DNA of 64,000 nt from Terriglobia bacterium. Its GTDB lineage: Bacteria; Acidobacteriota; UBA6911. The stretch covers positions 1-64,000 of the forward strand of contig JAIQGI010000005.1 of NCBI GenBank assembly GCA_020072565.1, in the 5' to 3' direction. Positions within the stretch are counted from its first letter, which is position 1, and every line of letters starts with the position of its first letter. Below, in pieces: positions 1 through 64,000 of the stretch. The position numbers and the translations under genes were made by a program. The notes beneath the pieces were generated by a model. It was not told where the DNA came from. It saw only the letters and a list, made by a program, of their open reading frames with translations, and made no database searches.

Positions 1-1
1 C

Positions 2-964
2 ATGGCGTTTCAGCGCGACCTCGCGGAGCGCGTTCGGGCGCTGCCGGGTGTGCTCAATGCGGCCGTTACGTCCGCGGTGCCCTTCCGGGGCGGCGACTCC
101 GTCCTCGTACTAAATGAGGTCGGCCGGCGTGAGGAGGTGATCGGAAACGGCCGCTTTGTGGACTCGCGCTATTTTTCTGTGATGCGCATTCCGCTCGTCC
201 ACGGCCGACTGATCTCGGAAACCGACACCGCCACGAGTGACAAGGTGGCGGTCGTGTCCGAATCGTTCGCCCGGCAGATGTTCCGCAACGGGGATCCGCT
301 CGGCAGAAAGATCGAGTTTGACGGTCCGGTCGAGATCGTCGGTGTTGTGCGCGATGTGCGGTACGCCGCACTCGAACAGGATCCGCGTCCGGCCGTATAC
401 TTCGTCGCGGCGCAGTTTCCGCGGCCGGTCACGGGTTTGGTGGCACGATTGGCGCCGAACGCCGGCGATCTGCACGCGGCGGTCCGGAGCATCGTGCACG
501 ATCTCGATCCGGCGCTGCCGATCCTGCACATCGCCACTGTCGACGAGATTATCGGCGAAGCGATGGCGCATCGGCGGTTCTACACGTTTGCGACCGGCGC
601 ATTCGCGAGCGTCGCGCTCCTGTTGACAATTGTCGGCCTCGCGGTGATCGTCGCCAGGTACGCCGTGGAGCGGCGACGGGAACTGGCGGTTCGGGCCGCG
701 CTGGGCGCGACACACTCGCACCTGGTTTGGCTGGTCGTACGCCAGGGTCTCGTTCCGGTGCTGACAGGCACCGCGGCGGGCTTGCTCGGCGCCTCTCTCA
801 CGGCCTCGCTGCTAAAACAATTCCTGTTCCAGGTCGCGCTGCGCGAGCCGGTGATCTATGCTGCAGCCGCTGGCGTGACCGTAGGCGTTGCGCTGATCGC
901 GCTTCTTGTGCCCGCTCGGCGAGCGATGGCGTTTACGCCCGCTTCCAACCTGCGCGCCGAGTAA
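2..964 (+). CDS. ADOP-family permease, C-terminal part (cut by window start)
   Basis: This is the C-terminal third of an acidobacterial duplicated orphan permease (ADOP, TIGR03434). What is visible is the end of the second periplasmic MacB_PCD-like domain (about residues 1-185) and the last FtsX domain with three membrane segments (about 195-217, 240-265, 282-305). The cytoplasmic loop VERRRELAVRAALGA and the closing motif PARRAMAFTPASNLRAE mark the family C-terminus. The ATG at base 2 is almost certainly an internal methionine, because ADOPs are about 800-920 residues long and all upstream domains are missing. No regulator can be assigned because the 5' end lies outside the window. Confidence 0.9.
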   Translation: MAFQRDLAERVRALPGVLNAAVTSAVPFRGGDSVLVLNEVGRREEVIGNGRFVDSRYFSVMRIPLVHGRLISETDTATSDKVAVVSESFARQMFRNGDPLGRKIEFDGPVEIVGVVRDVRYAALEQDPRPAVYFVAAQFPRPVTGLVARLAPNAGDLHAAVRSIVHDLDPALPILHIATVDEIIGEAMAHRRFYTFATGAFASVALLLTIVGLAVIVARYAVERRRELAVRAALGATHSHLVWLVVRQGLVPVLTGTAAGLLGASLTASLLKQFLFQVALREPVIYAAAAGVTVGVALIALLVPARRAMAFTPASNLRAE

Positions 965-1145
965 GGGATCCGCATATTTTTACCAAAATTCAGGCAATTC
1001 CGCGGGAAATGATGTCTCGCAACACACAGAGCTGCTCGCATCAGCCCAATGGTTGCCCTTCGGTTCGAGTGATTCCGCTCTGAGCTGGGGCCGTCAAAGG
1101 AGTATAGAGCATTGCGTTTGCGCGAGATTGTGGATAGTGCCAATG

Positions 1146-1170
1146 ATTTTCCCCTTGACGATTGACAAGA
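1146..1170 (+). promoter_or_regulatory. Relic or secondary PadR-type promoter (25-bp repeat)
   Basis: Bases 1146-1170 are identical to 4552-4576, the -35 region of the PadR gene at 4619: ATTTTCCCCTTGACG followed by ATTGACAAGA. Immediately downstream, TCGAAATTCGA forms a short inverted repeat. No PadR start follows within 200 bases, so this is either a long-leader promoter for the gene at 1400 or what remains after loss of a PadR gene. Confidence 0.6.
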
Positions 1171-1359
1171 TATTCGAAATTCGATTTTTCACGAACGGCA
1201 GGAAAAGGCACACTCCAGTAACAGTCAAACATCGGCGGCCTCACTGGCAAAGCCGGTGGATCTCCCAACGGATTAGCTCACCCAGCTATGAGACTTGCCG
1301 TCCAGATGCGGGATTGACTGCTGCAAGGGAGCGACACCGTCTCTCGAGGCCATTTGTTC

Positions 1360-1387
1360 TTGACAGTTACATCCATGTCATTATATA
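1360..1387 (+). promoter_or_regulatory. Sigma70-type promoter of PadR gene at 1400
   Basis: TTGACA at 1360-1365 and TATATA at 1382-1387 are separated by 16 bases. The ATG at 1400 begins only 12 bases after the -10 box and no Shine-Dalgarno sequence fits in between, so the message is probably leaderless or nearly so. Confidence 0.65.
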
Positions 1388-1399
1388 TCACTGCCATAT

Positions 1400-1744
1400 A
1401 TGTTACTCACACAGAGCAATCAGGAGCTTAAGAAGGGAAGCGCAGAGCTGCTGATCCTTTCCCTCATCGAAGTCCGGCCGAGACACGGTTATGACATCGC
1501 GCGCCTCATCGAGCAGCGGTCGGAGGGCACAATCCGGTTTCACGCCGCATCGCTCTATCCGCTCCTCTACCGTCTCGAGAAACGCGGCTGGATCATCGGC
1601 CGGTGGACCGAAAAGGCAGGTGAACGGCGCCGACGCCTTTATCGGCTGACTCCGGCCGGGCACAAGGCATTGGCCGCCCAGCGGAGCGGCTGGGAGGCGT
1701 TCGCGCGCGCCATCAACCGGATCGCGGGAGGAGAAAATGCCTGA
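1400..1744 (+). CDS. PadR-family transcriptional repressor
   Basis: This 114-residue protein has the PadR winged-helix fold: helix region KGSAELLILSLIEVRPRHGYD (a family hallmark) at about residues 13-33, the recognition-helix/wing segment ASLYPLLYRLEKRGWI at about 50-65, and the wing motif RRLYRLTPAGHKAL near 78-92. PadR proteins are dimeric repressors that usually bind an inverted repeat over their own promoter. The gene overlaps the downstream ADOP start by 8 bases, so the two are translationally coupled. ATG 1400 was chosen because it is the only start that keeps the whole first helix; it sits directly behind a good promoter. The ligand is unknown. Confidence 0.9.
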   Translation: MLLTQSNQELKKGSAELLILSLIEVRPRHGYDIARLIEQRSEGTIRFHAASLYPLLYRLEKRGWIIGRWTEKAGERRRRLYRLTPAGHKALAAQRSGWEAFARAINRIAGGENA

Positions 1745-4490
1745 CTGGCGTCCGCACATCCGTGCGAGACTCGCTTCGTTGAACCTGCCGCCCGAGCGGG
1801 AGGCGGAAATCGTCGAGGAAGTGGCGCAACACCTGGATGATCGTTTCCGCGAGTTCTTTTCGGCCGGGAAAACTGCTTCCGAGGCTGAAGCTGCCGCGTG
1901 GCGTGAACTCGAAGCGCAGGACACGCTCCGCCGCGAAGTGGGTGCCGTAGAACGCAGCTCTCCGCCCGACCTGCCCCCACCCGGAGCGAGAAACCCCGCT
2001 TGGTGGCTGGAGTCGCTCATCCCGGATGTGCGGTACGCCTCGCGCACATTGCGTATGAATCCTGGATTTGCGATTGCCGTGCTTGTCACTTTGGCTCTGT
2101 CGATCGGTTCGACCACAGCCATTATCAGTGTTGGCAACTGGCTGCTGTGGCGCCCCATCCCCGGAGCGACGGCCCGCGGGATTGCGCAGGTCTATTTCGG
2201 CCGCTGGTATGAAGGCGGGAGCGTGAGTCCTTCAGGTGTTTCGTATGCAAACATCGCCGACATCCTGGGCCATTCCAAAACGCTGGCCGGAATTGCGGGG
2301 GTGCAGGAAGCCGATGCCAGCATCGCCATCCCTGGTGAGTTGCCCAGGATTGCCGGAGTCGCGTATGTGACGGCCGGTTTTTTCGATGTGCTGGGCGTGA
2401 GGTTTTCCGCGGGGCGTGGATTTTCCCCGGAAGAAGACCTCCCTCCTCAGGGCGCGGCGGTAGTTATCATAAGCGACGTCCTGGCGCGAAGAGCTTTCGG
2501 CCGGGTGAGCGACGCGATCGGCCGCCAGATCACGCTCAACAGCCGACACTTCACAGTCATCGGCGTGACGCTAGCCGGTTTCGCCGGAATCACCACCACC
2601 TCACAGGTAGAAGCATGGATCACCGGCGCTACCGTACCGTTTCTGTATCACCGGCCAGATGCCGGCCGGCCCGTGTCTCGGAGCAATGGAATCTTTTATT
2701 CTTTCGTTGCGCGAATGGCTTCTCCACATGGTATCCGCGAGGTCGAAGGCGAGTTGGGCGCGCTGGCGCACAGCCTCGCTGACAGGTATCCGAAGGAGAA
2801 CTCGAAGTTCAGGACCGTCACGCCGCGTGTCTTTGCCGGTCTCGGGGCATATGTCCTGTCCCGGGACCGAGTGGGAAGAATCATCGCTATCCTCCTGGGT
2901 GTCGGTGGTGTTCTCCTGCTTCTCGGCTGCGCCAACGTCGCCAACCTTTTCCTGTTCCGGGCCGTTCGCCGGGAGCAGGAAGTGGCCGTTAGAAAGACCC
3001 TGGGTGCGGACAGGTTCCGGCTCGTTCAGCTGCAGCTTGTTGAATGCTGGTTGCTCGCTCTTTGCGGAGCCTTGCTGGGGATTATCTTCGCTCTGTTCTT
3101 GAAGGCAATGATTCAGGAGTTGTTGTTCCCTGCGGCTCCCGGGACCAGCGTCAGCATCCCGATCGATTGGCGAGTGCTGGGGATAACGTTCGGAGTGGCA
3201 ATTGCAGCCGGGACGGCAGCAGGCGTGGTTCCGGCATGGTTTGTCGCTCGGGGTCGGCTCGCCGGACCGCTCGGCCGCTCGGGAATGAGGAGCAGTGCCC
3301 GGGCGCCACGGTTGCGCAGCGCCCTTTCGACGGTTCAACTCGCGCTCTCACTCGCTCTGTTGATCGGGGCCTTCATGCTCGTGTCAACGCTCAGGAATCT
3401 CCGCAATGTCGAGCTCGGATTTGAACCCAACAACGTCACGGTGCTGAATGTCGACCTGGCGGGTCATGGTTACGACAACAACCGGGCCTTAACCTATCAC
3501 AGGGAACTGCAGGCAGCCCTCGAATCGGGCGGGTTTCAGAACGTGGCAATATCGCAACTTTACCCGTTTGGAGCGAGTACCATGCTGGAAATCGTGCCTC
3601 CCGACGGCGGGCCAAAAGGCATGATAGAGGTTGCATCCAACGGCGTCACGCACAGCTTCTTTCGCACTCTTGGCATCCCGCTCCTGCGCGGCCGTCCGTT
3701 CACGGAAACAGAGTGCTACACCTCCGGCGCCCGCCAGGGCGGACCGGCTATAGTCAATGAAACACTCGCGCGGCGCCTGTTTGGCACGATCGAAATTGTG
3801 GGCCGCACCATCCGCATTCCCGCATGGCTCGGAGGCCCCCAACGAGACCTCGTTGTGGTCGGAGTCTCCAGGGACTCCCGCTGGAGAGATTTGGCCGGCC
3901 AGGTCCATCCCTTCATATACTTGCCGCTCGGTCAATACGACTTCCCTGCCACGCGTGCCGCAGTGATGCTGTGCTCGATGCAGCCCGCATCCAAGGTAGC
4001 GGATGTGGTTCGTTCCGCCGCAGCGCGGATCGATCCTGCGGTTCCACTTTCCGGAGGCCAGCCGCTGGCGGCGGGCATCGACAGGGAACTGCGGGAGCAA
4101 CGACTGTTTGCCTGGATGCTGAGCTTGCTCGGCGGCCTCGGCTTTGCGCTGGCCGGCGTGGGCCTCTACGGGCTCGTCTCCCACACGGTCGCGGAGCGAT
4201 CTCGCGAGTTTGGAATCCGCCTTGCTCTGGGAGCGCGCCCGGTCGACATCGTTCACCTCGTCATTCGATATTCGCTCCTGATCACCGCAACAGGAACGGC
4301 ATCAGGCATGGTGCTGGCCTTTTTCAGCAGCCGTATGATCAGGTCCATGCTCTTCGGGGTCACGAACGCGGAACCCTGGATCTATATCGCAGCCGCGGGC
4401 GCACTTGGATTCATCGTAGTCCTTGCCTGCACATTGCCTGCCCTCCGGGCAACCCGCGTCGAGCCCGTGGATGTCCTCAGGATGGAATGA
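1737..4490 (+). CDS. ADOP-family permease (917 aa)
   Basis: ADOP proteins are inner-membrane proteins built as two MacB-like permease halves in one chain. Here an N-terminal cytoplasmic segment (1-95) with a long acidic helix (EREAEIVEEVAQHLDD) precedes TM1 (about 111-130), periplasmic domain 1, a first FtsX domain with the [13 protein letters not shown] motif (about 380-500), then TM5 and periplasmic domain 2, and a second FtsX domain with REFGIRLALGA and the closing RATRVEPVDVLRME. MacB works with its own ATPase, but this protein has no nucleotide-binding domain and none is encoded nearby. A GGGAGGAG ribosome site (1726-1733) precedes ATG 1737. It forms an operon with the PadR gene at 1400. 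The transported substrate, if any, is unknown. Confidence 0.93.
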   Translation: MPDWRPHIRARLASLNLPPEREAEIVEEVAQHLDDRFREFFSAGKTASEAEAAAWRELEAQDTLRREVGAVERSSPPDLPPPGARNPAWWLESLIPDVRYASRTLRMNPGFAIAVLVTLALSIGSTTAIISVGNWLLWRPIPGATARGIAQVYFGRWYEGGSVSPSGVSYANIADILGHSKTLAGIAGVQEADASIAIPGELPRIAGVAYVTAGFFDVLGVRFSAGRGFSPEEDLPPQGAAVVIISDVLARRAFGRVSDAIGRQITLNSRHFTVIGVTLAGFAGITTTSQVEAWITGATVPFLYHRPDAGRPVSRSNGIFYSFVARMASPHGIREVEGELGALAHSLADRYPKENSKFRTVTPRVFAGLGAYVLSRDRVGRIIAILLGVGGVLLLLGCANVANLFLFRAVRREQEVAVRKTLGADRFRLVQLQLVECWLLALCGALLGIIFALFLKAMIQELLFPAAPGTSVSIPIDWRVLGITFGVAIAAGTAAGVVPAWFVARGRLAGPLGRSGMRSSARAPRLRSALSTVQLALSLALLIGAFMLVSTLRNLRNVELGFEPNNVTVLNVDLAGHGYDNNRALTYHRELQAALESGGFQNVAISQLYPFGASTMLEIVPPDGGPKGMIEVASNGVTHSFFRTLGIPLLRGRPFTETECYTSGARQGGPAIVNETLARRLFGTIEIVGRTIRIPAWLGGPQRDLVVVGVSRDSRWRDLAGQVHPFIYLPLGQYDFPATRAAVMLCSMQPASKVADVVRSAAARIDPAVPLSGGQPLAAGIDRELREQRLFAWMLSLLGGLGFALAGVGLYGLVSHTVAERSREFGIRLALGARPVDIVHLVIRYSLLITATGTASGMVLAFFSSRMIRSMLFGVTNAEPWIYIAAAGALGFIVVLACTLPALRATRVEPVDVLRME

Positions 4491-4551
4491 CGATTTTTCA
4501 GTCATGCGATGCGAGGTCAGGCAAAAGGCGGAGTCTTGGCAGTCCCGGCTC

Positions 4552-4600
4552 ATTTTCCCCTTGACGATTGACAAGAGAAGCGCGATATTGCGCTTGTCAA
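4552..4600 (+). promoter_or_regulatory. Promoter and palindromic operator of PadR gene at 4619
   Basis: TTTTCCCCTTGACG supplies a -35 (TTGACG, 4561-4566). An imperfect palindrome AAGCGC-GATATT-GCGCTT at 4578-4595 covers the expected -10 region. A wider inverted repeat, TTGACAAG (4568-4575) against CTTGTCAA (4593-4600), encloses it. The arrangement is what an autoregulatory PadR operator would look like. The Shine-Dalgarno GAGGGG (4606-4611) follows. Confidence 0.65.
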
Positions 4601-4618
4601 TAATTGAGGGGAAAGCAG

Positions 4619-4948
4619 ATGGGCAAGCCTACAGATCTTGTACAAGGCACGCTGGACCTTCTGATTCTTAAAACGATCGCGCTCGAACCCATGCACGGTT
4701 GGGGGATTGCGCAGCGCATCCGGCTGGTCTCAAAGGATGTCCTGCAGGTAAACCAGGGAGCACTTTATCCTGCCTTGCACCGCCTGGAGCAACAGGGATG
4801 GATCGCGGCAAAGTGGGGCGCCTCTGAAAACAATCGCTGCGCCAAATATTACTCGGTGACGCCGGCAGGCCGCAAATATCTGAATCAGGAGCGTGCGAAT
4901 TGGGACCGGCTGTCCACGGCTATCGACTTGGTTCTGGAAACGCCTTGA
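4619..4948 (+). CDS. PadR-family transcriptional repressor
   Basis: This 109-residue protein carries the acidobacterial PadR signature LVQGTLDLLILKTIALEPMH at residues 7-26, followed by HGWGIAQRI, QGALYPALHRLEQQGWIAA and the wing AKYYSVTPAGRKYL. ATG 4619 was preferred over an in-frame TTG at 4604 because it matches the family start (M-x-K-P-T-D-L) and has GAGGGG eight bases upstream. Its closest relative in the window is the PadR at 34704, which shares the CCCCTTG promoter element. It ends 12 bases before the ADOP at 4961, and its stop overlaps that gene's ribosome site. Confidence 0.93.
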   Translation: MGKPTDLVQGTLDLLILKTIALEPMHGWGIAQRIRLVSKDVLQVNQGALYPALHRLEQQGWIAAKWGASENNRCAKYYSVTPAGRKYLNQERANWDRLSTAIDLVLETP

Positions 4949-4960
4949 GGAACAGCCAAA

Positions 4961-7690
4961 ATGCCGCGTTGGATATACAAATTGTTTCTCCGTCTCCGCT
5001 CGCTATTCCGAAGCAGCAAGGTCGAAAAGGAATTGCAGGAGGAGATCCGATTCCACCTGGAAAATCAGATCGCGGAACACATCGCCCTGGGAATGTCCCC
5101 ACGTGAAGCTCGTTATGCGGCGCTGCGCGAACTCGGGGGCCTCGAGCAGCACAAAGAAGAGTGTCGCGATATGCGCGGGTTCCGATGGCTTGACGAGTTG
5201 CGGCAAGACCTGCGCTACAGCATTCGGACGCTAGCCAAAACCCGGGGATTTACCAGCGCGGCACTCCTGGTTCTGGCCCTGGGCATTGGAATTAACACGG
5301 CGATCTTCAGCATTGTCAATGTCGTCTTCTTCCTGCCTCTGCCGGTAAAATCTCCCGAAGAAGTGGTGTACCTGTACCAGATTCCCAGGAGCGACGCATC
5401 GCCCGTATCCATCTCGAATTGGGATTGCGAGTTTTTCAGGAAACCCAACGAGGCCTTCGTCGACGTTGCCTATCACAGGGGAGCCCCATTGAGGCTCGTT
5501 GCGGATGGTGAAAGCGAGGATGTCGCTGCCGAGATAATTTCCGCCAACTATTTTGATTTGTTGGGAGTCAAACCGATAATCGGCCGCACCTTCCTGCCTG
5601 AGGAGGATCAGCCGTCCTCTACACAGCGCGCGGCTGTCATAAGCCACGACTTATGGGAGCGCAGATTCAACTCAAATCCTGTGGTCATCGGCAAAAATAT
5701 TCAGGTCAGCGGCAAAGACTACACCATTGTCGGTATCTCAAGGCCCGAGTTTAAGGGGGTTTCAGATCCCTGGACGCCGACTCAGCTTTGGATAACGCAG
5801 GCGCAGGCGGTCGCGGCTGGCGACTATTACAGAATGAATATTTACAACTGGCCCATAGCGCGCCTCCGGCCCGGCGTCACGCTCTCTCAGGCGGAGGCAA
5901 TCCTTTCAACCATAGGAAAGCAGGCGCCATCCGTAGTCAAATATCGGGCAAATCCTCGCTACATTGTGCGCGCCTCAGAAGGCGTTCGTATGCCTTTCGA
6001 TCCCAAGGGGAGTGTGGTTCCGGCCCGGTTGGCTACGGCGCTAATGGCAGTGACGGCGATGGTATTGCTGATCGCGGCCGCCAATATTGCGGGTATTCTC
6101 ATGGCCCGGGGCATCAACCGTTCGGGCGAGATGGCGGTCCGGCTTGCTCTGGGGGCCGGCAAATTCCGCATCCTGCGCCAGCAATTGACCGAGAGTCTCC
6201 TGCTGTCCATGATCGGTGGCGCCTTGGGGCTGTTGGTTTCGCTTTCCCTTTTGAACATTTTCAGTAAGTGCACTCCTCCGCGATTTGTTCTGGAGGTCCC
6301 GCTCGATGTGCACGTTGTGCTGTTCACGGCGCTCGTCTGTATCTGTTCGGGCGTGATCGTCGGCTTGGCGCCTGCGCTCCAGGCTTCCAGAGTCAATGTG
6401 GTTGGCGCTCTTTCCGGAGGAGGCACAGCCGTGGGTAAGCAGGTGAAATCCCGCATGCGACCTTGGATCGTGATGCCTCAAGTCGCCTTGTCGCTTGTCT
6501 TGCTGCTCGTGGCCGGAGTTTATGTCCGAACCCTCATTGAAATTGAGTTGACCGATCTCGGTTACAGTATGGAGCGTGCGGTCGTACTCCGATTTATCAT
6601 GCGGCAAGAATCGTCGAATGAAACCGCCCCGGACTCCAGCCGGATGCATGAAATGGAAACAAGCGCAGAAAAGAGCAGGGCCCTTTCTCGCCGCGTGCTC
6701 GAAAATATCCAGGGGATACCTGAAGCCGCGGCTGTCTGCCTGACCGATGGTTTGCTGCCGACATATCCGGATCCGGTACAGCCTTCCACTGTGGTTTCCC
6801 AAGAGGACTATCTGGCAGGCCGCACGCAAGGCGCGCTTAGCTACCATGTCTCTGTGTCGCCGGGCTATTTTCAGTCGCTCGGGATATCTCTGTCCATGGG
6901 ACGCGACTTTGACGAGCACGACACGTTGACATCGACGCGTGTCGCCATCCTCAGTGAAGCGCTTGCGCGCAGGTTTTGGCCGAGAGGCAGTCCAAGAGGG
7001 AAGCGTCTGGCTTTTTATTCACCGGAAAATCCAGGGCAAAAGCTCGAATGGCTCGAAGTTGTTGGCGTCGTAAATGACGTAAAGCCGCTATTGCACGATC
7101 AAGGACAAAATCCTCATCTTTATGTGCCGCTGGGACAAAAATGGGATATGAGTGCTCATACCATCGTGGCCCGTGCTTATGGAAATCCTACCCCGTTGAT
7201 GGATCGGCTGAAGAAAGCTGTTCTTGGAGCGGATCCAAAAGTGGAAATTGCCAGCGTGACGACCATGAGACAGATGACTGCGGAAATCCTCTATCCGCGT
7301 CGCATGGCTGCTGCGATCCTGGCATTCTCGGGATTGATCGGGCTGCTTCTGGCGAGCCTGGGAATCTACGGCGTCGTCTCCTACTCGGTGGCGCAACGCA
7401 ATCGCGAAATCGGCATCCGGGCGGCGCTTGGAGCGCGGAAGAACGACATCATGAAACTGGTGATCGGAGAAGGGATAAAAGTCGCAATGTGGGGATCATT
7501 CCTGGGGCTCCTGTTGGCGATTGCGGCCATGCGCATCACCTCGCACTTCGTAGTTAAGCTCCCAAAGACAGATTGGATGACCATGATCGCAGTTCCCGCT
7601 TTTCTTGGCGCAGTCATCCTGCTTGCGTGTTATCTCCCAGCCCGCCGTGCCGCGCATGTGGATCCGATGGTTGCGTTGAAAGAGTTATGA
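4961..7690 (+). CDS. ADOP-family permease (909 aa)
   Basis: The N-terminal cytoplasmic module reads LRSLFRSSKVEKELQEEIRF at 12-31, then MSPREARYAALRELGG and HKEECRDMRGF, ending at TM1 (about 98-118). The first FtsX domain contains AANIAGILMARG with RSGEMAVRLALGA; the second contains NREIGIRAALGARKNDIMKL. The C-terminus is PARRAAHVDPMVALKEL, a diverged form of the usual ALRSE ending. Gene start has GAGGA seven to eleven bases upstream. By eye the codon use is less GC-rich than that of the ADOPs at 11-17 kb, suggesting a different history. It is co-transcribed with the PadR at 4619. Confidence 0.93.
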   Translation: MPRWIYKLFLRLRSLFRSSKVEKELQEEIRFHLENQIAEHIALGMSPREARYAALRELGGLEQHKEECRDMRGFRWLDELRQDLRYSIRTLAKTRGFTSAALLVLALGIGINTAIFSIVNVVFFLPLPVKSPEEVVYLYQIPRSDASPVSISNWDCEFFRKPNEAFVDVAYHRGAPLRLVADGESEDVAAEIISANYFDLLGVKPIIGRTFLPEEDQPSSTQRAAVISHDLWERRFNSNPVVIGKNIQVSGKDYTIVGISRPEFKGVSDPWTPTQLWITQAQAVAAGDYYRMNIYNWPIARLRPGVTLSQAEAILSTIGKQAPSVVKYRANPRYIVRASEGVRMPFDPKGSVVPARLATALMAVTAMVLLIAAANIAGILMARGINRSGEMAVRLALGAGKFRILRQQLTESLLLSMIGGALGLLVSLSLLNIFSKCTPPRFVLEVPLDVHVVLFTALVCICSGVIVGLAPALQASRVNVVGALSGGGTAVGKQVKSRMRPWIVMPQVALSLVLLLVAGVYVRTLIEIELTDLGYSMERAVVLRFIMRQESSNETAPDSSRMHEMETSAEKSRALSRRVLENIQGIPEAAAVCLTDGLLPTYPDPVQPSTVVSQEDYLAGRTQGALSYHVSVSPGYFQSLGISLSMGRDFDEHDTLTSTRVAILSEALARRFWPRGSPRGKRLAFYSPENPGQKLEWLEVVGVVNDVKPLLHDQGQNPHLYVPLGQKWDMSAHTIVARAYGNPTPLMDRLKKAVLGADPKVEIASVTTMRQMTAEILYPRRMAAAILAFSGLIGLLLASLGIYGVVSYSVAQRNREIGIRAALGARKNDIMKLVIGEGIKVAMWGSFLGLLLAIAAMRITSHFVVKLPKTDWMTMIAVPAFLGAVILLACYLPARRAAHVDPMVALKEL

Positions 7691-7764
7691 GACTTCAGAA
7701 GAATAGGCAGATTTGAATGGCCGAACCTGAACCGAGAGCCGGCGGGCTGGGTCAGGCTCCCCAT

Positions 7765-7797
7765 TGCTATTGACTTGGTGCTTATGAAACGCCTTGA
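7765..7797 (+). pseudogene. Remnant of a PadR gene 3' end
   Basis: Bases from 7765 align with the last codons of the PadR gene at 4619: GCTATYGACTTGG, then GAAACGCCTTGAGGA in both, with a 2-base insertion in this copy that breaks the frame. The homology continues through the ribosome site and start of the downstream ADOP (CCAAAATGCCGCG). The rest of the PadR gene is gone. The upstream 70 bases show nothing else. Confidence 0.65.
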
Positions 7798-7809
7798 GGA
7801 GTGACCAAA

Positions 7810-10479
7810 ATGCCGCGATGGACATACACGTTGGTGGTTCGTCTACGCTCGTTATTCCGGGGCAGCAGAGTGGAGGCGGAACTCGACGAAGAGATTCGAT
7901 TCCACCTGGAAAATCAGATCGAAGAAGAGATCCGTCAAGGAATGACCCCGCAGGAAGCTCGTTTCCGAGCCCTGCGTATGTTGGGAGGCGTTGAGCAGCA
8001 CAAGGAAGAATGCCGCGACGCCCGCGGAGTTCGACTAATTCGCGACTTCCTTCAGGACGTGCGCTACAGCCTGCGCCAGCTGCGCCGTTCGCCCGGTTTT
8101 ACGGCCGCTGCCTTGCTCACGCTCGCCCTTGGCATCGGAGCCAACACAGCCATTTTTCAGCTGCTGGATCGCATCGTCCTGCGGCCGCTTCCGGTGCGGG
8201 ACCCCCAACAGCTCGTGCGGCTGCAGGGTTATCAAAACGCCCGCCAGCAGGGTTTCACCTATCCACTGCTGCGCGAAATGAGCGCCCGGCAGCACACTCT
8301 CCAGGGGATCTTCGCTTCGAGTCAATTCCGGATCAACGAGGCACGCATCGGCGGCCGATCGCTCACCATGCCGGAGGACGCCTGGGCCGTCACCGCTAAC
8401 TACTTCCGTTTGCTTAGGACCGAGCCTCAGCTCGGCCGCTTTTTCGACGAAACCGATGATGAACCCGGCGCCACGCCGGTAGCCGTTATCAGTGACCGGC
8501 TCTGGCGCAGTGATTTCGCCGGTCAGGCGGATGCTGTCGGCCGATCGATCTCTTTGAATGGCCTCCCGATCACAATTATTGGTGTCGCCCGGCATGAGTT
8601 TTTCGGCGAACGCATCGGCACCGTCGCGGACCTTTGGGTGCCCATTCATCTCATCGCGCCGCTCTCTTCGCCGGCCTTTCTGCAGTCGAGCGTCGTCTGG
8701 CTTCACCCCATGGCGCGTCTAAAACCCGATGTCCCGCTCGCGCAGGCTCAGTCCGAGATTGCGCTGCTTTGGGTGCAACTCAAACAGTTCGGCATGCAGA
8801 TCAAAGGCGCAGGCGAATACCGTCTGGAACTCAAACCAGCGCCCCAGGGTATCGGAGATCTGAATGCTCAGTTTTCCCGATCGCTTTGGCTGCTCATGGG
8901 CATCGTAGGAATTGTGGCGCTCATCGCCTGCAGCAACCTTGCCAACCTGTTCCTGGCACGCGGCACGGCGCGCGCCCAGGAAATGAGCGTGCGCCTGGCG
9001 CTCGGCGCCGGAAGGATTCGACTCATCCGCCAACTCATAACCGAGACACTTGTTCTGTCCGCGCTCGGAGGCGGAGCTGGGCTTGCGCTGGCGGCATTGG
9101 CCTCCAGCCAACTGGCAGCCCTTGCGTCAGCGGGTGAGAAATGGCAAATCTCGACCTTGCTCGACTGGCGCGTCGTCGGCTTCAACCTGGTCGCGACGCT
9201 AGCCTCCGCGGTTTTGTTCGGACTCGTCCCGGCTTTTACGGCGACCCGGGCCGAGCTGAGCGGGGCACTTCAGATGGGCAGCCGCACACTAAGCGCGAGC
9301 AAGTCACGCCGTGTTACGGCTAAGGCTTTCGTCGTCGCGCAAGTGGCGCTCTCGCTTGTCCTGACAGCCGGTGCAGCGCTCCTGGTCAGTTCCTTCTGGA
9401 AACTCACTCACCAGGATTTGGGCTTCCGCGCCAATGGCGTGCTGGTTGCCAATGTGGATGCGGATATGTCCGGTTTCAAGGACCTGCTTAACGCAAACAA
9501 ACATCAGGCTATCGTGCAGCTCTTGAGTGAGGTCCCGGGAGTGCGCTCCGCTTCTTCGGCTGTCGCCGGTCCCCTCGGGACGGTAACCAATGATATCGCC
9601 ATTGCATTGCCTGGGCGCTCATTTCCTTCAGGCGACATCAACGAAGTCCTGGTCGGCCCGGGCTATTTCGACGCCATGGGAATCCCGCTTATTGCAGGCA
9701 GGCCTATTACCGGCGTGGACCGTAAAGATGGGCCCAGGGTTGCCGTGCTCAGTGAATCAGCGGCCCGGCTTATGTTCGGCAAGCGGAATGCAGTCGGCTG
9801 CCTCTTTTCGGAGGGCAAGCAATTTGACGAAAAGAGGGCCGTTCAGGTGGTCGGTGTGGTTCATGATGTGCGTTACTCCTCCTTGCGCGCTCCCTTCGGC
9901 CCGCTGGTCTTCTACCCGGTCACTCAAAAATTCGTTTTCGGTAGTCCTACCTTCGTACTGCGAACTGAGGGTGATCCCCTGCGCTTCGCCGATGCGGTCC
10001 GCCAGGCAGTCCGTGAGGTTTCATCCGTCCTCCGCGTCTCCCAAATCCGCACGCTCGACTCGCTAATTGAAACGGGCGCCCGCCGCGAACGGCTCCTGGC
10101 CTGGCTCTCCGGCGCCTTCGGCGGTCTCGCCCTCATCCTTGCCGCCGTCGGGCTTTACGGCGTGGTCGCTTACGCTGTCGAACGCCGCACGCCTGAGATC
10201 GGAGTTCGCCTCGCCCTCGGCGCGCGGGCCTCACAGATACATGCGCTCCTTCTGAGCGAGATGATTATCCTGCTGGCCATCGGTCTCACGTTGGGCAGTG
10301 CCGCCACGTTCCTGTTCACGGCTCGGCTCGAACCGCTGCTGTTCGATGTCACACCGCAGAACCCTGCGACATTCGCCTTTGCCATGGTTGTGCTCGCGAC
10401 GATCGCGCTCGTCGCCGGCTACATTCCTGCCCGCCGTGCCGCCCGCCTCGACCCCGTGAGCGCATTGCGTTCAGAATAG
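7810..10479 (+). CDS. ADOP-family permease (889 aa), PadR partner lost
   Basis: The N-terminus (MPRWTYTLVVRLRSLFRGSR) is closely related to that of the ADOP at 4961, with the same HLENQI, EARFRALRMLGG and HKEECRDARG elements before TM1 (about 98-118). The first FtsX domain has CSNLANLFLARG and QEMSVRLALGAGRIRLIRQL; the second has [20 protein letters not shown]; the end is PARRAARLDPVSALRSE. ATG 7810 was chosen over GTG 7801 by alignment with the ADOP at 4961. Only a fragment of a PadR gene lies upstream, so expression now depends on read-through from 4.6 kb or an unseen promoter. Its last 160 bases recur at 17183. Confidence 0.93.
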   Translation: MPRWTYTLVVRLRSLFRGSRVEAELDEEIRFHLENQIEEEIRQGMTPQEARFRALRMLGGVEQHKEECRDARGVRLIRDFLQDVRYSLRQLRRSPGFTAAALLTLALGIGANTAIFQLLDRIVLRPLPVRDPQQLVRLQGYQNARQQGFTYPLLREMSARQHTLQGIFASSQFRINEARIGGRSLTMPEDAWAVTANYFRLLRTEPQLGRFFDETDDEPGATPVAVISDRLWRSDFAGQADAVGRSISLNGLPITIIGVARHEFFGERIGTVADLWVPIHLIAPLSSPAFLQSSVVWLHPMARLKPDVPLAQAQSEIALLWVQLKQFGMQIKGAGEYRLELKPAPQGIGDLNAQFSRSLWLLMGIVGIVALIACSNLANLFLARGTARAQEMSVRLALGAGRIRLIRQLITETLVLSALGGGAGLALAALASSQLAALASAGEKWQISTLLDWRVVGFNLVATLASAVLFGLVPAFTATRAELSGALQMGSRTLSASKSRRVTAKAFVVAQVALSLVLTAGAALLVSSFWKLTHQDLGFRANGVLVANVDADMSGFKDLLNANKHQAIVQLLSEVPGVRSASSAVAGPLGTVTNDIAIALPGRSFPSGDINEVLVGPGYFDAMGIPLIAGRPITGVDRKDGPRVAVLSESAARLMFGKRNAVGCLFSEGKQFDEKRAVQVVGVVHDVRYSSLRAPFGPLVFYPVTQKFVFGSPTFVLRTEGDPLRFADAVRQAVREVSSVLRVSQIRTLDSLIETGARRERLLAWLSGAFGGLALILAAVGLYGVVAYAVERRTPEIGVRLALGARASQIHALLLSEMIILLAIGLTLGSAATFLFTARLEPLLFDVTPQNPATFAFAMVVLATIALVAGYIPARRAARLDPVSALRSE

Positions 10480-10587
10480 GGCGGAAGCGGCGCGCCCCGC
10501 CGAGGGACCGGAGAGAGTCAGCCAATTCCCAGCCACGCACGGATCGATAGCCCGTCCCCGCTGCCGATGGGGCATCAGAATTTCCAT

Positions 10588-10617
10588 TTGACTTTCTAAT
10601 GCAAGTAGCACTATTGT
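10588..10617 (+). promoter_or_regulatory. Promoter of PadR gene at 10624
   Basis: TTGACT at 10588-10593 and TATTGT at 10612-10617 are 18 bases apart. The GTG start follows the -10 box by six bases, so a leaderless transcript is likely. AATGCAA and TTGTATT flank a nine-base centre and form an imperfect inverted repeat over the spacer and -10, a possible operator. Confidence 0.55.
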
Positions 10618-10623
10618 ATTGGC

Positions 10624-10983
10624 GTGTCTAATGGAACGACTGACAAGATAGGTGTGCTGCAGGGGACTCTTGATCTGATGGTGCTCCAGACGATCGACGT
10701 CCTCGGGCCGTCCCACGGCTACGCGATTGCCACACGCATCGAGCAGGTTTCGAAGGGTGCCATCCAGCTCAACATGGGCACGCTCTATCCGGCGCTGATG
10801 CGGCTTGAGCAACGCGGTTTGCTTCGAGGCGCCTGGGGCATCAGCGACACGGGTCTGCGCGGCAGCCGCAAGGCACGCTTCTATAGCCTTACCGCGGCCG
10901 GCCGGCGGGCACTAGTCGCCGAGAAGCAGGCGTGGAGCCGAATGACGGGCATCATCCAGGCGTTAATAGATCAAGAGGGCTAA
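10624..10983 (+). CDS. PadR-family transcriptional repressor
   Basis: This 119-residue PadR protein shows [20 protein letters not shown] (residues 10-29), HGYAIATRIEQVS, MGTLYPALMRLEQRG and the wing RKARFYSLTAAGRRAL. A six-residue insertion (DTGLRGS) before the wing distinguishes it from its neighbours. GTG at 10624 is the only start that preserves the first helix; an ATG seven bases downstream is out of frame. The gene lies 40 bases upstream of the frameshifted ADOP at 11024. Confidence 0.9.
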   Translation: MSNGTTDKIGVLQGTLDLMVLQTIDVLGPSHGYAIATRIEQVSKGAIQLNMGTLYPALMRLEQRGLLRGAWGISDTGLRGSRKARFYSLTAAGRRALVAEKQAWSRMTGIIQALIDQEG

Positions 10984-11023
10984 TAGACAACGGATGTCCA
11001 CGGTTGCAAGCGGGAGGGTGGCC

Positions 11024-13686
11024 ATGGCGGGCACGATTCGCGAGTGGGTGCTCCGAATGTGGGCGACGTTGCGCCGCCGCCGCACGGACGCTGACCTCGA
11101 GGAGGAGTTGAAAGCGCATCTCGCTTTCGCGGCTGAAGACGCGCAGCACAGCGGCAAAGGGCCGAACGAGGCGGATCGTGCTGCGCGTCTGCGGGCCGGC
11201 GGCCTATCTCAGGCGTTGGACGCACTGCGCGATCAGCGCGGTCTGCCGTTTGTCGACGCGGCCCTGTCGGACCTGCGCTACGCGATGCGCGCGCTCATCA
11301 AGCGGCCGCTGCTGTCGGTCACGGCCATCGTCTCGATCGCGTGCAGCCTGGGACCCGCAACCGCCGTGCTCGGGATCGGGGAAGCGCTGTTCTTCAAGCC
11401 GCTCCCTGGTATCGCCCGGCAGGATCGGCTCGTCATCTACTTCTTCGGAACACGGGTCACGCGCGGTATCAACCCATTTGTTATTTCGTACGCCAGCGCA
11501 GAGGATCTGACGCGGAATGCGACCACTGTTGCGGCCATGGCAGGGTTTCAGCAGCTGCCGAGCTCCGCGCTGGCCGTCGCCGACGCCGAGCCACGGCTCA
11601 CGCCTGGTGCAGCGGTCAGCGTCAACTACTTCGATGTTCTCGGGGTCCGGCTGCTTGCTGGACGAACGTTTCGCACCGAAGAGGATCGAACTCCCGGGGG
11701 CGAGCCCCTGGTCGTGCTCTCCGAACGTCGAGCGCGCGACTTTTTCGGCTCGGCCGAGGCCGCCGTCGGGCGGACCGTCTTGGTCAACAGTGTGCCGTTC
11801 ACCGTCATCGGCGTAGCGCCCGGCTCGTTCGCGGGGACCGATGCTGAATCCCATGAGGACTTCTGGATCCCCGGGATGGCGTACGTGCGAGCGACGCAGT
11901 TCCCGCCGGAACTCTGGGCCCGCCGACCGTCGAGCAGACCACCGCCGAGCTGACCGGGCGGCTCCGGGCACTTGCTGCCATGGACCCGCGTCGGAAGGCC
12001 CGATTCCAGACTGTCGGTGCGATGCTTCAACCGGGATTTGCCGCGCCCGCAACGACACGGCCCGTCGCGCTGCGCGCCGTGCAACTCATGGCTGGCGTCG
12101 CAGCTCTCCTGGTGCTGCTCGGCGTGGCCAACGTCGCGAATCTGCTCCTCTTTCGCGGCGTCGCAGGCGCTCGAGACGTCGCCACCCGCAAAATTCTTGG
12201 CGCTTCGACGAGGCGCCTCGTACAACTCCGGCTGGTGGAGAGCCTGATGCTTGCGCTCGCCGGAGCCGTGGCGGGTGTGGGCGTCGCGCTCGCGTTGGGT
12301 GAGCTTTTCGCTGGATTTGCCGTTCCGGCGCTCGGCTCGATCAACGTGGTGATGGATTGGCGGGTGCTCACGGCCACAGCATGCCTGGCGATCCTCGTGG
12401 GCGCGGGCTTTGGCCTGGCCCCGGCGCTCCTGGCGGCGCGCAGCTCAATTCCGGGCACGCTGGGACGCGGCGCGCGAGCCGAGCTGCCGCGCGCGACGCG
12501 ACTGCGGCACACGCTCGCGGCCTCGCAAATCGCGCTCTCGCTGGCGCTGCTCGTGGGCGCGCTGCTCTTCCTGTCCACCCTTCTCAATCTGCACGCGGTC
12601 GATCTGGGCTTCGATCCGTCCGGCGTGGTGATGGTTCCTTTGAACCTCAGAATGCACGGCTACTCGTCGGCGCGCGCGCTCGACTACGAACAGCGACTAG
12701 GCGACGCGCTGCGGCACGAGCCCGGCGTGCAATCGGTGGCGCTGGCGTCCGAGGCCCCGTTCTTCGGCCGCGCCATCGGCTTGGACGTGTACCTGCCCGG
12801 GGCCGACCCGAAGACCGCCACCGAAGTACCAGTGAACGCCGTCGACAGCGAATATTTCCGCACGCTGAACCTCCCGCTGGTGCGGGGCCGCGCGCTGAGC
12901 CACGATGAAGCCTTTGGCGCCACGCCAGACGCGCCGTCTGATGACGAGGCTGTCGTCCTCAGCGAGACGCTCGCGCGCGCGCTCTTCGGCTCGAGCGACG
13001 TCGTGGGCCGACGATTACTCATGCCGCGGTATCGGGCGGCGCCCTCCACGCTCCGTATCGTCGGCGTGGCGCGGCAAGCGCATTTTGGAGCGGTCGATAA
13101 GCCGCCGGATCCCGTGCTCTATGTGCCGCTGACGCATTTTCCCGCCGGCGAACCGTTTCTGCTCATGCGATCGACATTCACACCAGAGCGAGCCCGTCGG
13201 ATCATTGCGAGGGTGGCGGCGGCGATCGATCCGGCCGTGCCCGTCGCTCCGGATCGGACGTTCGCCGCCATCATCGATCAGCGTCTCGGTCAGCAGCGGC
13301 TGTTTGCACGGCTGCTCGGCCTGCTCGCCTCGATTGCTTTTCTGCTTTCCGGCGTCGGCCTGCACGGACTGCTAGCGCAGACGGTGACCGAGCGGCGGCA
13401 TGAATTCGGCATTCGGCTCGCGATCGGTGCCGACCCATCACAGATCATGCGATGCGTGCTGCGGCAGGCCGCCATTCTTGGGGCCACGGGTCTTGTCGCC
13501 GGTCTCGCGCTCGCCTGGATTCTCGGCCGTGTCGTCGAGAGTCGGCTCTTCGGCATCACAAGCCGTGACCCCGCGATTTACACCGCGGCCGCCTTCACGA
13601 TGGTGCTCGTCATCGCAGTCGCGACATTCATCCCCGCTCGTGCCGCGACGCGCGTGAATCCCGTCGATATGTTGAAGCAGGAATAA
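11024..13686 (+). pseudogene. ADOP-family permease split by a frameshift
   Basis: Two reading frames together make a complete ADOP of about 887 residues. The first (11024-11953) holds the cytoplasmic N-terminus, TM1 and most of periplasmic domain 1, ending at a spurious stop; the second resumes before 11926 and runs to 13686 with VANVANLLLFRGVAGA, the second periplasmic domain, HEFGIRLAIGADPSQI and the closing RAATRVNPVDMLKQE. Adding one base in the run TGGGCCCGCCGACC (11915-11927) restores the frame as LWGPPTVEQ. ATG 11024 was preferred over ATG 10994 because GGGAGGG lies five bases before it. This is either a recent pseudogene or a base-calling error at a G/C run. Confidence 0.85.
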
Positions 13687-13995
13687 GCGTCGGGCTTCAC
13701 CCGAGGCAACCGACGGCGAAGCGCACTGTGCGAGTCACCATCCGACGTCCTCGCTCCGCCGAGTGCCGTTCCGATAGAGGCCGAGGCTGCCATCTCAACG
13801 CCAAATCGTCACGACCTCCCAGCCATGCGTGATTAATAGCCAGGACCGGGAGCGAAGATCGCGGCCCACCGGCTCTTGCGCTTGCTTCGCCGATATCAGC
13901 CTTTCCCGATCGCAATCACATGGTCCCTGGTCCTAACCCATGCAAACCATTTGAGGATGTTGACATTCTACATGGTATGGGTGTAGGCTGCCCAC
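13687..13995. other. Intergenic region before PadR gene at 13996
   Basis: No gene, repeat or clear terminator is seen in the first 270 bases. The last 35 bases hold the promoter of the PadR gene. Confidence 0.5.
13960..13987 (+). promoter_or_regulatory. Promoter of PadR gene at 13996
   Basis: TTGACA at 13960-13965 is followed after 16 bases by TGTAGG at 13982-13987, a weak -10. The ATG lies eight bases further on with no ribosome site between, the same near-leaderless layout seen at 1400 and 10624. Confidence 0.5.
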
Positions 13996-14352
13996 ATGAC
14001 CAAAACGACTCGTTATCAAAACCGAATCGAGTTGCTGCAAGGCACTCTCGATCTGCTGATTCTCCAGACGCTCCAATGGGGACCGCAGCACGGTTATGGA
14101 ATCAGCCAGGCAATCCGCACAAATTCCGGCGAGGTCCTTCACGCCGACACAGGATCACTTTATCCAGCCTTGCACCGGCTTGAGCGCAAGGGGTGGGTTG
14201 CAGCCACCTGGAAGATCTCCGGCAACAAGCAGCGGACCAAAGTATATCGCCTGACGGCGTCCGGCAAGAGGCAGCTCGCTGACGAACATTCCCGTTGGGC
14301 GCAGTTCGTCGAAGCTATGCGACGCGCTATGACACCGGTCAAAGGAGTCTGA
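13996..14352 (+). CDS. PadR-family transcriptional repressor
   Basis: This 118-residue protein contains [20 protein letters not shown] (residues 10-29), QHGYGISQAIRTNS, GSLYPALHRLERKGWVAATW and the wing RTKVYRLTASGKRQLADE. It ends three bases before the GTG start of the ADOP at 14356, whose ribosome site AAAGGAGT lies within the last PadR codons, so the pair is translationally coupled. Sequence of the helix region is close to the PadR at 40633 (GYGI.., RLE.KGW..). Confidence 0.92.
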   Translation: MTKTTRYQNRIELLQGTLDLLILQTLQWGPQHGYGISQAIRTNSGEVLHADTGSLYPALHRLERKGWVAATWKISGNKQRTKVYRLTASGKRQLADEHSRWAQFVEAMRRAMTPVKGV

Positions 14353-14355
14353 ACT

Positions 14356-17088
14356 GTGAACCTTTTCAGATGGCGGCACCACAAAGAGCAGGATCTTCAG
14401 GATGAGATTCACTCACACCTCGAGATGGCGATCCGCGATCGAGTGGAGCGGGGCGAGACAGAGGCCGAAGCCTCGTACGCGGTGCGTCGAGAGTTCGGGA
14501 ATGTCGAGCTGGTCAAGGAAATCACGCGGGACACTTGGGGATTCAGGTGGTTGGAACGGCTGCTGCGTGACTTTCGCCTTGTCCTGCGCGGCCTGGGCCG
14601 GGCACCCGGACCAGCCGTGCTCATCATCCTCACGCTGGGACTGGCCGTCGGCGCCAATTCCGCCACCTTCTCGTTGATCGATCGCGTCGCGTTGCGGCCG
14701 CTGCCCGTCGAGAAGCCGTACGAGATTGTGAGGGTGAACGCGCCCTTGCTTCCCTACGATCTGGGGGTGGGCGCCGTGATGAGGGGCAGCAGCAAAGTGA
14801 AGGGGATGGCCTACCCGCTCTTCCAATCGCTGCGCGCCGGCCTGTCGCGGCCGTTCAGTGCGATGGCCGCCTACCGGCCCTGGCGGTTCACCTTGTCGGC
14901 CGAACCATCGGCTGTCGAGATCTCCGGCGAATCGGTGACCGCCGACTACTTCCGGGTGCTCGGGCTCCACGCGCTCGTCGGACGGACCCTCACCCCCGCC
15001 GACGATGGGCAGCGCGACGGCCCGGCAATCGCCGTTCTCAACCACGGCTTCTGGATGCGACAGTACGGCAAAGATCAGTCAATCGTCGGCCGCACAATTC
15101 GCCTGAACAACGTCCCGCTCACCGTGGTTGGCGTCATCGCTCCCGGTTACTCCGGCATGACGGTGGGACAGCGTCCGGACGTGTTCGTGCCCGTCGCAAT
15201 GGGCGACCAGCTGGAGCCGTCGCGCCGCGCCCGATCGCCGCTCTATGCCTGGGACGGTGTAACCAATTCCGTGTACTACTCGATCGCGCGGCTGGCCCCC
15301 GGCGTGACGTGCGAGGCGGCGGAGCGCGAGGTGCGCGCCTGCTATCAGCGCCTGTTCGACGATGTTGTGCGCGGGAGGAAGAGCAAGCTGAGCGCAAGAA
15401 GCATGGAGTTCTATCGGGCCAATCCCCCGGAAGTGATTCCGGCGGGCACCGTCGGCAGCACCCTGTCCGGGACGCAACGCAACCTGGAGGCGCCGCTGCG
15501 GCTCCTGTTCGCGATGACGGCGTTGGTTCTCCTGGTCGCCGCGGGCAACGTCGCGAACCTACTGGCCGCATCCGGCGCCCGGCGCAGCCACGAGATGGCC
15601 GTGAGCCTTGCGATGGGTGCCCAGCGATGGGACCTGCTGCGTCCCCGCCTGGTCGAGGCCCTGATACTGGCGATCTTGTCGGGCGGGGCGGGCCTGCTGA
15701 TCGCGGCATGGACCGGCGACCTGATGCCGTCGCTGCTCGGCATGGGGGAGGAGCTCGCCGGCATCAACACGCGGCCCGACGCCCGCGTAGTCGTGTTCAC
15801 CACGGGCATGTCTCTCCTCACCGGACTGCTCATCTGGCTGGCATCGGCGCTGCTCGTCACGCGCCGCGCCGCGCTGCCCAGTCTCCACACTGCGCCGCGG
15901 GGCGCCGCCGGAGGGCGGCCCGGCGCGACGCTGCGGCGCGGCCTGGTGATCGCCCAGGTGTCGCTATCGCTCGCGCTTGTCTGCACGGCGGCGTTCCTCA
16001 ACCGCAGTCTTGCGAATGTGCTATCGGTTGATCCGGGATTCGACGCGGACCGCGTCGTCGGCTTCACCGTCAATCCTCGAGCGGCCGGCTACGACGGCAA
16101 TCGACTCGAGCAGTACGTGCGCACGCTCGTCGACCGTGCGCGCGCACTGCCCGGTGTTTCGCACGTCGCGGTGTCGTCGGTGATGCCCCTGTCGGGGGGC
16201 GGTGGAGACACGCAGGTAGATGGACCGCGCCAACAGGAGGGCCACGCCGCCGCGCCATGGGTGGAAGACACGGTGGTGTCGCCCGACTTCTTTACGACCC
16301 TTGGCCTCGGCCTGACCGCCGGCCGGGCCTTCGACGACCACGACACGAAGGGAGCGCCGCGCGTCGCCATTGTCAACGAGACGGCCGCGCGACTCCTGGT
16401 GGACGGTCCGGAGGTCGTCGGCCAGATGATCGGGTATGAGGGCGTGCCGGCCAGCCTGCAGATCGTCGGCGTGGTGCGCGACGGCCGGAGCCGGCTCAAG
16501 GCGCCGCCCCCGCCCGCCCTCTTCCTCCCGCGCGCCCAGACGAACGCGAGCGGTGTCAGCGTTCTCCTGCGGGTCCCGCGCGCCGAGATGGTGTCGGCGG
16601 CCGCTGTCACCGAAATGGTCAGGCGGCTCGATCCAGGCGTCGCGATGTCGGCGTTCGGAAGTCTTGGCACGCTGGCGCGGGATGCGTTGCTGCGCGACCG
16701 GATGCTGGCGGGGCTGTCGCTGGTGTTTGCGTCGCTCGCCGGCCTGCTGGCGGCAATAGGACTTGCCGGCCTCACCAGCGTCAACGTCACGTGCCGGACA
16801 CGCGAGATCGGCATTCGACTGGCGCTCGGCGCGACCCGCGGATCGGTGGAACGACTCGTTCTGCGGGAAGTCGCGCTGCTGATGGGCGCAGGCCTCGCCG
16901 CCGGCCTCACGTTCTTCCTTTTGGCGAACCGGGTTTTGCGGTCGCTGCTGTTCGATATCTCGCCCAACGACCCGGTTACGATCGTGCTGGCGATTGCCGC
17001 GCTTGCTGCCATCGGCGTCCTCGCCGGCCTGCTCCCCGCCCGTCGGGCGGCCCGCGTCGATCCGGCGGTGACGCTGAGGTGCGACTGA
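14356..17088 (+). CDS. ADOP-family permease (910 aa)
   Basis: The N-terminal module is short and acidic (MNLFRWRHHKEQDLQDEIHS) with HLEMAIRDRVERG and EASYAVRREFGNVELVKEIT before the first membrane helix at about 96-116. The first FtsX domain carries AAGNVANLLAASGARRSHEM; the second carries TREIGIRLALGATRGSVERL; the C-terminus is PARRAARVDPAVTLRCD, with a cysteine-aspartate ending where most copies have SE or NE. It starts with GTG, placed by the AAAGGAGT site eight bases upstream. It has high GC at third positions, like the ADOP at 11024. Its regulator is the adjacent PadR at 13996. Confidence 0.93.
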   Translation: MNLFRWRHHKEQDLQDEIHSHLEMAIRDRVERGETEAEASYAVRREFGNVELVKEITRDTWGFRWLERLLRDFRLVLRGLGRAPGPAVLIILTLGLAVGANSATFSLIDRVALRPLPVEKPYEIVRVNAPLLPYDLGVGAVMRGSSKVKGMAYPLFQSLRAGLSRPFSAMAAYRPWRFTLSAEPSAVEISGESVTADYFRVLGLHALVGRTLTPADDGQRDGPAIAVLNHGFWMRQYGKDQSIVGRTIRLNNVPLTVVGVIAPGYSGMTVGQRPDVFVPVAMGDQLEPSRRARSPLYAWDGVTNSVYYSIARLAPGVTCEAAEREVRACYQRLFDDVVRGRKSKLSARSMEFYRANPPEVIPAGTVGSTLSGTQRNLEAPLRLLFAMTALVLLVAAGNVANLLAASGARRSHEMAVSLAMGAQRWDLLRPRLVEALILAILSGGAGLLIAAWTGDLMPSLLGMGEELAGINTRPDARVVVFTTGMSLLTGLLIWLASALLVTRRAALPSLHTAPRGAAGGRPGATLRRGLVIAQVSLSLALVCTAAFLNRSLANVLSVDPGFDADRVVGFTVNPRAAGYDGNRLEQYVRTLVDRARALPGVSHVAVSSVMPLSGGGGDTQVDGPRQQEGHAAAPWVEDTVVSPDFFTTLGLGLTAGRAFDDHDTKGAPRVAIVNETAARLLVDGPEVVGQMIGYEGVPASLQIVGVVRDGRSRLKAPPPPALFLPRAQTNASGVSVLLRVPRAEMVSAAAVTEMVRRLDPGVAMSAFGSLGTLARDALLRDRMLAGLSLVFASLAGLLAAIGLAGLTSVNVTCRTREIGIRLALGATRGSVERLVLREVALLMGAGLAAGLTFFLLANRVLRSLLFDISPNDPVTIVLAIAALAAIGVLAGLLPARRAARVDPAVTLRCD

Positions 17089-17182
17089 CGGGGGGCCGCT
17101 CGCATCCAGACCGTGCTCCCAGTGGTCGCCCTCAGAACCGGACACCCGATAGTACAGGGTGGATATCCCGAAACATGCCTTC

Positions 17183-17344
17183 ATGGTTCGGCTCGAACCG
17201 CTGCTGTTCGACGCCACATCGCAAGATCCTGCGACATTCGCCTTTGCCATGGTTGCGCTTGCGACGATCGCGCTCGTCGCCCGCTACATCCCTGCCCGCC
17301 GTGCCGCCCGCCTCGACCCCGTGAGCGCATTGCGTTCAGAATAG
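17183..17344 (+). pseudogene. Orphan C-terminal fragment of an ADOP gene
   Basis: These 160 bases encode only the last membrane segment and closing motif of an ADOP (RLEPLLFDATSQDPATFAFA through PARRAARLDPVSALRSE and TAG). They match the end of the ADOP at 7810 (bases 10319-10479) with only about a dozen differences. The 94 bases between it and the preceding ADOP hold nothing recognisable. It is a leftover of a duplicated and deleted copy. Confidence 0.85.
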
Positions 17345-17527
17345 CGGATTCAAAACACCTGCGACCTGCGCTTAGGATGCTGCGGATAATCGTCCACGAT
17401 GCGAGATCGTTGAGAAAACAGGTTCGAGATCGAACCAGGAGCGGCCCCGAAGGCAGTGGATCCACGGGGTAACGCGCCGCAACGCGGGGCGCAATCACGT
17501 CAGGCGAAAGAGCAAGTGAAAAATATG

Positions 17528-17554
17528 TTGACAAATCCTACTATATTTTAGTAG
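17528..17554 (+). promoter_or_regulatory. BlaI/MecI-type operator and promoter element
   Basis: CTACTA-TATTT-TAGTAG (17538-17554) is a perfect inverted repeat with six-base arms. It has the TACTA/TAGTA half-sites typical of operators bound by BlaI/MecI/CopY-family repressors. It lies four bases after a TTGACA box (17528-17533), so bound repressor would occlude polymerase. A strong ribosome site AGGAGGT (17570-17576) and ATG 17580 follow. The 17345-17527 stretch before it holds no gene. Confidence 0.8.
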
Positions 17555-17579
17555 CGTAACAAACGTTATAGGAGGTCGC

Positions 17580-17978
17580 ATGGCCAGGACCAAATTCACC
17601 AAGCTCGAACTGCACATCCTCGAGGCGCTCTGGGCGTACGGGAAGGCCTCCATCCGCGAAATCCAGGAGGCGTTTCCCGAACCTCGGCCCGCCTACACCA
17701 CGATACAAACGACCGTGTACCGGCTCGAAGGCAAGAAGGCTGTCCGCCGCGTCCGGAAAATCAGCAACGCGCACATCTTCGAACCCCTCGTGGCGCGCGA
17801 TGTGACCAGGCGCGGGCTGCTCGACGAGATCCTGAGCTTCTTTGGCGGAAAGGCCCAGCCGATGATGGCGCAACTCGCCGAAGCGGGGAAGCTCACCCGT
17901 GACGATGTCCGCGAGCTGGAGCGCATCATTAAGGAGCGCGACGAACGGGAACACGAAAAGGGATGGAGGTCGAAATGA
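17580..17978 (+). CDS. BlaI/MecI/CopY-family transcriptional repressor
   Basis: This 132-residue protein has the family winged helix: TKLELHILEALWAYGKASIR at about 7-26, EIQEAFPEPRPAYTTIQTTV (recognition helix) at about 27-46, YRLEGKKAVRRVRK, then a C-terminal dimerisation domain (about 75-130). Such repressors keep a downstream membrane protease gene silent until that protease triggers their cleavage. Here the stop codon overlaps the M56 peptidase start (ATGA, 17975-17978), so repressor and protease are coupled as in blaI-blaR1. Autoregulation is supported by the palindrome 26 bases upstream of the start. Confidence 0.92.
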   Translation: MARTKFTKLELHILEALWAYGKASIREIQEAFPEPRPAYTTIQTTVYRLEGKKAVRRVRKISNAHIFEPLVARDVTRRGLLDEILSFFGGKAQPMMAQLAEAGKLTRDDVRELERIIKERDEREHEKGWRSK

Positions 17979-19825
17979 TCGCTGTCCTTCTGAACCATCT
18001 CTGGCAATCAACGCTCTTCGTGCTCGCGGCCACAATTACCGCGGCGGCGCTGCGAAAAAACAGCGCGCACATTCGGCACGGCGTGTGGGTGATCGCGTCG
18101 CTGAAGTTCCTGGCGCCGTTCTCTTTGTTAATGAGCCTGGGCTCGGCGCTGCCCTCGTTCACGCCGGCGGCGGCCGCGATCGCGGACACGACGACGGCTG
18201 CTGCGCCCGCTTTGCCGCTCACGGTCGACCGATTCGCGCAGCCGTTCACGGGCGATGACTTCGTGTCGACGATCACCATACGCGCAACGGCATCGACGAC
18301 GAACTGGATGCCGATGGTGCTGCTCGCCATATGGGCGATCGGACTCCTGGCCGTGGCGTGGACGCGCCTCCGCGGCTGGCAGCGCATTCGCGCGCTCGTC
18401 CGTCAGAGTACGCCCGTCGCGCTGCGAAGTCCGATTCCCGTTCGGTCTTCGCCGGGTTCCCTCGAACCGGGTGTTGTCGGCATCTGGAGTTCCGTGCTGC
18501 TCATGCCGGCGGGCATCGAACAACGTCTCACGCCGTCGCAGTTCGACGCCGTGTTCGCGCACGAGCTGTGTCACGTTCATCGTCGCGACAACCTCACCGC
18601 CGCGATTCATATGGTCGTCGAAACCGTGTTCTGGTTTCACCCGCTGGTCTGGTGGATCGGAGCCCGGCTGGTCGAGGAACGCGAGCGCGCCTGCGACGAA
18701 TACGTGCTCCGCGCATTCGGGGAGCCGCAGACCTATGCGGAGAGCATCCTCAACGTCTGCAAGCTCTACGTCGAGTCGCCGCTGCCGTGCGTCTCCGGCG
18801 TCAGCGGATCGGACTTGAAGAAGCGTGTCGCGGCCATCATGGTCAATCACATCGGCACGCGATTGAACCTTGCGCGCAAGACAGCGCTGACGCTCGCGGC
18901 GATCCTTGCGATCGCGCTGCCGCTCATTGTCGGGATGTTGACGCCGGCCATTCGCGCGTCGTCGCCGCAAGAACCGGTAGTCTTTGTCGCCAGACCTCAG
19001 ACGCGCCCTTCGTTTGAGGCGGCTTCTATCAAGCTTGCTCCAAACTGCGACGCAACCCGTCCCGCGCGCTTCTTACATGACAGGATAATTCTGCCATGCA
19101 CGACGCTTCGAGCCCTTATCCGGAACGCATATACCCCATTTTCCGGCGGAAGACTCCCAGCAACCCGTATTGAGGTGCTTGGTTTGCCAAGCTGGACAGA
19201 GAAGGATACCTATAATGTGGAGGCGAAGGCTGAATCCAATGCATCCCTTGCACAGATGCTGGGGCCCATGCTGCAAGCGCTCCTCGAAGACAGATTTCAA
19301 TTGAAAGTTCACAAGGAGTTCAGAAACAAGCCTGTCTACGAACTGACCGTGGCAAAGAGCAATCCCAATATGCGGCCTTCAAAAAAGGGAAGCTGTATTC
19401 CGAGGGACGATAACAGCATTATAGCGGGTTCCGCCAATCCTGCCGAAATGTTTAAGACCAGATATTGTGGCATCGCGCCGTTCACGTCCAAAGGTTCGAC
19501 TTGGAGCACCGATTGGTATGGGGTAAGTATGTCCGAGCTTGCCGATATGCTTCAAATCGCCCGCTTGGATCGCACCGTAATTGACAGGACCGGACTTACG
19601 GGGCGATTTGATTTCCACCTGGAATTTGTCCGCGAGCGCACCAGTTCGGGTGTGGTTACTCTTAATGGCGTTCCTGTGCCCGCTGACTCAATTCCATCGG
19701 TTGATGCAATGGGGCCGTCAATCTTTACCGCCCTGAAGGAACAACTCGGATTGCGACTTTCTCCCGCTAATGGTCAAGTAGCAGTGCTTGTCATTGATCG
19801 TGTGGAGAAGCTCTCCCCGAATTAG
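17975..19825 (+). CDS. M56 family peptidase (BlaR1-type) fused to TIGR03435 domain
   Basis: This 616-residue inner-membrane protein has membrane helices near 5-25, 35-58, 112-130 and 304-324. Its M56 zinc-protease domain carries HELCH at 196-200 and the third ligand region ERERACDEYV (E242). In BlaR1/MecR1 the periplasmic end is a penicillin-binding sensor. Here residues 346-616 form a Soli_TIGR03435 domain starting PSFEAASIKLAPNCD. It therefore has the architecture of a transmembrane sensor-protease acting on the BlaI-type repressor just upstream. ATG 17975 was preferred to ATG 17963 because GGAGG precedes it and it gives the ATGA overlap. DNA beyond about 18950 is visibly less GC-rich than the protease part. 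Confidence 0.9.
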   Translation: MIAVLLNHLWQSTLFVLAATITAAALRKNSAHIRHGVWVIASLKFLAPFSLLMSLGSALPSFTPAAAAIADTTTAAAPALPLTVDRFAQPFTGDDFVSTITIRATASTTNWMPMVLLAIWAIGLLAVAWTRLRGWQRIRALVRQSTPVALRSPIPVRSSPGSLEPGVVGIWSSVLLMPAGIEQRLTPSQFDAVFAHELCHVHRRDNLTAAIHMVVETVFWFHPLVWWIGARLVEERERACDEYVLRAFGEPQTYAESILNVCKLYVESPLPCVSGVSGSDLKKRVAAIMVNHIGTRLNLARKTALTLAAILAIALPLIVGMLTPAIRASSPQEPVVFVARPQTRPSFEAASIKLAPNCDATRPARFLHDRIILPCTTLRALIRNAYTPFSGGRLPATRIEVLGLPSWTEKDTYNVEAKAESNASLAQMLGPMLQALLEDRFQLKVHKEFRNKPVYELTVAKSNPNMRPSKKGSCIPRDDNSIIAGSANPAEMFKTRYCGIAPFTSKGSTWSTDWYGVSMSELADMLQIARLDRTVIDRTGLTGRFDFHLEFVRERTSSGVVTLNGVPVPADSIPSVDAMGPSIFTALKEQLGLRLSPANGQVAVLVIDRVEKLSPN

Positions 19826-19969
19826 GAGGAGCAACCTCGAAGGTGCTCTTTACATTCTGCAGATTGGGAATTATGCCCAAACAATCTTGTTTTGCGAAGG
19901 AAACCCATTGAAAAGGCAAACGGAAAATTCACTCCGTCCGCGTCCAGGAAACAAGCGAAGGAGGTCGAT

Positions 19970-21820
19970 GTGCTTGCTACCCTCATGAACCATCTCTGGC
20001 AATCATCGCTCTTCGTGCTCGCGGCCGCGATTACCGCGGCGGCGCTGCGGAAGAATGGCGCGCACATTCGGCACGGCGTGTGGGTGATCGCGTCCCTGAA
20101 GTTCCTGGCGCCGTTCTCTTTATTAATGAGCCTGGGCTCGGCGCTGTCCTCGTTCACGCCGGCGGCGGCCGTCATCGCGGACACGACGACAGCGGCTGCG
20201 CCCGCTTTGCCGCTCGCAGTCGACCGCTTTGCGCAGCCGTTCACAAGCGATGACTTCGTGCCGGCGGGCACGATGCGCGCAACGGCATCGACGACGAGCT
20301 GGATGCCGATGGTGCTGCTCTCCTTATGGGGGATCGGATTCCTGGCCGTGGCGTGGACGCGCCTCCGCGGATGGCAGCGCATTCGCGCGCTCGTCCGTCA
20401 GAGTACGCCCGTCGCGCTGCAAAGTCCGATTCCCGTTCGGTCTTCCTTGGGCCTCCTCGAACCGGGTGTTGTCGGCATTCGGCATCCCGTGCTGCTCGTG
20501 CCGGCAGGCATCGAACAGCGTCTCACGCCGTCGCAGCTTAACGCCGTGTTCGCGCACGAACTGCGTCACATCCAGCGTCGCGACAACCTCACCGCCACGA
20601 TTCATATGGTCGTCGAAGCCGTGTTCTGGTTTTACCCGCTGGTCTGGTGGATCGGCGCCCGGATGGTCGCCGAACGCGAGCGTGCCTGCGACGAGCACGT
20701 GCTCCGCGCCTTCGGTGAGCCGCAGAGCTACGCGGAGAGCATCCTCAACGTCTGCAAGCTCTACGTCGAGTCGCCGCTGCCCTGCGTCTCCGGCGTCAGT
20801 GGTTCGGACCTGAAGAAGCGCGTCGCGGCCATCATGGCTAGCCGCATCGGCGCGCGATTGAACTTCGCGCGCAAGACGGCGCTTGCGCTCGCCGCGATCC
20901 TTGCGATTGCGCTGCCGCTTGTCGCCGGGATGCTGACCGCCCCCTTTCGCGCACCGGCACTCGGACTGCCCCAAGGTGGCGCGGCGACGACGGGACAATC
21001 GCCGCCGGCGAGTTTCGAGGTCGTCTCGGTCAGGGCCTGCGATCCCAACGCGGTGTCGCCTGGCGGCCGCGGCGGCTGGGCGGGAGCGGTGTCTCCGGGA
21101 AGACTGCGGCTGGATTGTCAGAACCTGGAAGCTTTGATTCGCTTGGCGTATTTCGTCAACGCGAACGGCCGCTTCAATCCGCCAGGGACATACCCGAGCA
21201 TCGAGTGGTCCAAGGAGTCTGAACGGCTGAAGTTCGAACGATTCACGATTGAAGCGAAGGCCGATGGCACGCCACTGGCCGCGGTCATGCGGGGTCCGAT
21301 GCTGCAGGCGGTTCTCGAGGATCGATTCAAGCTGAAAGTCCATTACGAAACCCGCGAGGTGCCCGTCTACGAGCTCGTCGTCGCCAAAGGCGGCTCGAAG
21401 TTGACACCGTTCAAGCCGGGCGCCTGCGTCCCGATCGATTGGAACTCGTACCCACCGCCGCCCCTCGAACCAGGCCAGCGCCGGTGCCAGAACTCAACAT
21501 CGAGAGACGACAGCGACAGATACTGGGTGGAAACCGCCGAAGCGACGACGCTCGATGAATGGGTAACAGGGATCCGCGGGCCCGACCGCGACCGGCCGGT
21601 TGTCAACAAGACCGGGCTTACGGGACTGTTCGCCTTCCGTCTCGTCTACGAAAACCACGACGACTTTGTCGCCGGGCTCAAGAACCAGCTCGGATTGGAG
21701 CTGCGAGGGGCGACGGGGCCGCAGCGGATCTTGGTGATCGACCACGTCGAGCGGCCGACGCCGAACGCCGCATCAGCGATCGGCAACCCGCCAAGGCCAA
21801 GGCGGGTCGTATCCCGCTGA
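19970..21820 (+). CDS. Second M56 peptidase fused to a different TIGR03435 domain
   Basis: This is a tandem paralogue of the same length, 616 residues. Residues 1-325 are nearly identical to the upstream gene, including HELRH at 196-200 and ERERACDEHV, whereas the periplasmic TIGR03435 domain (about 344-616, from ASFEVVSVRACDPNA) is clearly divergent. GTG 19970 is chosen as start: AAGGAGGT lies four bases upstream and the protein then aligns end to end with its neighbour; an upstream ATG at 19892 would add 26 unrelated residues. The 144-base gap after the first gene shows no operator. The pair probably shares the BlaI-type repressor at 17580 but presents two different sensor domains. Confidence 0.9.
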   Translation: MLATLMNHLWQSSLFVLAAAITAAALRKNGAHIRHGVWVIASLKFLAPFSLLMSLGSALSSFTPAAAVIADTTTAAAPALPLAVDRFAQPFTSDDFVPAGTMRATASTTSWMPMVLLSLWGIGFLAVAWTRLRGWQRIRALVRQSTPVALQSPIPVRSSLGLLEPGVVGIRHPVLLVPAGIEQRLTPSQLNAVFAHELRHIQRRDNLTATIHMVVEAVFWFYPLVWWIGARMVAERERACDEHVLRAFGEPQSYAESILNVCKLYVESPLPCVSGVSGSDLKKRVAAIMASRIGARLNFARKTALALAAILAIALPLVAGMLTAPFRAPALGLPQGGAATTGQSPPASFEVVSVRACDPNAVSPGGRGGWAGAVSPGRLRLDCQNLEALIRLAYFVNANGRFNPPGTYPSIEWSKESERLKFERFTIEAKADGTPLAAVMRGPMLQAVLEDRFKLKVHYETREVPVYELVVAKGGSKLTPFKPGACVPIDWNSYPPPPLEPGQRRCQNSTSRDDSDRYWVETAEATTLDEWVTGIRGPDRDRPVVNKTGLTGLFAFRLVYENHDDFVAGLKNQLGLELRGATGPQRILVIDHVERPTPNAASAIGNPPRPRRVVSR

Positions 21821-21920
21821 TTCATTATGGACCTGACCAGTGGAAAGGCGCATGGGCCGGTCCATTTGGGCCCGGAAGCGCGGCAGCGAACGTTAAGAGA
21901 TTTGCGCGCCGGAGGCGAAA

Positions 21921-22195
21921 ATGAGAAGCCCCAGCATTCTGATTCTGTTGACCGCCTTCGCCTGGCGTACGGCGTTCGGACAATTGCCCTCCCCAAAACG
22001 GTATCCGAGGCCGCCTCAGTCAAGCCTGCTATTACACGTAATGCGGGCTCAGCGGCCGGCCCGCGGTCAACAGGCGCTCCACCCGCTTCGCCCCAGGGTG
22101 ATCCGATTCTGGTTATCTACGCTGGCATTGCTCTCAAGGACCTCTTGATCAGGGCTTACGGTCTGCGATCACACCAGATCGTTGGGCCCTCTTAG
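21921..22195 (+). pseudogene. Truncated TIGR03435 family gene
   Basis: GGAGGCGAAA precedes ATG 21921, and the first codons encode a plausible signal peptide (MRSPSILILLTAFAWRTAFG). The family motif EAASVKPA and the later ALKDLLIRAYGLRSHQIVGP continue in another frame, up to a stop at 22195. A frameshift near 21980 and a premature stop leave about 90 of the normal 250-300 residues. This looks like the end of a third member of the tandem array. Bases 21821-21920 and 22196-22261 show nothing further. Confidence 0.65.
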
Positions 22196-22261
22196 CTCGA
22201 GAGAGCAGCAAACGAACTCTGTTACCGAGTCAAGTGACAGTCACTCGAAAGACGACCCATT

Positions 22262-25200
22262 ATGAACGAATCGAGTAGCATGAGTTACGTTCGACAGATT
22301 GCTCTTGCGGCCGCCGCATGCCTGTGTCTCCTTTCCCTCGGCGCTGCGAGCCTGGCGGCCTCGGAACATCACGGACAGGTGAAGTTCGCAGGCGTGCCTG
22401 TGCCCGGCGCTACGGTCACTGCGGTCCAAGGCGAGAAGAAACTTGTAACCATCACAGACGCCATGGGGAACTACTCGTTTCCCGATCTTTCCGATGGAGT
22501 CTGGACGATTCAGGTCGAAATGCTTTGTTTTTCGGCCGAGAGACGGGACATGACCATCGCGGCGGAGGGGAGCGCTGCGGAATGGGAGCTGAAGCTGCTC
22601 CCGCTGAAGGAAATCAATGCGGAAACCAGAATGCTTGCGGTATCCGAGGCCGCATCAAAGCCGCAATCCGGTGTTTCTGCCGGTGCGAAGGATGCGAATA
22701 GACTCAAAGGCCTGCAAGTAGAGCCTCGCAAGGCCGAACCAGCGCAGCCGCCGGGAGCCAATGCGCAGGGGAGCTTTCAGCGCGCTGAGTTGAACGCTGC
22801 TGCAGCCGATGCTTCGGTGGGCGCCGCGGCAACGGATCGCGATTCGGGGGCGTTCAGAGGCCAGAGCTCCGACGAGCTAGTCCAGCGCGCCTCCGACGGC
22901 TTTCTCATCAACGGCAGCGCCAATAACTCAGCCAGTTCTCCTTTTGCCCTGAGGCCCGCGTTCGGCAACATGCGCAAAGGCATGCGGTCGCTTTACAGCG
23001 GTAACTTTGGCCTGGTCCTGGACAACTCCGCGTTGGACGCACGCTCGTATTCCTTCACCGGGCAGAACACGGCCAAGCCGTCCTACAATCGCCTGTCGGG
23101 CTCGGCTTCGTTCGGCGGCCCGCTGAGGATTCCGCACCTGATGACAAATGGGCCCATGTTTGTGGTCACCTACCAGTTTGCGCGAAACCGCAATGCCACG
23201 ACGCAACCGGGCCGGATGCCGACGCTGGCGGAGCGCGGCGGAGATTTCTCGCAGACCGTGAATTCCCTCGGGCAGCCGGTGCAGATCTTTGATCCCACGA
23301 CCGGCTTGCAGTTTCCCGGCAACGTCGTGCCGAAGGATCGAATCAGTCCTCCGACCAAAGCTCTATTGGACCTTTATCCACCCGCGATGTTTGCCGGCAG
23401 CGATCGCTACAACTATCAGATCCCCATCGTCGGGACTTCTCATATGGATGGAGTCCAATCTCGTCTCAGCCGCACAATCGGCCGCAACAATTATCTCTCC
23501 GGCGGCTTCGAATATCAGTCGACGCGTTCGAGCAGCCCGAACCTTTTCGGCTTTCTGGATAAATCGAATTCTTCGGGCATCAATGGGAACGTCAACTGGA
23601 GGCGCAGCTTCACGATGCGGTTCGTGATGAATTTCGGCTACCAGTACAGCCGCATGGTTTCCAGAAACACGCCGTTCTTCTCGAGCCGCCGCAATGTTTC
23701 CGGCGAGGCCGGGATCTCCGGCAACAACCAGGATCCGATAAACTGGGGGCCGCCGAACCTGTCGTTCTCGGGCGGCGCGACGGGATTATCCGATGCGCAG
23801 GCGTCCTTCAACCGCAATCAGACAAACTCGTTCACCTCCAGCACGTTCTGGAGTCGCGGCCGCCATGGCATGACCTGCGGGGCAGATTTCCGGAGGCAGC
23901 AGTTCAACTACCTGGCGCAGCAGGATGCGCGCGGCTCGTTCATGTTTACGGGTGCGGCCACGCAAGCCAGAGTGAATGGCATTGCGGTGCCGGGCACGGG
24001 CTACGATCTGGCCGATTTCATTCTGGGAATACCCGACACCAGTTCGATCGCCTACGGCAATGCCGACAAGTACTTTCGCGCGTCCATGTACGACGCCTAC
24101 TTCACCGACGATTTCAGGGTCAATTCGGAATTTACCTTGAACATAGGGCTGCGCTGGGAATACGGCTCGCCGATCACTGAGCTGTACGGCCGCCTGGTAA
24201 ACCTTGACATTGCCCCCGGCTTTACGGCCGCAGTCCCTGTGATTGCGTACGATCCGGTCGGCGGCATCACGGGGCAAACATATCCTGACTCCCTCGTTCA
24301 TCCGGACAAACACGCCTTCCAGCCGCGCATCGGCATCGCCTGGCGCCCGTTCCCCGCGTCATCGCTGGTCATTCGCGCCGGCTACGGCATTTATTTCGAC
24401 ACTTCAGTCTATAACGCCATTGCCATGCAGATGGCCCAGCAATCGCCGCTATCGAAGAGCCTCAGCGTGCAGAACAGCCCGGATCACCCGCTCACTCTGG
24501 CAAACGGGTTCTACAGTTCTCCGGCGACCACGCCCCAGATCTTTGCCGTCGATCCGAACTTGCGCGTCGGTTACGTGCAAACCTGGCAGCTTTCCATTCA
24601 GCGCGATCTGCCGTTTGCGCTGCAGATGAACGCCACGTACCTGGGGAACAAAGGCACGCGAGGGATGCAGCGGTTTGTGCCCAACACGTATCCTGCCGGA
24701 GTGACGAGTCCCTGTCCTTCCTGTCCGGCGGGATTCATTTATCTGACCTCGAACGGCAACTCGAACCGGCACGCCGGACAGATTCTACTACGGCGGCGGC
24801 TGCACAACGGCTTTACCGCTACCCTTGCGTACACTTTCTCGAAATCGATCGACGACGCTGCAATCGGCGGACGGGGTCAGGGAAGTGCGGTGATCGCGCA
24901 AAACTGGCTCGATCTCAGCGCGGAGCGTGCTCTGTCGAACTTCGATCAACGTCATCTGATGAACCTGCAGCTGCAGTACGCAAGCGGAACAGGTGTAGCC
25001 GGCGGCATGCTGATGGGCGGCTGGAGGGGACGACTCCTGAAGGAATGGACTTTTGCCTCGCAGATCACGGCAGGCAGCGGTCTTCCCCTGACGCCCGTTT
25101 ATCCTGGAGCCGTCGGCGGGACCGGGGTCACCGGGCCGCTGCGGCCGGACTACACAGGAGCCTCGCTTTATGCTGCTCCGCAGGGACTTTTTCTGAATCC

Positions 25201-25474
25201 GCTCGCTTACGTCGCTCCAGCCGCAGGTCATTGGGGAAATGCCGGCAGGAACTCGATTGCCGGTCCTGCCCAGTTCTCGCTGATCGCCTCGATGGGCCGC
25301 ACGTTTCGGGTGCGAGATCGCATCAGCCTCGATCTCCGCATAGACGCCACAAATGCGTTCAATCATGTCACCTTCATCAGCTGGAACACAATGGTGGGCG
25401 GCCCGCAATTCGGCCTGCCGAACGGCGCCGGTCCAATGCGCAGCATGCAAACCACTCTGCGGGCGAGGTTTTAA
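22262..25474 (+). CDS. Oar-like TonB-dependent receptor family protein (1070 aa)
   Basis: A signal peptide (about 1-33) is followed by a carboxypeptidase-regulatory beta-sandwich (about 36-115, with GVPVPGATVTA and TDAMGNYSFPDL), a low-complexity linker (about 120-270) and an outer-membrane beta-barrel of about 800 residues. The barrel begins near SGSASFGGPLRIP and ends in the terminal aromatic LRARF. Proteins of this acidobacterial type sit in the outer membrane and bind large substrates. A typical plug with the usual LPLNGRN motif is not recognisable in the linker, in contrast to the receptor at 51555. It is one base upstream of the VWFA gene, implying an operon. The substrate is not evident. 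Confidence 0.85.
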   Translation: MNESSSMSYVRQIALAAAACLCLLSLGAASLAASEHHGQVKFAGVPVPGATVTAVQGEKKLVTITDAMGNYSFPDLSDGVWTIQVEMLCFSAERRDMTIAAEGSAAEWELKLLPLKEINAETRMLAVSEAASKPQSGVSAGAKDANRLKGLQVEPRKAEPAQPPGANAQGSFQRAELNAAAADASVGAAATDRDSGAFRGQSSDELVQRASDGFLINGSANNSASSPFALRPAFGNMRKGMRSLYSGNFGLVLDNSALDARSYSFTGQNTAKPSYNRLSGSASFGGPLRIPHLMTNGPMFVVTYQFARNRNATTQPGRMPTLAERGGDFSQTVNSLGQPVQIFDPTTGLQFPGNVVPKDRISPPTKALLDLYPPAMFAGSDRYNYQIPIVGTSHMDGVQSRLSRTIGRNNYLSGGFEYQSTRSSSPNLFGFLDKSNSSGINGNVNWRRSFTMRFVMNFGYQYSRMVSRNTPFFSSRRNVSGEAGISGNNQDPINWGPPNLSFSGGATGLSDAQASFNRNQTNSFTSSTFWSRGRHGMTCGADFRRQQFNYLAQQDARGSFMFTGAATQARVNGIAVPGTGYDLADFILGIPDTSSIAYGNADKYFRASMYDAYFTDDFRVNSEFTLNIGLRWEYGSPITELYGRLVNLDIAPGFTAAVPVIAYDPVGGITGQTYPDSLVHPDKHAFQPRIGIAWRPFPASSLVIRAGYGIYFDTSVYNAIAMQMAQQSPLSKSLSVQNSPDHPLTLANGFYSSPATTPQIFAVDPNLRVGYVQTWQLSIQRDLPFALQMNATYLGNKGTRGMQRFVPNTYPAGVTSPCPSCPAGFIYLTSNGNSNRHAGQILLRRRLHNGFTATLAYTFSKSIDDAAIGGRGQGSAVIAQNWLDLSAERALSNFDQRHLMNLQLQYASGTGVAGGMLMGGWRGRLLKEWTFASQITAGSGLPLTPVYPGAVGGTGVTGPLRPDYTGASLYAAPQGLFLNPLAYVAPAAGHWGNAGRNSIAGPAQFSLIASMGRTFRVRDRISLDLRIDATNAFNHVTFISWNTMVGGPQFGLPNGAGPMRSMQTTLRARF

Positions 25475-25475
25475 A

Positions 25476-27572
25476 ATGAGGCTGATCGCGACAGCAACTC
25501 TGTTTTTATGGACTATTGCTTCGGAAGGGCAGCAGGTCGGCCAGAACGCGCCCATGACCGCGACGCCGCAGACCACGTTTAAGACGAGCACCCAACTTGT
25601 GATCGAGAACGTCGCCGTCACGGACAAAAGCGGCAACTCGATCGAGGGCTTGACAGCCAAGGATTTCACGGTCACGGAAGACGGCGTGCCCCAGGAGATC
25701 ACTGTCTTTGAATACCAGAAGCTGCCTGAGGCTCCGGACACGACCCCGACGTTGGAGCCAGTCCGGCCGATACTCCTCGATAAGCTGCCTCGCACCCAGA
25801 TCTCGCCCGAAATGTCGGGTAAGATCAAATACAGCGATCGTCGCCTCCTGGCACTGTACTTCGACATGACCGCAATGCAGTCTCCCGACCAGCTGCGCGC
25901 GCTAAACGCGGCCATCAGGTTTGTGCACACGCAGATGACGCCTGCGGACCTGATATCGATGTTCATGTTTTCCGGTGGCGCGGTCCGCGTGCTGTCGGAC
26001 TTTACCGCCGATCGGGACCGGCTGCTGAGCATCATCGAGACCATGATCGTCGGCGAAAATGAGAACGCCGAGGCGATCCCGGACGATGCGGACACCGGCG
26101 CGGCCTTCGGCCAGGACGACAGCGAGTTCAACATCTTCAACACCGATCGCCAGCTGGCCGCGCTCCAGACAGCAGTGAGCTATCTATCAACTCTGAGCGA
26201 GAAAAAATCGCTTATTTATTTCGCCAGCGGCTTGAGGCTGAGCGGCGTCGATAATCAGGCGCAATTGCAGGCTACTATCAACGCCGCGATCCGCGCGGGG
26301 GTCTCTTTCTGGCCGATCGACGCGCGCGGCCTGATGGCTCAGGCTCCCATGGGAGACGCCACCCGGGGATCGCCGGGCGGCGTGTCGATGTATACGGGCG
26401 GCGCCGCCATGGCGATGATGACGAACTTCCAGAGGTCACAAGATACGCTGTGGGCCCTGGCAGCCGATACCGGCGGTAAGTCTCTGCTCGACAGCAACGA
26501 CCTGGCGCGGGGAATCGTCGAGGCGCAGAAAGCCACCTCCAGCTATTACATCATCGGTTATTACGCCAGCAACGCGGCTCTGGACGGCAAATTCCGCCGG
26601 ATTAGGATCTCGCTCAACAACGGGCAGCCCGCCTCTTTGGACTATCGCCAGGGCTATTATGCCGGCAAACTGTTCGAGAAGTTTACCGCTGCAGACAAAG
26701 AAAGGCAGCTGGAGGAAGCGCTGATGTTGGGCGATCCGATCACGGAGCTCACCATCGCCATGGAGATCGACTACTTCCAGCTGAACCGTGCCGAATACTA
26801 CGTACCGCTGGTGGTGAAGATTCCTGGGCGGGAGCTGGCGCTGGCCCGGCGCAGCGGCGCCGAGCACACGCTTATTGATTTTATCGGCGAGGTGAAGGAC
26901 GACTACGGCACGACCATCCGGAACGTGCGCGACAAGGTGGACATCAAGCTGAGTGACGCAACCGCCGCGGAACTGGCGAAACGTCCGATTCAATACGACA
27001 CCGGTTTTACCCTTCTTCCGGGAAAATACAAGATCAAGTTTCTGGCGCGCGATGCCGAAACCGGCAGAATCGGGACTTATCAGACCAACTTCACGATCCC
27101 GAATCTGAACCGGGAGGAGATACGGATTCCGATCAGCTCGGTGGTTCTGAGCAGCCAGCTTGTCTATCTCCGGGATGCTCTTTATAGCGTAGGGAAAGAC
27201 AAGGCTCGGGAAAAGATCAATGCCGTGAATCCCCTGGTGCATGAGGGGATGAAGCTGATTCCCAGTGTGACGCGGGTGTTCAGCCAATCCCGGGACATGT
27301 ACGTCTATCTGCAGGCTTACGACCGGGCCACGCCAAGCCTCCAGCCGCTGGTGGCATATGTTACTTTCTTCAGAGGGCAGACCAAGGCGTTTGAAACGGC
27401 GCCGCTCGAGGTGACCGACACTCCCGGCCCCGTTTCGAAGGCGATGGATTTGCGGTTCAGCTTATCTCTCAGCAAACTACCTCCCGGCGAATACATCTGC
27501 CAGGTAACGGTGATCAGCCCGAGCGGCCGGAAAGTCGCATTCTGGCAAGCCCCGATCATGCTCATCCAATAG
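25476..27572 (+). CDS. VWFA-related acidobacterial domain protein (TIGR03436)
   Basis: This 698-residue secreted protein has a signal peptide (about 1-19), a family opening domain (TQLVIENVAVTDKSGNSIEG, TAKDFTVTEDGVPQEITVFE at 38-82) and a von Willebrand A-like domain (about 122-400) in which the first metal site reads DMTAMQ at 130 instead of the classical DxSxS. The YYIIGYYASNAALDGKFRRI block and GYYAGK follow, and the C-terminal 250 residues form beta-rich segments. ATG 25476 follows the receptor stop by one base, with GAGG upstream, so the two are co-translated. VWA domains usually mediate protein contacts; association with the receptor is suggested only by context. Confidence 0.88.
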   Translation: MRLIATATLFLWTIASEGQQVGQNAPMTATPQTTFKTSTQLVIENVAVTDKSGNSIEGLTAKDFTVTEDGVPQEITVFEYQKLPEAPDTTPTLEPVRPILLDKLPRTQISPEMSGKIKYSDRRLLALYFDMTAMQSPDQLRALNAAIRFVHTQMTPADLISMFMFSGGAVRVLSDFTADRDRLLSIIETMIVGENENAEAIPDDADTGAAFGQDDSEFNIFNTDRQLAALQTAVSYLSTLSEKKSLIYFASGLRLSGVDNQAQLQATINAAIRAGVSFWPIDARGLMAQAPMGDATRGSPGGVSMYTGGAAMAMMTNFQRSQDTLWALAADTGGKSLLDSNDLARGIVEAQKATSSYYIIGYYASNAALDGKFRRIRISLNNGQPASLDYRQGYYAGKLFEKFTAADKERQLEEALMLGDPITELTIAMEIDYFQLNRAEYYVPLVVKIPGRELALARRSGAEHTLIDFIGEVKDDYGTTIRNVRDKVDIKLSDATAAELAKRPIQYDTGFTLLPGKYKIKFLARDAETGRIGTYQTNFTIPNLNREEIRIPISSVVLSSQLVYLRDALYSVGKDKAREKINAVNPLVHEGMKLIPSVTRVFSQSRDMYVYLQAYDRATPSLQPLVAYVTFFRGQTKAFETAPLEVTDTPGPVSKAMDLRFSLSLSKLPPGEYICQVTVISPSGRKVAFWQAPIMLIQ

Positions 27573-27769
27573 CGCGCAACGCCGCTACAATCCAGGCTCC
27601 GCCCGGTATTAGAAGCTCGCTCCGGCCACGCCCACAAGCGTGTCCTCCTGCCCTGCTCGAAGCCGGCAACGGCCCCTCGATCCGCGGAGGCGCATCCATC
27701 TTCATATGCGCTGGCCCCACCGACAAGGAAGTGGCAGAAATCCGAGAAGGAACGATCCCGCCCGCTGCA

Positions 27770-27990
27770 TCGCGGATGCGGCGGGAGCGGTCGGCGGCTG
27801 CTACACTCTCGGCTACTACACGAAGAACACCGCGAGCGACGGAAGGTACCGCCGCGTGAAGGTGATGCTCGCCGATCGGGTCGCAGCGGACCTGTCCTAT
27901 CGCCAGGGGTACTACGGCGAGAAGGACTACAGCAAGTTCAACGCCTTTGACAAGGAGCGCCAGTTCGCCGAGGCGCTCAGGCTCACCAAA
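27770..27990 (+). pseudogene. Fragment of a second VWFA-related gene
   Basis: The frame reads GGCYTLGYYTKNTASDGRYR, then ADRVAADLSYRQGYYGEKDY and FDKERQFAEALRL. It aligns with the middle of the VWFA protein just upstream (YYIIGYYASNAALDGKFRRI, LDYRQGYYAGKLF, ADKERQLEEALML) but has no start, no N-terminus and no C-terminus. It is joined directly to the thioredoxin-like tail at 27991. Bases 27573-27769 contain only unrecognisable sequence. Confidence 0.75.
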
Positions 27991-28197
27991 CGATTCTCCC
28001 TTGCCCTCCTCACAGTGGATGGACGACGACTGAGTACGGGTTCATGTTGTCGCCCACGACGGTGCTGCTGGACCAGCAAGGCCGCGCGATCATGCGGCAC
28101 ATTGGATTCAGCCTCGCACGCGTGCGCGCGATCGAGGCAGGAATCAACAGATTGCTGCTGCAGGGAACGAAAGCGAGGTAAGGCGCTTTGCTTTCTC
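27991..28197 (+). repeat. 207-bp repeat, copy 1: thioredoxin-like gene tail
   Basis: This block is nearly identical to 41503-41710. One frame reads EYGFMLSPTTVLLDQQGRAI then MRHIGFSLARVRAIEAGINR and a stop at about 28180. The pattern PTTVLLDQQGR is that of the cis-proline and following strand of TlpA/redoxin-type thioredoxin folds, but the catalytic N-terminus is missing in both copies. Each copy lies just beyond the stop codon of a minus-strand ADOP gene. Confidence 0.7.
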
Positions 28198-28263
28198 TTG
28201 GTGAGGTAGTGCTCTGCCAATCGATGACGCGCGTGACGGGCCTGCGCCATCCTGTCCAATGAG

Positions 28264-30813
28264 TCACTCCGACTTGAGCGCGGCCATGGGATCGATCCGG
28301 ATTACCCGCGACGTTGCGAACCAGATCGCTGCCAAGGCCGTCAGCGTGAGCAGCAGGACCCCGAGGATGCACGTTTGCATGCGGAGGGGTTCCGAGGACG
28401 ACATCAGGCTCGTCAAGAATTTTCCGGAAACGATTGCACCTGCGACACCCGCGCACATCCCCGCGATCACCGGAACCATGCCTTGTCGCACGATAGCAGC
28501 GCGAATTTTTCCGGGCGCTGCACCAATGGCAATGCGAACGCCAATCTCGTGCGTCCGCTGAGTTACCGAGTAAGAGGCCACGCCGTAGATGCCGATCGCC
28601 GCCAACACCATCGCAAATACGCCTAAAAACAGTATGGCGGTCGTGTAGAAGCGCGGTCGCAACAGGTTGCCGCTCAGGCGTTGGTCCAGGGTTGCCGCGT
28701 CATAGATAGGGATGCGAGGATCAACGCCCTGCACAGCTGTCCGGCACGCCTGCAGATACGCATCGGCCCGCCCGCGAACCCGCGCGACAAACGTCAAATA
28801 CCCGGGAGCGGACTTTTCTTCCAGGGGTTGGTAGATCAGCATGTTCTGCTTCGATGCCGGACCGCCCAACCAGATATCGCGTACCACTCCGACAATGGTG
28901 TACGGGACTTTTCCCAGATAACCCCTGGTCCCGACAATTCGGGTGCCAAGACCGCTTCGCTGCGCAAAGGACTCGTCCACAATGACGACATGATCCCTTG
29001 CAGCATATTCCGCGGCTGTAAAGTCGCGGCCGGCGACGAAGTGTATTCCCATGGCTCCGAAATATCCGGAAGTGACCGTATTGCCCACGACGTGACCGGA
29101 CACCATGGCGCCGGACTCGCTCGACATGTTAGTGTTGAGCAATCTCCAATCACTGTCTATGAGCGGCAGGTACCTGACTGCTCCGGCCGATTCGACGCCC
29201 GGCGTCGCCCTGAGGCGCTCCAAAGCGGCGCTGTAGAACTGAAGCTCGCGGTTCTTATCGTAGATCCCCGCCACAGAAGCTCGCATGGTCACAACCTGAG
29301 TGGTTTGGTATCCAAGATCGGCACCGAGCAGCTTCAGGAAGCTGCGGCCCATCATGATGCACCCGGCGAGCAGGGCTACTGTCAGCGCCGCCTGCAATGC
29401 CACCAGTGAGGTGCGCACCTTGCCTGGGCCCGAGCCGGCCACGCCAGGCTGGCTGCGGATAATCTCATCCACAGGTTGCATGCGACGGATTGTCAGCGCG
29501 GGAAGCAACCCAAAAATCACACCAGTGCCCACGGTCGCTGCCGCCATGAACGCCAGCACGCGCCAGTCGAGCACAACATATGACTGCGCGGCCAGCGGAG
29601 CGGGTTCGAAGCGGGTGGCCAAAGCCGACGCCCACCAGGCCACCGGCAATCCGAGGATCGTGCCGAGAAGCGTCAGAACGGTAGCTTCCGTAATCAACTG
29701 CTGGAGGAGCCGGGAACGGCTCGCCCCAAGCGCAGCGCGGATGCTCATTTCCAGACGGCGCTCGTTAGTGCGGGAAAGCAGCAATTGCGCGACGTTTGCG
29801 CAGGCAATACAGAGCACAAGCAGTACCGCAGCAAACAGCACGGCTGAGGCACGGCTTACCGGTCCGGCCAGTTCATCCCGGAGCGGCATGAACCGGGCAT
29901 TTCGCATCATGAATTCGATGTTTCTCTGAGGATATACACGACGAAGCTCTGTGGTGAACATCGCCTTCGCCTGCGGCATGGGAATGCCCGGCTTCACGCG
30001 GCCGACGATGTCCGAGTCCCACACGCCATAGCCTCGCGGCAGCCCCTTGGGTACAGCCGCCCACATGCTGGTACGGCTCGGATAATCGAAGCCACGGGGC
30101 GCTATGCCGATCACGGTGAGCGGCACGCCATTCACGCGCACCGTCGAACCGAGCACGTCCCGATCGCCGCTCCAAAAATCACGCCACAGCCCGTAGCCGA
30201 TCACGACGACACCGGGGCCGCGTGTATCTTCGTCCGGCGCGAAGGCACGGCCCAACTCCGGCTCGACGCCCAAAACCTGGAAGAAGTTGCTGGAAACCTC
30301 CGTAACGGTGACGCGCTTCGCCTCGGCACCCCGATCCAAGTTCACCTCTAACGTCGAGGTTTCCGCTGCTTCCGCGAGATATGCGCTGTGATTTCCCCAG
30401 TCCTTCACTTCACCTTGACCGCGGAAACGGAACATCCAAATCTGCACCAGTCTCTCCGGTTCGCGGAAGGGCAGGCTCCGGAATAGCACGCCGTTCAGAA
30501 CGCTGAAGACGCCGGTGGTGACACCGATGGCCATGGCCAAAGCGATCACGGCGAGGCCGGTTGCCAGGGGGCGCCGCCAGTAGACGCGGGCGGATGTTCG
30601 CACATCCTGCGACACTTCGTGCCCGATCTCCGTCGGAATCGAGACAGCCAGATCGCAGAGCACGCGCGCCCAGAAAGCGAGGAGCGCCGGCCGGCCGCGA
30701 ACTCCGCGATAGTCATCCTGAAACTGGAGTTGCAGGAGCGCCGCATATTCCTCACGGAATCGGGCAGGGTATAGCCGCAGCAGAAGGCGATAGAGCCGGG
30801 ACGGGTCGCTCAT
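28264..30813 (-). CDS. ADOP-family permease of a divergent N-terminal type (849 aa)
   Basis: The N-terminus differs from the other copies in the window: LYRLLLRLYPARFREEYAAL and LQFQDDYRG replace the HLE/EARR/GG module, which makes the protein about 40-60 residues shorter. TM1 lies at about 84-104. The first FtsX domain contains IACANVAQLLLSRTNERRLE, the second THEIGVRIAIGAAPGKIRAA, and the end is VIRIDPMAALKSE. The ATG is three bases after the stop of the PadR at 30817, whose last codons supply the ribosome site GAGGTGA. The gene ends close to the repeat and decayed genes at 27.6-28.2 kb. Confidence 0.92.
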   Translation of the reverse strand: MSDPSRLYRLLLRLYPARFREEYAALLQLQFQDDYRGVRGRPALLAFWARVLCDLAVSIPTEIGHEVSQDVRTSARVYWRRPLATGLAVIALAMAIGVTTGVFSVLNGVLFRSLPFREPERLVQIWMFRFRGQGEVKDWGNHSAYLAEAAETSTLEVNLDRGAEAKRVTVTEVSSNFFQVLGVEPELGRAFAPDEDTRGPGVVVIGYGLWRDFWSGDRDVLGSTVRVNGVPLTVIGIAPRGFDYPSRTSMWAAVPKGLPRGYGVWDSDIVGRVKPGIPMPQAKAMFTTELRRVYPQRNIEFMMRNARFMPLRDELAGPVSRASAVLFAAVLLVLCIACANVAQLLLSRTNERRLEMSIRAALGASRSRLLQQLITEATVLTLLGTILGLPVAWWASALATRFEPAPLAAQSYVVLDWRVLAFMAAATVGTGVIFGLLPALTIRRMQPVDEIIRSQPGVAGSGPGKVRTSLVALQAALTVALLAGCIMMGRSFLKLLGADLGYQTTQVVTMRASVAGIYDKNRELQFYSAALERLRATPGVESAGAVRYLPLIDSDWRLLNTNMSSESGAMVSGHVVGNTVTSGYFGAMGIHFVAGRDFTAAEYAARDHVVIVDESFAQRSGLGTRIVGTRGYLGKVPYTIVGVVRDIWLGGPASKQNMLIYQPLEEKSAPGYLTFVARVRGRADAYLQACRTAVQGVDPRIPIYDAATLDQRLSGNLLRPRFYTTAILFLGVFAMVLAAIGIYGVASYSVTQRTHEIGVRIAIGAAPGKIRAAIVRQGMVPVIAGMCAGVAGAIVSGKFLTSLMSSSEPLRMQTCILGVLLLTLTALAAIWFATSRVIRIDPMAALKSE

Positions 30814-30816
30814 GCG

Positions 30817-31179
30817 TCACCTCGCCAATTCCGGAAGGCAGCCTCTCTCATCGGCCAGGCGCACCAGCTCTCGCATGCGGGCGGCCTCCGCCTTAAGCAC
30901 CTGTAGTCCCAGCGACGTAATGCGGTAATACCGGCGGCGAGCGTCGTCCAGGTGCGGATCGGGCCGTTCTTCGGATTCTTCGATCCAGCCCCGTTCGAGC
31001 ATCGTGTTGATCGAGCCATAGAGCACGCCCGAGCCGAGGTTCATTTTCCCGCCTGTGCGCTGCAGGATCTCGCGCTTCAAAGCATACCCGTGCCGCTCTC
31101 CCTGGCTCAGAGACAGCAGCATGTAATAGAGATGCAACTTCAGGGGAAGGAAGACTTCCAATCGATTCAGTGTCTTCAT
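30817..31179 (-). CDS. PadR-family repressor of a divergent type
   Basis: This 120-residue PadR lacks the QGTLDLL motif of the other copies and reads LPLKLHLYYMLLSLSQGERH, GYALKREILQRTGG, GSGVLYGSINTMLERGWIEE and the wing DARRRYYRITSLGLQVLKAE. It pairs with the equally divergent ADOP at 28264, suggesting that regulator and permease subtypes have travelled together. ATG 31179 sits nine bases downstream of a palindrome that overlaps its promoter. No strong ribosome site is seen. Confidence 0.9.
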   Translation of the reverse strand: MKTLNRLEVFLPLKLHLYYMLLSLSQGERHGYALKREILQRTGGKMNLGSGVLYGSINTMLERGWIEESEERPDPHLDDARRRYYRITSLGLQVLKAEAARMRELVRLADERGCLPELAR

Positions 31180-31187
31180 AATACTAT

Positions 31188-31234
31188 TATGTCTAATTGA
31201 GACATAGTATGTCCATCCTGGGACAGGTTGTCAA
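31188..31234 (-). promoter_or_regulatory. Promoter with perfect PadR-type palindrome
   Basis: On the minus strand TTGACA (31234-31229) and CATACT (31211-31206) are 17 bases apart. Directly at the start-site region, TATGTCT-CAATT-AGACATA (31206-31188) is a perfect inverted repeat with seven-base arms. Position and ATGT/ACAT character fit a PadR autoregulatory operator. Confidence 0.75.
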
Positions 31235-32059
31235 GCTCAAACTCTCCCTTGTGTGTCGCCATAAGTACCATCGCGATTCCGTCCCCGGGGTTGCGCCCGC
31301 CGTTGCACAGGATGAATCTCTCCCACGACAGTCCAAAGTGGCAGATCTGGGATGGCGCCCATTGCCGATAGAATGAAAATCGGATGATGGCACAAAGTCG
31401 CGGTGACTTGGGCTGAATCGGTCTGAACACCAATAACGCTTCAGGCCGCCTGCTGCCAATCGTATCGATGATGCCGGCCGCCCATTCGCGGGAATGAGAT
31501 CACAGCAGCAGAAGTTTCAGAAGCTCTCCGTGAATTCTGGGAGCGCCCCAGGAGGAATTCTCAGACGCCATGCGGCGGGTCAGAGCTCGAACCTCGGCAT
31601 TGAGCTTTGGCCTACCAAGGATCTTTGCCCGCGACCGAAGCCGCCAGAACAAACGAAAGCCTGCTCGATGCCAAGCGACCACGGTCTCTGGCTTGACGAT
31701 GATCAGGACCTTGTTCCAGGCAGGCCATAACCGGCGGAGCAAAATCCAAAACACTCGGTCTTGGATTCGCAATCGCGGGCGAGGAGTTTTCCGCTTAAGC
31801 ACGCCCAGCTGCTGACGGAGAGCAAGGATCTCAAGAGCGAGACTGCAACGGGAACGGAAAGAGACACTGAGGCAGTTCAGGAACCCAATCACAAATGCAA
31901 TCATGAGCTCAGATTTATAGCATGAGGTGCATTCCACTGTCTGCGTTAACGGCTTGAATTTGCAGCCCTACGAAGTTTTGGCGACACACAGGAAGTCATG
32001 TTCGGTCAGATGGTCGGCCTTTTGCCGGGACGAATCTATTAAATCCTCCGCGGGGTGAC
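31210..32059. other. Gene-poor stretch with transposase remnant
   Basis: Apart from the truncated transposase at 31500-31904 and the PadR promoter at the left edge, no gene is supported in these 850 bases. The open frames around 31200-31460 show no family motif. Confidence 0.5.
31500..31904 (-). pseudogene. Truncated IS transposase (integrase-core family), N-terminal part
   Basis: The frame encodes EILALRQQLGVLKRKTPRPR, RVFWILLRRLWPAWNKVLII, VKPETVVAWHRAGFRLFWRL, GRPKLNAEVRALTRRMASEN and WGAPRIHGELLKL. This is the N-terminal half of a DDE transposase common in Solibacter-type genomes. It stops at HGELLKL, before the catalytic core, so no DDE residue remains. ATG 31904 gives the likely original start. 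A second remnant of the same family at 50679 retains the catalytic half. Confidence 0.82.
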
Positions 32060-34702
32060 TTACTCACATCGGAGAGCGGTCATGGCATCGACTCTGGCTG
32101 CCCGGTGTGCAGGCAGGTACGTGGCAACCATGCCCACCAACGCCCAGAGCGTGCATGCGCTAATGTAGGTAGCCGGATCGGTAGTGGTGACACCAAACAC
32201 CATCTTCGACATCATCCTGTTCAGTATCAGTGCGCCGGCGACCCCGATGCCTTCGCCGACGAAAATCAACGAGAGACTTTGTCGGAGGAATAACCCTACG
32301 ACATTCGGCATTGCCGCGCCCAGTGCCAAACGGATGCCTATCTCATTTGTACGCGAGCTGACGGAATACGCCATGACGCCGTAGATCCCAATTGCCGCCA
32401 GAGCGACAGCGGCGACCGCGAAGATGCTGATTAGGAGCAGATTGAATCTTCGGGGCATGTCGGAGCGGGCCAGGCTCTGTTCAAGGGTCTCAATGCGTGT
32501 AATGGGCTGTTCCTTGTCGATCGACCACACGGTTTGCTTAACACCTGCGATTAAATCCGACGGGTTCCCGCTGGTGCGTATGAGAAGGCCACCGCCGATT
32601 GCTCCCCGAAACTGCGGGAAGAGGGTGTATATGCTCTCTTCCACCGGACCTTCCAGCCCACGGTGCCTGACATCATCTACGACACCAACAATGGTCGTCC
32701 ATTGCATTTCTGCTGGGTTCTTTGGCCGCGAGAAGGAGATCTTCTTGCCAATCGGGCTTTGACCGGGCCAAATGCTTTGTGCCGTTGCCCTGTTAATGAT
32801 GGCAACCGCGGGATATGTGCTGGGAACGTCCTGGTTCGTAAACGTGCGTCCCGCGATCTGCTGAATGCGAAGCACGCGAAAATAATCTGGGCTGACTGGA
32901 TGAATGTTGAGCTCGACAGGTGCTTCCCTGGCCTCCACATATATCCTGACAGGCATGCCTCCCGAAAAGGGAATGGAACCAATGGCTGCGGTGTCCGCAC
33001 CCGGCAACTGTTCTAACTTTTCCAGGAGCTGCAGATAGGTTTGCTGTATGAGGTTTGAGTCATATACTTTCCCTTTCAGGTATTTGCTGCCGCTCGGGGA
33101 AACACGCAAAGTGAGCACGTTCCCGGGATCGAACCCGGATGGGACTCCATGCAATCGGATGAAGCTATTGATCAGCAGGCCGGCGGCAACGAGCAGCACC
33201 AGCGACAGAGAGATCTCTACCACTACCAGCAACCGACTGAAGCGGCGCCGCCGAGTTCCCGGAGATCTGGTCTCTTTCAAACCTGGCACCAAATCGGCCC
33301 TTGACCCTTGGAATGCGGGTACGATGCCGCAGACGAGTCCCGTGATCAGGGAGGCGGCTACCAGAAAAACGAAAACCGTCCAGTCAATGCCAATGGCGTC
33401 CAATCCCGGCAGGTTTTGGGGGCTCAGCCCAATCAAAGCCTTCAGACCCCACGAGGCAAGGACCAGTCCCAGCAAGCCGCCAAAGAACGCCAATAAGATA
33501 CTCTCTGTCAAGAGCTGTCGGACCAGCCGCGCTCTCACCGCTCCCAATGAGGATCGCACCGCCAATTCTCGCGAGCGGTTGGCACCGCGTGCAATCAATA
33601 GGCTCGCGACATTAGCACAGGCGATCAACAACACTAAAGCCACCGCCCCCGCCAGGACGAGGACCTGTTTGTGTACGTCGCCAACCACAACTTCATAGAG
33701 GGAAACCAGTTTGATGCCGCAGCCTGCATTAGTTTTGGGAAACTCTCTTTGGAGCCGCTGGGCTATCAGATCCATCTCAGCCTGTGCCCGTTCGATTACT
33801 ATATTCTGTCGAAGCCGCGCTATGACGATCAGCGTGTGACCCGATCTGGTTTGATCGGCTCTTGGGTCTTGCCGGAACCAGCAATCGATCGGACCTCGTA
33901 ACGCATCACCAATCGTAAATTCGCGCGGCAAAATCCCGATAATGCTGTAGCTCTTGCCATCCAAAGCAAGGGATTGTCCGATTGCACTTGGATCACCTCC
34001 TAAACGGCGCTGCCAGAGGTCATGACTGATAACCACCAAATAACTCTCCGCGGATTTATATTCCTCAGAAAACAGCCGCCCCACGGCAGCATGTGTTCCC
34101 ACAAGTGAGAAAAAGTCCGCAGTGACCGACATGGAGCCGACTTTTTCCGGAGCGCCTCCAGTGAGATTGACCTTGGAGTTCCTTACCGCGGCCATGCCGT
34201 CAAAGGAATGGGACGAGGATCTCCATTCGTCAAAGTCGGCGGGATCCGCATACGTCATGCTCGATTCTCTAGTGGTTTCAAATACCTGGACAAGACGTTG
34301 CGGATCTTTAAAGGGAAGCGAGTGCCACAGAACGCCATTGACAACGCTGAAGATCGCAGTATTGGCGCCGATGCCGAAAGACAATGTGAGGACTGCCGCC
34401 GCCGTGAAGCCCGGATTCTTGCGTAGAATCCGGAAGCCGTATCTGAAGTCTTGGAGCAAATCCTCGACAAGGCCGACACGGCGCATGTCCCGGCATTCTT
34501 CCTTGCGCAGTTCAATACCGCCCATGTCGATCATGGCACTGCGGCGAGCTTCCGTAGGAGACATGCCCTTGGCCAGGTACTGATCAATCTTCATTCCCAG
34601 GTGATACTGGAGCTCCGCGTCGAGATCCTCCTCGACTCGTCGCCGGCGGAAGAGCGAGCGCAGGCGCAACGGCACAGTGTAGAACCATTGCTCGAAGCGC
34701 AT
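32060..34702 (-). CDS. ADOP-family permease (880 aa)
   Basis: The N-terminal module reads LRLRSLFRRRRVEEDLDAEL, HLGMKIDQYLAKGMSPTEAR and RKEECRDMRRVG, like the ADOPs at 4961 and 7810 on the other strand. TM1 is at about 98-118. The first FtsX domain has ACANVASLLIARGANRSREL, the second TNEIGIRLALGAAMPNVVGL, and the end is PAHRAARVDAMTALRCE. Its start is two bases from the PadR stop at 34704, with GAGGAGG as ribosome site. The related PadR/ADOP pair at 4619-7690 lies in inverted orientation. Confidence 0.93.
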   Translation of the reverse strand: MRFEQWFYTVPLRLRSLFRRRRVEEDLDAELQYHLGMKIDQYLAKGMSPTEARRSAMIDMGGIELRKEECRDMRRVGLVEDLLQDFRYGFRILRKNPGFTAAAVLTLSFGIGANTAIFSVVNGVLWHSLPFKDPQRLVQVFETTRESSMTYADPADFDEWRSSSHSFDGMAAVRNSKVNLTGGAPEKVGSMSVTADFFSLVGTHAAVGRLFSEEYKSAESYLVVISHDLWQRRLGGDPSAIGQSLALDGKSYSIIGILPREFTIGDALRGPIDCWFRQDPRADQTRSGHTLIVIARLRQNIVIERAQAEMDLIAQRLQREFPKTNAGCGIKLVSLYEVVVGDVHKQVLVLAGAVALVLLIACANVASLLIARGANRSRELAVRSSLGAVRARLVRQLLTESILLAFFGGLLGLVLASWGLKALIGLSPQNLPGLDAIGIDWTVFVFLVAASLITGLVCGIVPAFQGSRADLVPGLKETRSPGTRRRRFSRLLVVVEISLSLVLLVAAGLLINSFIRLHGVPSGFDPGNVLTLRVSPSGSKYLKGKVYDSNLIQQTYLQLLEKLEQLPGADTAAIGSIPFSGGMPVRIYVEAREAPVELNIHPVSPDYFRVLRIQQIAGRTFTNQDVPSTYPAVAIINRATAQSIWPGQSPIGKKISFSRPKNPAEMQWTTIVGVVDDVRHRGLEGPVEESIYTLFPQFRGAIGGGLLIRTSGNPSDLIAGVKQTVWSIDKEQPITRIETLEQSLARSDMPRRFNLLLISIFAVAAVALAAIGIYGVMAYSVSSRTNEIGIRLALGAAMPNVVGLFLRQSLSLIFVGEGIGVAGALILNRMMSKMVFGVTTTDPATYISACTLWALVGMVATYLPAHRAARVDAMTALRCE

Positions 34703-34703
34703 A

Positions 34704-35039
34704 TTAAGCCTCCTCTAGTTGCACAACGCTCGAAATCGCTGTCGAAAGACGATTCCAGTCGGCGGCTTCTCTCTCGAGCTGCTTCTTGCCCAATCGGGTC
34801 AACGAATAGTACTTGGCGCGGCGATTATTCTCACTGGGCTTCCATTCCGCCCGGATCCAGCCTTGCTGTTCTAGTTTGTGCAGGGCCGGATACAGTGATC
34901 CGTCGCTGACCTGTAGGATATCCCCAGAGACTTGCTTAAGCCTTTGTCCGATTGCCCAGCCGTTCAACGGCGACAATGCCAGGATTTTCAGGATCAGCAG
35001 GGCTAGCGTGCCTTGTACGAGATCAGCGGGCTTGCTCAT
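34704..35039 (-). CDS. PadR-family transcriptional repressor
   Basis: This 111-residue protein (MSKPADLVQGTLALLILKIL at the start) has SDGSLYPALHKLEQQGWIRA and the wing RAKYYSLTRLGKKQLERE. It is the closest match in the window to the PadR at 4619. ATG 35039 was chosen over an upstream start at 35081 because GAGGGAA precedes it and the upstream codons lie in the promoter. It is co-transcribed with the ADOP at 32060. Confidence 0.93.
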   Translation of the reverse strand: MSKPADLVQGTLALLILKILALSPLNGWAIGQRLKQVSGDILQVSDGSLYPALHKLEQQGWIRAEWKPSENNRRAKYYSLTRLGKKQLEREAADWNRLSTAISSVVQLEEA

Positions 35040-35063
35040 TTTGTTCCCTCGGTTAGCGAGATG

Positions 35064-35100
35064 AGTGTACGCACATTCCACTCGGTAAGCAAGGGGAAAG
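35064..35100 (-). promoter_or_regulatory. Promoter of PadR gene at 34704
   Basis: On the minus strand CTTTCCCCTTGCTT (35100-35087) gives a -35 of TTGCTT, and TACACT (35069-35064) a -10 after 17 bases. The TTTCCCCTTG block is the same as that at 1147 and 4553, marking a shared promoter ancestry of this PadR subgroup. Confidence 0.65.
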
Positions 35101-35231
35101 TAATTTAGATATTCGATCGCTCGATCTCACTCACATTTGCTTGTGGCCACAACACATGCGGGATAAGGCTGGCGGTCGAGTGTTAAGGTCGAATAATTCC
35201 CGCCATGAGCTTGACGTGGGGATTCTCGCTT

Positions 35232-37964
35232 CTATTCGTGACGAACTGCCACCATTGGGTCAATTCTTGAAGCGCGGCGAGCAGGCAGATAGCCGGCAAG
35301 TAATCCTGCCAGAAGCAGGATTGTAACGGAGGCCGCTATCGATGCCGGATCGTTTGGCTGAATCCCGTACAAGAGCGACTTGACGGTGCGCGTTCCGGCA
35401 AGTACGGCGGGAACGCCAATCGCTAATGCGATCAGAGCGAGAACGAGAACCTCGCACAGGATCATCCATACGATACCGGCGCGTTGTGCGCCGAGCGCCG
35501 CGCGAATGCCGATCTCGCTGGTCCGACGTTCGACATTGTAGGCGACGGTCCCATATAGGCCCACGCAGGCAATCAATAACGCGATTGCAGCAAACGCCGT
35601 GCAGAGCCGTGCAAATGTGATTTCCTGGCTGATCGCCTGGTCGATATGCGCTGTTTGTGTTTCCAGTCCATTGATCGCCAGGCGTGAATCCAGCTGCCGC
35701 ACAATCTGGCGCACGGCATTGGCTTGTCTTATCGGGTTCCCGGAGGTTCGCAGCTCGTACGTCATTTGGCGGGGCGGGCGAACGCCCTGTAGATAGGAGA
35801 GGTAGACCATTGGAGCAGGATCTTCTCGCAAAAACATGAACGCAGCGTCGCCGACAACTCCGACGATCTGATACGAGCTCTTCCCAATAACCACGGTCCT
35901 GCCGATCGGAGTTGTCAATCCGAGATTTTTCACTGACCGTTCATTAACGATGGCAACCAGGGATGATCCCGCACCGTCGTGCTCGTTGAATTCCCGACCC
36001 GCAAGGAGTGGAATCTGCATCGTCCCGAAGAACGCCGGTCCGACACTTAACAAGCCCGCTCGGGTTGCTCCAATACCTCGAGCCGGCGAAGCCGGGAGGG
36101 GCGAAACGCCCGGCACTGTAATAGGAGCCACCGATCCCCCTCCCGTTGGCAGCGGACGCACGGACAAACTCACGCCTGTCACGCCCGGCGCCCGGCTCAG
36201 CCGCTGCTGGAGGTCCGAGTATAGGCGGTTCAGCGGCGCTCCGCCGTAACTGGTTGCCTGGGGCTTGATGGTGAAGAGCAGCACCCCTTCACGATTAAAT
36301 CCGAGATTAATGGCATGCAGGTTTGAGAGAGTCCGTAAGAACAGACCCGCCGCTACCAGCAGCAGGAATGAAAATGCGATTTGCGCTATCACCAGGGCCC
36401 TGCCCAATGTGAGCCGGTTCCAGGCCCGGTGGCTATTGCCGGCCAGCGTAATTGCGCGCACCTGTTTGAGCGCCGGCATCACATCGAACTTCGTGGCCTG
36501 TATGGCCGGGGCCAGGCCGAAGAGCAATCCTGTGAGAACAGAGAGTGTGATCGTGAAATTCAATACGGCCCAGTTGAGCTCAGCGTGGAGGGTGAAATTG
36601 GCTCGCCCGTTGGCGAGCAACAACGTCAACGCGTGGATGCCCCATGCCGCAACTGCCACGCCGAGCCCACCTCCCAATGTCGCAAGGAGCACACTCTCGG
36701 TCAAAAGTTGACGGATAACGCGCACCCGGCTCGCACCAATGCTCAGCCGCACTGCGATCTCGCGCCGGCGCGCGAAAGCGCGCGCCAACAGTAAGCTCGC
36801 AATATTAGCGCATGCGATCAACAGGATCAGGCCGGCCATTCCCATCAGCACGTAGACCGGCTTGGAGTACTGCCGCCGCAGACTGTCAAGCCCTGTGGCG
36901 CCTTCCTGAAGCATCAACTGTGGAAGATCGGCGCGTTCTTTTTCATTGGAAGCGGACTCTTCGACGAACCGACGGAATTGCGGCGCCAGCACAGCCTGCG
37001 CCTGTGCCAGGCTCACACCAGGATTGAGCCGGCCCATGACCTCGATCCAATAAAAGTTCCGATCCTGATACTGCTGGGCCACTCCGGCGAGTGCGGTCGG
37101 CGGTTCGAGAAGCATGTTGGCATGCATGGGTAGATAGATGTCCGGTACGTAACCAGCCTCTGCGCCAAAAAACTCCGGCGGCGCCACCCCAACCACAATG
37201 AACGGCTTGTCGTTGATCCGTATCGATTGCCCCACCGCTCGGCTGGAATCGCCAAACCGCTCCGTGCTGAAACGATGGCTCAAGACTGCGACCGCTGCCG
37301 TACCGGCCTCGTCGTCGGCTGCCAGAATCAATCGACCCGCAGTAGGACGCACAGCCATGCCGAGGAAATAATCTCCCGACACATATTGCCCTTTGACGGC
37401 GTCAGTGTCTTCACGGACCGTCACGTTGAGACTCTCCGTTACGAAGTAGCAAAATGCGCTTGACAGGAGGTTCCTGTTGTCCTGGAACAGTTTCAGGGCA
37501 GGATAGGGAAAAACTGTGCTGATGGTGCCTCCGCCAGGAGGGGTATAGGTCCCACCTGTGGACGTCGAAATGCTCATGGCCACCGAAGCAAAGTCCTTGG
37601 CGCGCCACTTCATCACCACCAGTGATTTCGGATCCGAGACAGGCAAAGTGCGAAACAGGATAGATTCCATAAAGCTGTATATCGCCGTGTTAGCGCCGAT
37701 TCCCAGCGCCAGCGAAAGCATGGCCAGCGCGGTAAAGGTCTTGTTGTGAAACATCGAGCGCAGCGCGTAGCGGAGGTCCTGGCCAAGGTGTTCCAGCCAC
37801 ATCCAAGTGAAAACCGCGCGGGCGTCCTCGGCGGCCAGAGTAAGGTTGCCAAGTTCTCCGGGTTCTGCCAGCTCTTTCAATGATTGCAGTTCTTCCTGCA
37901 TGTCGAGCTCTTCGGCGCGGCGGCGCGATGGCAACAAATACTTGAGCTTTCTCCATTGGCCCAT
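35232..37964 (-). CDS. ADOP-family permease (910 aa), second gene behind a PadR
   Basis: The short N-terminal module (LKYLLPSRRRAEELDMQEEL) lacks the EARR-GG motif and continues LGNLTLAAEDARAVFTWMWL into TM1 at about 83-103. This is shared with the adjacent ADOP at 37988. The first FtsX domain has ACANIASLLLARAFARRREI, the second TSEIGIRAALGAQRAGIVWM, and the end is PARRASRIDPMVAVRHE. Of two adjacent ATG codons the inner one (37964) is preferred because GGAGG then has a five-base spacing. It follows the ADOP at 37988 by 23 bases. The 190 bases between its stop and the PadR promoter at 35.1 kb hold no gene. Confidence 0.92.
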   Translation of the reverse strand: MGQWRKLKYLLPSRRRAEELDMQEELQSLKELAEPGELGNLTLAAEDARAVFTWMWLEHLGQDLRYALRSMFHNKTFTALAMLSLALGIGANTAIYSFMESILFRTLPVSDPKSLVVMKWRAKDFASVAMSISTSTGGTYTPPGGGTISTVFPYPALKLFQDNRNLLSSAFCYFVTESLNVTVREDTDAVKGQYVSGDYFLGMAVRPTAGRLILAADDEAGTAAVAVLSHRFSTERFGDSSRAVGQSIRINDKPFIVVGVAPPEFFGAEAGYVPDIYLPMHANMLLEPPTALAGVAQQYQDRNFYWIEVMGRLNPGVSLAQAQAVLAPQFRRFVEESASNEKERADLPQLMLQEGATGLDSLRRQYSKPVYVLMGMAGLILLIACANIASLLLARAFARRREIAVRLSIGASRVRVIRQLLTESVLLATLGGGLGVAVAAWGIHALTLLLANGRANFTLHAELNWAVLNFTITLSVLTGLLFGLAPAIQATKFDVMPALKQVRAITLAGNSHRAWNRLTLGRALVIAQIAFSFLLLVAAGLFLRTLSNLHAINLGFNREGVLLFTIKPQATSYGGAPLNRLYSDLQQRLSRAPGVTGVSLSVRPLPTGGGSVAPITVPGVSPLPASPARGIGATRAGLLSVGPAFFGTMQIPLLAGREFNEHDGAGSSLVAIVNERSVKNLGLTTPIGRTVVIGKSSYQIVGVVGDAAFMFLREDPAPMVYLSYLQGVRPPRQMTYELRTSGNPIRQANAVRQIVRQLDSRLAINGLETQTAHIDQAISQEITFARLCTAFAAIALLIACVGLYGTVAYNVERRTSEIGIRAALGAQRAGIVWMILCEVLVLALIALAIGVPAVLAGTRTVKSLLYGIQPNDPASIAASVTILLLAGLLAGYLPARRASRIDPMVAVRHE

Positions 37965-37987
37965 CATTGCCTCCGACTATGGCAAGG

Positions 37988-40636
37988 TCATTCGTGGCGA
38001 AGCGCGAGCATCGGGTCGACAGAAGCGGCCCGGCGCGCAGGAAACCACGCCGCCACGCACGCGACGAGAACGAGAAACGCGGCAGCAACCGCGAGCAGCA
38101 GCGGATTTCGAGGCTCGATTCCAAACACGATCTTTTCAACCAGGCTGCTGCATGCCAGCACCGCAACACTTCCGAGCGTTACACCGACAGCACATACCAG
38201 GAGCACGTCGCGCAGCACTAAGGCGAGGATGCCCGAGCGCGTTGCGCCAAGGGCCATGCGGATGCCGACCTCGTTCGTCCGCTTGGTCACTTCGTACGAC
38301 AGCAGACCGTAGATGCCTACGGCTGCAATCGCCAACGCAAGAGCGCCAAAGGAACCAGCAAGGAACGCAAGCAGGCGATCGCGGTCCAGGGTCCGGTTGA
38401 GAAGCTCATCGGCGGTGTTGATGCTCCTTATCGGCAGCCGTGGATCCACTTGTCGGATCGCCTGACGAAGAGCGTTTTCCAACCCGAGTGGCGCTCCGGA
38501 TGTGCGCACCAGGAACTGTAGACTCCACATGCGATCCCCCGGCTGATACTTCGTCAGGTAGATCCAGCGGCGCGGCGTTGCCCGAACGTTGTCGACGCGC
38601 ATGTCGCGCGCGATCCCGACCACCTCCCATGCCTCCTTCTTCTCGCCGACGTACACCGTCTCCCCGAGGGGGTTCCGCTGCTGGAAGAAATGACGGGCAA
38701 ACGATTCGCTCACCACGGCTGCGCGTCGGCTTCCAGTGGAATCTTCTTCGGTGACATCTCGACCGGCAACGAGCATTGCGCCGATGGTCGTGAAATAGTG
38801 CGGACCTACACGGTCGAACCAGGCAGAGGAATCTGATTCCTGCACCGGCTCAAATCCGTCGACGTACACGTCACGGCTAGAGTTTCGGCCCGCAAAAAAG
38901 CCGTTTTGAGAATAAGTCACGGCCCTCACACCGAGCAGCGAATTCAGCCGTTCGACTATACGGGCGACAATGATCTGGCCGCGGTTGAGATCGTATCCCG
39001 CTTCCGTCGTATTCATATCCAACACAACAAGGTTGCTGCGGTTCAATCCGATATCGTAGCGAACCAGCTTCTGCAAGCTGAAGGAAAACAGGCAAGCCGC
39101 AGCTGCAAGGAAGAGTGACAGGCCAAGCTGCACGCATGCCAGTGAACGCCCCAGCCGTCTGCGCTCGCGCCCAGCGATTCCTGAACGGCCGCGTGCCTGT
39201 AGTGAAGGAAGCAGCGGGCCCCGCAAGGCGCGCAGTGCCGGCAAGAGCCCGGAGATCAGTGCCGCCGAAACCGCAATTAAACACACGAATCCCAGCACAG
39301 AGCCGTTGATTCCATGAGAAATCACCACGGGTCCTCCCCGAAACGTGATCATCGCCAGCAACGCATTCGCAGCAGGCCCGCTCAGAAGCAAACCAAATGA
39401 GGCGCCGAGGATCGTGAGGACCAGGGATTCGGTCAGGAGCTGGCGGAGTATTCGGGCGCGGCCGGCTCCAATGGCCAGGCGGATGCTGAGTTCGCGGCGC
39501 CGTTCGCGGGCGCGAGCCAACTGCAGGCTCATCAAGTTGAGGCAACCGAGCAGGAGGCCGACTCCGACCATGCCAAAGACCATCTTCAGCGGTTCGGAAA
39601 AGCGATCACGCAAGATGGAGATGCCGCGCTCGAGGGACAGCAGCCGCAATCTCTGCTGTTTGAAGTGCTCGATATTTATCGGTTTTATGTTCGTTCCGAG
39701 CCGGCTGACGTTGATGTCCATCATCACCGGCGTCAGCGCGTCGGACGCCGCTTGTGCGTTGATTCCGGGACGCAACCGACCAATGAAGTCCAGGAAATTG
39801 GTATTGGGAGAATCAAGCCAGTTTTGATTCGGGAACACGGCAGGTTGAAGTGAGAGCGGCATCCACAGGTCGGGAGACTGCCCGACTTCAATTCCGAAGA
39901 ATTCAGCAGGCGCAACACCTATAACAGAGAGGGGCTGGCCTTGAATCCGGATGGTGCGGCCCAGTACCGAGACATCGGATGCGAAATAGCGCCTCCAGAA
40001 TCGCTGACTGAGCACAACCACAGGAGCAGGATTCGCCCGCCGATCGTCTTCCGGCGTGATCGTCCGGCCATGGGCGGCGGCTACACCGAGCAAGTCAAAG
40101 TAGTTTCCCGTTACCAGATCCACCGAGGCCCGAAAAGGTCCTCCGCCAAGATCGACATCCCGGATCTCTATCGTCGTGGCGAGAATCCCCGTCATCCACT
40201 CGCCCGAGCGGGCGCTGAACTGCTGCCACGCGAAGTAGGATGCGGTGCTGCTCTGTAATTGCACCAGTTGTCCCGGCTGCCGGACGGGCAGCGTTCTCAG
40301 CAGCACGGCATCGATCAGACTGAAGATCGCGGCATTGGCTCCAATGCACAATCCCAGTGTGATCACCGCAATCGCAGTAAATGACGGTTCACGGCGAAGC
40401 ACGCGAAAGGCGTATCGGATGTCTGCCAGTACGCTCTCCAACCACCTCCATTTCGACACGGCGCGGGCATCTTCCTTGGCAAGCGTCAGGTTTCCGAGTG
40501 CCCTGTGCGCCGCGATGGGCGAGCCAAGGTCGTCTGCGGCCAGGTTTACGATCGACTGCAGCTCTTCATCAAGCTCACGATCTTCCGCGCTGCGCTTCCA
40601 GGGCAATAGATATAGCAGGCGGGTCCACCATGTCAT
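37988..40636 (-). CDS. ADOP-family permease (882 aa), first gene behind a PadR
   Basis: The N-terminus ([20 protein letters not shown], then [20 protein letters not shown]) marks a subtype shared with the ADOP at 35232. TM1 is at about 93-113 ([20 protein letters not shown]). The first FtsX domain reads [20 protein letters not shown], with LNLMSL in place of ANVANL, and the second [20 protein letters not shown]; the end is [17 protein letters not shown]. The ATG overlaps the PadR stop as ATGA (40633-40636), so translation is coupled. Confidence 0.93.
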
Positions 40637-40992
40637 GATTGCGAACCCCTCGGATCAGATTTCAGAACACTCGACATCGCAGCCACAAACTGCTGCCATT
40701 TCGATTCCTCTTTCACCAGCTGCCGTTTCCCCGCGGGCGTGAGGCGATAAAACTTGGCCTGCCGATTGCGCTCGGAGGTTTCCCACTTGGAAGAAATCCA
40801 ACCTTTCAATTCAAGCCGGCGGAGGGCCGGATAAAGCGAGCCGAACTCGATCCGCAACGCCTCATTGGATGTCTGATGGATGGCCTTGGCAATTCCGTAA
40901 CCATGCAGCGATCCGAAAATCAGCGTCCGCAGCACAAGCAGATCGAGCGTACCTTGCAACAAATCCGTGCCGTGCGATTGAAGTTTTTTCAT
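40633..40992 (-). CDS. PadR-family transcriptional repressor
   Basis: This 119-residue protein shows [60 protein letters not shown] and the wing [23 protein letters not shown] 40992 is used because the longer frame would begin at a TTG inside the -35 box. It heads a three-gene unit with the ADOPs at 37988 and 35232. Confidence 0.92.
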
Positions 40993-40999
40993 GTCGCGC

Positions 41000-41053
41000 A
41001 GTTTGATTGAAATACACATCAATGTCAAGATATTCTTTATATAGATATTCTTT
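41000..41053 (-). promoter_or_regulatory. Promoter and direct repeats upstream of PadR at 40633
   Basis: On the minus strand TTGACA (41028-41023) and a weak CAAACT (41005-41000) are 17 bases apart, seven bases before the ATG, again near-leaderless. Upstream, the 11-mer AAAGAATATCT occurs twice with a 15-base period (41053-41043 and 41038-41028), a possible regulator site. Confidence 0.5.
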
Positions 41054-41216
41054 AGATTGATGAAACCACAGTGGTGTGTCGGCCATCAACTTCGCGTTCC
41101 GTCTTGCCCGGGGCAGGGGAAATGGGGACACCCCAATAACCAGATACCTTTTCCTCAACTCAGCACTGCAATTGGCTGCCATGTTCCAATAGAAATGCCT
41201 TTAGGATTTGTAGGAG

Positions 41217-41468
41217 ATGGCGTCGATCAACACTCTCTTTGTCGCGACGTTCAGGTACGGTAGCGGGATCGCCGGCCCGCAGGTGCCCAACACGACGACG
41301 TTTCGCGGCGGCAATTAGGCAACGCCGCATCCGCAGTACTACCGCAACACCAGCATCGCGCTGAGCGCGCCCGACCAGCCGGCGCTGAGCCACCGCACGA
41401 TCATCGTCTCGGGCGTTCTGGCGGCGGAGTGTCAGCACGTGATGCAGCAGTTCCTTCGGGAGAAGTAA
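41217..41468 (+). pseudogene. Unidentified decayed coding sequence
   Basis: One frame of 84 codons is open except for a TAG at 41316-41318 and reads TFRYGSGIAGPQVPNTTTFR and, after the stop, PHPQYYRNTSIALSAPDQPA, SHRTIIVSGVLAAECQHVMQ, QFLREK. Its protein-like composition and plausible C-terminus suggest a gene remnant, but I do not recognise the family. It sits 34 bases before the thioredoxin-tail repeat. Bases 41054-41216 show nothing. Confidence 0.35.
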
Positions 41469-41502
41469 AAGAACTCTGAGAAGGCTGGGTGGAGATCGAA
41501 AG

Positions 41503-41710
41503 CGATTCCCCCTTGCCCTCCTCACAGTGGATGGACGACGATAGAGTACGGGTTCATGTTGTCGCCCACGACGGTGCTGCTGGACCAGCAAGGCCGCGCG
41601 ATCATGCGGCACATTGGATTCAGCCTCGCACGCGTGCGCGCGATAGAAGCCGGAATCAACAGATTGCTGCAGCAGTGAACGCGAGCGAGGTAAGGCGCTA
41701 CGTTTTCTCT
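41503..41710 (+). repeat. 207-bp repeat, copy 2: thioredoxin-like gene tail
   Basis: This copy matches 27991-28197 from CGATTC through AGGTAAGGCGCT, with scattered differences mostly near the ends. The frame EYGFMLSPTTVLLDQQGRAI, then MRHIGFSLARVRAIEAGINR, ends at a TGA at about 41679, slightly earlier than in copy 1. Catalytic cysteines are absent. Sequence from 41711 to 41843 shows no gene. Confidence 0.7.
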
Positions 41711-41843
41711 AGCGGAAACCGCGGCGGCGAAACGGAACGGCACACGATCAGCTGAGGCAGGCACCAGAGATCGACCCTCTTCGATGCGAGTAGACCTGGT
41801 CCTGAGAGCGCGCGTGACCACGCCCTTGCCGCAAGTCGTCGTT

Positions 41844-44516
41844 CTATTCCGCGCGCAGAGTGACGGAAGGCTCGATCCTGCTGGCACGTCGTGCTGGCAG
41901 ATAACAGGCCAGTAAAGCGATGATTCCCAGTAGCAGCGCGAGAAGAACGATCACGGAAACTTGGGATGAAGCCAGCCACCAGAATTGGGACGAGAGAACC
42001 TTGGAACCCAGGATGGCCGCAGCCAGCCCGAATCCGATCCCGGTAATCGCCCATCGTGCTCCGTTTCGGACCACCCGACCGACAACCGATCCGCTCGAGG
42101 CGCCCAGAGCCATTCTTATGCCGATTTCTCTGGTTTGGGCGGTAACGGAACGCGACGTTACTCCATACATGCCTATGCCCGACACCACAACTGCGGCTGC
42201 AGCGATGCTCCCTAACAGCACGATCAAAAACGCCCAGGGCCGGGCCAACTCATCCCGGGCGTCCTTCAGTGTTCGGATGGCGGTGACGGGCTGATCAGGA
42301 TCCATGCGCTTGATTATGTCCCTGATCCGCGCGGTAAGGTCCACGGGATCCCCGTCTGTATGTAGGACGAGAGTAGCATTGCTATACTCAGTGAAGTTGG
42401 AGGGCAGGTATACGGCATATTCGGGTTTGCGCACAAAACCCAAATTGACCACGTCGCTGCTGATCCCGACTACGGTATACCATGCGTTGTAGACCCGCAC
42501 CTTCTTCCCGATCGTTTCCTGCCCAGCCCAGACTTCACGGGCCATACTTTCGCTGACAATGGCAACGTCTCGATCGACATCCTGTTCGGTGAAGAAGCGT
42601 CCCTTTTTCAGCGGGATTCCAAGGGTTCGCCAATAATCCGGGCTCACAGGTTCGCAAGAAGCAGTCAGCTTCGCCCTGTCATCAGTCTGTCGGTCCTTCT
42701 CATAATCGATTCGCGTGGATGCCCCTTGCCACATAATCGGCAGGTCCAGCATGAGCGCGGCCGAGCGCACACCGGGGAGCGTCCGGACTTCGGAAAGGAA
42801 GTCTCCGAAGAGTGGTTTCCGGTTCGCTTCTTTCCCGGTGCTACTTTTTGCTAGCGAGAGGGTGACCGCCAGGCGGTTTTCGAGGGGGAATCCCCAATTG
42901 AAATTCCAGAGCTGAAAAAGGCCCCTCAGAACGAAACCGCCGCCTGACAGGAGCAGTAGCGAAAGTGCAAACTCCCAGACCACCAGGATGCCGCTCAAGC
43001 GGCGCCGACGCACCACGGAGGAGTATCCGGAGGCGAAGTTCTTAAGGGTTTCGAGTGGTTCGACCCGGGTGCTGGTCAAGGCGGGGACGATTCCAAAAAC
43101 GAAGCTGCATGCGACGGAAACCGCCAGCGTGAAGAGCAGCATGCGGCTGTCGATTTCGAATTTTTCCACTCCAAACGCTGCGAACGGATTTGATAGTGCA
43201 ATGAAGAGAGACAGCGACCATCTGGCAAGCAGCACGCCGACTGTGCCCCCGAGCAGGGCAAGCAACAGGCTCTCAGCCATCAGTTGTCGGATGACGCGCA
43301 GCCTGCCGGCTCCCATCGCGATGCGCACGCCGATTTCTTTTCTCCTGTCTGTGCCCTGAGCCAGCAGGAGGTTCGCTACGTTTGCACAGGCGATCAGCAG
43401 GAACAAACCGAATGCAGCCATGAGCAGCTTCCCCTCTCCCGCCGTGCCTTTCTGCGCAAATGACCGATGCACCCCTTCCATGCGGACGCACCAGTCTTTC
43501 TTCTCCGAGGGAGGATAGAAACGAAACGCGTACTCCTTCGGGTGTTGCTCCACAAGGTGACGCATGAGGATGCTCATGGAATTTCGAGCCGACTCGAGCG
43601 CGACACCGTTTTTCAGGCGGCCCATAACCATGAAGACATTGTAAGCACGCGCGGATTCCTCCTCGGAGGCAACGAGTGGAATCCAGAGCGCGGACCCTCC
43701 TTCCATCGGCAGGGAGCGAAATAGTTCAGGCATTACACCCACGATCGTAGTGGCCTGCCCGTCAATCCGGATGACTTGGCCGACGATATCGGACCGGCCG
43801 CCAAACGAAGTCTGCCAATAACGGTAGCTCAATATCGCAACAGGATGCCGCTCGGGCGCAAAGTCTTCCGAAAGGAAGGTGCGGCCCAGCCCGGGTTGGA
43901 TGCGAAATAAACGGAAGTAATCACTCGAGACGCGGTCGCCTTTTATGCGGCGGGCCTCGTCGCCTCCGGCAACATTGAGTTCTTTCGTCTGGTAGGCCGC
44001 GAGACCTTCGAACACTTGGTTGTGCCTGCTCCAGTCGACGAAGGTCGCATAGGAAGATCTAGCCACTGGCCCAGACGGACTTAGCGGTGCAAGGGCTTCT
44101 CCGAGCAGGACCAGCCGATCCGAATCAGGATAAGGCAGTGGCTTGAAATAGAGGGCGTTCAGAATGCTGAAGAAAGCGGTGTTGGCGCCGATCCCCAACG
44201 CGAGCACCATGACGACCATGGCGGCAAATCCCGGTTTCTTCCTCAAAATCCGGACGCCGAATGCCAGGTCCCGATGGAACTCGTCAATCCAGCGGATCCC
44301 GCTGGCCTCGCGGCATGCCTCTTTCGTCTGGTCCATGCCGCCGATTGCGATCAGCGCCTGCCGCCGCGCTTCCTCGGCATTCATTCCACGTCTGAGATTT
44401 TCCGAGATCTCCATCCGCAGATGGAATTCCAGTTCTCTCTCGAATGAAGACTCTGAGCCTGAACAACGTACGAGGTGAATGAGGCGCCACAGAAAGGCAC
44501 GAATCGAAGCCCACAT
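41844..44516 (-). CDS. ADOP-family permease (890 aa), third in a PadR operon
   Basis: The N-terminus [20 protein letters not shown] and the module FHLRMEISENLRRGMNAEEA place it with the next two ADOPs (44559, 47348), which share the M-x-ASIRAF opening. TM1 lies at about 95-115. The first FtsX domain has [20 protein letters not shown], the second [20 protein letters not shown], and the end is PARRASRIEPSVTLRAE. ATG 44516 was preferred over a start at 44537 because GGAGGAG precedes it and it matches the sister genes. It is 42 bases downstream of the ADOP at 44559. Confidence 0.93.
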   Translation of the reverse strand: MWASIRAFLWRLIHLVRCSGSESSFERELEFHLRMEISENLRRGMNAEEARRQALIAIGGMDQTKEACREASGIRWIDEFHRDLAFGVRILRKKPGFAAMVVMVLALGIGANTAFFSILNALYFKPLPYPDSDRLVLLGEALAPLSPSGPVARSSYATFVDWSRHNQVFEGLAAYQTKELNVAGGDEARRIKGDRVSSDYFRLFRIQPGLGRTFLSEDFAPERHPVAILSYRYWQTSFGGRSDIVGQVIRIDGQATTIVGVMPELFRSLPMEGGSALWIPLVASEEESARAYNVFMVMGRLKNGVALESARNSMSILMRHLVEQHPKEYAFRFYPPSEKKDWCVRMEGVHRSFAQKGTAGEGKLLMAAFGLFLLIACANVANLLLAQGTDRRKEIGVRIAMGAGRLRVIRQLMAESLLLALLGGTVGVLLARWSLSLFIALSNPFAAFGVEKFEIDSRMLLFTLAVSVACSFVFGIVPALTSTRVEPLETLKNFASGYSSVVRRRRLSGILVVWEFALSLLLLSGGGFVLRGLFQLWNFNWGFPLENRLAVTLSLAKSSTGKEANRKPLFGDFLSEVRTLPGVRSAALMLDLPIMWQGASTRIDYEKDRQTDDRAKLTASCEPVSPDYWRTLGIPLKKGRFFTEQDVDRDVAIVSESMAREVWAGQETIGKKVRVYNAWYTVVGISSDVVNLGFVRKPEYAVYLPSNFTEYSNATLVLHTDGDPVDLTARIRDIIKRMDPDQPVTAIRTLKDARDELARPWAFLIVLLGSIAAAAVVVSGIGMYGVTSRSVTAQTREIGIRMALGASSGSVVGRVVRNGARWAITGIGFGLAAAILGSKVLSSQFWWLASSQVSVIVLLALLLGIIALLACYLPARRASRIEPSVTLRAE

Positions 44517-44558
44517 CGTCTCCTCCTCCGATCCCAATAAGGGCGGGATAGCAAGTGG

Positions 44559-47270
44559 CTACTCGTTTCGCAACGCGAGCATGGGATCTACGCGAGTGGC
44601 TCGCCGCGCGGGCAGGTAGCACGCAGCAAGGGCGGCGATCGTCAAGAACATCGCCGCACCTGCAATCGTCGCCGGATCGTTGGGCTCGATTTCGAAGAGC
44701 ATGCCGCGCAGAACGCGTGTCAAGGCGAGAGCTCCCACCGTGCCGATGGCAATGCCGGAAACGGCGAGCCGCATCCCTTCTCTCAGAATCATGCGGAGGA
44801 CGTCTGCCCGCTGCGCGCCCAGCGCCAAACGCACGCCAATTTCATGCGTCCGCTGGACGACGGAGTAGGAGATCACGCCATAGATGCCGACGATCGCCAG
44901 GATCAATCCCAGGACGGCGAACGATCCCACGAGCGCCGTCTGGAATCTCGGCTCCACCGAGGAATCTGCCAGGATCTGATCCAGGGTTTCGATGTGCGTA
45001 ACCGGCGCGTCCTTACCCGCGGCCTGAATCACGCGCGTTATCGCCGGGACCAGGGGCATGGGGTTTCCGGATGTCTGAACGATAATGTCCCACTGATTGC
45101 CTTCGGGTGCGAACGGCGTGTAGTACTCCGGCATCGGCGATTCCTTCAGGGCGCGGTTGCGGACAGCATTTACCACACCGACGACTTCCATCCACTGGTG
45201 CCGGCCGTCCCTGTCCATCCTGACGCTGAATCGCTTCCCGAGCGGATCCTCGGCAATATATTTATGGGCAAAACTCTCGCTGACGATGGCCGCCTGCGCC
45301 CCCTCGTCTCCCGGTTCAAAATCACGCCCCTTCCGCAGGCGGATTCCGAGGGTGGCGAAATAGCCTTGAGTGACGGAACCGCCGATTATCACGTGCCCGG
45401 CCGGCAGTTGATCACCCTCCCGGCCCTCGACGTACAGGCCGACCGGGCCTGAACCGGGGTAGCGAAATGTGGCGTAAGGGCCGCTGAACGGGCCGCCCAG
45501 GGAGAGCGCCGCGCGCTGTACTCCCGGAAGCGACCGGATCTCATGGAGCATATCCCGGGCTGCCATCCGGCACTTCGTCGCCCCGTCCCTGCCGCTGCAC
45601 TCCAAATCAGGGAACCTCGCCTTCATGGTGAGAATGTGGTTTGAGTCGAGGCCGATGTCCGTGCTCATGAGCCGATAGAAGCTGCGCCCCATCAGTGCTC
45701 CCCCCGCCACGACAATGACCGCCAGTAGCACTTCCAGGATCACGAGCGCGCTTCGGAGGCGATGCGGCCGCCTCATCGCAAGTCCGGCAAACGAATCACC
45801 CAGGACGCCTCTCAGCGCGCCTCCCATGCGCCGGGACGATGCCTGTACGGCCGGTGCCAGGCCAACCAGAACTGCTACCAGCAGCGAGATCCCCATGGTG
45901 AACCAGAGCACGCTCCCGTTCAGCCGGATGAGATCCACCCGCGGAGTATTCGGCGGGGCCAGGGCGCGCAGCAGCCGAACTCCCCACAGGGAAAGAAACA
46001 GGCCCAGTGCGCCGCCCGCCAGCGCGAGCAGCAGGCTCTCCGCCATGAGTTGCCTCAGGATGCGCGGGCGGGACGCGCCGAGCGCTTTTCGGATTGCCAG
46101 TTCGCGCTGGCGCGTCCATGACCGCGCCACCAGCAGCGAAGTCACGTTCACGCAGGCCATCAACAGCACGAATCCCACCGCGCCCATTAGAATCCATAGG
46201 CCGGCGCGCACGTTTGGATCGATTCCCAGATCAAGACTCTTGGCAGACAGGTTCATCAGTTCCGGCCCCGCACGTTTGACAAAAGCCTTCGGATAGGACG
46301 CCGCAAAACGGGCGGAGAGCGGTTGGAGCTGGGCATTGAGTTGGGCAAGGGTCGCCCCCTTTTTGAGCCGCGCAATGATGATCGAGTATCCGCCGTTTGA
46401 CGCGTCCGCCGGAGACGGAACCTGGGGCACCCACATGCCGACGGCACTCCCGTCGTATTTCCCGGCCAGATAGGACAGGTAGATGCCGGCGCCGAATTCT
46501 CTCGGCATTACGCCGAGGACGGAATACGGCACTTGATTGACGGAAATGTCGCGCCCGACAATACCGGGGTCGCCGCCGAACTCGTCCATCCAGAGACGGT
46601 AGCTCAGGACCGCCACGTGGTCGTTCCCGGCCTGCGTGTCGTCGGCAAGGATGGGCCTTCCGAGCAGAGGCCAGGTTCCCACCAGCGGGAAGAAATCGGC
46701 GGATACGTGTGCCGCCGTGACCTGCGTCGGCGCTTTGGCTGCTCCAAGGGGCAGGCGGCCTAATTCGTAGGTCGCGATGTGCTCCAGCGTGCTGCATTGC
46801 TGCCGGATGGCGCGCAGCTCCGCGTAGGCTACATATATGGCCACCTGTTCCCGCCGGATCGTCACCAGCCTTGAGGAGTCCCGATAGGGCAGCGGCCTGA
46901 GGAGGATTCCATATACCGCACTGAAAATCGCCGAATTGGCGCCGATGCCGAGCGCCAGAGTCAGGACGGCGATGGCGGTGAACCTGGGCGATTTGCGCAT
47001 CATGCGCCAGCCGTAACCGAGGTCCCGCCTGAACTCAGCGGCCCATCGGATCGCACACGTTTCCCGGCACGCTTCTCTCGTCTGTTCCATGCCCCCAAGG
47101 GAGATGAGAGCTTGCCGCCGCGCCTCTTCGTGGTTCATGCCCTGACGCAGGTTCTCCTCGATCTCCATCTGCATGTGGAATGCCAACTCCTTCTCGAACT
47201 GGGGTTCTGATTTCGAACCGCGTGCGAGATGGATCACGCGCCACACAAAGGCACGAATCGATGCCAGCAT
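44559..47270 (-). CDS. ADOP-family permease (903 aa), second in a PadR operon
   Basis: [20 protein letters not shown] opens the protein, followed by [20 protein letters not shown] and [16 protein letters not shown] before TM1 at about 95-115. The first FtsX domain reads [20 protein letters not shown], the second [20 protein letters not shown], and the end is [23 protein letters not shown] precedes the ATG by six bases. It follows the ADOP at 47348 by 77 bases with no sign of a promoter or terminator between. Confidence 0.93.
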
Positions 47271-47347
47271 TATTACCCTCCGCTTCGAGGTGCAAGAATC
47301 ACTCGGTACGATCCAGGCACACAGGTCGAGACACGAAGTGCACTAGC

Positions 47348-50008
47348 TCATTCGTTCCGCAACGATTCCATCGGATCCGTGTTGGTGGCGCGCATGGCGG
47401 GGAAAAAGCCGGACAGCGCAGTCACCAACGCTATTACCGTGGTAACAACAATCAGCGTCGGTGCGTCGTGCGGACCGATACCAAAAAGAAGGCTCGCAAG
47501 GAATCGCGTCAAGGCCATGGATAACAGCAGGCCGGTGGCCAAGCCGAAGAACGCCGATGTCATCACTTGCGCCAAAATCATCCGAACGATTTCAGGTGGA
47601 CGCGCTCCAAGGGCAACCCGAATCCCGATCTCGCGGGTCCTGAGCCCGACAGAAAATGAAACCACTCCATATACACCGACTGCCGCCAGCAAGGTTCCCA
47701 ACACTGCAAAGAGCCCAACCAGGGTGGAATAGAAACGGGGTTGATCCACTGATTCCCAAAGGATATCTTCCACGCGCTGGACTCGCTGGATCAGCGCCGT
47801 TTTGTCAACAGATAGAATTCGGCTGCGTATTTCTGGGATCAGCCTGGCCGAATCCGACCGGGTTTGCACTATCAGTGAAAAGTAACTGCCTCCTCGATAG
47901 GGTCGGTAAAGGGTGAGACGCGGCTCTTGCTGCAACCCGTGCTGTCTAACGTCCCGCACAACCCCGACAACCGGGATCCAAGGAAGGGAACGAGGACCCA
48001 AATGGAGCCGTTTGCCGATCGGATTTTCCCCGGGCCAAAGCAAGTGAGCAAGCGACTCGCTTACAATCACCTCTGCCGGCCAATCGCGCACAGATTCCGC
48101 AAACGTCCTGCCCTTCAAAATCTCGAGGCCCATGGTCCGGAAGTAGTCTGCGCTCACGCGTGCATCGTCAATGTCTTCAATAGTATCCCCTAGACCTGCG
48201 GGTGGTTCCTGTTCTAACAGACCTTTCGTGCGCCACGAAAAAGAGCCTGCTACGCCGGTCAACGGCAACGAGCTGACTACGCATGAGGACGCCACGTGGG
48301 GAAGAGCATTAATGCGGCGCAAGATGTCTTCGTAAGCCAATGGCGGGCCCTCCGGCCGTTGACCGAGCGAGAGCTGGAGTATAAGCAGGTTCTTCCGCTG
48401 AAATCCTGGATCTACCTTCATAAGCCTCACGAAACTGTTGATCAGCAGGCCGGCCCCGGTCGCCAGGACGAGCGCCAGTGCGATCTCGGAAATCATGAGC
48501 GCATTGCGGTATCGGCTATGCGGTTGTCCTCTATTCCCATGTGCCGACTTCAAGGTCGAATTGAGATCGAGCCGCCAGGCGCGCAGCGCGGGAGCGAGCC
48601 CGAAAAGAACACTTGTCAAAATGGATAAGCCCATGGCGAACGCGAATACTCGGAAATCAACATTGATTTCGAGGACGCGCGGAATCGTTTCCGGACATGC
48701 GCTCACAATCAGGTCAATGCCCCACTTCACTGCCAGGAAGCTGAGTGCTCCTGCAACCAGGGCAAGAAATCCGCTTTCGGTCAACTGCTGCCTCAGAAGA
48801 CGCATGCGGCCGGCGCCGACCACGGCTCGGACTGCAAATTCCCTTTCTCGACCAAGCGCCCGCGCGAAAAACAGATTTGCTACGTTGGCGCAGGCGATTA
48901 AGAGCACCAGCCCGACTGCTCCGAGCAGTAGCTTCATCGGGCCCTCAATATTACCGACGATTTCTTCCCGCAGCGGCACAACCGTGACGCCCGATTTCGC
49001 TACTCCGACGGGCCCGCGATTTTCCTGTGCCAGCCGGTTCGCGATCAGAACCATTTCAGTGCAAGCCCGGTCGAAAGGAACTCCAGATTTTGTTCGCGCA
49101 ACTACCTGCAGCCAGCTGGCAGCGTTGCTTAGCGACCTCATCTCTGGCGCTATTGAAACCCAAAGTTGAGGTTGCTGAAATCCATACTCCGGCCGTGTCA
49201 GTCCAGGGAGTACTGGCCTAAAGTCAGGCGACAAAACGCCTGCCACTGTATAGCTCTTCCCGTTTAGTTGGAGTCCGCGTCCCACGACGGATGGATCCGA
49301 TCCGAAGCGATCCCTCCAAAATTGATCGCTGATGACAGCAACGGGGGCCGCGCCATTTTGCTCGTCGGAAGCAAGGATGGTTCTACCAAGGGCGGTATTG
49401 ATACCAAGCGTCGAGAAAAAGGTGCCCGAGACGGTGGCTCCCGGAATGATTTCCTTGGTGCCCGACTGGTCGAAGACGAAACCTCCGGAACTGTAGGCAG
49501 CGATATCCTTAAAGTTCGATATTGCTGCCCGCCAATTGATGAAGTTGAAATAGGAAACCCGCTGATTCGTGCCGCGCCGGATGTCCTTCTGCCAAATCAT
49601 GACGAGTGAGCCGGGATCTTTATATGGCAGCGGCCGCAAAATGACTGCATTGACCACGCTAAAAATTGCGGTGTTGGCTCCAATCCCCAACGCCAGCGTG
49701 ATGATAGCCACTATCGTGAAGCTCGGATTTCTTCGCAATATGCGGACTGCGTAACGCAGATCCTGTTGGAGTTCATCCAGTAAACGGATTCGGCTGGTGT
49801 CGCGATATTCCTCCTTCGTTTGCTCCAAGCCACCCATAGCGATAAGCGCTTGCCGCCTGGCTTCTTCGGAACTCATGCCCTGACGCAGATTTTCTTCGAT
49901 CTCCATCTGCAGATGAAACTCCAGCTCATTGGCAAGAGTAGCTTCTGACTTGGTCCGGTGATTGAGATGCAAAATGCGCCACAGGAAAGCTCGAATGGAT
50001 GCCGGCAT
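47348..50008 (-). CDS. ADOP-family permease (886 aa), first in a PadR operon
   Basis: [20 protein letters not shown] is followed by [20 protein letters not shown] and [20 protein letters not shown], then TM1 at about 95-115. The first FtsX domain has [20 protein letters not shown], the second [20 protein letters not shown], and the end is [17 protein letters not shown], with PAMRATN replacing the usual PARRAAR. ATG 50008 is preferred to a start at 50032 because GGGAGG precedes it and the sister genes start at the same point. It begins ten bases after the PadR stop at 50019. Confidence 0.93.
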
Positions 50009-50018
50009 CGCCGCCTCC

Positions 50019-50354
50019 CTATGCGCCGTCAAGTACCCTGTTGATGATCGCCATCATGCGTTCCCAGCTTTCCGTTTCCTCGCGGAGCTGTTTGCGGCCT
50101 GCTTTGGTGATGGAATAGAAACGCGCCTTGCGATTCTGGTCCGAGGTGCCCCACTCCGCGGCAATCCAGCCGCGCTGCTCCAGGCGCAGGAGCGCCGGAT
50201 AGATGGTGCCCTGGGTCAGTTGGAGCGCATTGTCGGAAACTTGCTGAATGCGGCGCGATATCCCCCATCCGTGCATCGGCCCGATGGTTTCCAGGGTTTT
50301 GAGCACGAGAAGATCGAGCGTGCCTTGCAACACTTCCGATTTAGGCTGAGTCAT
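50019..50354 (-). CDS. PadR-family transcriptional repressor heading a three-ADOP operon
   Basis: This 111-residue protein reads [20 protein letters not shown], then [40 protein letters not shown] and the wing [21 protein letters not shown] canonical ribosome site CAGGAGTG precedes the ATG, unlike the near-leaderless PadR genes elsewhere. It is followed on the same strand by ADOPs at 47348, 44559 and 41844. Confidence 0.94.
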
Positions 50355-50383
50355 GCTTCACTCCTGTAGACGATCGTAAACAC

Positions 50384-50412
50384 ACCTTAAAACTCGAACG
50401 AGCAACTGTCAA
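50384..50412 (-). promoter_or_regulatory. Sigma70-type promoter of the PadR-ADOP3 operon
   Basis: On the minus strand TTGACA (50412-50407) and TAAGGT (50389-50384) have a 17-base spacer, about 30 bases upstream of the ATG at 50354. Confidence 0.65.
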
Positions 50413-50678
50413 CAAGAAAACAGTCGAACACCGTCGCCGACTTCTCGATTGTCATGATGGGAACCACCGACAGAGAGGTGTCCCTACCAAATATCCAATC
50501 CGAATGAAATCGAGGTGTTGGCGCTGTATCGGAATTTGCATTTCGAGAGGAATTTTTCAAGAATCTGCTGCTTAATGGTGCTGATTGATCAGGATTTCGT
50601 CGTCGAATTGGCCGTTGCTGCGCACATCGGCGCACCGGATGGGAAATACCAGGGCCGAACTCGTGAAAATGCTGGAAT

Positions 50679-51366
50679 TCAGGCAGCCCTGCGCTCGTAT
50701 CGATGATGAAGCCCGCCTACTTCGGGGAAGGCAAAGATTTTGCCCATGTGCGGCGGCTGAACGGCCCTGCCATCGGGAGAGTCCTTCCCGAGCGAAAGAT
50801 GGCACCTTGCGCCATGATAATATCGAAAGTAAAAAAACAAATGGCGGCGGAGCGACAGCTCATCAATGACAATAACATGATCGAGGCATTCTCTGCGGAT
50901 TGAGCCGATGAGCCTCTCGACGTACGGGCTCTGCCAGGGCGAACGGAATGCGATGAGCACCTCGCTGATTTCCAGGCTCTTAGCCTGCGCCTTGAAGGCT
51001 GCACCATAGATGCCATCGCGGTCCCGAATCAGATAGCGCGGAGCGTTGTCCCAGGGAAATGCATTTAGTATTTGGGCTGCGGTCCACTCGGCGGTCGGAT
51101 GCTCAGTGACGTTAAAATGTACGACGCGCCTGCGATCATGAGCCAGTACAAGAAACACGTGGGAGGCAATTCCGCCAATTGGGCCAGAACCGGGAGAGAA
51201 GGACCCACAAGATTCGATCCGACGCCCGGAGCCGGAACCGTTTCTTATTGGCTCTTTGCAGCACGACGAGTTGCTGACGAAGAGCGAGAAGTTCCAATTG
51301 CATGGAGGCGCACGTTCGGAGCGTGGAAACAACGGCAGCGAACAATGAAATCAGCAAGTTAAGCAT
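50679..51366 (-). pseudogene. IS transposase remnant with internal deletion
   Basis: Reading the minus strand from 51366, one frame gives LELLALRQQLVVLQRANKKR and RILWVLLSRFWPNWRN, the family N-terminus. It is then joined, in another frame near 51180, to VFLVLAHDRRRVVHFNVTEH, PRYLIRDRDGIYG (a catalytic Asp), SPYVERLIGSIRRECLDHVI (catalytic Glu) and the family end EVGGLHHRYERRAA. About 100 central residues, including the first catalytic Asp region, are missing, so the element cannot move by itself. Terminal inverted repeats were not identified. Confidence 0.85.
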
Positions 51367-51496
51367 GGCTCAGGACGATACCAGCGCGAATCCGCAAGAG
51401 CAATGATCGGAATCGTTACGAAGTTTTTAGCAGGCACACCGAAGGCCCGCACGGGTTGTCTCAGATAGCGTCACGCCGTCAGCACTGGGGCTCGCA

Positions 51497-51536
51497 GGGC
51501 CAATGGCCCGGGAACGCCCGGTTCGGCCATTGGCCC
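51497..51536 (-). terminator. Stem-loop downstream of the receptor gene
   Basis: GGGCCAATGGCC (51497-51508) and GGCCATTGGCCC (51525-51536) pair perfectly over 12 bases around a 16-base loop. The structure begins 18 bases after the stop codon of the minus-strand receptor gene. There is no T-run, so it may be a stability element rather than an intrinsic terminator. Confidence 0.6.
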
Positions 51537-51554
51537 GCAAGAGCGTGCTCTGAA

Positions 51555-54500
51555 TCAGAACGAGTACTTCAGTCCGAATTGGATCTGGCGCATGGCAGTG
51601 GACGTTGACGTCACCACTCCGAAGTTTTGATGGGCAGCCGTGCCCGGCTTTCCAGGTCGGACCGCCCCCGACAGAATGTTCAAGTTGGGCATCCCCCAGT
51701 TTGGGTGGTTGAGAACGTTAAAAGCCTCCATCCGGAACTGGAGTGCGTGGCCTTCCTTGTACGGCATCCGGAATTGCTTGTGTACTTCGAAGTCGAATTG
51801 GATAACCCCCGGTCCCCGGATTGAATTGCGCCCGGCATTGCCGAATTGTCCGGGAGGAGCCTCGACAAAGGCATCCAGACTGAAATATCTGGAAGGGGTC
51901 GGGTTGTCGAGATAAGGGCTGATACCCGTCGCATTGGGGCGATCGTATCCGCCCGAACCGGTGCCGGCATTATCCACTCCGCCAATAGTCAGATGGCCGG
52001 CCTGGCCGGATTGCAGAGTGAGGATGCCGCCGACTTGCCAGCCGCCGACGATTGCTTCCACCACCGGGTTGGTGAGGTTCAGTGCCCTGCCTTTGCCGGC
52101 AGGCAAATCGTAAAGGACGGAGGTCACCATCCGATGCGGTGTGTCAAAGGCAGAGGGTCCTTTTTCGCAAGCGAGGCAATAGCTGTTTTGCGGGTAAAGA
52201 GTATCACCTCCCTGGACGCGTATGCCACTGGTAGTGTCAAGCGATTTCGACCAGGTGTAGGAACCTATGACGCTAAATCCCTGGCTGAACCGGCGTGTCG
52301 CCTTGATGCTGAGGGAGTTGTAACTTCCGTCCCCGCCGTCTTGCACCCACTGGATATTGCTGAAGCCCTTGTATGGACGCCGGGAGGTGACACTGCCGAC
52401 CGTGCCTGGAATACCCTGGTTCGCATCCTGGAAGCCCTGAAGGTGCCGGCTCATCGCACCCAGGTATCCGACCTCGATCGCCCAGTTGAGGGTCAACTGC
52501 CGCTGAATGTTGAGCAAATACTGCATGAGATAGGTTGTGCGGTGGTCGGGGTTCATGGCATACGCGTAAGGAGACGGCACGTTGGCATAGGTGCCGCTGG
52601 GGGGGACGGCGTTGCTCCAGAAGAGGTTGGGGGTTCCACTGTTGGACTGGAGAGTGACACGGCCCCCGATGTTCCGGGCCAGGTCGAAATACGCATTGCC
52701 GATTTCCTGGTTGTAGAACATGCCAAAGCCGGTGCGGATCACCGTCTTGGAATCGGGCGAAAACGCAATACCCATGCGCGGGGCGAAATCACGATAGGAC
52801 GTATGCAACAACTGATCAGGCAGCAGCCCGTTGCTGCATTTTGCGTCGACAGTAGTCCAGCGGATGTTGATCGCTGGAGGCCCGGCATATGGATCGGTGC
52901 AATTGCCCTGGCGGAGCATGTACGGAATCTCGGACGACGGGGGGTTCGAGTTTGCCTGGATGTGCGGTACGTAAGCTGTGAACAAGTTATTGAGGTTGTT
53001 GGCCCAGGGTGGTGTCACCTCCCAGCGCAAGCCCAGAGACAGAGTCAGTTTCGGCGTCACCTTCCACGTATCGTCAAAAAAAACCGCCTCGACGTTCCGC
53101 TGAAACTCGGCCTGGGCAAGGGCTACGGCCACTATCGAATTCCAGAGATCGCCCAGCAGGAACTCGGCAAATGCATCGCCTCCCGTTTTGCTCGGACTCT
53201 GTGTCGCATTCGGCTGGAACGCAAACTGGCCGCGGGAAAACTGGTTGCCCTGCTGATTGAAGTTCTGGCGATTGTATTCGAACCCGAAGCGGAAGCTGTG
53301 TTTGCCGTGTGTCCAGGCTAGATTATCGACCACTTGGAGCGTGTTGTCGTCGATGAAATAAGGACCGTCCTGCACGTCGCCGATGGCGACGAAACCGTCC
53401 CCTGCAAAGGAAGCCATCGGAACGCCCCACGAGACTGGGGGGCCAGGCTGGAGGCCCGGAATCCCGATAGTGGACACCGAGTCGGTCTCGTACGCCGAGC
53501 GAGTGCCGAGGGAATTGCTCAGCTTCGAGTAGCCGAAACGCGCTTCGTTCACCAGCCACGGGGTGATGGTCCGGGTGTTGGACCCCAGGTACTGCTTGTA
53601 GCTGGTGAGGATCTTGCTGCCGGTGATGCTGATGCCGGTCGTCGACTGGTCCTCGTCACCATAGCTATATCGTCCCATCCACTGCGAGTGCGCCGATTCG
53701 ACGAAGTCCATCCGCAGCGTGAATCCATGACGGTTGTTGGGAGAAGAGTTCATCTGTGTGTAGTTGTTCGAAAAACCCGGGAGGTTGGAATGGACATAGT
53801 ATTTCAGAAAATTCTTCGAGATTGGATCGATCCGGTTCGGAGGAATGATGTTGCCGTCAAATGGCAACTTGGTGTTCGGATCATAGATCGTCGTGGGCCA
53901 GGCGCTGAAGTCGCCATTGAACATGGCTTCGGTCGGGACGGAATAGGTGGCCAGGGAACTCTGGCGCTGGGGTTTCCATTCAGAATTCGCCATGAAGAAC
54001 AGCCGGTTGCGCAGGTCGAGAAGTTTGGGAATGCGCACCGGGCCGTCGAGTTCGAAGCCGTAATCGTTCCATTTGAACGGCGACTTGGGGCGAACGGTGG
54101 TGAAACTGTACGGCTTGGCATCCCAACTATCGTTGCGGATGAATTCGAATAGCGAGCCGTGATAGGCGTTGCCGCCGGACTTGGTCACCACGTTGATTTG
54201 GGTGGACTGATGGCCGAACTCGGCCGGGTAGACGCCGGTCTGGACCTTGAATTCCTGAATGGCATCGATCGATGGCAGCACGACATAGGTGTTGAAATCC
54301 GGGTCGGTGTTGGTGACACCGTCCAGCGTGAAGTAATCGAACATGATGCGGGCGCCCCCGGCCGAAATGGATTGAGAGGCCCGTTCGCCGCCCAGCCGGC
54401 CGGCCGCCTGACCCGAAATCGGCGAGAGCGTGTTGGCGTTCGCCGCCAGCGCGACCAGGTTCAGGTAGTTGCGGCCGTTCAGTGGCAGTTCCGTAATCCC

Positions 54501-54911
54501 CTTGTTCTCGATCACGGTGCCAAGCGACGCGGTCTCCGATTGCAGCAGCGGTGTCGAAGCCGTGACCTCGACCGTTTCGGAGACTTGCCCGAGCTCGAGA
54601 GCAAAATCGAGACGGACCGCCTGCTGAATTTGGACCTGAACGTTACTGCTGGCCGTCTTGAAGCCGGCCATTTCCACTTTGACGCTGTACATGCCTGGGG
54701 CCACAGCGGGGAAGGTATAATCTCCCGAACCTGTCGACAGGGCAGTTCGTACAGCATTCGTTGCGATGTTGGTAAGGGAGATTTTCGCGCCCGGTACGGC
54801 GGCACCACTCGGATCGCTGATGTGTCCCGTTACCTCACCGGATGTCTGAGCGAACAGAGGAATCGCAAAGAGAGCCACGAGCACGGCTGAAGGCAATAGA
54901 AAACGCCTCAT
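51555..54911 (-). CDS. Oar-like TonB-dependent receptor (1118 aa)
   Basis: A signal peptide (about 1-22, ending FAQ) leads into a carboxypeptidase-regulatory domain (24-105; GAAVPGAKISLTN, GDYTFPAVAPGMYSV). A plug domain (about 112-260) follows, with LPLNGRNYLNLVALAA, the LDGVTN segment and VVTKSGGNAYHGSLFEF; then comes a beta-barrel of about 850 residues ending FGLKYSF. Such receptors import large plant polymers or oligosaccharides across the outer membrane with energy from TonB. AAAGGAGGT provides a strong ribosome site. It lies downstream of, and on the same strand as, the xylosidase/sugar-acid cluster, so it may supply oligosaccharides to it. Confidence 0.9.
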   Translation of the reverse strand: MRRFLLPSAVLVALFAIPLFAQTSGEVTGHISDPSGAAVPGAKISLTNIATNAVRTALSTGSGDYTFPAVAPGMYSVKVEMAGFKTASSNVQVQIQQAVRLDFALELGQVSETVEVTASTPLLQSETASLGTVIENKGITELPLNGRNYLNLVALAANANTLSPISGQAAGRLGGERASQSISAGGARIMFDYFTLDGVTNTDPDFNTYVVLPSIDAIQEFKVQTGVYPAEFGHQSTQINVVTKSGGNAYHGSLFEFIRNDSWDAKPYSFTTVRPKSPFKWNDYGFELDGPVRIPKLLDLRNRLFFMANSEWKPQRQSSLATYSVPTEAMFNGDFSAWPTTIYDPNTKLPFDGNIIPPNRIDPISKNFLKYYVHSNLPGFSNNYTQMNSSPNNRHGFTLRMDFVESAHSQWMGRYSYGDEDQSTTGISITGSKILTSYKQYLGSNTRTITPWLVNEARFGYSKLSNSLGTRSAYETDSVSTIGIPGLQPGPPVSWGVPMASFAGDGFVAIGDVQDGPYFIDDNTLQVVDNLAWTHGKHSFRFGFEYNRQNFNQQGNQFSRGQFAFQPNATQSPSKTGGDAFAEFLLGDLWNSIVAVALAQAEFQRNVEAVFFDDTWKVTPKLTLSLGLRWEVTPPWANNLNNLFTAYVPHIQANSNPPSSEIPYMLRQGNCTDPYAGPPAINIRWTTVDAKCSNGLLPDQLLHTSYRDFAPRMGIAFSPDSKTVIRTGFGMFYNQEIGNAYFDLARNIGGRVTLQSNSGTPNLFWSNAVPPSGTYANVPSPYAYAMNPDHRTTYLMQYLLNIQRQLTLNWAIEVGYLGAMSRHLQGFQDANQGIPGTVGSVTSRRPYKGFSNIQWVQDGGDGSYNSLSIKATRRFSQGFSVIGSYTWSKSLDTTSGIRVQGGDTLYPQNSYCLACEKGPSAFDTPHRMVTSVLYDLPAGKGRALNLTNPVVEAIVGGWQVGGILTLQSGQAGHLTIGGVDNAGTGSGGYDRPNATGISPYLDNPTPSRYFSLDAFVEAPPGQFGNAGRNSIRGPGVIQFDFEVHKQFRMPYKEGHALQFRMEAFNVLNHPNWGMPNLNILSGAVRPGKPGTAAHQNFGVVTSTSTAMRQIQFGLKYSF

Positions 54912-55404
54912 TTTCGAGAACCTCCTTTAATGAATGGTTGGGCATTCGTTGATAAACGGCGCTTCGAGGCGGGGATAGGTCGCTCGATAGACGTTGGCCG
55001 CAGCGGGTTGATCATTGCCCGACTCCTGTCGACCGCAAGGATTCGCAGATTGGAGCATCGCCCTTCCAACCTTTTTCATCTCTATTTCCTCAGGTTGCGA
55101 TTATGGCCAAGCTGCACGTCCACGCGAAGTTTTGTGCCAGCCTCCTACGACCTTCCCCGTCGATCCAGACGCCGGAGAGCGTTTTCCCGTGAACTAACCT
55201 CCTCCGGCGGGAGTCAGTCCCGATTGGCTTCTTCTGAATAGACCCATACTACGATCAAGATAGATCTGGAAAAAGCCGGATTTTTAAAAGAAACCTATCG
55301 AATTGTTAGATGTATTCCTGATACGTGAACGCCACTCTCGATGAATGGGAGACCTTTGGCGCCGCCCGGCAAATAGCAGCCTGGGTGGTTGATATGGCAT
55401 CCAG
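54912..55404. other. Intergenic region between GH43 gene and receptor gene
   Basis: The right half (55241-55353) is a degenerate copy of the LysR promoter and first codons found at 63777-63890. The left half presumably carries the promoter of the receptor gene, but I see no clear -35/-10 pair. Confidence 0.55.
55241..55353 (+). repeat. Broken copy of the LysR gene 5' region
   Basis: The copy preserves CCCATACT, CTATCGAATT, TTAGATGTATTC and the first codons: GTG 55325 then NATLDEWE, against MKTTLDEWE in the intact gene at 63861. After about eleven codons similarity stops and the frame continues into unrelated sequence. It lies at the opposite end of the catabolic cluster from the intact gene and in the same orientation. 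Confidence 0.75.
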
Positions 55405-57039
55405 TCACAGCAAGGCAGGCCGGGGTTGATAGCCTCGTTCAGAATACTCGAAGTAGTCAAAATCCGCCGCCCGGCGCGTTCCTGCACCGTCCTGGCAGCA
55501 GACACCCGCAAACGCCCCCGTGAAGTTGGGCAAGATCGGCGGACCGGCTTCGTCGGAGACGATGCTGGCATCAAAAACCCGCGGCAAAGCCTGCCAAGCC
55601 TGCCCGGGCAGTCGGTAAGCAAAAATCAGGCGCTCGTAATCCACATCCATGCGCAACTCGATGTTTCCCGTGCCCGCTGGCAGCGGAATCGGCGGAATGA
55701 AACTGTCGCCCACATCCGTCACGCACGACATGACGCGCAAATGACGTCCGATCGTTTCGTCCTCTGTCAGGAACAGGTAATGAAACTTCGTGGCGTGGTA
55801 ATACAGGATGAGGCCGGCGGCTTGCTGAAAATGCTCCGGCTGGAATTCCATGCGCGTCGCGGCAGTGAAACAATAGGCCTGCTGTCGGCGGGCCACGAGC
55901 GCCTGCTCAAACTGGCTGCCCAGGGTCTCGCGGCCAAAGAGGCGCAGAAAGCCGGGGCGTTTCGAAAGGCTCCAGAGCTGCTCGGGATAGGGCGAACGAA
56001 GCCATTGAAAATCGATGGGCAGTTCCGGCGAATCGAAGTCCTCGCGGGCGGGCGGCGCAGGAAACCGGTGCTCCGGTAGGTTCGGCGCCGGGACGCTGGC
56101 CTGCGGCACGCCCTGGCCGTCGGTGGTGCGTAGCCACCCATCCGCTGACCAGACCATCTTCTGGATCGCCGTCTCCCGTCCCAGGACACAGCGGCCGCGA
56201 TTGGGCAGCGGCCTGCCGCACAGATAGGCCATGTAGGTCTCGCCGTCCTGCGTATCCACTATTGAGGCATGTCCCGCGCGCTGCAACGTGCAGTCGGGCC
56301 GATCGCGCGCCGTCAGAACATAGGTATCAGGATGCACTTCGTAGGGCCCGTCAATCTGCCGCGACCGGGCCATGGTCACGGCATGGCCCCAAAACGTGCC
56401 GCCCTCGGCAACCAGGAGATGATAGTATCCGCCGCGCTTGTACAGATGCGGCCCCTCGGTGAAGCCGATCGGCGTGCCCCGGAAGATCAACCGCCGCTGG
56501 CCGATCAGTTTTCGTTCGCGCGGCGAGTATTCCTGCAGGGCAATGCCGGCAAAACGATTCCGGCCCGGGCGATGGTCCCAGAGCATGTTAAGCAGGTATT
56601 TACGGCCATCCTCGTCATGAAACAGAGATGGATCAAAGCCGCTGCTGTTCAGGTAGATCGGGTCCGACCAGTCGCCGTCGATGTGCTCGGCCGTCACCAG
56701 ATAATTGTGATAGTCGCGCAGCGATGCGTTGGCCGTGCCGCCGCCCGACGCCCGGCCATACCGTTTCACGTCCGTGTAGATCAGGTGGAAAAAACCGTCG
56801 GCATAGGTCAGGCACGGTGCCCATATGCCGCAGGAATCCGGATCGCCGCGCATGTCCAACTGGCTCGCCCGCCGCAGAGGCCGCGTCAGCAGCCGCCAGT
56901 GCACCAGGTCCTTGGAGTGGTGAATCTGCACGCCGGGGTACCACTCGAAAGTGGACGTGGCAATATAGTAGTCATCGCCCACGCGCAGGATGGCAGGATC
57001 GGGGTTGAAGCCGCGCAAAATCGGATTGGTGATATTCAC
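55405..57039 (-). CDS. xynB: GH43 beta-xylosidase (cytoplasmic, 544 aa)
   Basis: GH43 enzymes of this length (about 535-545 residues, subfamily 11) release xylose from the non-reducing end of xylo-oligosaccharides by inversion. The N-terminal five-bladed propeller shows the catalytic base region NPDPAIL (D14), the pKa-modulating Asp in SGFDPSLFHDEDG (D136) and the general acid Glu in GFTEGPHLY (E195). The C-terminal beta-sandwich (about 330-540) closes the active site. No signal peptide is present, so substrate must be imported. The start overlaps the upstream MFS gene stop by four bases (57036-57039), which ties the enzyme to that transporter. Some members also act on alpha-L-arabinofuranosides. 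Confidence 0.9.
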   Translation of the reverse strand: MNITNPILRGFNPDPAILRVGDDYYIATSTFEWYPGVQIHHSKDLVHWRLLTRPLRRASQLDMRGDPDSCGIWAPCLTYADGFFHLIYTDVKRYGRASGGGTANASLRDYHNYLVTAEHIDGDWSDPIYLNSSGFDPSLFHDEDGRKYLLNMLWDHRPGRNRFAGIALQEYSPRERKLIGQRRLIFRGTPIGFTEGPHLYKRGGYYHLLVAEGGTFWGHAVTMARSRQIDGPYEVHPDTYVLTARDRPDCTLQRAGHASIVDTQDGETYMAYLCGRPLPNRGRCVLGRETAIQKMVWSADGWLRTTDGQGVPQASVPAPNLPEHRFPAPPAREDFDSPELPIDFQWLRSPYPEQLWSLSKRPGFLRLFGRETLGSQFEQALVARRQQAYCFTAATRMEFQPEHFQQAAGLILYYHATKFHYLFLTEDETIGRHLRVMSCVTDVGDSFIPPIPLPAGTGNIELRMDVDYERLIFAYRLPGQAWQALPRVFDASIVSDEAGPPILPNFTGAFAGVCCQDGAGTRRAADFDYFEYSERGYQPRPALL

Positions 57040-58316
57040 GTGGTCTTCCTCTCACGCACAACGGTCCACAAGACGATTGCGCCGATGATGTCCAGGATGC
57101 TCAGGCATACGAAGAACGGCGAATAGCCGATTCGGGTTACCAGCGCTCCCACGGTCAACGTAAAGATCAGCACGCCTGCGTTGCCCATCGTTCCAGCCAT
57201 GCCGGCCACGGTCGCGACCTCGCTCCGCCGGAAAAGGTCTGATGACATCGTGATAACCGTCACCGAGAGCGTCTGATGGGCAAATCCGGCCAGGCTGAAT
57301 AGCATGATCGCCACATACGGGTCATTGACCCGGCCTGCAAACGCGACACTGACCATCAGAACCACCCCCACCGAAAACGCAAGTCGCCGCGCGTTAATCA
57401 GCGATACGCCCATATACTTCTGCAGCGTCGCGGCCACCAGTCCTCCAAAAATGCAGCCGAAATCAGCCGCCAGGAACGGCAGCCACGAAAACAGCGCGAT
57501 CTTTTTGAGCTCCCAATGGCGCTCGCTCGCCAGATACAGCGGCAGCCAGAACGACAACGTGCCCCACGTGGGATCGGCTAGAAAACGCGGGATCGCGATC
57601 CCCCAGAAATTCCGCTGCCGGAGGATCTCCCAGATTGACGGCCGTCCTCCTTCGTTGAGCGCCTTTTCCTGTCCCCTTACGATGTAGTCCCGCTCTTTCT
57701 CCGACAGCCACCGATGTCGCGAGGGCGAGTGATAGAGCAGCAGCCACAAACACACCCACACCAGACCCAGCCCGCCGCTGATCACAAACGCGCTTTGCCA
57801 GTTCAGGAAAACGACCGCAAAGACCACCAGCGGCCCCGCCAGCATCGACCCCGCCGAAGCCCCAATATTGTAAATTCCTCCCGCAAACCCCCGTTCTTGC
57901 GCGGGAAACCACTCCGCCGTCGCCTTCATCCCCGCGGGATTTGCCGATCCCTCCGCAAAGCCCATCAGCCCGCGCAGGAACGCCAGCCCCTTCCAAGACC
58001 CCGCCAGCCCATGCGCCATGTTGATCAAGGACCATGCCGTGGCGAAGATCGCAAATCCGATCCTGAGCCCCACCACGTCCAGAACATAGCCGCAGATCGG
58101 CTGCAGCATGATCATGATCTGAAACGCACCCGTGATCCACGAATACTGCGCTTCCGAGATGTGCAGCGTATCTTTGAGTTGCACCTGGGCCACCGACAGC
58201 GTGTTGCGCGTCAGATAGTTCAATACCGATCCCAGCATGATCAGGACGATCATCCACCACCGCAGCCCGGGGAGTTTGAACCGTTCAGAGGCTTCCACTT
58301 GAGATTTCGGCTTCAC
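57036..58316 (-). CDS. ACS-family MFS transporter (hexuronate/sugar-acid type)
   Basis: This 426-residue protein has 12 predicted membrane helices and the anion:cation symporter family motifs NYLTRNTLSVA (first helix end), GFAEGSANPAGMKATAEWFP and ERGFAGGIYNIGASAGSM. Relatives such as ExuT and GudP move hexuronates or aldarates with protons. GTG 58316 is preferred over TTG 58319 because AAGGTGG lies at suitable distance. A 17-bp palindrome stands 18 bases upstream of it. The overlap with the GH43 gene suggests import of acidic xylan fragments or their uronic acids, but the substrate is inferred only from context. Confidence 0.85.
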   Translation of the reverse strand: MKPKSQVEASERFKLPGLRWWMIVLIMLGSVLNYLTRNTLSVAQVQLKDTLHISEAQYSWITGAFQIMIMLQPICGYVLDVVGLRIGFAIFATAWSLINMAHGLAGSWKGLAFLRGLMGFAEGSANPAGMKATAEWFPAQERGFAGGIYNIGASAGSMLAGPLVVFAVVFLNWQSAFVISGGLGLVWVCLWLLLYHSPSRHRWLSEKERDYIVRGQEKALNEGGRPSIWEILRQRNFWGIAIPRFLADPTWGTLSFWLPLYLASERHWELKKIALFSWLPFLAADFGCIFGGLVAATLQKYMGVSLINARRLAFSVGVVLMVSVAFAGRVNDPYVAIMLFSLAGFAHQTLSVTVITMSSDLFRRSEVATVAGMAGTMGNAGVLIFTLTVGALVTRIGYSPFFVCLSILDIIGAIVLWTVVRERKTT

Positions 58317-58333
58317 CAACTCACCACCTTCGG

Positions 58334-58350
58334 TGCGTACAATGTACGCA
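58334..58350. promoter_or_regulatory. 17-bp palindromic operator candidate
   Basis: TGCGTACA-A-TGTACGCA is a perfect inverted repeat with eight-base arms around one base, located just upstream of the minus-strand transporter gene at 58316. The GTAC-containing half-sites resemble operators of GntR- or LacI-type sugar regulators, but no such regulator is in the window. Confidence 0.55.
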
Positions 58351-58376
58351 GTGCCACAGGTTCACGACCCAACACT

Positions 58377-58448
58377 GAACCGCAAAGACCTCGAAGACCG
58401 CAAAGGTCAAAGCGCACGCTTTCGAGGTCTTCGAGGTCTTTGCGGTTC
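58377..58448. repeat. Large stem-loop between the two transporter genes
   Basis: GAACCGCAAAGACCTCGAAG (from 58377, arm to 58399) pairs perfectly over 23 bases with the arm at 58426-58448. The loop itself contains AAAGCG-CA-CGCTTT, which can pair further. The arms are internally repetitive (CGCAAAG, GACCTCGAAGACC). It lies between co-directional minus-strand genes and may attenuate expression of the distal genes or be a repetitive palindromic element. Confidence 0.75.
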
Positions 58449-58464
58449 CCCAACAGTCGCCGGT

Positions 58465-59877
58465 CTATGCGCGCTTGGGCAGACGCAGCAGCGGCATCAG
58501 GACCGCTGCCAACAGCCCGCATCCGGCGGCCACCAGCAGGAATGTCGGCCGGTTGAGCGACAGCCACACGCGCAGATTGGGACTCAAAAAATTCCCCATG
58601 AGATTCCCAATCGCATTGATGATGGCCAGCGATGCGGCGATCGCCGTTCCCGTAAGCAACTGCGGCGGAATCGCCCAGAACACTGCGAACGCTGCAAACC
58701 AGCCGATCGCAGTCATGGACAGTCCCGCCACCGTGAGCAGCGTTCCGGTCACCCCGCCGGCGAGGCGCGGTGCCACCGCCGCCAGGGCAAGTCCGACCGC
58801 CATCAGCCCGCACGCCCCCGCCGCGTGGAATTTGCGTTCGTTGCACCGGTCCGAGTGGCGCGCGATGGCCAGCATCGTGAGCGCCGCCGCCCCAAAGGGG
58901 ATAGCCGACAGCAGGCCCACGTACAGCGACACGACATATTCGGGCGTCGGCGGCATGGCCGGCGCCGCATTCCCCGGTGCCGCCACCGCGATGATGTGCC
59001 CCTGCACCAGGGCGTCCTTGAGGATGTCGGGCGTAAAAAAATTTGCCGGGAAATAGGCCCATATCATAAGGCTGTAGATCAGCGACAAGGCCCAGGTGGA
59101 ACGCGAGGCCAGCGCCTGCCGGAAGTCCGAAGCGCTGTGGCCCGCCACCTCCCGCTTCTCCCGGGCCATGATGTCGATCAGCCGCGAGCGCTCCACGGAG
59201 GACAGCCAGTGCGCATCCTCGGGCTTGTCCGTCAGGTAGAACAGAACGATCACGCCAACCATGATCGACGGCACCCCTTCCAGGAAGAAGAGCCACTGCC
59301 ACGCATGCCCCGGAAGATGGAAGTAATCGGCCGCAGCCAGGAGGCTCCCGCCAAGCGTGTTTATCAGCACCTGGGCGATGGCCTGCGAAAGGAAAAACAG
59401 CGCCGACGCCCCTGCCCGATGGCGATGCGGAACCCAGTATGAAAGATACAGCAGCACGCCCGGAAAGAAGCCCGCCTCCGCCAGCCCCAGCAAGGCCCGC
59501 AGGATGTAGTAGGCCCACGGCCCGCTCGTAAACATGAAGCATGTCGAGACCATGCCCCAGGTGATCATGATCCGGGCGATCCACCGCCGTGCACCCACGC
59601 GCTGCTGGATAAGGTTCGATGGCACCTCAAAGAGGCAATACGGAATGAAGAAGACGGCCACGCCGATGGCGTACACGTTGTCTGTAAATCCCCGCACCGT
59701 CGCGATCATCGACGATTTGGCGATCGCGATATTGGCCCGATCGATGTAGTTGAGCAGGAAAAGCAGGATGCACAACGGAATGATCCGCCGCAGCACCTTG
59801 CGGATCAACTGATCCGTTTCGCTCTCTGCCGTGGCCGTGGCTGGCAGTTGTCCCGTAACTAGCCGCGACTCGTCCAC
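58465..59877 (-). CDS. ACS-family MFS transporter (470 aa)
   Basis: This protein has 12 predicted membrane helices with an extended loop in the middle (about 285-305, APGNAAPAMPPTPE). It carries the ACS-family motifs NYIDRANIAIA, GLAEAGFFPGVLLYLSYWVP and RAGASALFFLSQ. Close relatives transport organic anions such as tartrate, phthalate, glucarate or 4-hydroxyphenylacetate. It lies 21 bases after the reductase gene at 59899 in what appears to be one operon. Having two ACS transporters in one cluster suggests two different acids, or uptake and an alternative form. Confidence 0.85.
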   Translation of the reverse strand: MDESRLVTGQLPATATAESETDQLIRKVLRRIIPLCILLFLLNYIDRANIAIAKSSMIATVRGFTDNVYAIGVAVFFIPYCLFEVPSNLIQQRVGARRWIARIMITWGMVSTCFMFTSGPWAYYILRALLGLAEAGFFPGVLLYLSYWVPHRHRAGASALFFLSQAIAQVLINTLGGSLLAAADYFHLPGHAWQWLFFLEGVPSIMVGVIVLFYLTDKPEDAHWLSSVERSRLIDIMAREKREVAGHSASDFRQALASRSTWALSLIYSLMIWAYFPANFFTPDILKDALVQGHIIAVAAPGNAAPAMPPTPEYVVSLYVGLLSAIPFGAAALTMLAIARHSDRCNERKFHAAGACGLMAVGLALAAVAPRLAGGVTGTLLTVAGLSMTAIGWFAAFAVFWAIPPQLLTGTAIAASLAIINAIGNLMGNFLSPNLRVWLSLNRPTFLLVAAGCGLLAAVLMPLLRLPKRA

Positions 59878-59898
59878 TGCCTCCTCCAGCTTTGGCGC

Positions 59899-60783
59899 CT
59901 ATTGGCCGATCTTCGTGCCGGAAATTTTCGCGTAGTATTTCGCCAGCCCGCTGTGGTCGTTCTGGCCGCAGCCGTCGGCGCGGAGCGTCTGCATCATCTC
60001 CATCACCTGGGCCGTCAGCGGCATGGGCGAGCCGACGCTGTGCCCGGTGTCCAGCGCGTTGTTCAAATCCTTGATGTGCAGGTCGATCTTGAAGCCGGGG
60101 TTAAAGTTGCCTTCCAGGATCATCGGCGCCTTCGCATTCATCACGGTTGAACCCGCCAGGCCGCCCTTGATTGCCTCGAAAACCCGCTTCGGATCGACAC
60201 CTGCCTTCCTGGCCAGCGTGAACGCTTCGGCCACCGCCGCAATGTTGCACGCCACGATTACCTGGTTGGCCAGCTTGGTCGTGTTTCCCGCTCCGATCGG
60301 GCCGCAATGCACGGCACTGGCGCCCATCTTCAGCAGGATGTCCTTCACCGAATGGAACACCGCCTCGTCGCCGCCGACCATGATGGAGAGCGTGCCGTCG
60401 ACGGCCTTCGGCTCACCGCCGCTGACCGGGGCGTCAATCATCTTCACGCCCTTCTGCTCGCATGCCTTGGCGATTTCCTGCGACGCCAGCGGAGCGATCG
60501 AACTCATGTCGATGAGAATCGTCCCCGCCTTGGCGCCCTCCAAAACGCCGCCCCTCCCCAACACCGCTTCCTTCACGTGCGGGGAGTTGGGCAACATCGT
60601 GACGATGATCGGGCATTGCTCGGCCACCGCCTTTGCCGAGCCCGCCGCCTCGGCGCCTGCCGATGTCACGGCATCGACGTTCTGCCGGATGATGTCGTAG
60701 CACACCACCTCATGGCCGGCTTTCAGGAGGTTTCTGGCCATGGGCTTGCCCATGATGCCAAGTCCGATGAATCCGATTTTCAT
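59899..60783 (-). CDS. garR: 2-hydroxy-3-oxopropionate (tartronate semialdehyde) reductase-type enzyme
   Basis: This 294-residue beta-hydroxyacid dehydrogenase begins MKIGFIGLGIMGKPMA (NAD(P)-binding GxGxxG at 7-12). It has the substrate motif DAPVSGGEPKAVDGTL at 118-132 and the catalytic lysine in GNTTKLANQ (K170). Length and motifs match GarR/GlxR, which reduce tartronate semialdehyde to D-glycerate at the end of glucarate/galactarate or glyoxylate breakdown. Other family members use 3-hydroxyisobutyrate or related acids. AGGAAGGAA precedes the start. The neighbours are a sugar-acid transporter and the transketolase pair. Confidence 0.85.
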   Translation of the reverse strand: MKIGFIGLGIMGKPMARNLLKAGHEVVCYDIIRQNVDAVTSAGAEAAGSAKAVAEQCPIIVTMLPNSPHVKEAVLGRGGVLEGAKAGTILIDMSSIAPLASQEIAKACEQKGVKMIDAPVSGGEPKAVDGTLSIMVGGDEAVFHSVKDILLKMGASAVHCGPIGAGNTTKLANQVIVACNIAAVAEAFTLARKAGVDPKRVFEAIKGGLAGSTVMNAKAPMILEGNFNPGFKIDLHIKDLNNALDTGHSVGSPMPLTAQVMEMMQTLRADGCGQNDHSGLAKYYAKISGTKIGQ

Positions 60784-60795
60784 GCCGTTCCTTCC

Positions 60796-60811
60796 TTTCA
60801 GAATACTGAAA
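60796..60811. repeat. Short palindrome before the reductase gene
   Basis: TTTCAG-AATA-CTGAAA is a perfect six-base-arm inverted repeat in the 85-base gap between the transketolase C-subunit and reductase genes, directly before the reductase ribosome site. It may form a small hairpin that affects translation. Confidence 0.35.
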
Positions 60812-60868
60812 AGGTTGAATAGCCCGCGTCCCCGCGCGACTGTATGAAAAGCCGCAAAGCGCGCGTTT

Positions 60869-61810
60869 CTAGGGTTTGCCGGCAGCCAGTTTCCTTGCTT
60901 TTTCTGCGATGTTGTCCGCTGTCAGGCCGAACGCCGCCTGAAGCTCCTCAGGATGATGCGCCGACTCGCCGAAGACGTCATTGATTGCCAGATAGTCCAT
61001 AGGCACTGCGCTGCCGCGCAGCGCCAGCGCCGTCGCCGAGGCCAGGCCGCCGATATAGCTGTGCTCCTCAGCCGTAATCACTCCCTTCATCCCTTGGGCC
61101 ATTTTCGCAAGGCCCTCGTAATCGAACGGCTTCATCGTCGAGATGCTCACTACCTTAGGGCTCAGGCCCTCCTTCTCCAGCAGTGAAGCAGCCGCCAGCG
61201 CCTTTTCCACCATCACCCCATGGGCCAGCAGGAGGATGTCCTTGCCCTCCCTGAGCACGCGGTGCTGGCCGATTTTGAACGTGTCATCTCTGGTCAGCAC
61301 GTCCAGCACGGGATTCCGGTTCACCCTGATGTATACAGGTCCGGGGTGCGCCGCCGCCGCGCGCACTGCCAGGCGCGTCTCGGCCGCATCGACGGGTGTG
61401 AGGATCGTCATGTTCGGGATCGCGCTCATGATCGCCACGTCCTCGATCGACTGGTGCGTCGAGCCGTCGCCGAAATCCGACAGCCCGCAAGACGAGCCGC
61501 ACACCTTCACATTCAGCTTGCCGATGGATATGGTCTGGCGAAGCTGATCGTACGCCCGGCCCGTAGCAAAAACCGCAAACGTGCTGGCGAACGCGATCTT
61601 TCCGCTGACCGCCAGTCCCGCCGCCATCGACATCATGTTGGCTTCCGCGATGCCCATTTCAAAAAAGCGGTCCGGGAACGCATCCTGAAACAGTACCGAC
61701 ATCGTCGACTTGCACAGGTCGGCATCGAGGACCACGATGCGCGGATCCTCCTTGCCGAGTTCGACAAGAGTCTCGCCATAAGCCGTGCGTGGATTGCTGT
61801 ATGTTGCCAT
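60869..61810 (-). CDS. Transketolase-type protein, C-terminal subunit
   Basis: This 313-residue subunit contains the pyrimidine-binding and C-terminal domains of a transketolase. The ThDP-activating glutamate is in MGIAEANMMSMAAGLAVSGK (E56), followed by SSCGLSDFGDGSTHQSIEDV and the C-terminal ITAEEHSYIGGLASA. Together with the N-terminal subunit encoded just upstream it should transfer two-carbon ketol units. ATG 61810, three bases after the upstream stop, is preferred to a TTG at 61813. Split transketolases of this size are known for ordinary pentose work and for specialised pathways. Confidence 0.9.
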   Translation of the reverse strand: MATYSNPRTAYGETLVELGKEDPRIVVLDADLCKSTMSVLFQDAFPDRFFEMGIAEANMMSMAAGLAVSGKIAFASTFAVFATGRAYDQLRQTISIGKLNVKVCGSSCGLSDFGDGSTHQSIEDVAIMSAIPNMTILTPVDAAETRLAVRAAAAHPGPVYIRVNRNPVLDVLTRDDTFKIGQHRVLREGKDILLLAHGVMVEKALAAASLLEKEGLSPKVVSISTMKPFDYEGLAKMAQGMKGVITAEEHSYIGGLASATALALRGSAVPMDYLAINDVFGESAHHPEELQAAFGLTADNIAEKARKLAAGKP

Positions 61811-61813
61811 CAA

Positions 61814-62674
61814 TCAAGCCTCCGTCTCATGAAGCAGAAATTCCGCCAGGGCTGCGTCGGCTTCTTTAAGGCCCAGCTCGTACTGAGCCTGGGTCATTAT
61901 CCCGTTGTGGAAGGCCGCCTGGTTCTCCGCGAACGAGAATCCCTTGCCCTTGGTCGTGTGTGCGATGATGGCCGTGGGCCGTTCCTTGATCGTGTCGGCC
62001 GCATCGAGCGCCGCCACGATCTCCTCTATGTTGTGGCCGTCAATCTCCAGCACGTGCCACCCGAAAGCCCGCCATTTCTCGGGCAGCGGATTGCTATTCA
62101 TCCGCTCGGCCACACGGCCCATTGCTGAGATGCAATTCTGGTCGATGATCGCGACGAGATTGTCGATCTTCCTGGCTCCCGCGAACATCGCCGCCTCCCA
62201 CACCTGCCCCTCGGCCAGTTCGCCGTCGCCGAGGATGCAGTAGACCTTGTTGTCCTTTTTGTCCAGTTTCATCGCCAGTGCCATGCCGTTGGAGATCGAC
62301 AGCCCCTGCCCCAGCGACCCCGTATTGGCCTCGATCCCCGGCGTCTTGTGAATGTCCGGATGGCCTTGCAGCATCGATCCGAGCTTTTTGAGTGTCACCA
62401 ACTCCCCGGTCGGAAAGTACCCCAGTTCCGCCAGTGCCGCGTATTGAATAATCGCCGCGTGCCCCTTGCTCATCAGCAGCTTGTCACGTCCCTCCCATTT
62501 CGGATTCCTGGGATCGTGCTTCATCTTGCAGCCATAGAGCGCCGCGACAATGTCCGCGGCCGAGCATGAGCCTCCGATATGCCCGGCCTGTCCCACTCCG
62601 ACCATCAAAATGATGTCCTTGCGCATCTTGGCCGCCAGATGACGGAGCTCGGTTACCTTCCCATTCCTGATCAT
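61814..62674 (-). CDS. Transketolase-type protein, N-terminal subunit
   Basis: This 286-residue subunit binds the diphosphate of thiamine. It has the HIGGSCSAADIVAALYG block, KGHAAIIQYAALAE, the ThDP/metal motif GDGELAEGQVWEA (149 onward) with the distal NCIS at 180, and TTKGKGFSFAEN near the end. A start at 62674 is supported by CGGAGGAG six bases upstream; the longer open frame has no ribosome site. It is followed directly by the C-terminal subunit, so both halves are made in equal amounts. Confidence 0.92.
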   Translation of the reverse strand: MIRNGKVTELRHLAAKMRKDIILMVGVGQAGHIGGSCSAADIVAALYGCKMKHDPRNPKWEGRDKLLMSKGHAAIIQYAALAELGYFPTGELVTLKKLGSMLQGHPDIHKTPGIEANTGSLGQGLSISNGMALAMKLDKKDNKVYCILGDGELAEGQVWEAAMFAGARKIDNLVAIIDQNCISAMGRVAERMNSNPLPEKWRAFGWHVLEIDGHNIEEIVAALDAADTIKERPTAIIAHTTKGKGFSFAENQAAFHNGIMTQAQYELGLKEADAALAEFLLHETEA

Positions 62675-62687
62675 GAACTCCTCCGAA

Positions 62688-63500
62688 TCAGAACTTTGTG
62701 TCGTATTCCCAGGGCGTTCCCCCTGCCAGGCACCCACCATCCACATGATAGGTCTGGCCGGTCATGTAGCTGGAGGCATTGGAACAGAGCATCAACACTA
62801 TCCCTACGATTTCTTCCGGCATACCCGGCCGGCGCATCGCGATGCGCTCCCGCAGGTACGGGGCGCGCGTCGGATGGTTCCAGGTGATCTGGGTCAGTTC
62901 TGTCAGAATGTGACCGGGCGCCACCGCGTTGGCTTGAACGTTGAACTTCGCCCATTCGATCGCCATGGAGCGCGTCAACGCAGAGACCGCGCCCTTCGTC
63001 GCCCCGTACACCGAAACACCCCCCAGCATCCCCTGGGCGTTGTGCGAGCTGAAATTGACGATCTTGCCGCCGCCCTGCTTGATCATGTGCGGCACGACCG
63101 CCTGTGTCATGAAGAACGTGCCCTTAAGGTTGACGTTCATGATGAAGTCGTACGTTTTCTCCTGCACATCCAGGAATCCCTCACGCTTGTTCACGCCGGC
63201 GCAGTTGATCAGAATGTCGATCTTCCCGAATTCCGCCAACACCGCCTCGACGCATTGGTGGATCGACCTCGTCTCCGTCAGATCAAGATTGAACGCCTTG
63301 GCCTGGTGGCCTGTGGGTATCATTTCCGCTGCGATCTCCCGGGCCCGGTCAAGGTTCACGTCACACACGGCGGTCTGCGCGCCAGCGCCGCATAGCCCCA
63401 CCGTCAGCGCCCTGCCAATGCCCCCCGCGCCGCCGGTAAGCAAGGCTGTCTTTCCTGCTAGTGAGAACTGCGTCTCCAGATAACTGCCGATGTCGTTCAT
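62688..63500 (-). CDS. SDR-family sugar/sugar-acid dehydrogenase (KduD/gluconate 5-dehydrogenase-like)
   Basis: This 270-residue short-chain dehydrogenase has the NAD(P) motif TGGAGGIG (22-29), NCAG (99-102), the catalytic Ser in FSSHN (151-152), and Tyr165 and Lys169 in YGATKG. The C-terminus HVDGGCLAGG is typical of the 2-deoxy-D-gluconate 3-dehydrogenase/gluconate 5-dehydrogenase group. It is the first gene of the catabolic operon, 13 bases before the transketolase genes, and probably makes or reduces the keto-sugar that the transketolase uses. ATG 63500 was chosen because it removes 15 N-terminal residues not seen in the family. Confidence 0.88.
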   Translation of the reverse strand: MNDIGSYLETQFSLAGKTALLTGGAGGIGRALTVGLCGAGAQTAVCDVNLDRAREIAAEMIPTGHQAKAFNLDLTETRSIHQCVEAVLAEFGKIDILINCAGVNKREGFLDVQEKTYDFIMNVNLKGTFFMTQAVVPHMIKQGGGKIVNFSSHNAQGMLGGVSVYGATKGAVSALTRSMAIEWAKFNVQANAVAPGHILTELTQITWNHPTRAPYLRERIAMRRPGMPEEIVGIVLMLCSNASSYMTGQTYHVDGGCLAGGTPWEYDTKF

Positions 63501-63860
63501 TTTCGCACCCGTCCTGGATACCCCGGTGACACCAACGGGAGCCATGTCCCTGGGCTCGCTCCAGAAAAAGCGATTTTTACATCATTAAATCCTGTTTTTC
63601 AAAGCAAAGCAGACCCAAAGACAATTCCCCCCGTTATACGTATGATCGAGGAACCTAAACCGTGGCTCCTTTATCCCCCCGCAAGAAACTCGGTAACGGG
63701 GATCCTTTCTCCTTGCATCTCACTTCGGCCCCAGGGTCCTGTGAAATTCCCATTTCTGGCAACAGACTATTCAGACGAGCCCATACTACTAAGTAATATC
63801 GAAGAAAAAGACGAATATTTTGGCTGGAATCTATCGAATTATTAGATGTATTCTCGACTC
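63501..63860. other. Divergent promoter region between SDR operon and LysR gene
   Basis: No gene is supported here. On the minus strand TTGAAA near 63600 with an AT-rich stretch 16-20 bases further on could serve the SDR operon; the assignment is weak. The LysR-proximal part carries the 63777-63890 repeat and the inverted repeat at 63829. Confidence 0.45.
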
Positions 63861-63890
63861 ATGAAGACCACTCTCGATGAATGGGAAATT
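63777..63890 (+). repeat. Intact copy of the repeated LysR 5' region
   Basis: This segment corresponds to 55241-55353, roughly three quarters identical by eye, covering the promoter and the first codons of the LysR gene. The two copies flank the whole catabolic cluster in direct orientation. Confidence 0.75.
63829..63847 (+). promoter_or_regulatory. LysR-type operator candidate
   Basis: ATCTA-N9-TAGAT ends 13 bases before the LysR start. It contains the T-N11-A arrangement typical of LysR-type binding sites and stands in the divergent promoter region. The left arm is altered in the broken copy at 55294. Confidence 0.5.
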
Positions 63891-64000
63891 TTGCGCACCG
63901 TTGTTCAGTTGGGCGGCTTTGCACCTGCGGCGGCGCAACTCAATCGCTCTCAATCCACCATCAGTTACGCAATCGCCCGGCTTCAGGAACAGCTTGGGAT
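63861..64000 (+). CDS. LysR-family transcriptional regulator, N-terminal part (cut by window end)
   Basis: The 46 visible residues begin MKTTLDEWEILRTVVQLGGF and continue APAAAQLNRSQSTISYAIAR, LQEQLG. This is the winged helix-turn-helix of a LysR-type regulator, with the recognition helix at RSQSTISYAI. It is transcribed divergently from the SDR-transketolase operon, the usual arrangement for a LysR activator of a catabolic cluster. The effector domain lies outside the window. Confidence 0.88.
   Translation, partial: MKTTLDEWEILRTVVQLGGFAPAAAQLNRSQSTISYAIARLQEQLG

Follow-up and report, generated by a model that had tools for sequence, protein, structure and literature searches.

A BlaI/BlaR1-like locus of Acidobacteriota with two M56 proteases that carry different TIGR03435 domains

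The BlaI/BlaR1 and MecI/MecR1 systems are the closest described relatives of the locus reported here. They combine a BlaI-family repressor, acting at a palindromic operator, with an adjacent M56 membrane protease that carries a penicillin-binding domain behind its last membrane helix. In the structure of BlaR1 from S. aureus (PDB 8EXP-8EXT), the critical residues are the HExxH and ExxxD motifs together with an Asp, a Tyr and an Arg (PMC9834060). The extra domain of the proteins considered here belongs to two curated families, DUF3738 and TIGR03435 (the latter a paralog family, 'TIGR03435 family protein'), whose entries are silent on function, operator, operon and domain exchange. These two families are known already, and Pfam notes the occurrence of DUF3738 with M56. 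The initial annotation of this DNA had known of no assigned function for TIGR03435, which agrees with our literature search: no paper was found that names TIGR03435 or DUF3738, and none that treats BlaR1/M56 together with Acidobacteria or Solibacter.

Layout of the locus and its proteins

The window, by which we mean the whole stretch of DNA analysed, comprises 64,000 nucleotides of contig JAIQGI010000005.1 (assembly GCA_020072565.1) from a Terriglobia bacterium. Its positions 17528-21820 hold, behind a perfect BlaI-type operator, the genes of a BlaI-family repressor and of two M56 proteases, each with a C-terminal TIGR03435/DUF3738 domain, all three genes being on the forward strand. The repressor (132 aa, 17580-17978) matches Penicillinase_R (PF03965, E=7e-23) over residues 7-119, which is its full length. 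Protease 1 (17975-19825) consists of an M56 part (17996-18838) fused to a TIGR03435 domain (18998-19825). Its gene and that of the repressor overlap by ATGA, and because of this the best start is 17975 rather than 17963, which is also possible. Protease 2 (19970-21820), most likely starting at the GTG at 19970 behind a GGAGG, has an M56 part at 19991-20833 and a TIGR03435 domain at 20993-21820 (domain match 21011-21778). The two M56 parts are 88% identical in amino acid sequence, whereas the two TIGR03435 domains are only 40% identical. The initial annotation had drawn just this picture, with a repressor overlapped by a protease, a second protease nearly identical in its protease part and differing in TIGR03435, and one repressor for the two proteases in the window, and each of these elements is borne out.

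Just upstream of the operon lies an ADOP-family permease (TIGR03434, 14356-17088), and many more large ORFs, 850-950 aa long, form series to either side of the operon (1650-10476 and 28267-50053); these may be ADOP-family permeases too. A search of 16900-28200 for RNA regulators gave no Rfam match.

Proteins 1 and 2 respectively match M56 (PF05569; E=8e-33 and 1.6e-32), DUF3738 (E=7e-46 and 6.8e-28; 157 and 98.5 bits, against a curated cut-off of 22) and TIGR03435 (E=3.5e-51 and 2e-36; 174 and 126 bits, against a curated cut-off of 40). A profile of the fusions aligns to residues 33-321 of S. aureus BlaR1 (E=4e-18), without the penicillin-binding part. The generic BlaR1 model scores 88 bits against a cut-off of 400, and Pfam and NCBIfam-type profiles find no penicillin-binding or β-lactamase domain in either protein. 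The six best PDB matches to a full-length model of protein 2 (pTM 0.51) are all BlaR1. Their TM-scores are low (0.24-0.31 on the query), as is to be expected when half of the protein has no counterpart and the orientation of the domains is uncertain. The TIGR03435 domain follows directly behind the last predicted membrane helix, on the same side as the BlaR1 sensor. The claim that it occupies the place of the penicillin-binding domain is thus upheld by both sequence and predicted fold, the match to BlaR1 covering the membrane-protease half alone.

The proposed BlaI/BlaR1-type chassis also retains the catalytic residues of BlaR1. HExxH is found in 99 of 99 members of the M56-TIGR03435 set and ExxxD in 97 of them, and the Asp that follows HExxH, the Tyr and the last-helix Arg likewise have equivalents, also in the M56 part of protease 1. 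What is missing is the Phe at which BlaR1 cleaves itself (P1' of Ser283-Phe284), the corresponding loop reading CVSGVTGSDLKxR, and therefore activation must differ in detail from that of BlaR1. Since both this residue and the penicillin-binding domain are absent, these proteins would work in a BlaR1-like manner without being BlaR1. On the side of the repressor, the position of the scissile bond was putatively placed by an alignment of our own to MecI, whose scissile bond is N101-F102. In the relatives this position is Leu in 73 of 77 and Phe in 4; the family motif is His/Gln-Leu, with Gln-Leu in the window (Q|L at the putative scissile bond).

Structure prediction had been put forward as a way to approach TIGR03435. 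The domain of protein 1 is predicted confidently by AlphaFold2 (mean pLDDT 88.5), but no solved structure matched it (best E against the PDB 0.77), and a search for solved relatives by sequence yielded chance matches only. The domain is composed of two halves of similar secondary structure, which align weakly with one another (hhalign P 0.0008-0.005). The order of strands and helices hinted at an STN/secretin-type domain. This was rejected, there being no support from profiles or fold: neither STN nor secretin occurs among the families listed for 144 members, and the genome has one STN domain, too few for a profile comparison. It is worth adding that a thioredoxin-like (Redoxin/AhpC-TSA) protein with a C-terminal TIGR03435 domain is encoded on contig C58 (L046, 3946-5229, reverse strand), that other genomes of the phylum repeatedly contain stand-alone frames of similar size (404-463 aa) which match TIGR03435 weakly, and that two consecutive TIGR03435 domains, with or without M56, are found at L104, L127, L147, L189 and L195.

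Operator and downstream genes

The operator CTACTATATTTTAGTAG (17538-17554), predicted from sequence, is an exact palindrome of the form CTACTA-N5-TAGTAG, as initially described, and no other site in the window comes within 2 mismatches of it (0.13 sites expected). A TTGACA on the forward strand (17528-17533), likely the -35 box of the operon promoter, lies 4 bp ahead of it; no good -10 box was recognised in the window promoter. In relatives, the best operator match upstream of BlaI is at least 10/12 in 38 of 77 regions (1.6 in shuffles) and 12/12 in 14 of them (none in shuffles). It sits near -58 relative to where the BlaI domain starts, with a spacing of 5 in the clade near the window and of 6 in many other relatives. 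TTGAC stands immediately ahead of the operator in 13 of the 18 related loci with an N5 operator, an adjacency that fits a repression acting through promoter blocking.

The 7.46 Mb genome (135 contigs) contains two copies of the perfect operator, each before an operon of BlaI and two M56-TIGR03435 genes, one in the window and the other at C21:74315. As the perfect operator is restricted to such operons in this genome, the circuit seems to control its own operon, and control in cis is the most likely arrangement, judged from the perfect sites. The question of the regulon is in part answered by these sites; functional sites of weaker match are possible. One-mismatch sites are no commoner than those of a reversed-pattern control, and a wider regulon based on operator matches was rejected. 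Of six other genomes, one lacks the perfect operator, four have a single copy, placed before BlaI, and one has two copies, the second of which is away from any BlaI gene and looks like chance. One of the one-mismatch matches, at C1:30302, was discarded as a regulon site, falling within a gene. Another, CTACCACATTGTAGTAG (L044 9621-9637, C64:25120), is located ~150 bp upstream of a 434-aa gene for a TolB-like protein; it may be a chance match, because one-mismatch sites do not exceed the control.

Behind the proteases in the window come, on the same strand, a broken TIGR03435 gene, an Oar-like gene and a VWA gene. The first (21921-22195; E=0.001, below the cut-off) is the remnant of a stand-alone secreted TIGR03435 gene: the start of a signal peptide is in one frame and the start of the domain in another, followed by a stop, so that about a quarter of the domain is left. 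It lies within the 441 bp gap between protease 2 and the Oar-like outer-membrane protein (CarboxypepD_reg and OMP_b-brl_4, 22262-25474), which is the likely output of the operon. Right behind the stop of the latter is the ATG at 25476 of a VWA protein of family TIGR03436 (25476-27572, E=5e-73). In relatives, a TIGR03436 VWA gene often follows Oar, and stand-alone TIGR03435 genes often precede it.

An Oar-like gene is the commonest downstream gene, being found on the same strand within 4.5 kb in 26 of the 58 modules that have 4.5 kb of downstream sequence (CarboxypepD_reg and OMP_b-brl_4 were confirmed where scanned), and it lies within 150 bp or overlaps in 12 of 28 Oar-bearing modules. It also adjoins the sister operon on C21. 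The genome has ~37 Oar genes, which by our own estimate gives a chance of ~1% for one per such stretch, and no Oar gene was found in 12 other BlaI/M56 regions examined in this genome. The remaining 32 modules have no nearby Oar gene, and co-evolution of TIGR03435 with Oar was rejected, since the two trees do not co-vary specifically (partial Mantel r=0.12, p=0.27); the sensed entity is thus not necessarily Oar. Other neighbours of the modules include a thioredoxin-like protein (L140) and, in a Terriglobia genome, a β-lactamase-family hydrolase (PF00144; L135, 9730-11601) directly behind BlaI-M56-TIGR03435.

Distribution and exchange of the TIGR03435 domain

TIGR03435 is found in 44 of 396 sampled genomes of the same phylum, and its distribution is therefore patchy. 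An alignment of thirteen fusions, used to scan 84,980 species genomes, gave 80 loci, all labelled Acidobacteriota except one contig filed under Phycisphaerae. In clusters with at least 600 bases upstream, chosen by protease motifs and not by BlaI, a BlaI gene (by profiles built for this analysis) is present within 500 bp upstream of M56-TIGR03435 in 77 of 82. A second M56 without an intervening BlaI is found in 15 places, eight of them having two complete M56-TIGR03435 genes. BlaI with M56-TIGR03435 is thus a standard module in this group, and tandem forms of it are common; the arrangement in the window is not a local oddity but recurs across Acidobacteriota. Among the carriers of the module are the culturable relatives Terriglobus roseus DSM 18391 and Granulicella sp. 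S156.

The genome studied here contains five TIGR03435 domains: two in the window, two in the C21 operon, which has the same layout, and one on C58. Between the two operons, the repressors have 92% identity (dS 0.30) but the downstream Oar barrels only 45% (dS 1.6), so that the BlaI-protease chassis has been shared recently, unlike the sensors and the output, which differ. None of ten M56 proteins encoded elsewhere in the genome has TIGR03435, and several carry TonB_C, CarboxypepD_reg, GWxTD or DUF4412 instead; given this variety of extra domains, M56 looks like a general chassis. In all, the genome has ~17 BlaI-type repressors and 15 M56 matches (L210-L221, on contigs C67, C16, C8, C39, C9, C25, C47, C43, C15, C2 and C46).

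Surprisingly, tandem copies have the protease in common time and again while differing in the sensor. In the window, the M56 parts are 91% identical in nucleotides (dS 0.18), while the TIGR03435 parts are 47% identical, with synonymous sites saturated. In six of the eight complete tandem pairs, M56 is 76-88% identical and TIGR03435 38-46%, the break being at the junction; the C21 pair diverges evenly, and the L096 pair is old in protease and sensor alike. Sister pairs in the M56 tree are L130, L154, L163 and L207 (support 97-100); L185 belongs to a group of three (92), and the pair of the window to a clade of four genes from this genome (100), whereas in the TIGR03435 tree only L207 among these six is still a pair. 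Within M56, the L163 pair has a tract of 99% nucleotide identity, of the kind that gene conversion leaves. At L130, proteins 1 and 2 share the sensor and not the protease, and proteins 2 and 3 share the protease and not the sensor; compared in this way, the proteins of L130 show recombination exactly at the junction, in both directions, which decides the matter for that locus. In the window, GC3 is 54.7% in the TIGR03435 part of protease 1, as against 81.5% in its own M56 part and an average of 72% for the window genes, which suggests that this sensor was brought in.

Proposed mechanism, alternatives and known systems

We propose, with a probability of roughly 0.6, that the locus is a self-regulating envelope operon, in which sensing by TIGR03435 would activate the protease, the protease would bring about cleavage of BlaI, and loss of BlaI would release a surface operon. 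What the analysis establishes is the layout and its conservation, the operator, the set of catalytic residues and the exchange of domains; the chain of events that follows is inferred. In this chain, BlaI would repress its own promoter while bound next to the -35 box. The M56 proteins would be inner-membrane zinc proteases facing the cytoplasm, each with its TIGR03435 domain in the periplasm, where a state of the envelope or a ligand could be read. BlaI would then be cut near the Gln/His-Leu site and the operon switched on, yielding more BlaI and proteases and, if co-transcribed, the Oar-like barrel and the TIGR03436 VWA protein; in many relatives secreted TIGR03435 proteins would also be induced. 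With one repressor answering to two proteases whose TIGR03435 domains differ, the circuit would amount to an OR gate. The protease half would be a fixed chassis, copied or gene-converted, with sensor domains exchanged by recombination at the junction. A more far-reaching version, in which TIGR03435 is a new periplasmic sensor fold of a phylum-wide BlaR1-like class, with exchangeable cassettes and with secreted TIGR03435 proteins as partners or decoys, is possible but tentative.

A sensor role is our best reading of TIGR03435, but the domain might instead be an anchor or adaptor, binding to peptidoglycan, to the outer membrane or to a secreted TIGR03435 partner, with the protease answering another cue, for example through its own membrane part or through partner binding. 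This we consider doubtful. TIGR03435 is mostly found alone and secreted (in the loci gathered, 109 domains stand alone and 101 M56 genes are fused) and also on thioredoxin-like domains, so it has a use without any protease. However, it takes the place of the BlaR1 sensor, a position in which other M56 proteins of the genome bear other extra domains, and the repeated swapping of this half alone fits a change of specificity. It is very improbable that the system is a true sensor of β-lactams or cell-wall damage, TIGR03435 detecting peptidoglycan fragments in the stead of the penicillin-binding domain. The combination of BlaI with a BlaR1-type protease and the hydrolase gene at L135 would be in keeping with such a sensor, but neither protein has a penicillin-binding or β-lactamase domain, and most neighbouring genes encode surface proteins rather than β-lactamases.

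As for the exchange of sensors, the window pair could have arisen by plain tandem duplication, its TIGR03435 domains having diverged fast under positive or relaxed selection. TIGR03435 does outpace M56 in non-tandem pairs too (median ~34% identity where M56 is 55-60% identical), and AU tests, run on 32 rows, do not reject sister TIGR03435 domains either for the window pair (p 0.27) or for L163 (p 0.28). The same tests nevertheless reject sister sensors for L130 (proteins 2 and 3, p=7e-5) and L154 (p=0.013), and rapid divergence is contradicted for both of these loci, for L130 also by its two-way exchange. Moreover, synonymous sites differ as well (dS 0.18-0.8 in M56, against saturated or 1.9 in TIGR03435), identity breaks at the junction, the conserved tract of L163 lies in M56, and the sensor of protease 1 has a foreign GC3. 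Divergence without exchange is therefore improbable for the window.

Soil Acidobacteriota encode many copies of TIGR03435, a family of no known function. The constant position of the domain after a protease of the BlaR1 type, together with BlaI and the operator, gives it a directly testable role, and BlaI and the operator also offer a reporter assay with which its ligand could be sought. That the protease stays constant as sensors are exchanged also suggests a broader role for the BlaR1 architecture, as a general platform for sensing at the envelope; the detection of β-lactams would be one case of this.

In comparison with the literature found, what is new is the phylum-wide circuit, the operator, the Oar/VWA operon and the exchange of sensors. 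Both sensor domains score far above the cut-offs of DUF3738 and TIGR03435, families of which most gathered members stand alone. The TonB-receptor STN signalling of the FecA/FecR type resembles the proposed circuit in having a periplasmic domain that controls an operon for an outer-membrane barrel, but TIGR03435 has no match to STN, and FecA/FecR uses an anti-sigma factor, whereas here the signal would pass through an M56 protease and a repressor. The other BlaI/M56 modules of the same genome have an M56 chassis too, mostly next to BlaI, but with another kind of extra domain, and they lack TIGR03435, the CTACTA operator and an Oar gene. The closest likeness is to BlaI/BlaR1 and MecI/MecR1, with which the locus has in common a BlaI-family repressor beside an M56 membrane protease, the HExxH and ExxxD motifs and active-site Asp, Tyr and Arg, an extra domain behind the last membrane helix, and a palindromic operator, here a predicted one, at the promoter. 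It differs from them in that TIGR03435 replaces the penicillin-binding domain, the autocleavage Phe is lacking, the cleavage-equivalent site of the repressor has Leu in place of Phe, the likely output is an Oar/VWA surface operon, and there are often two proteases to one repressor.
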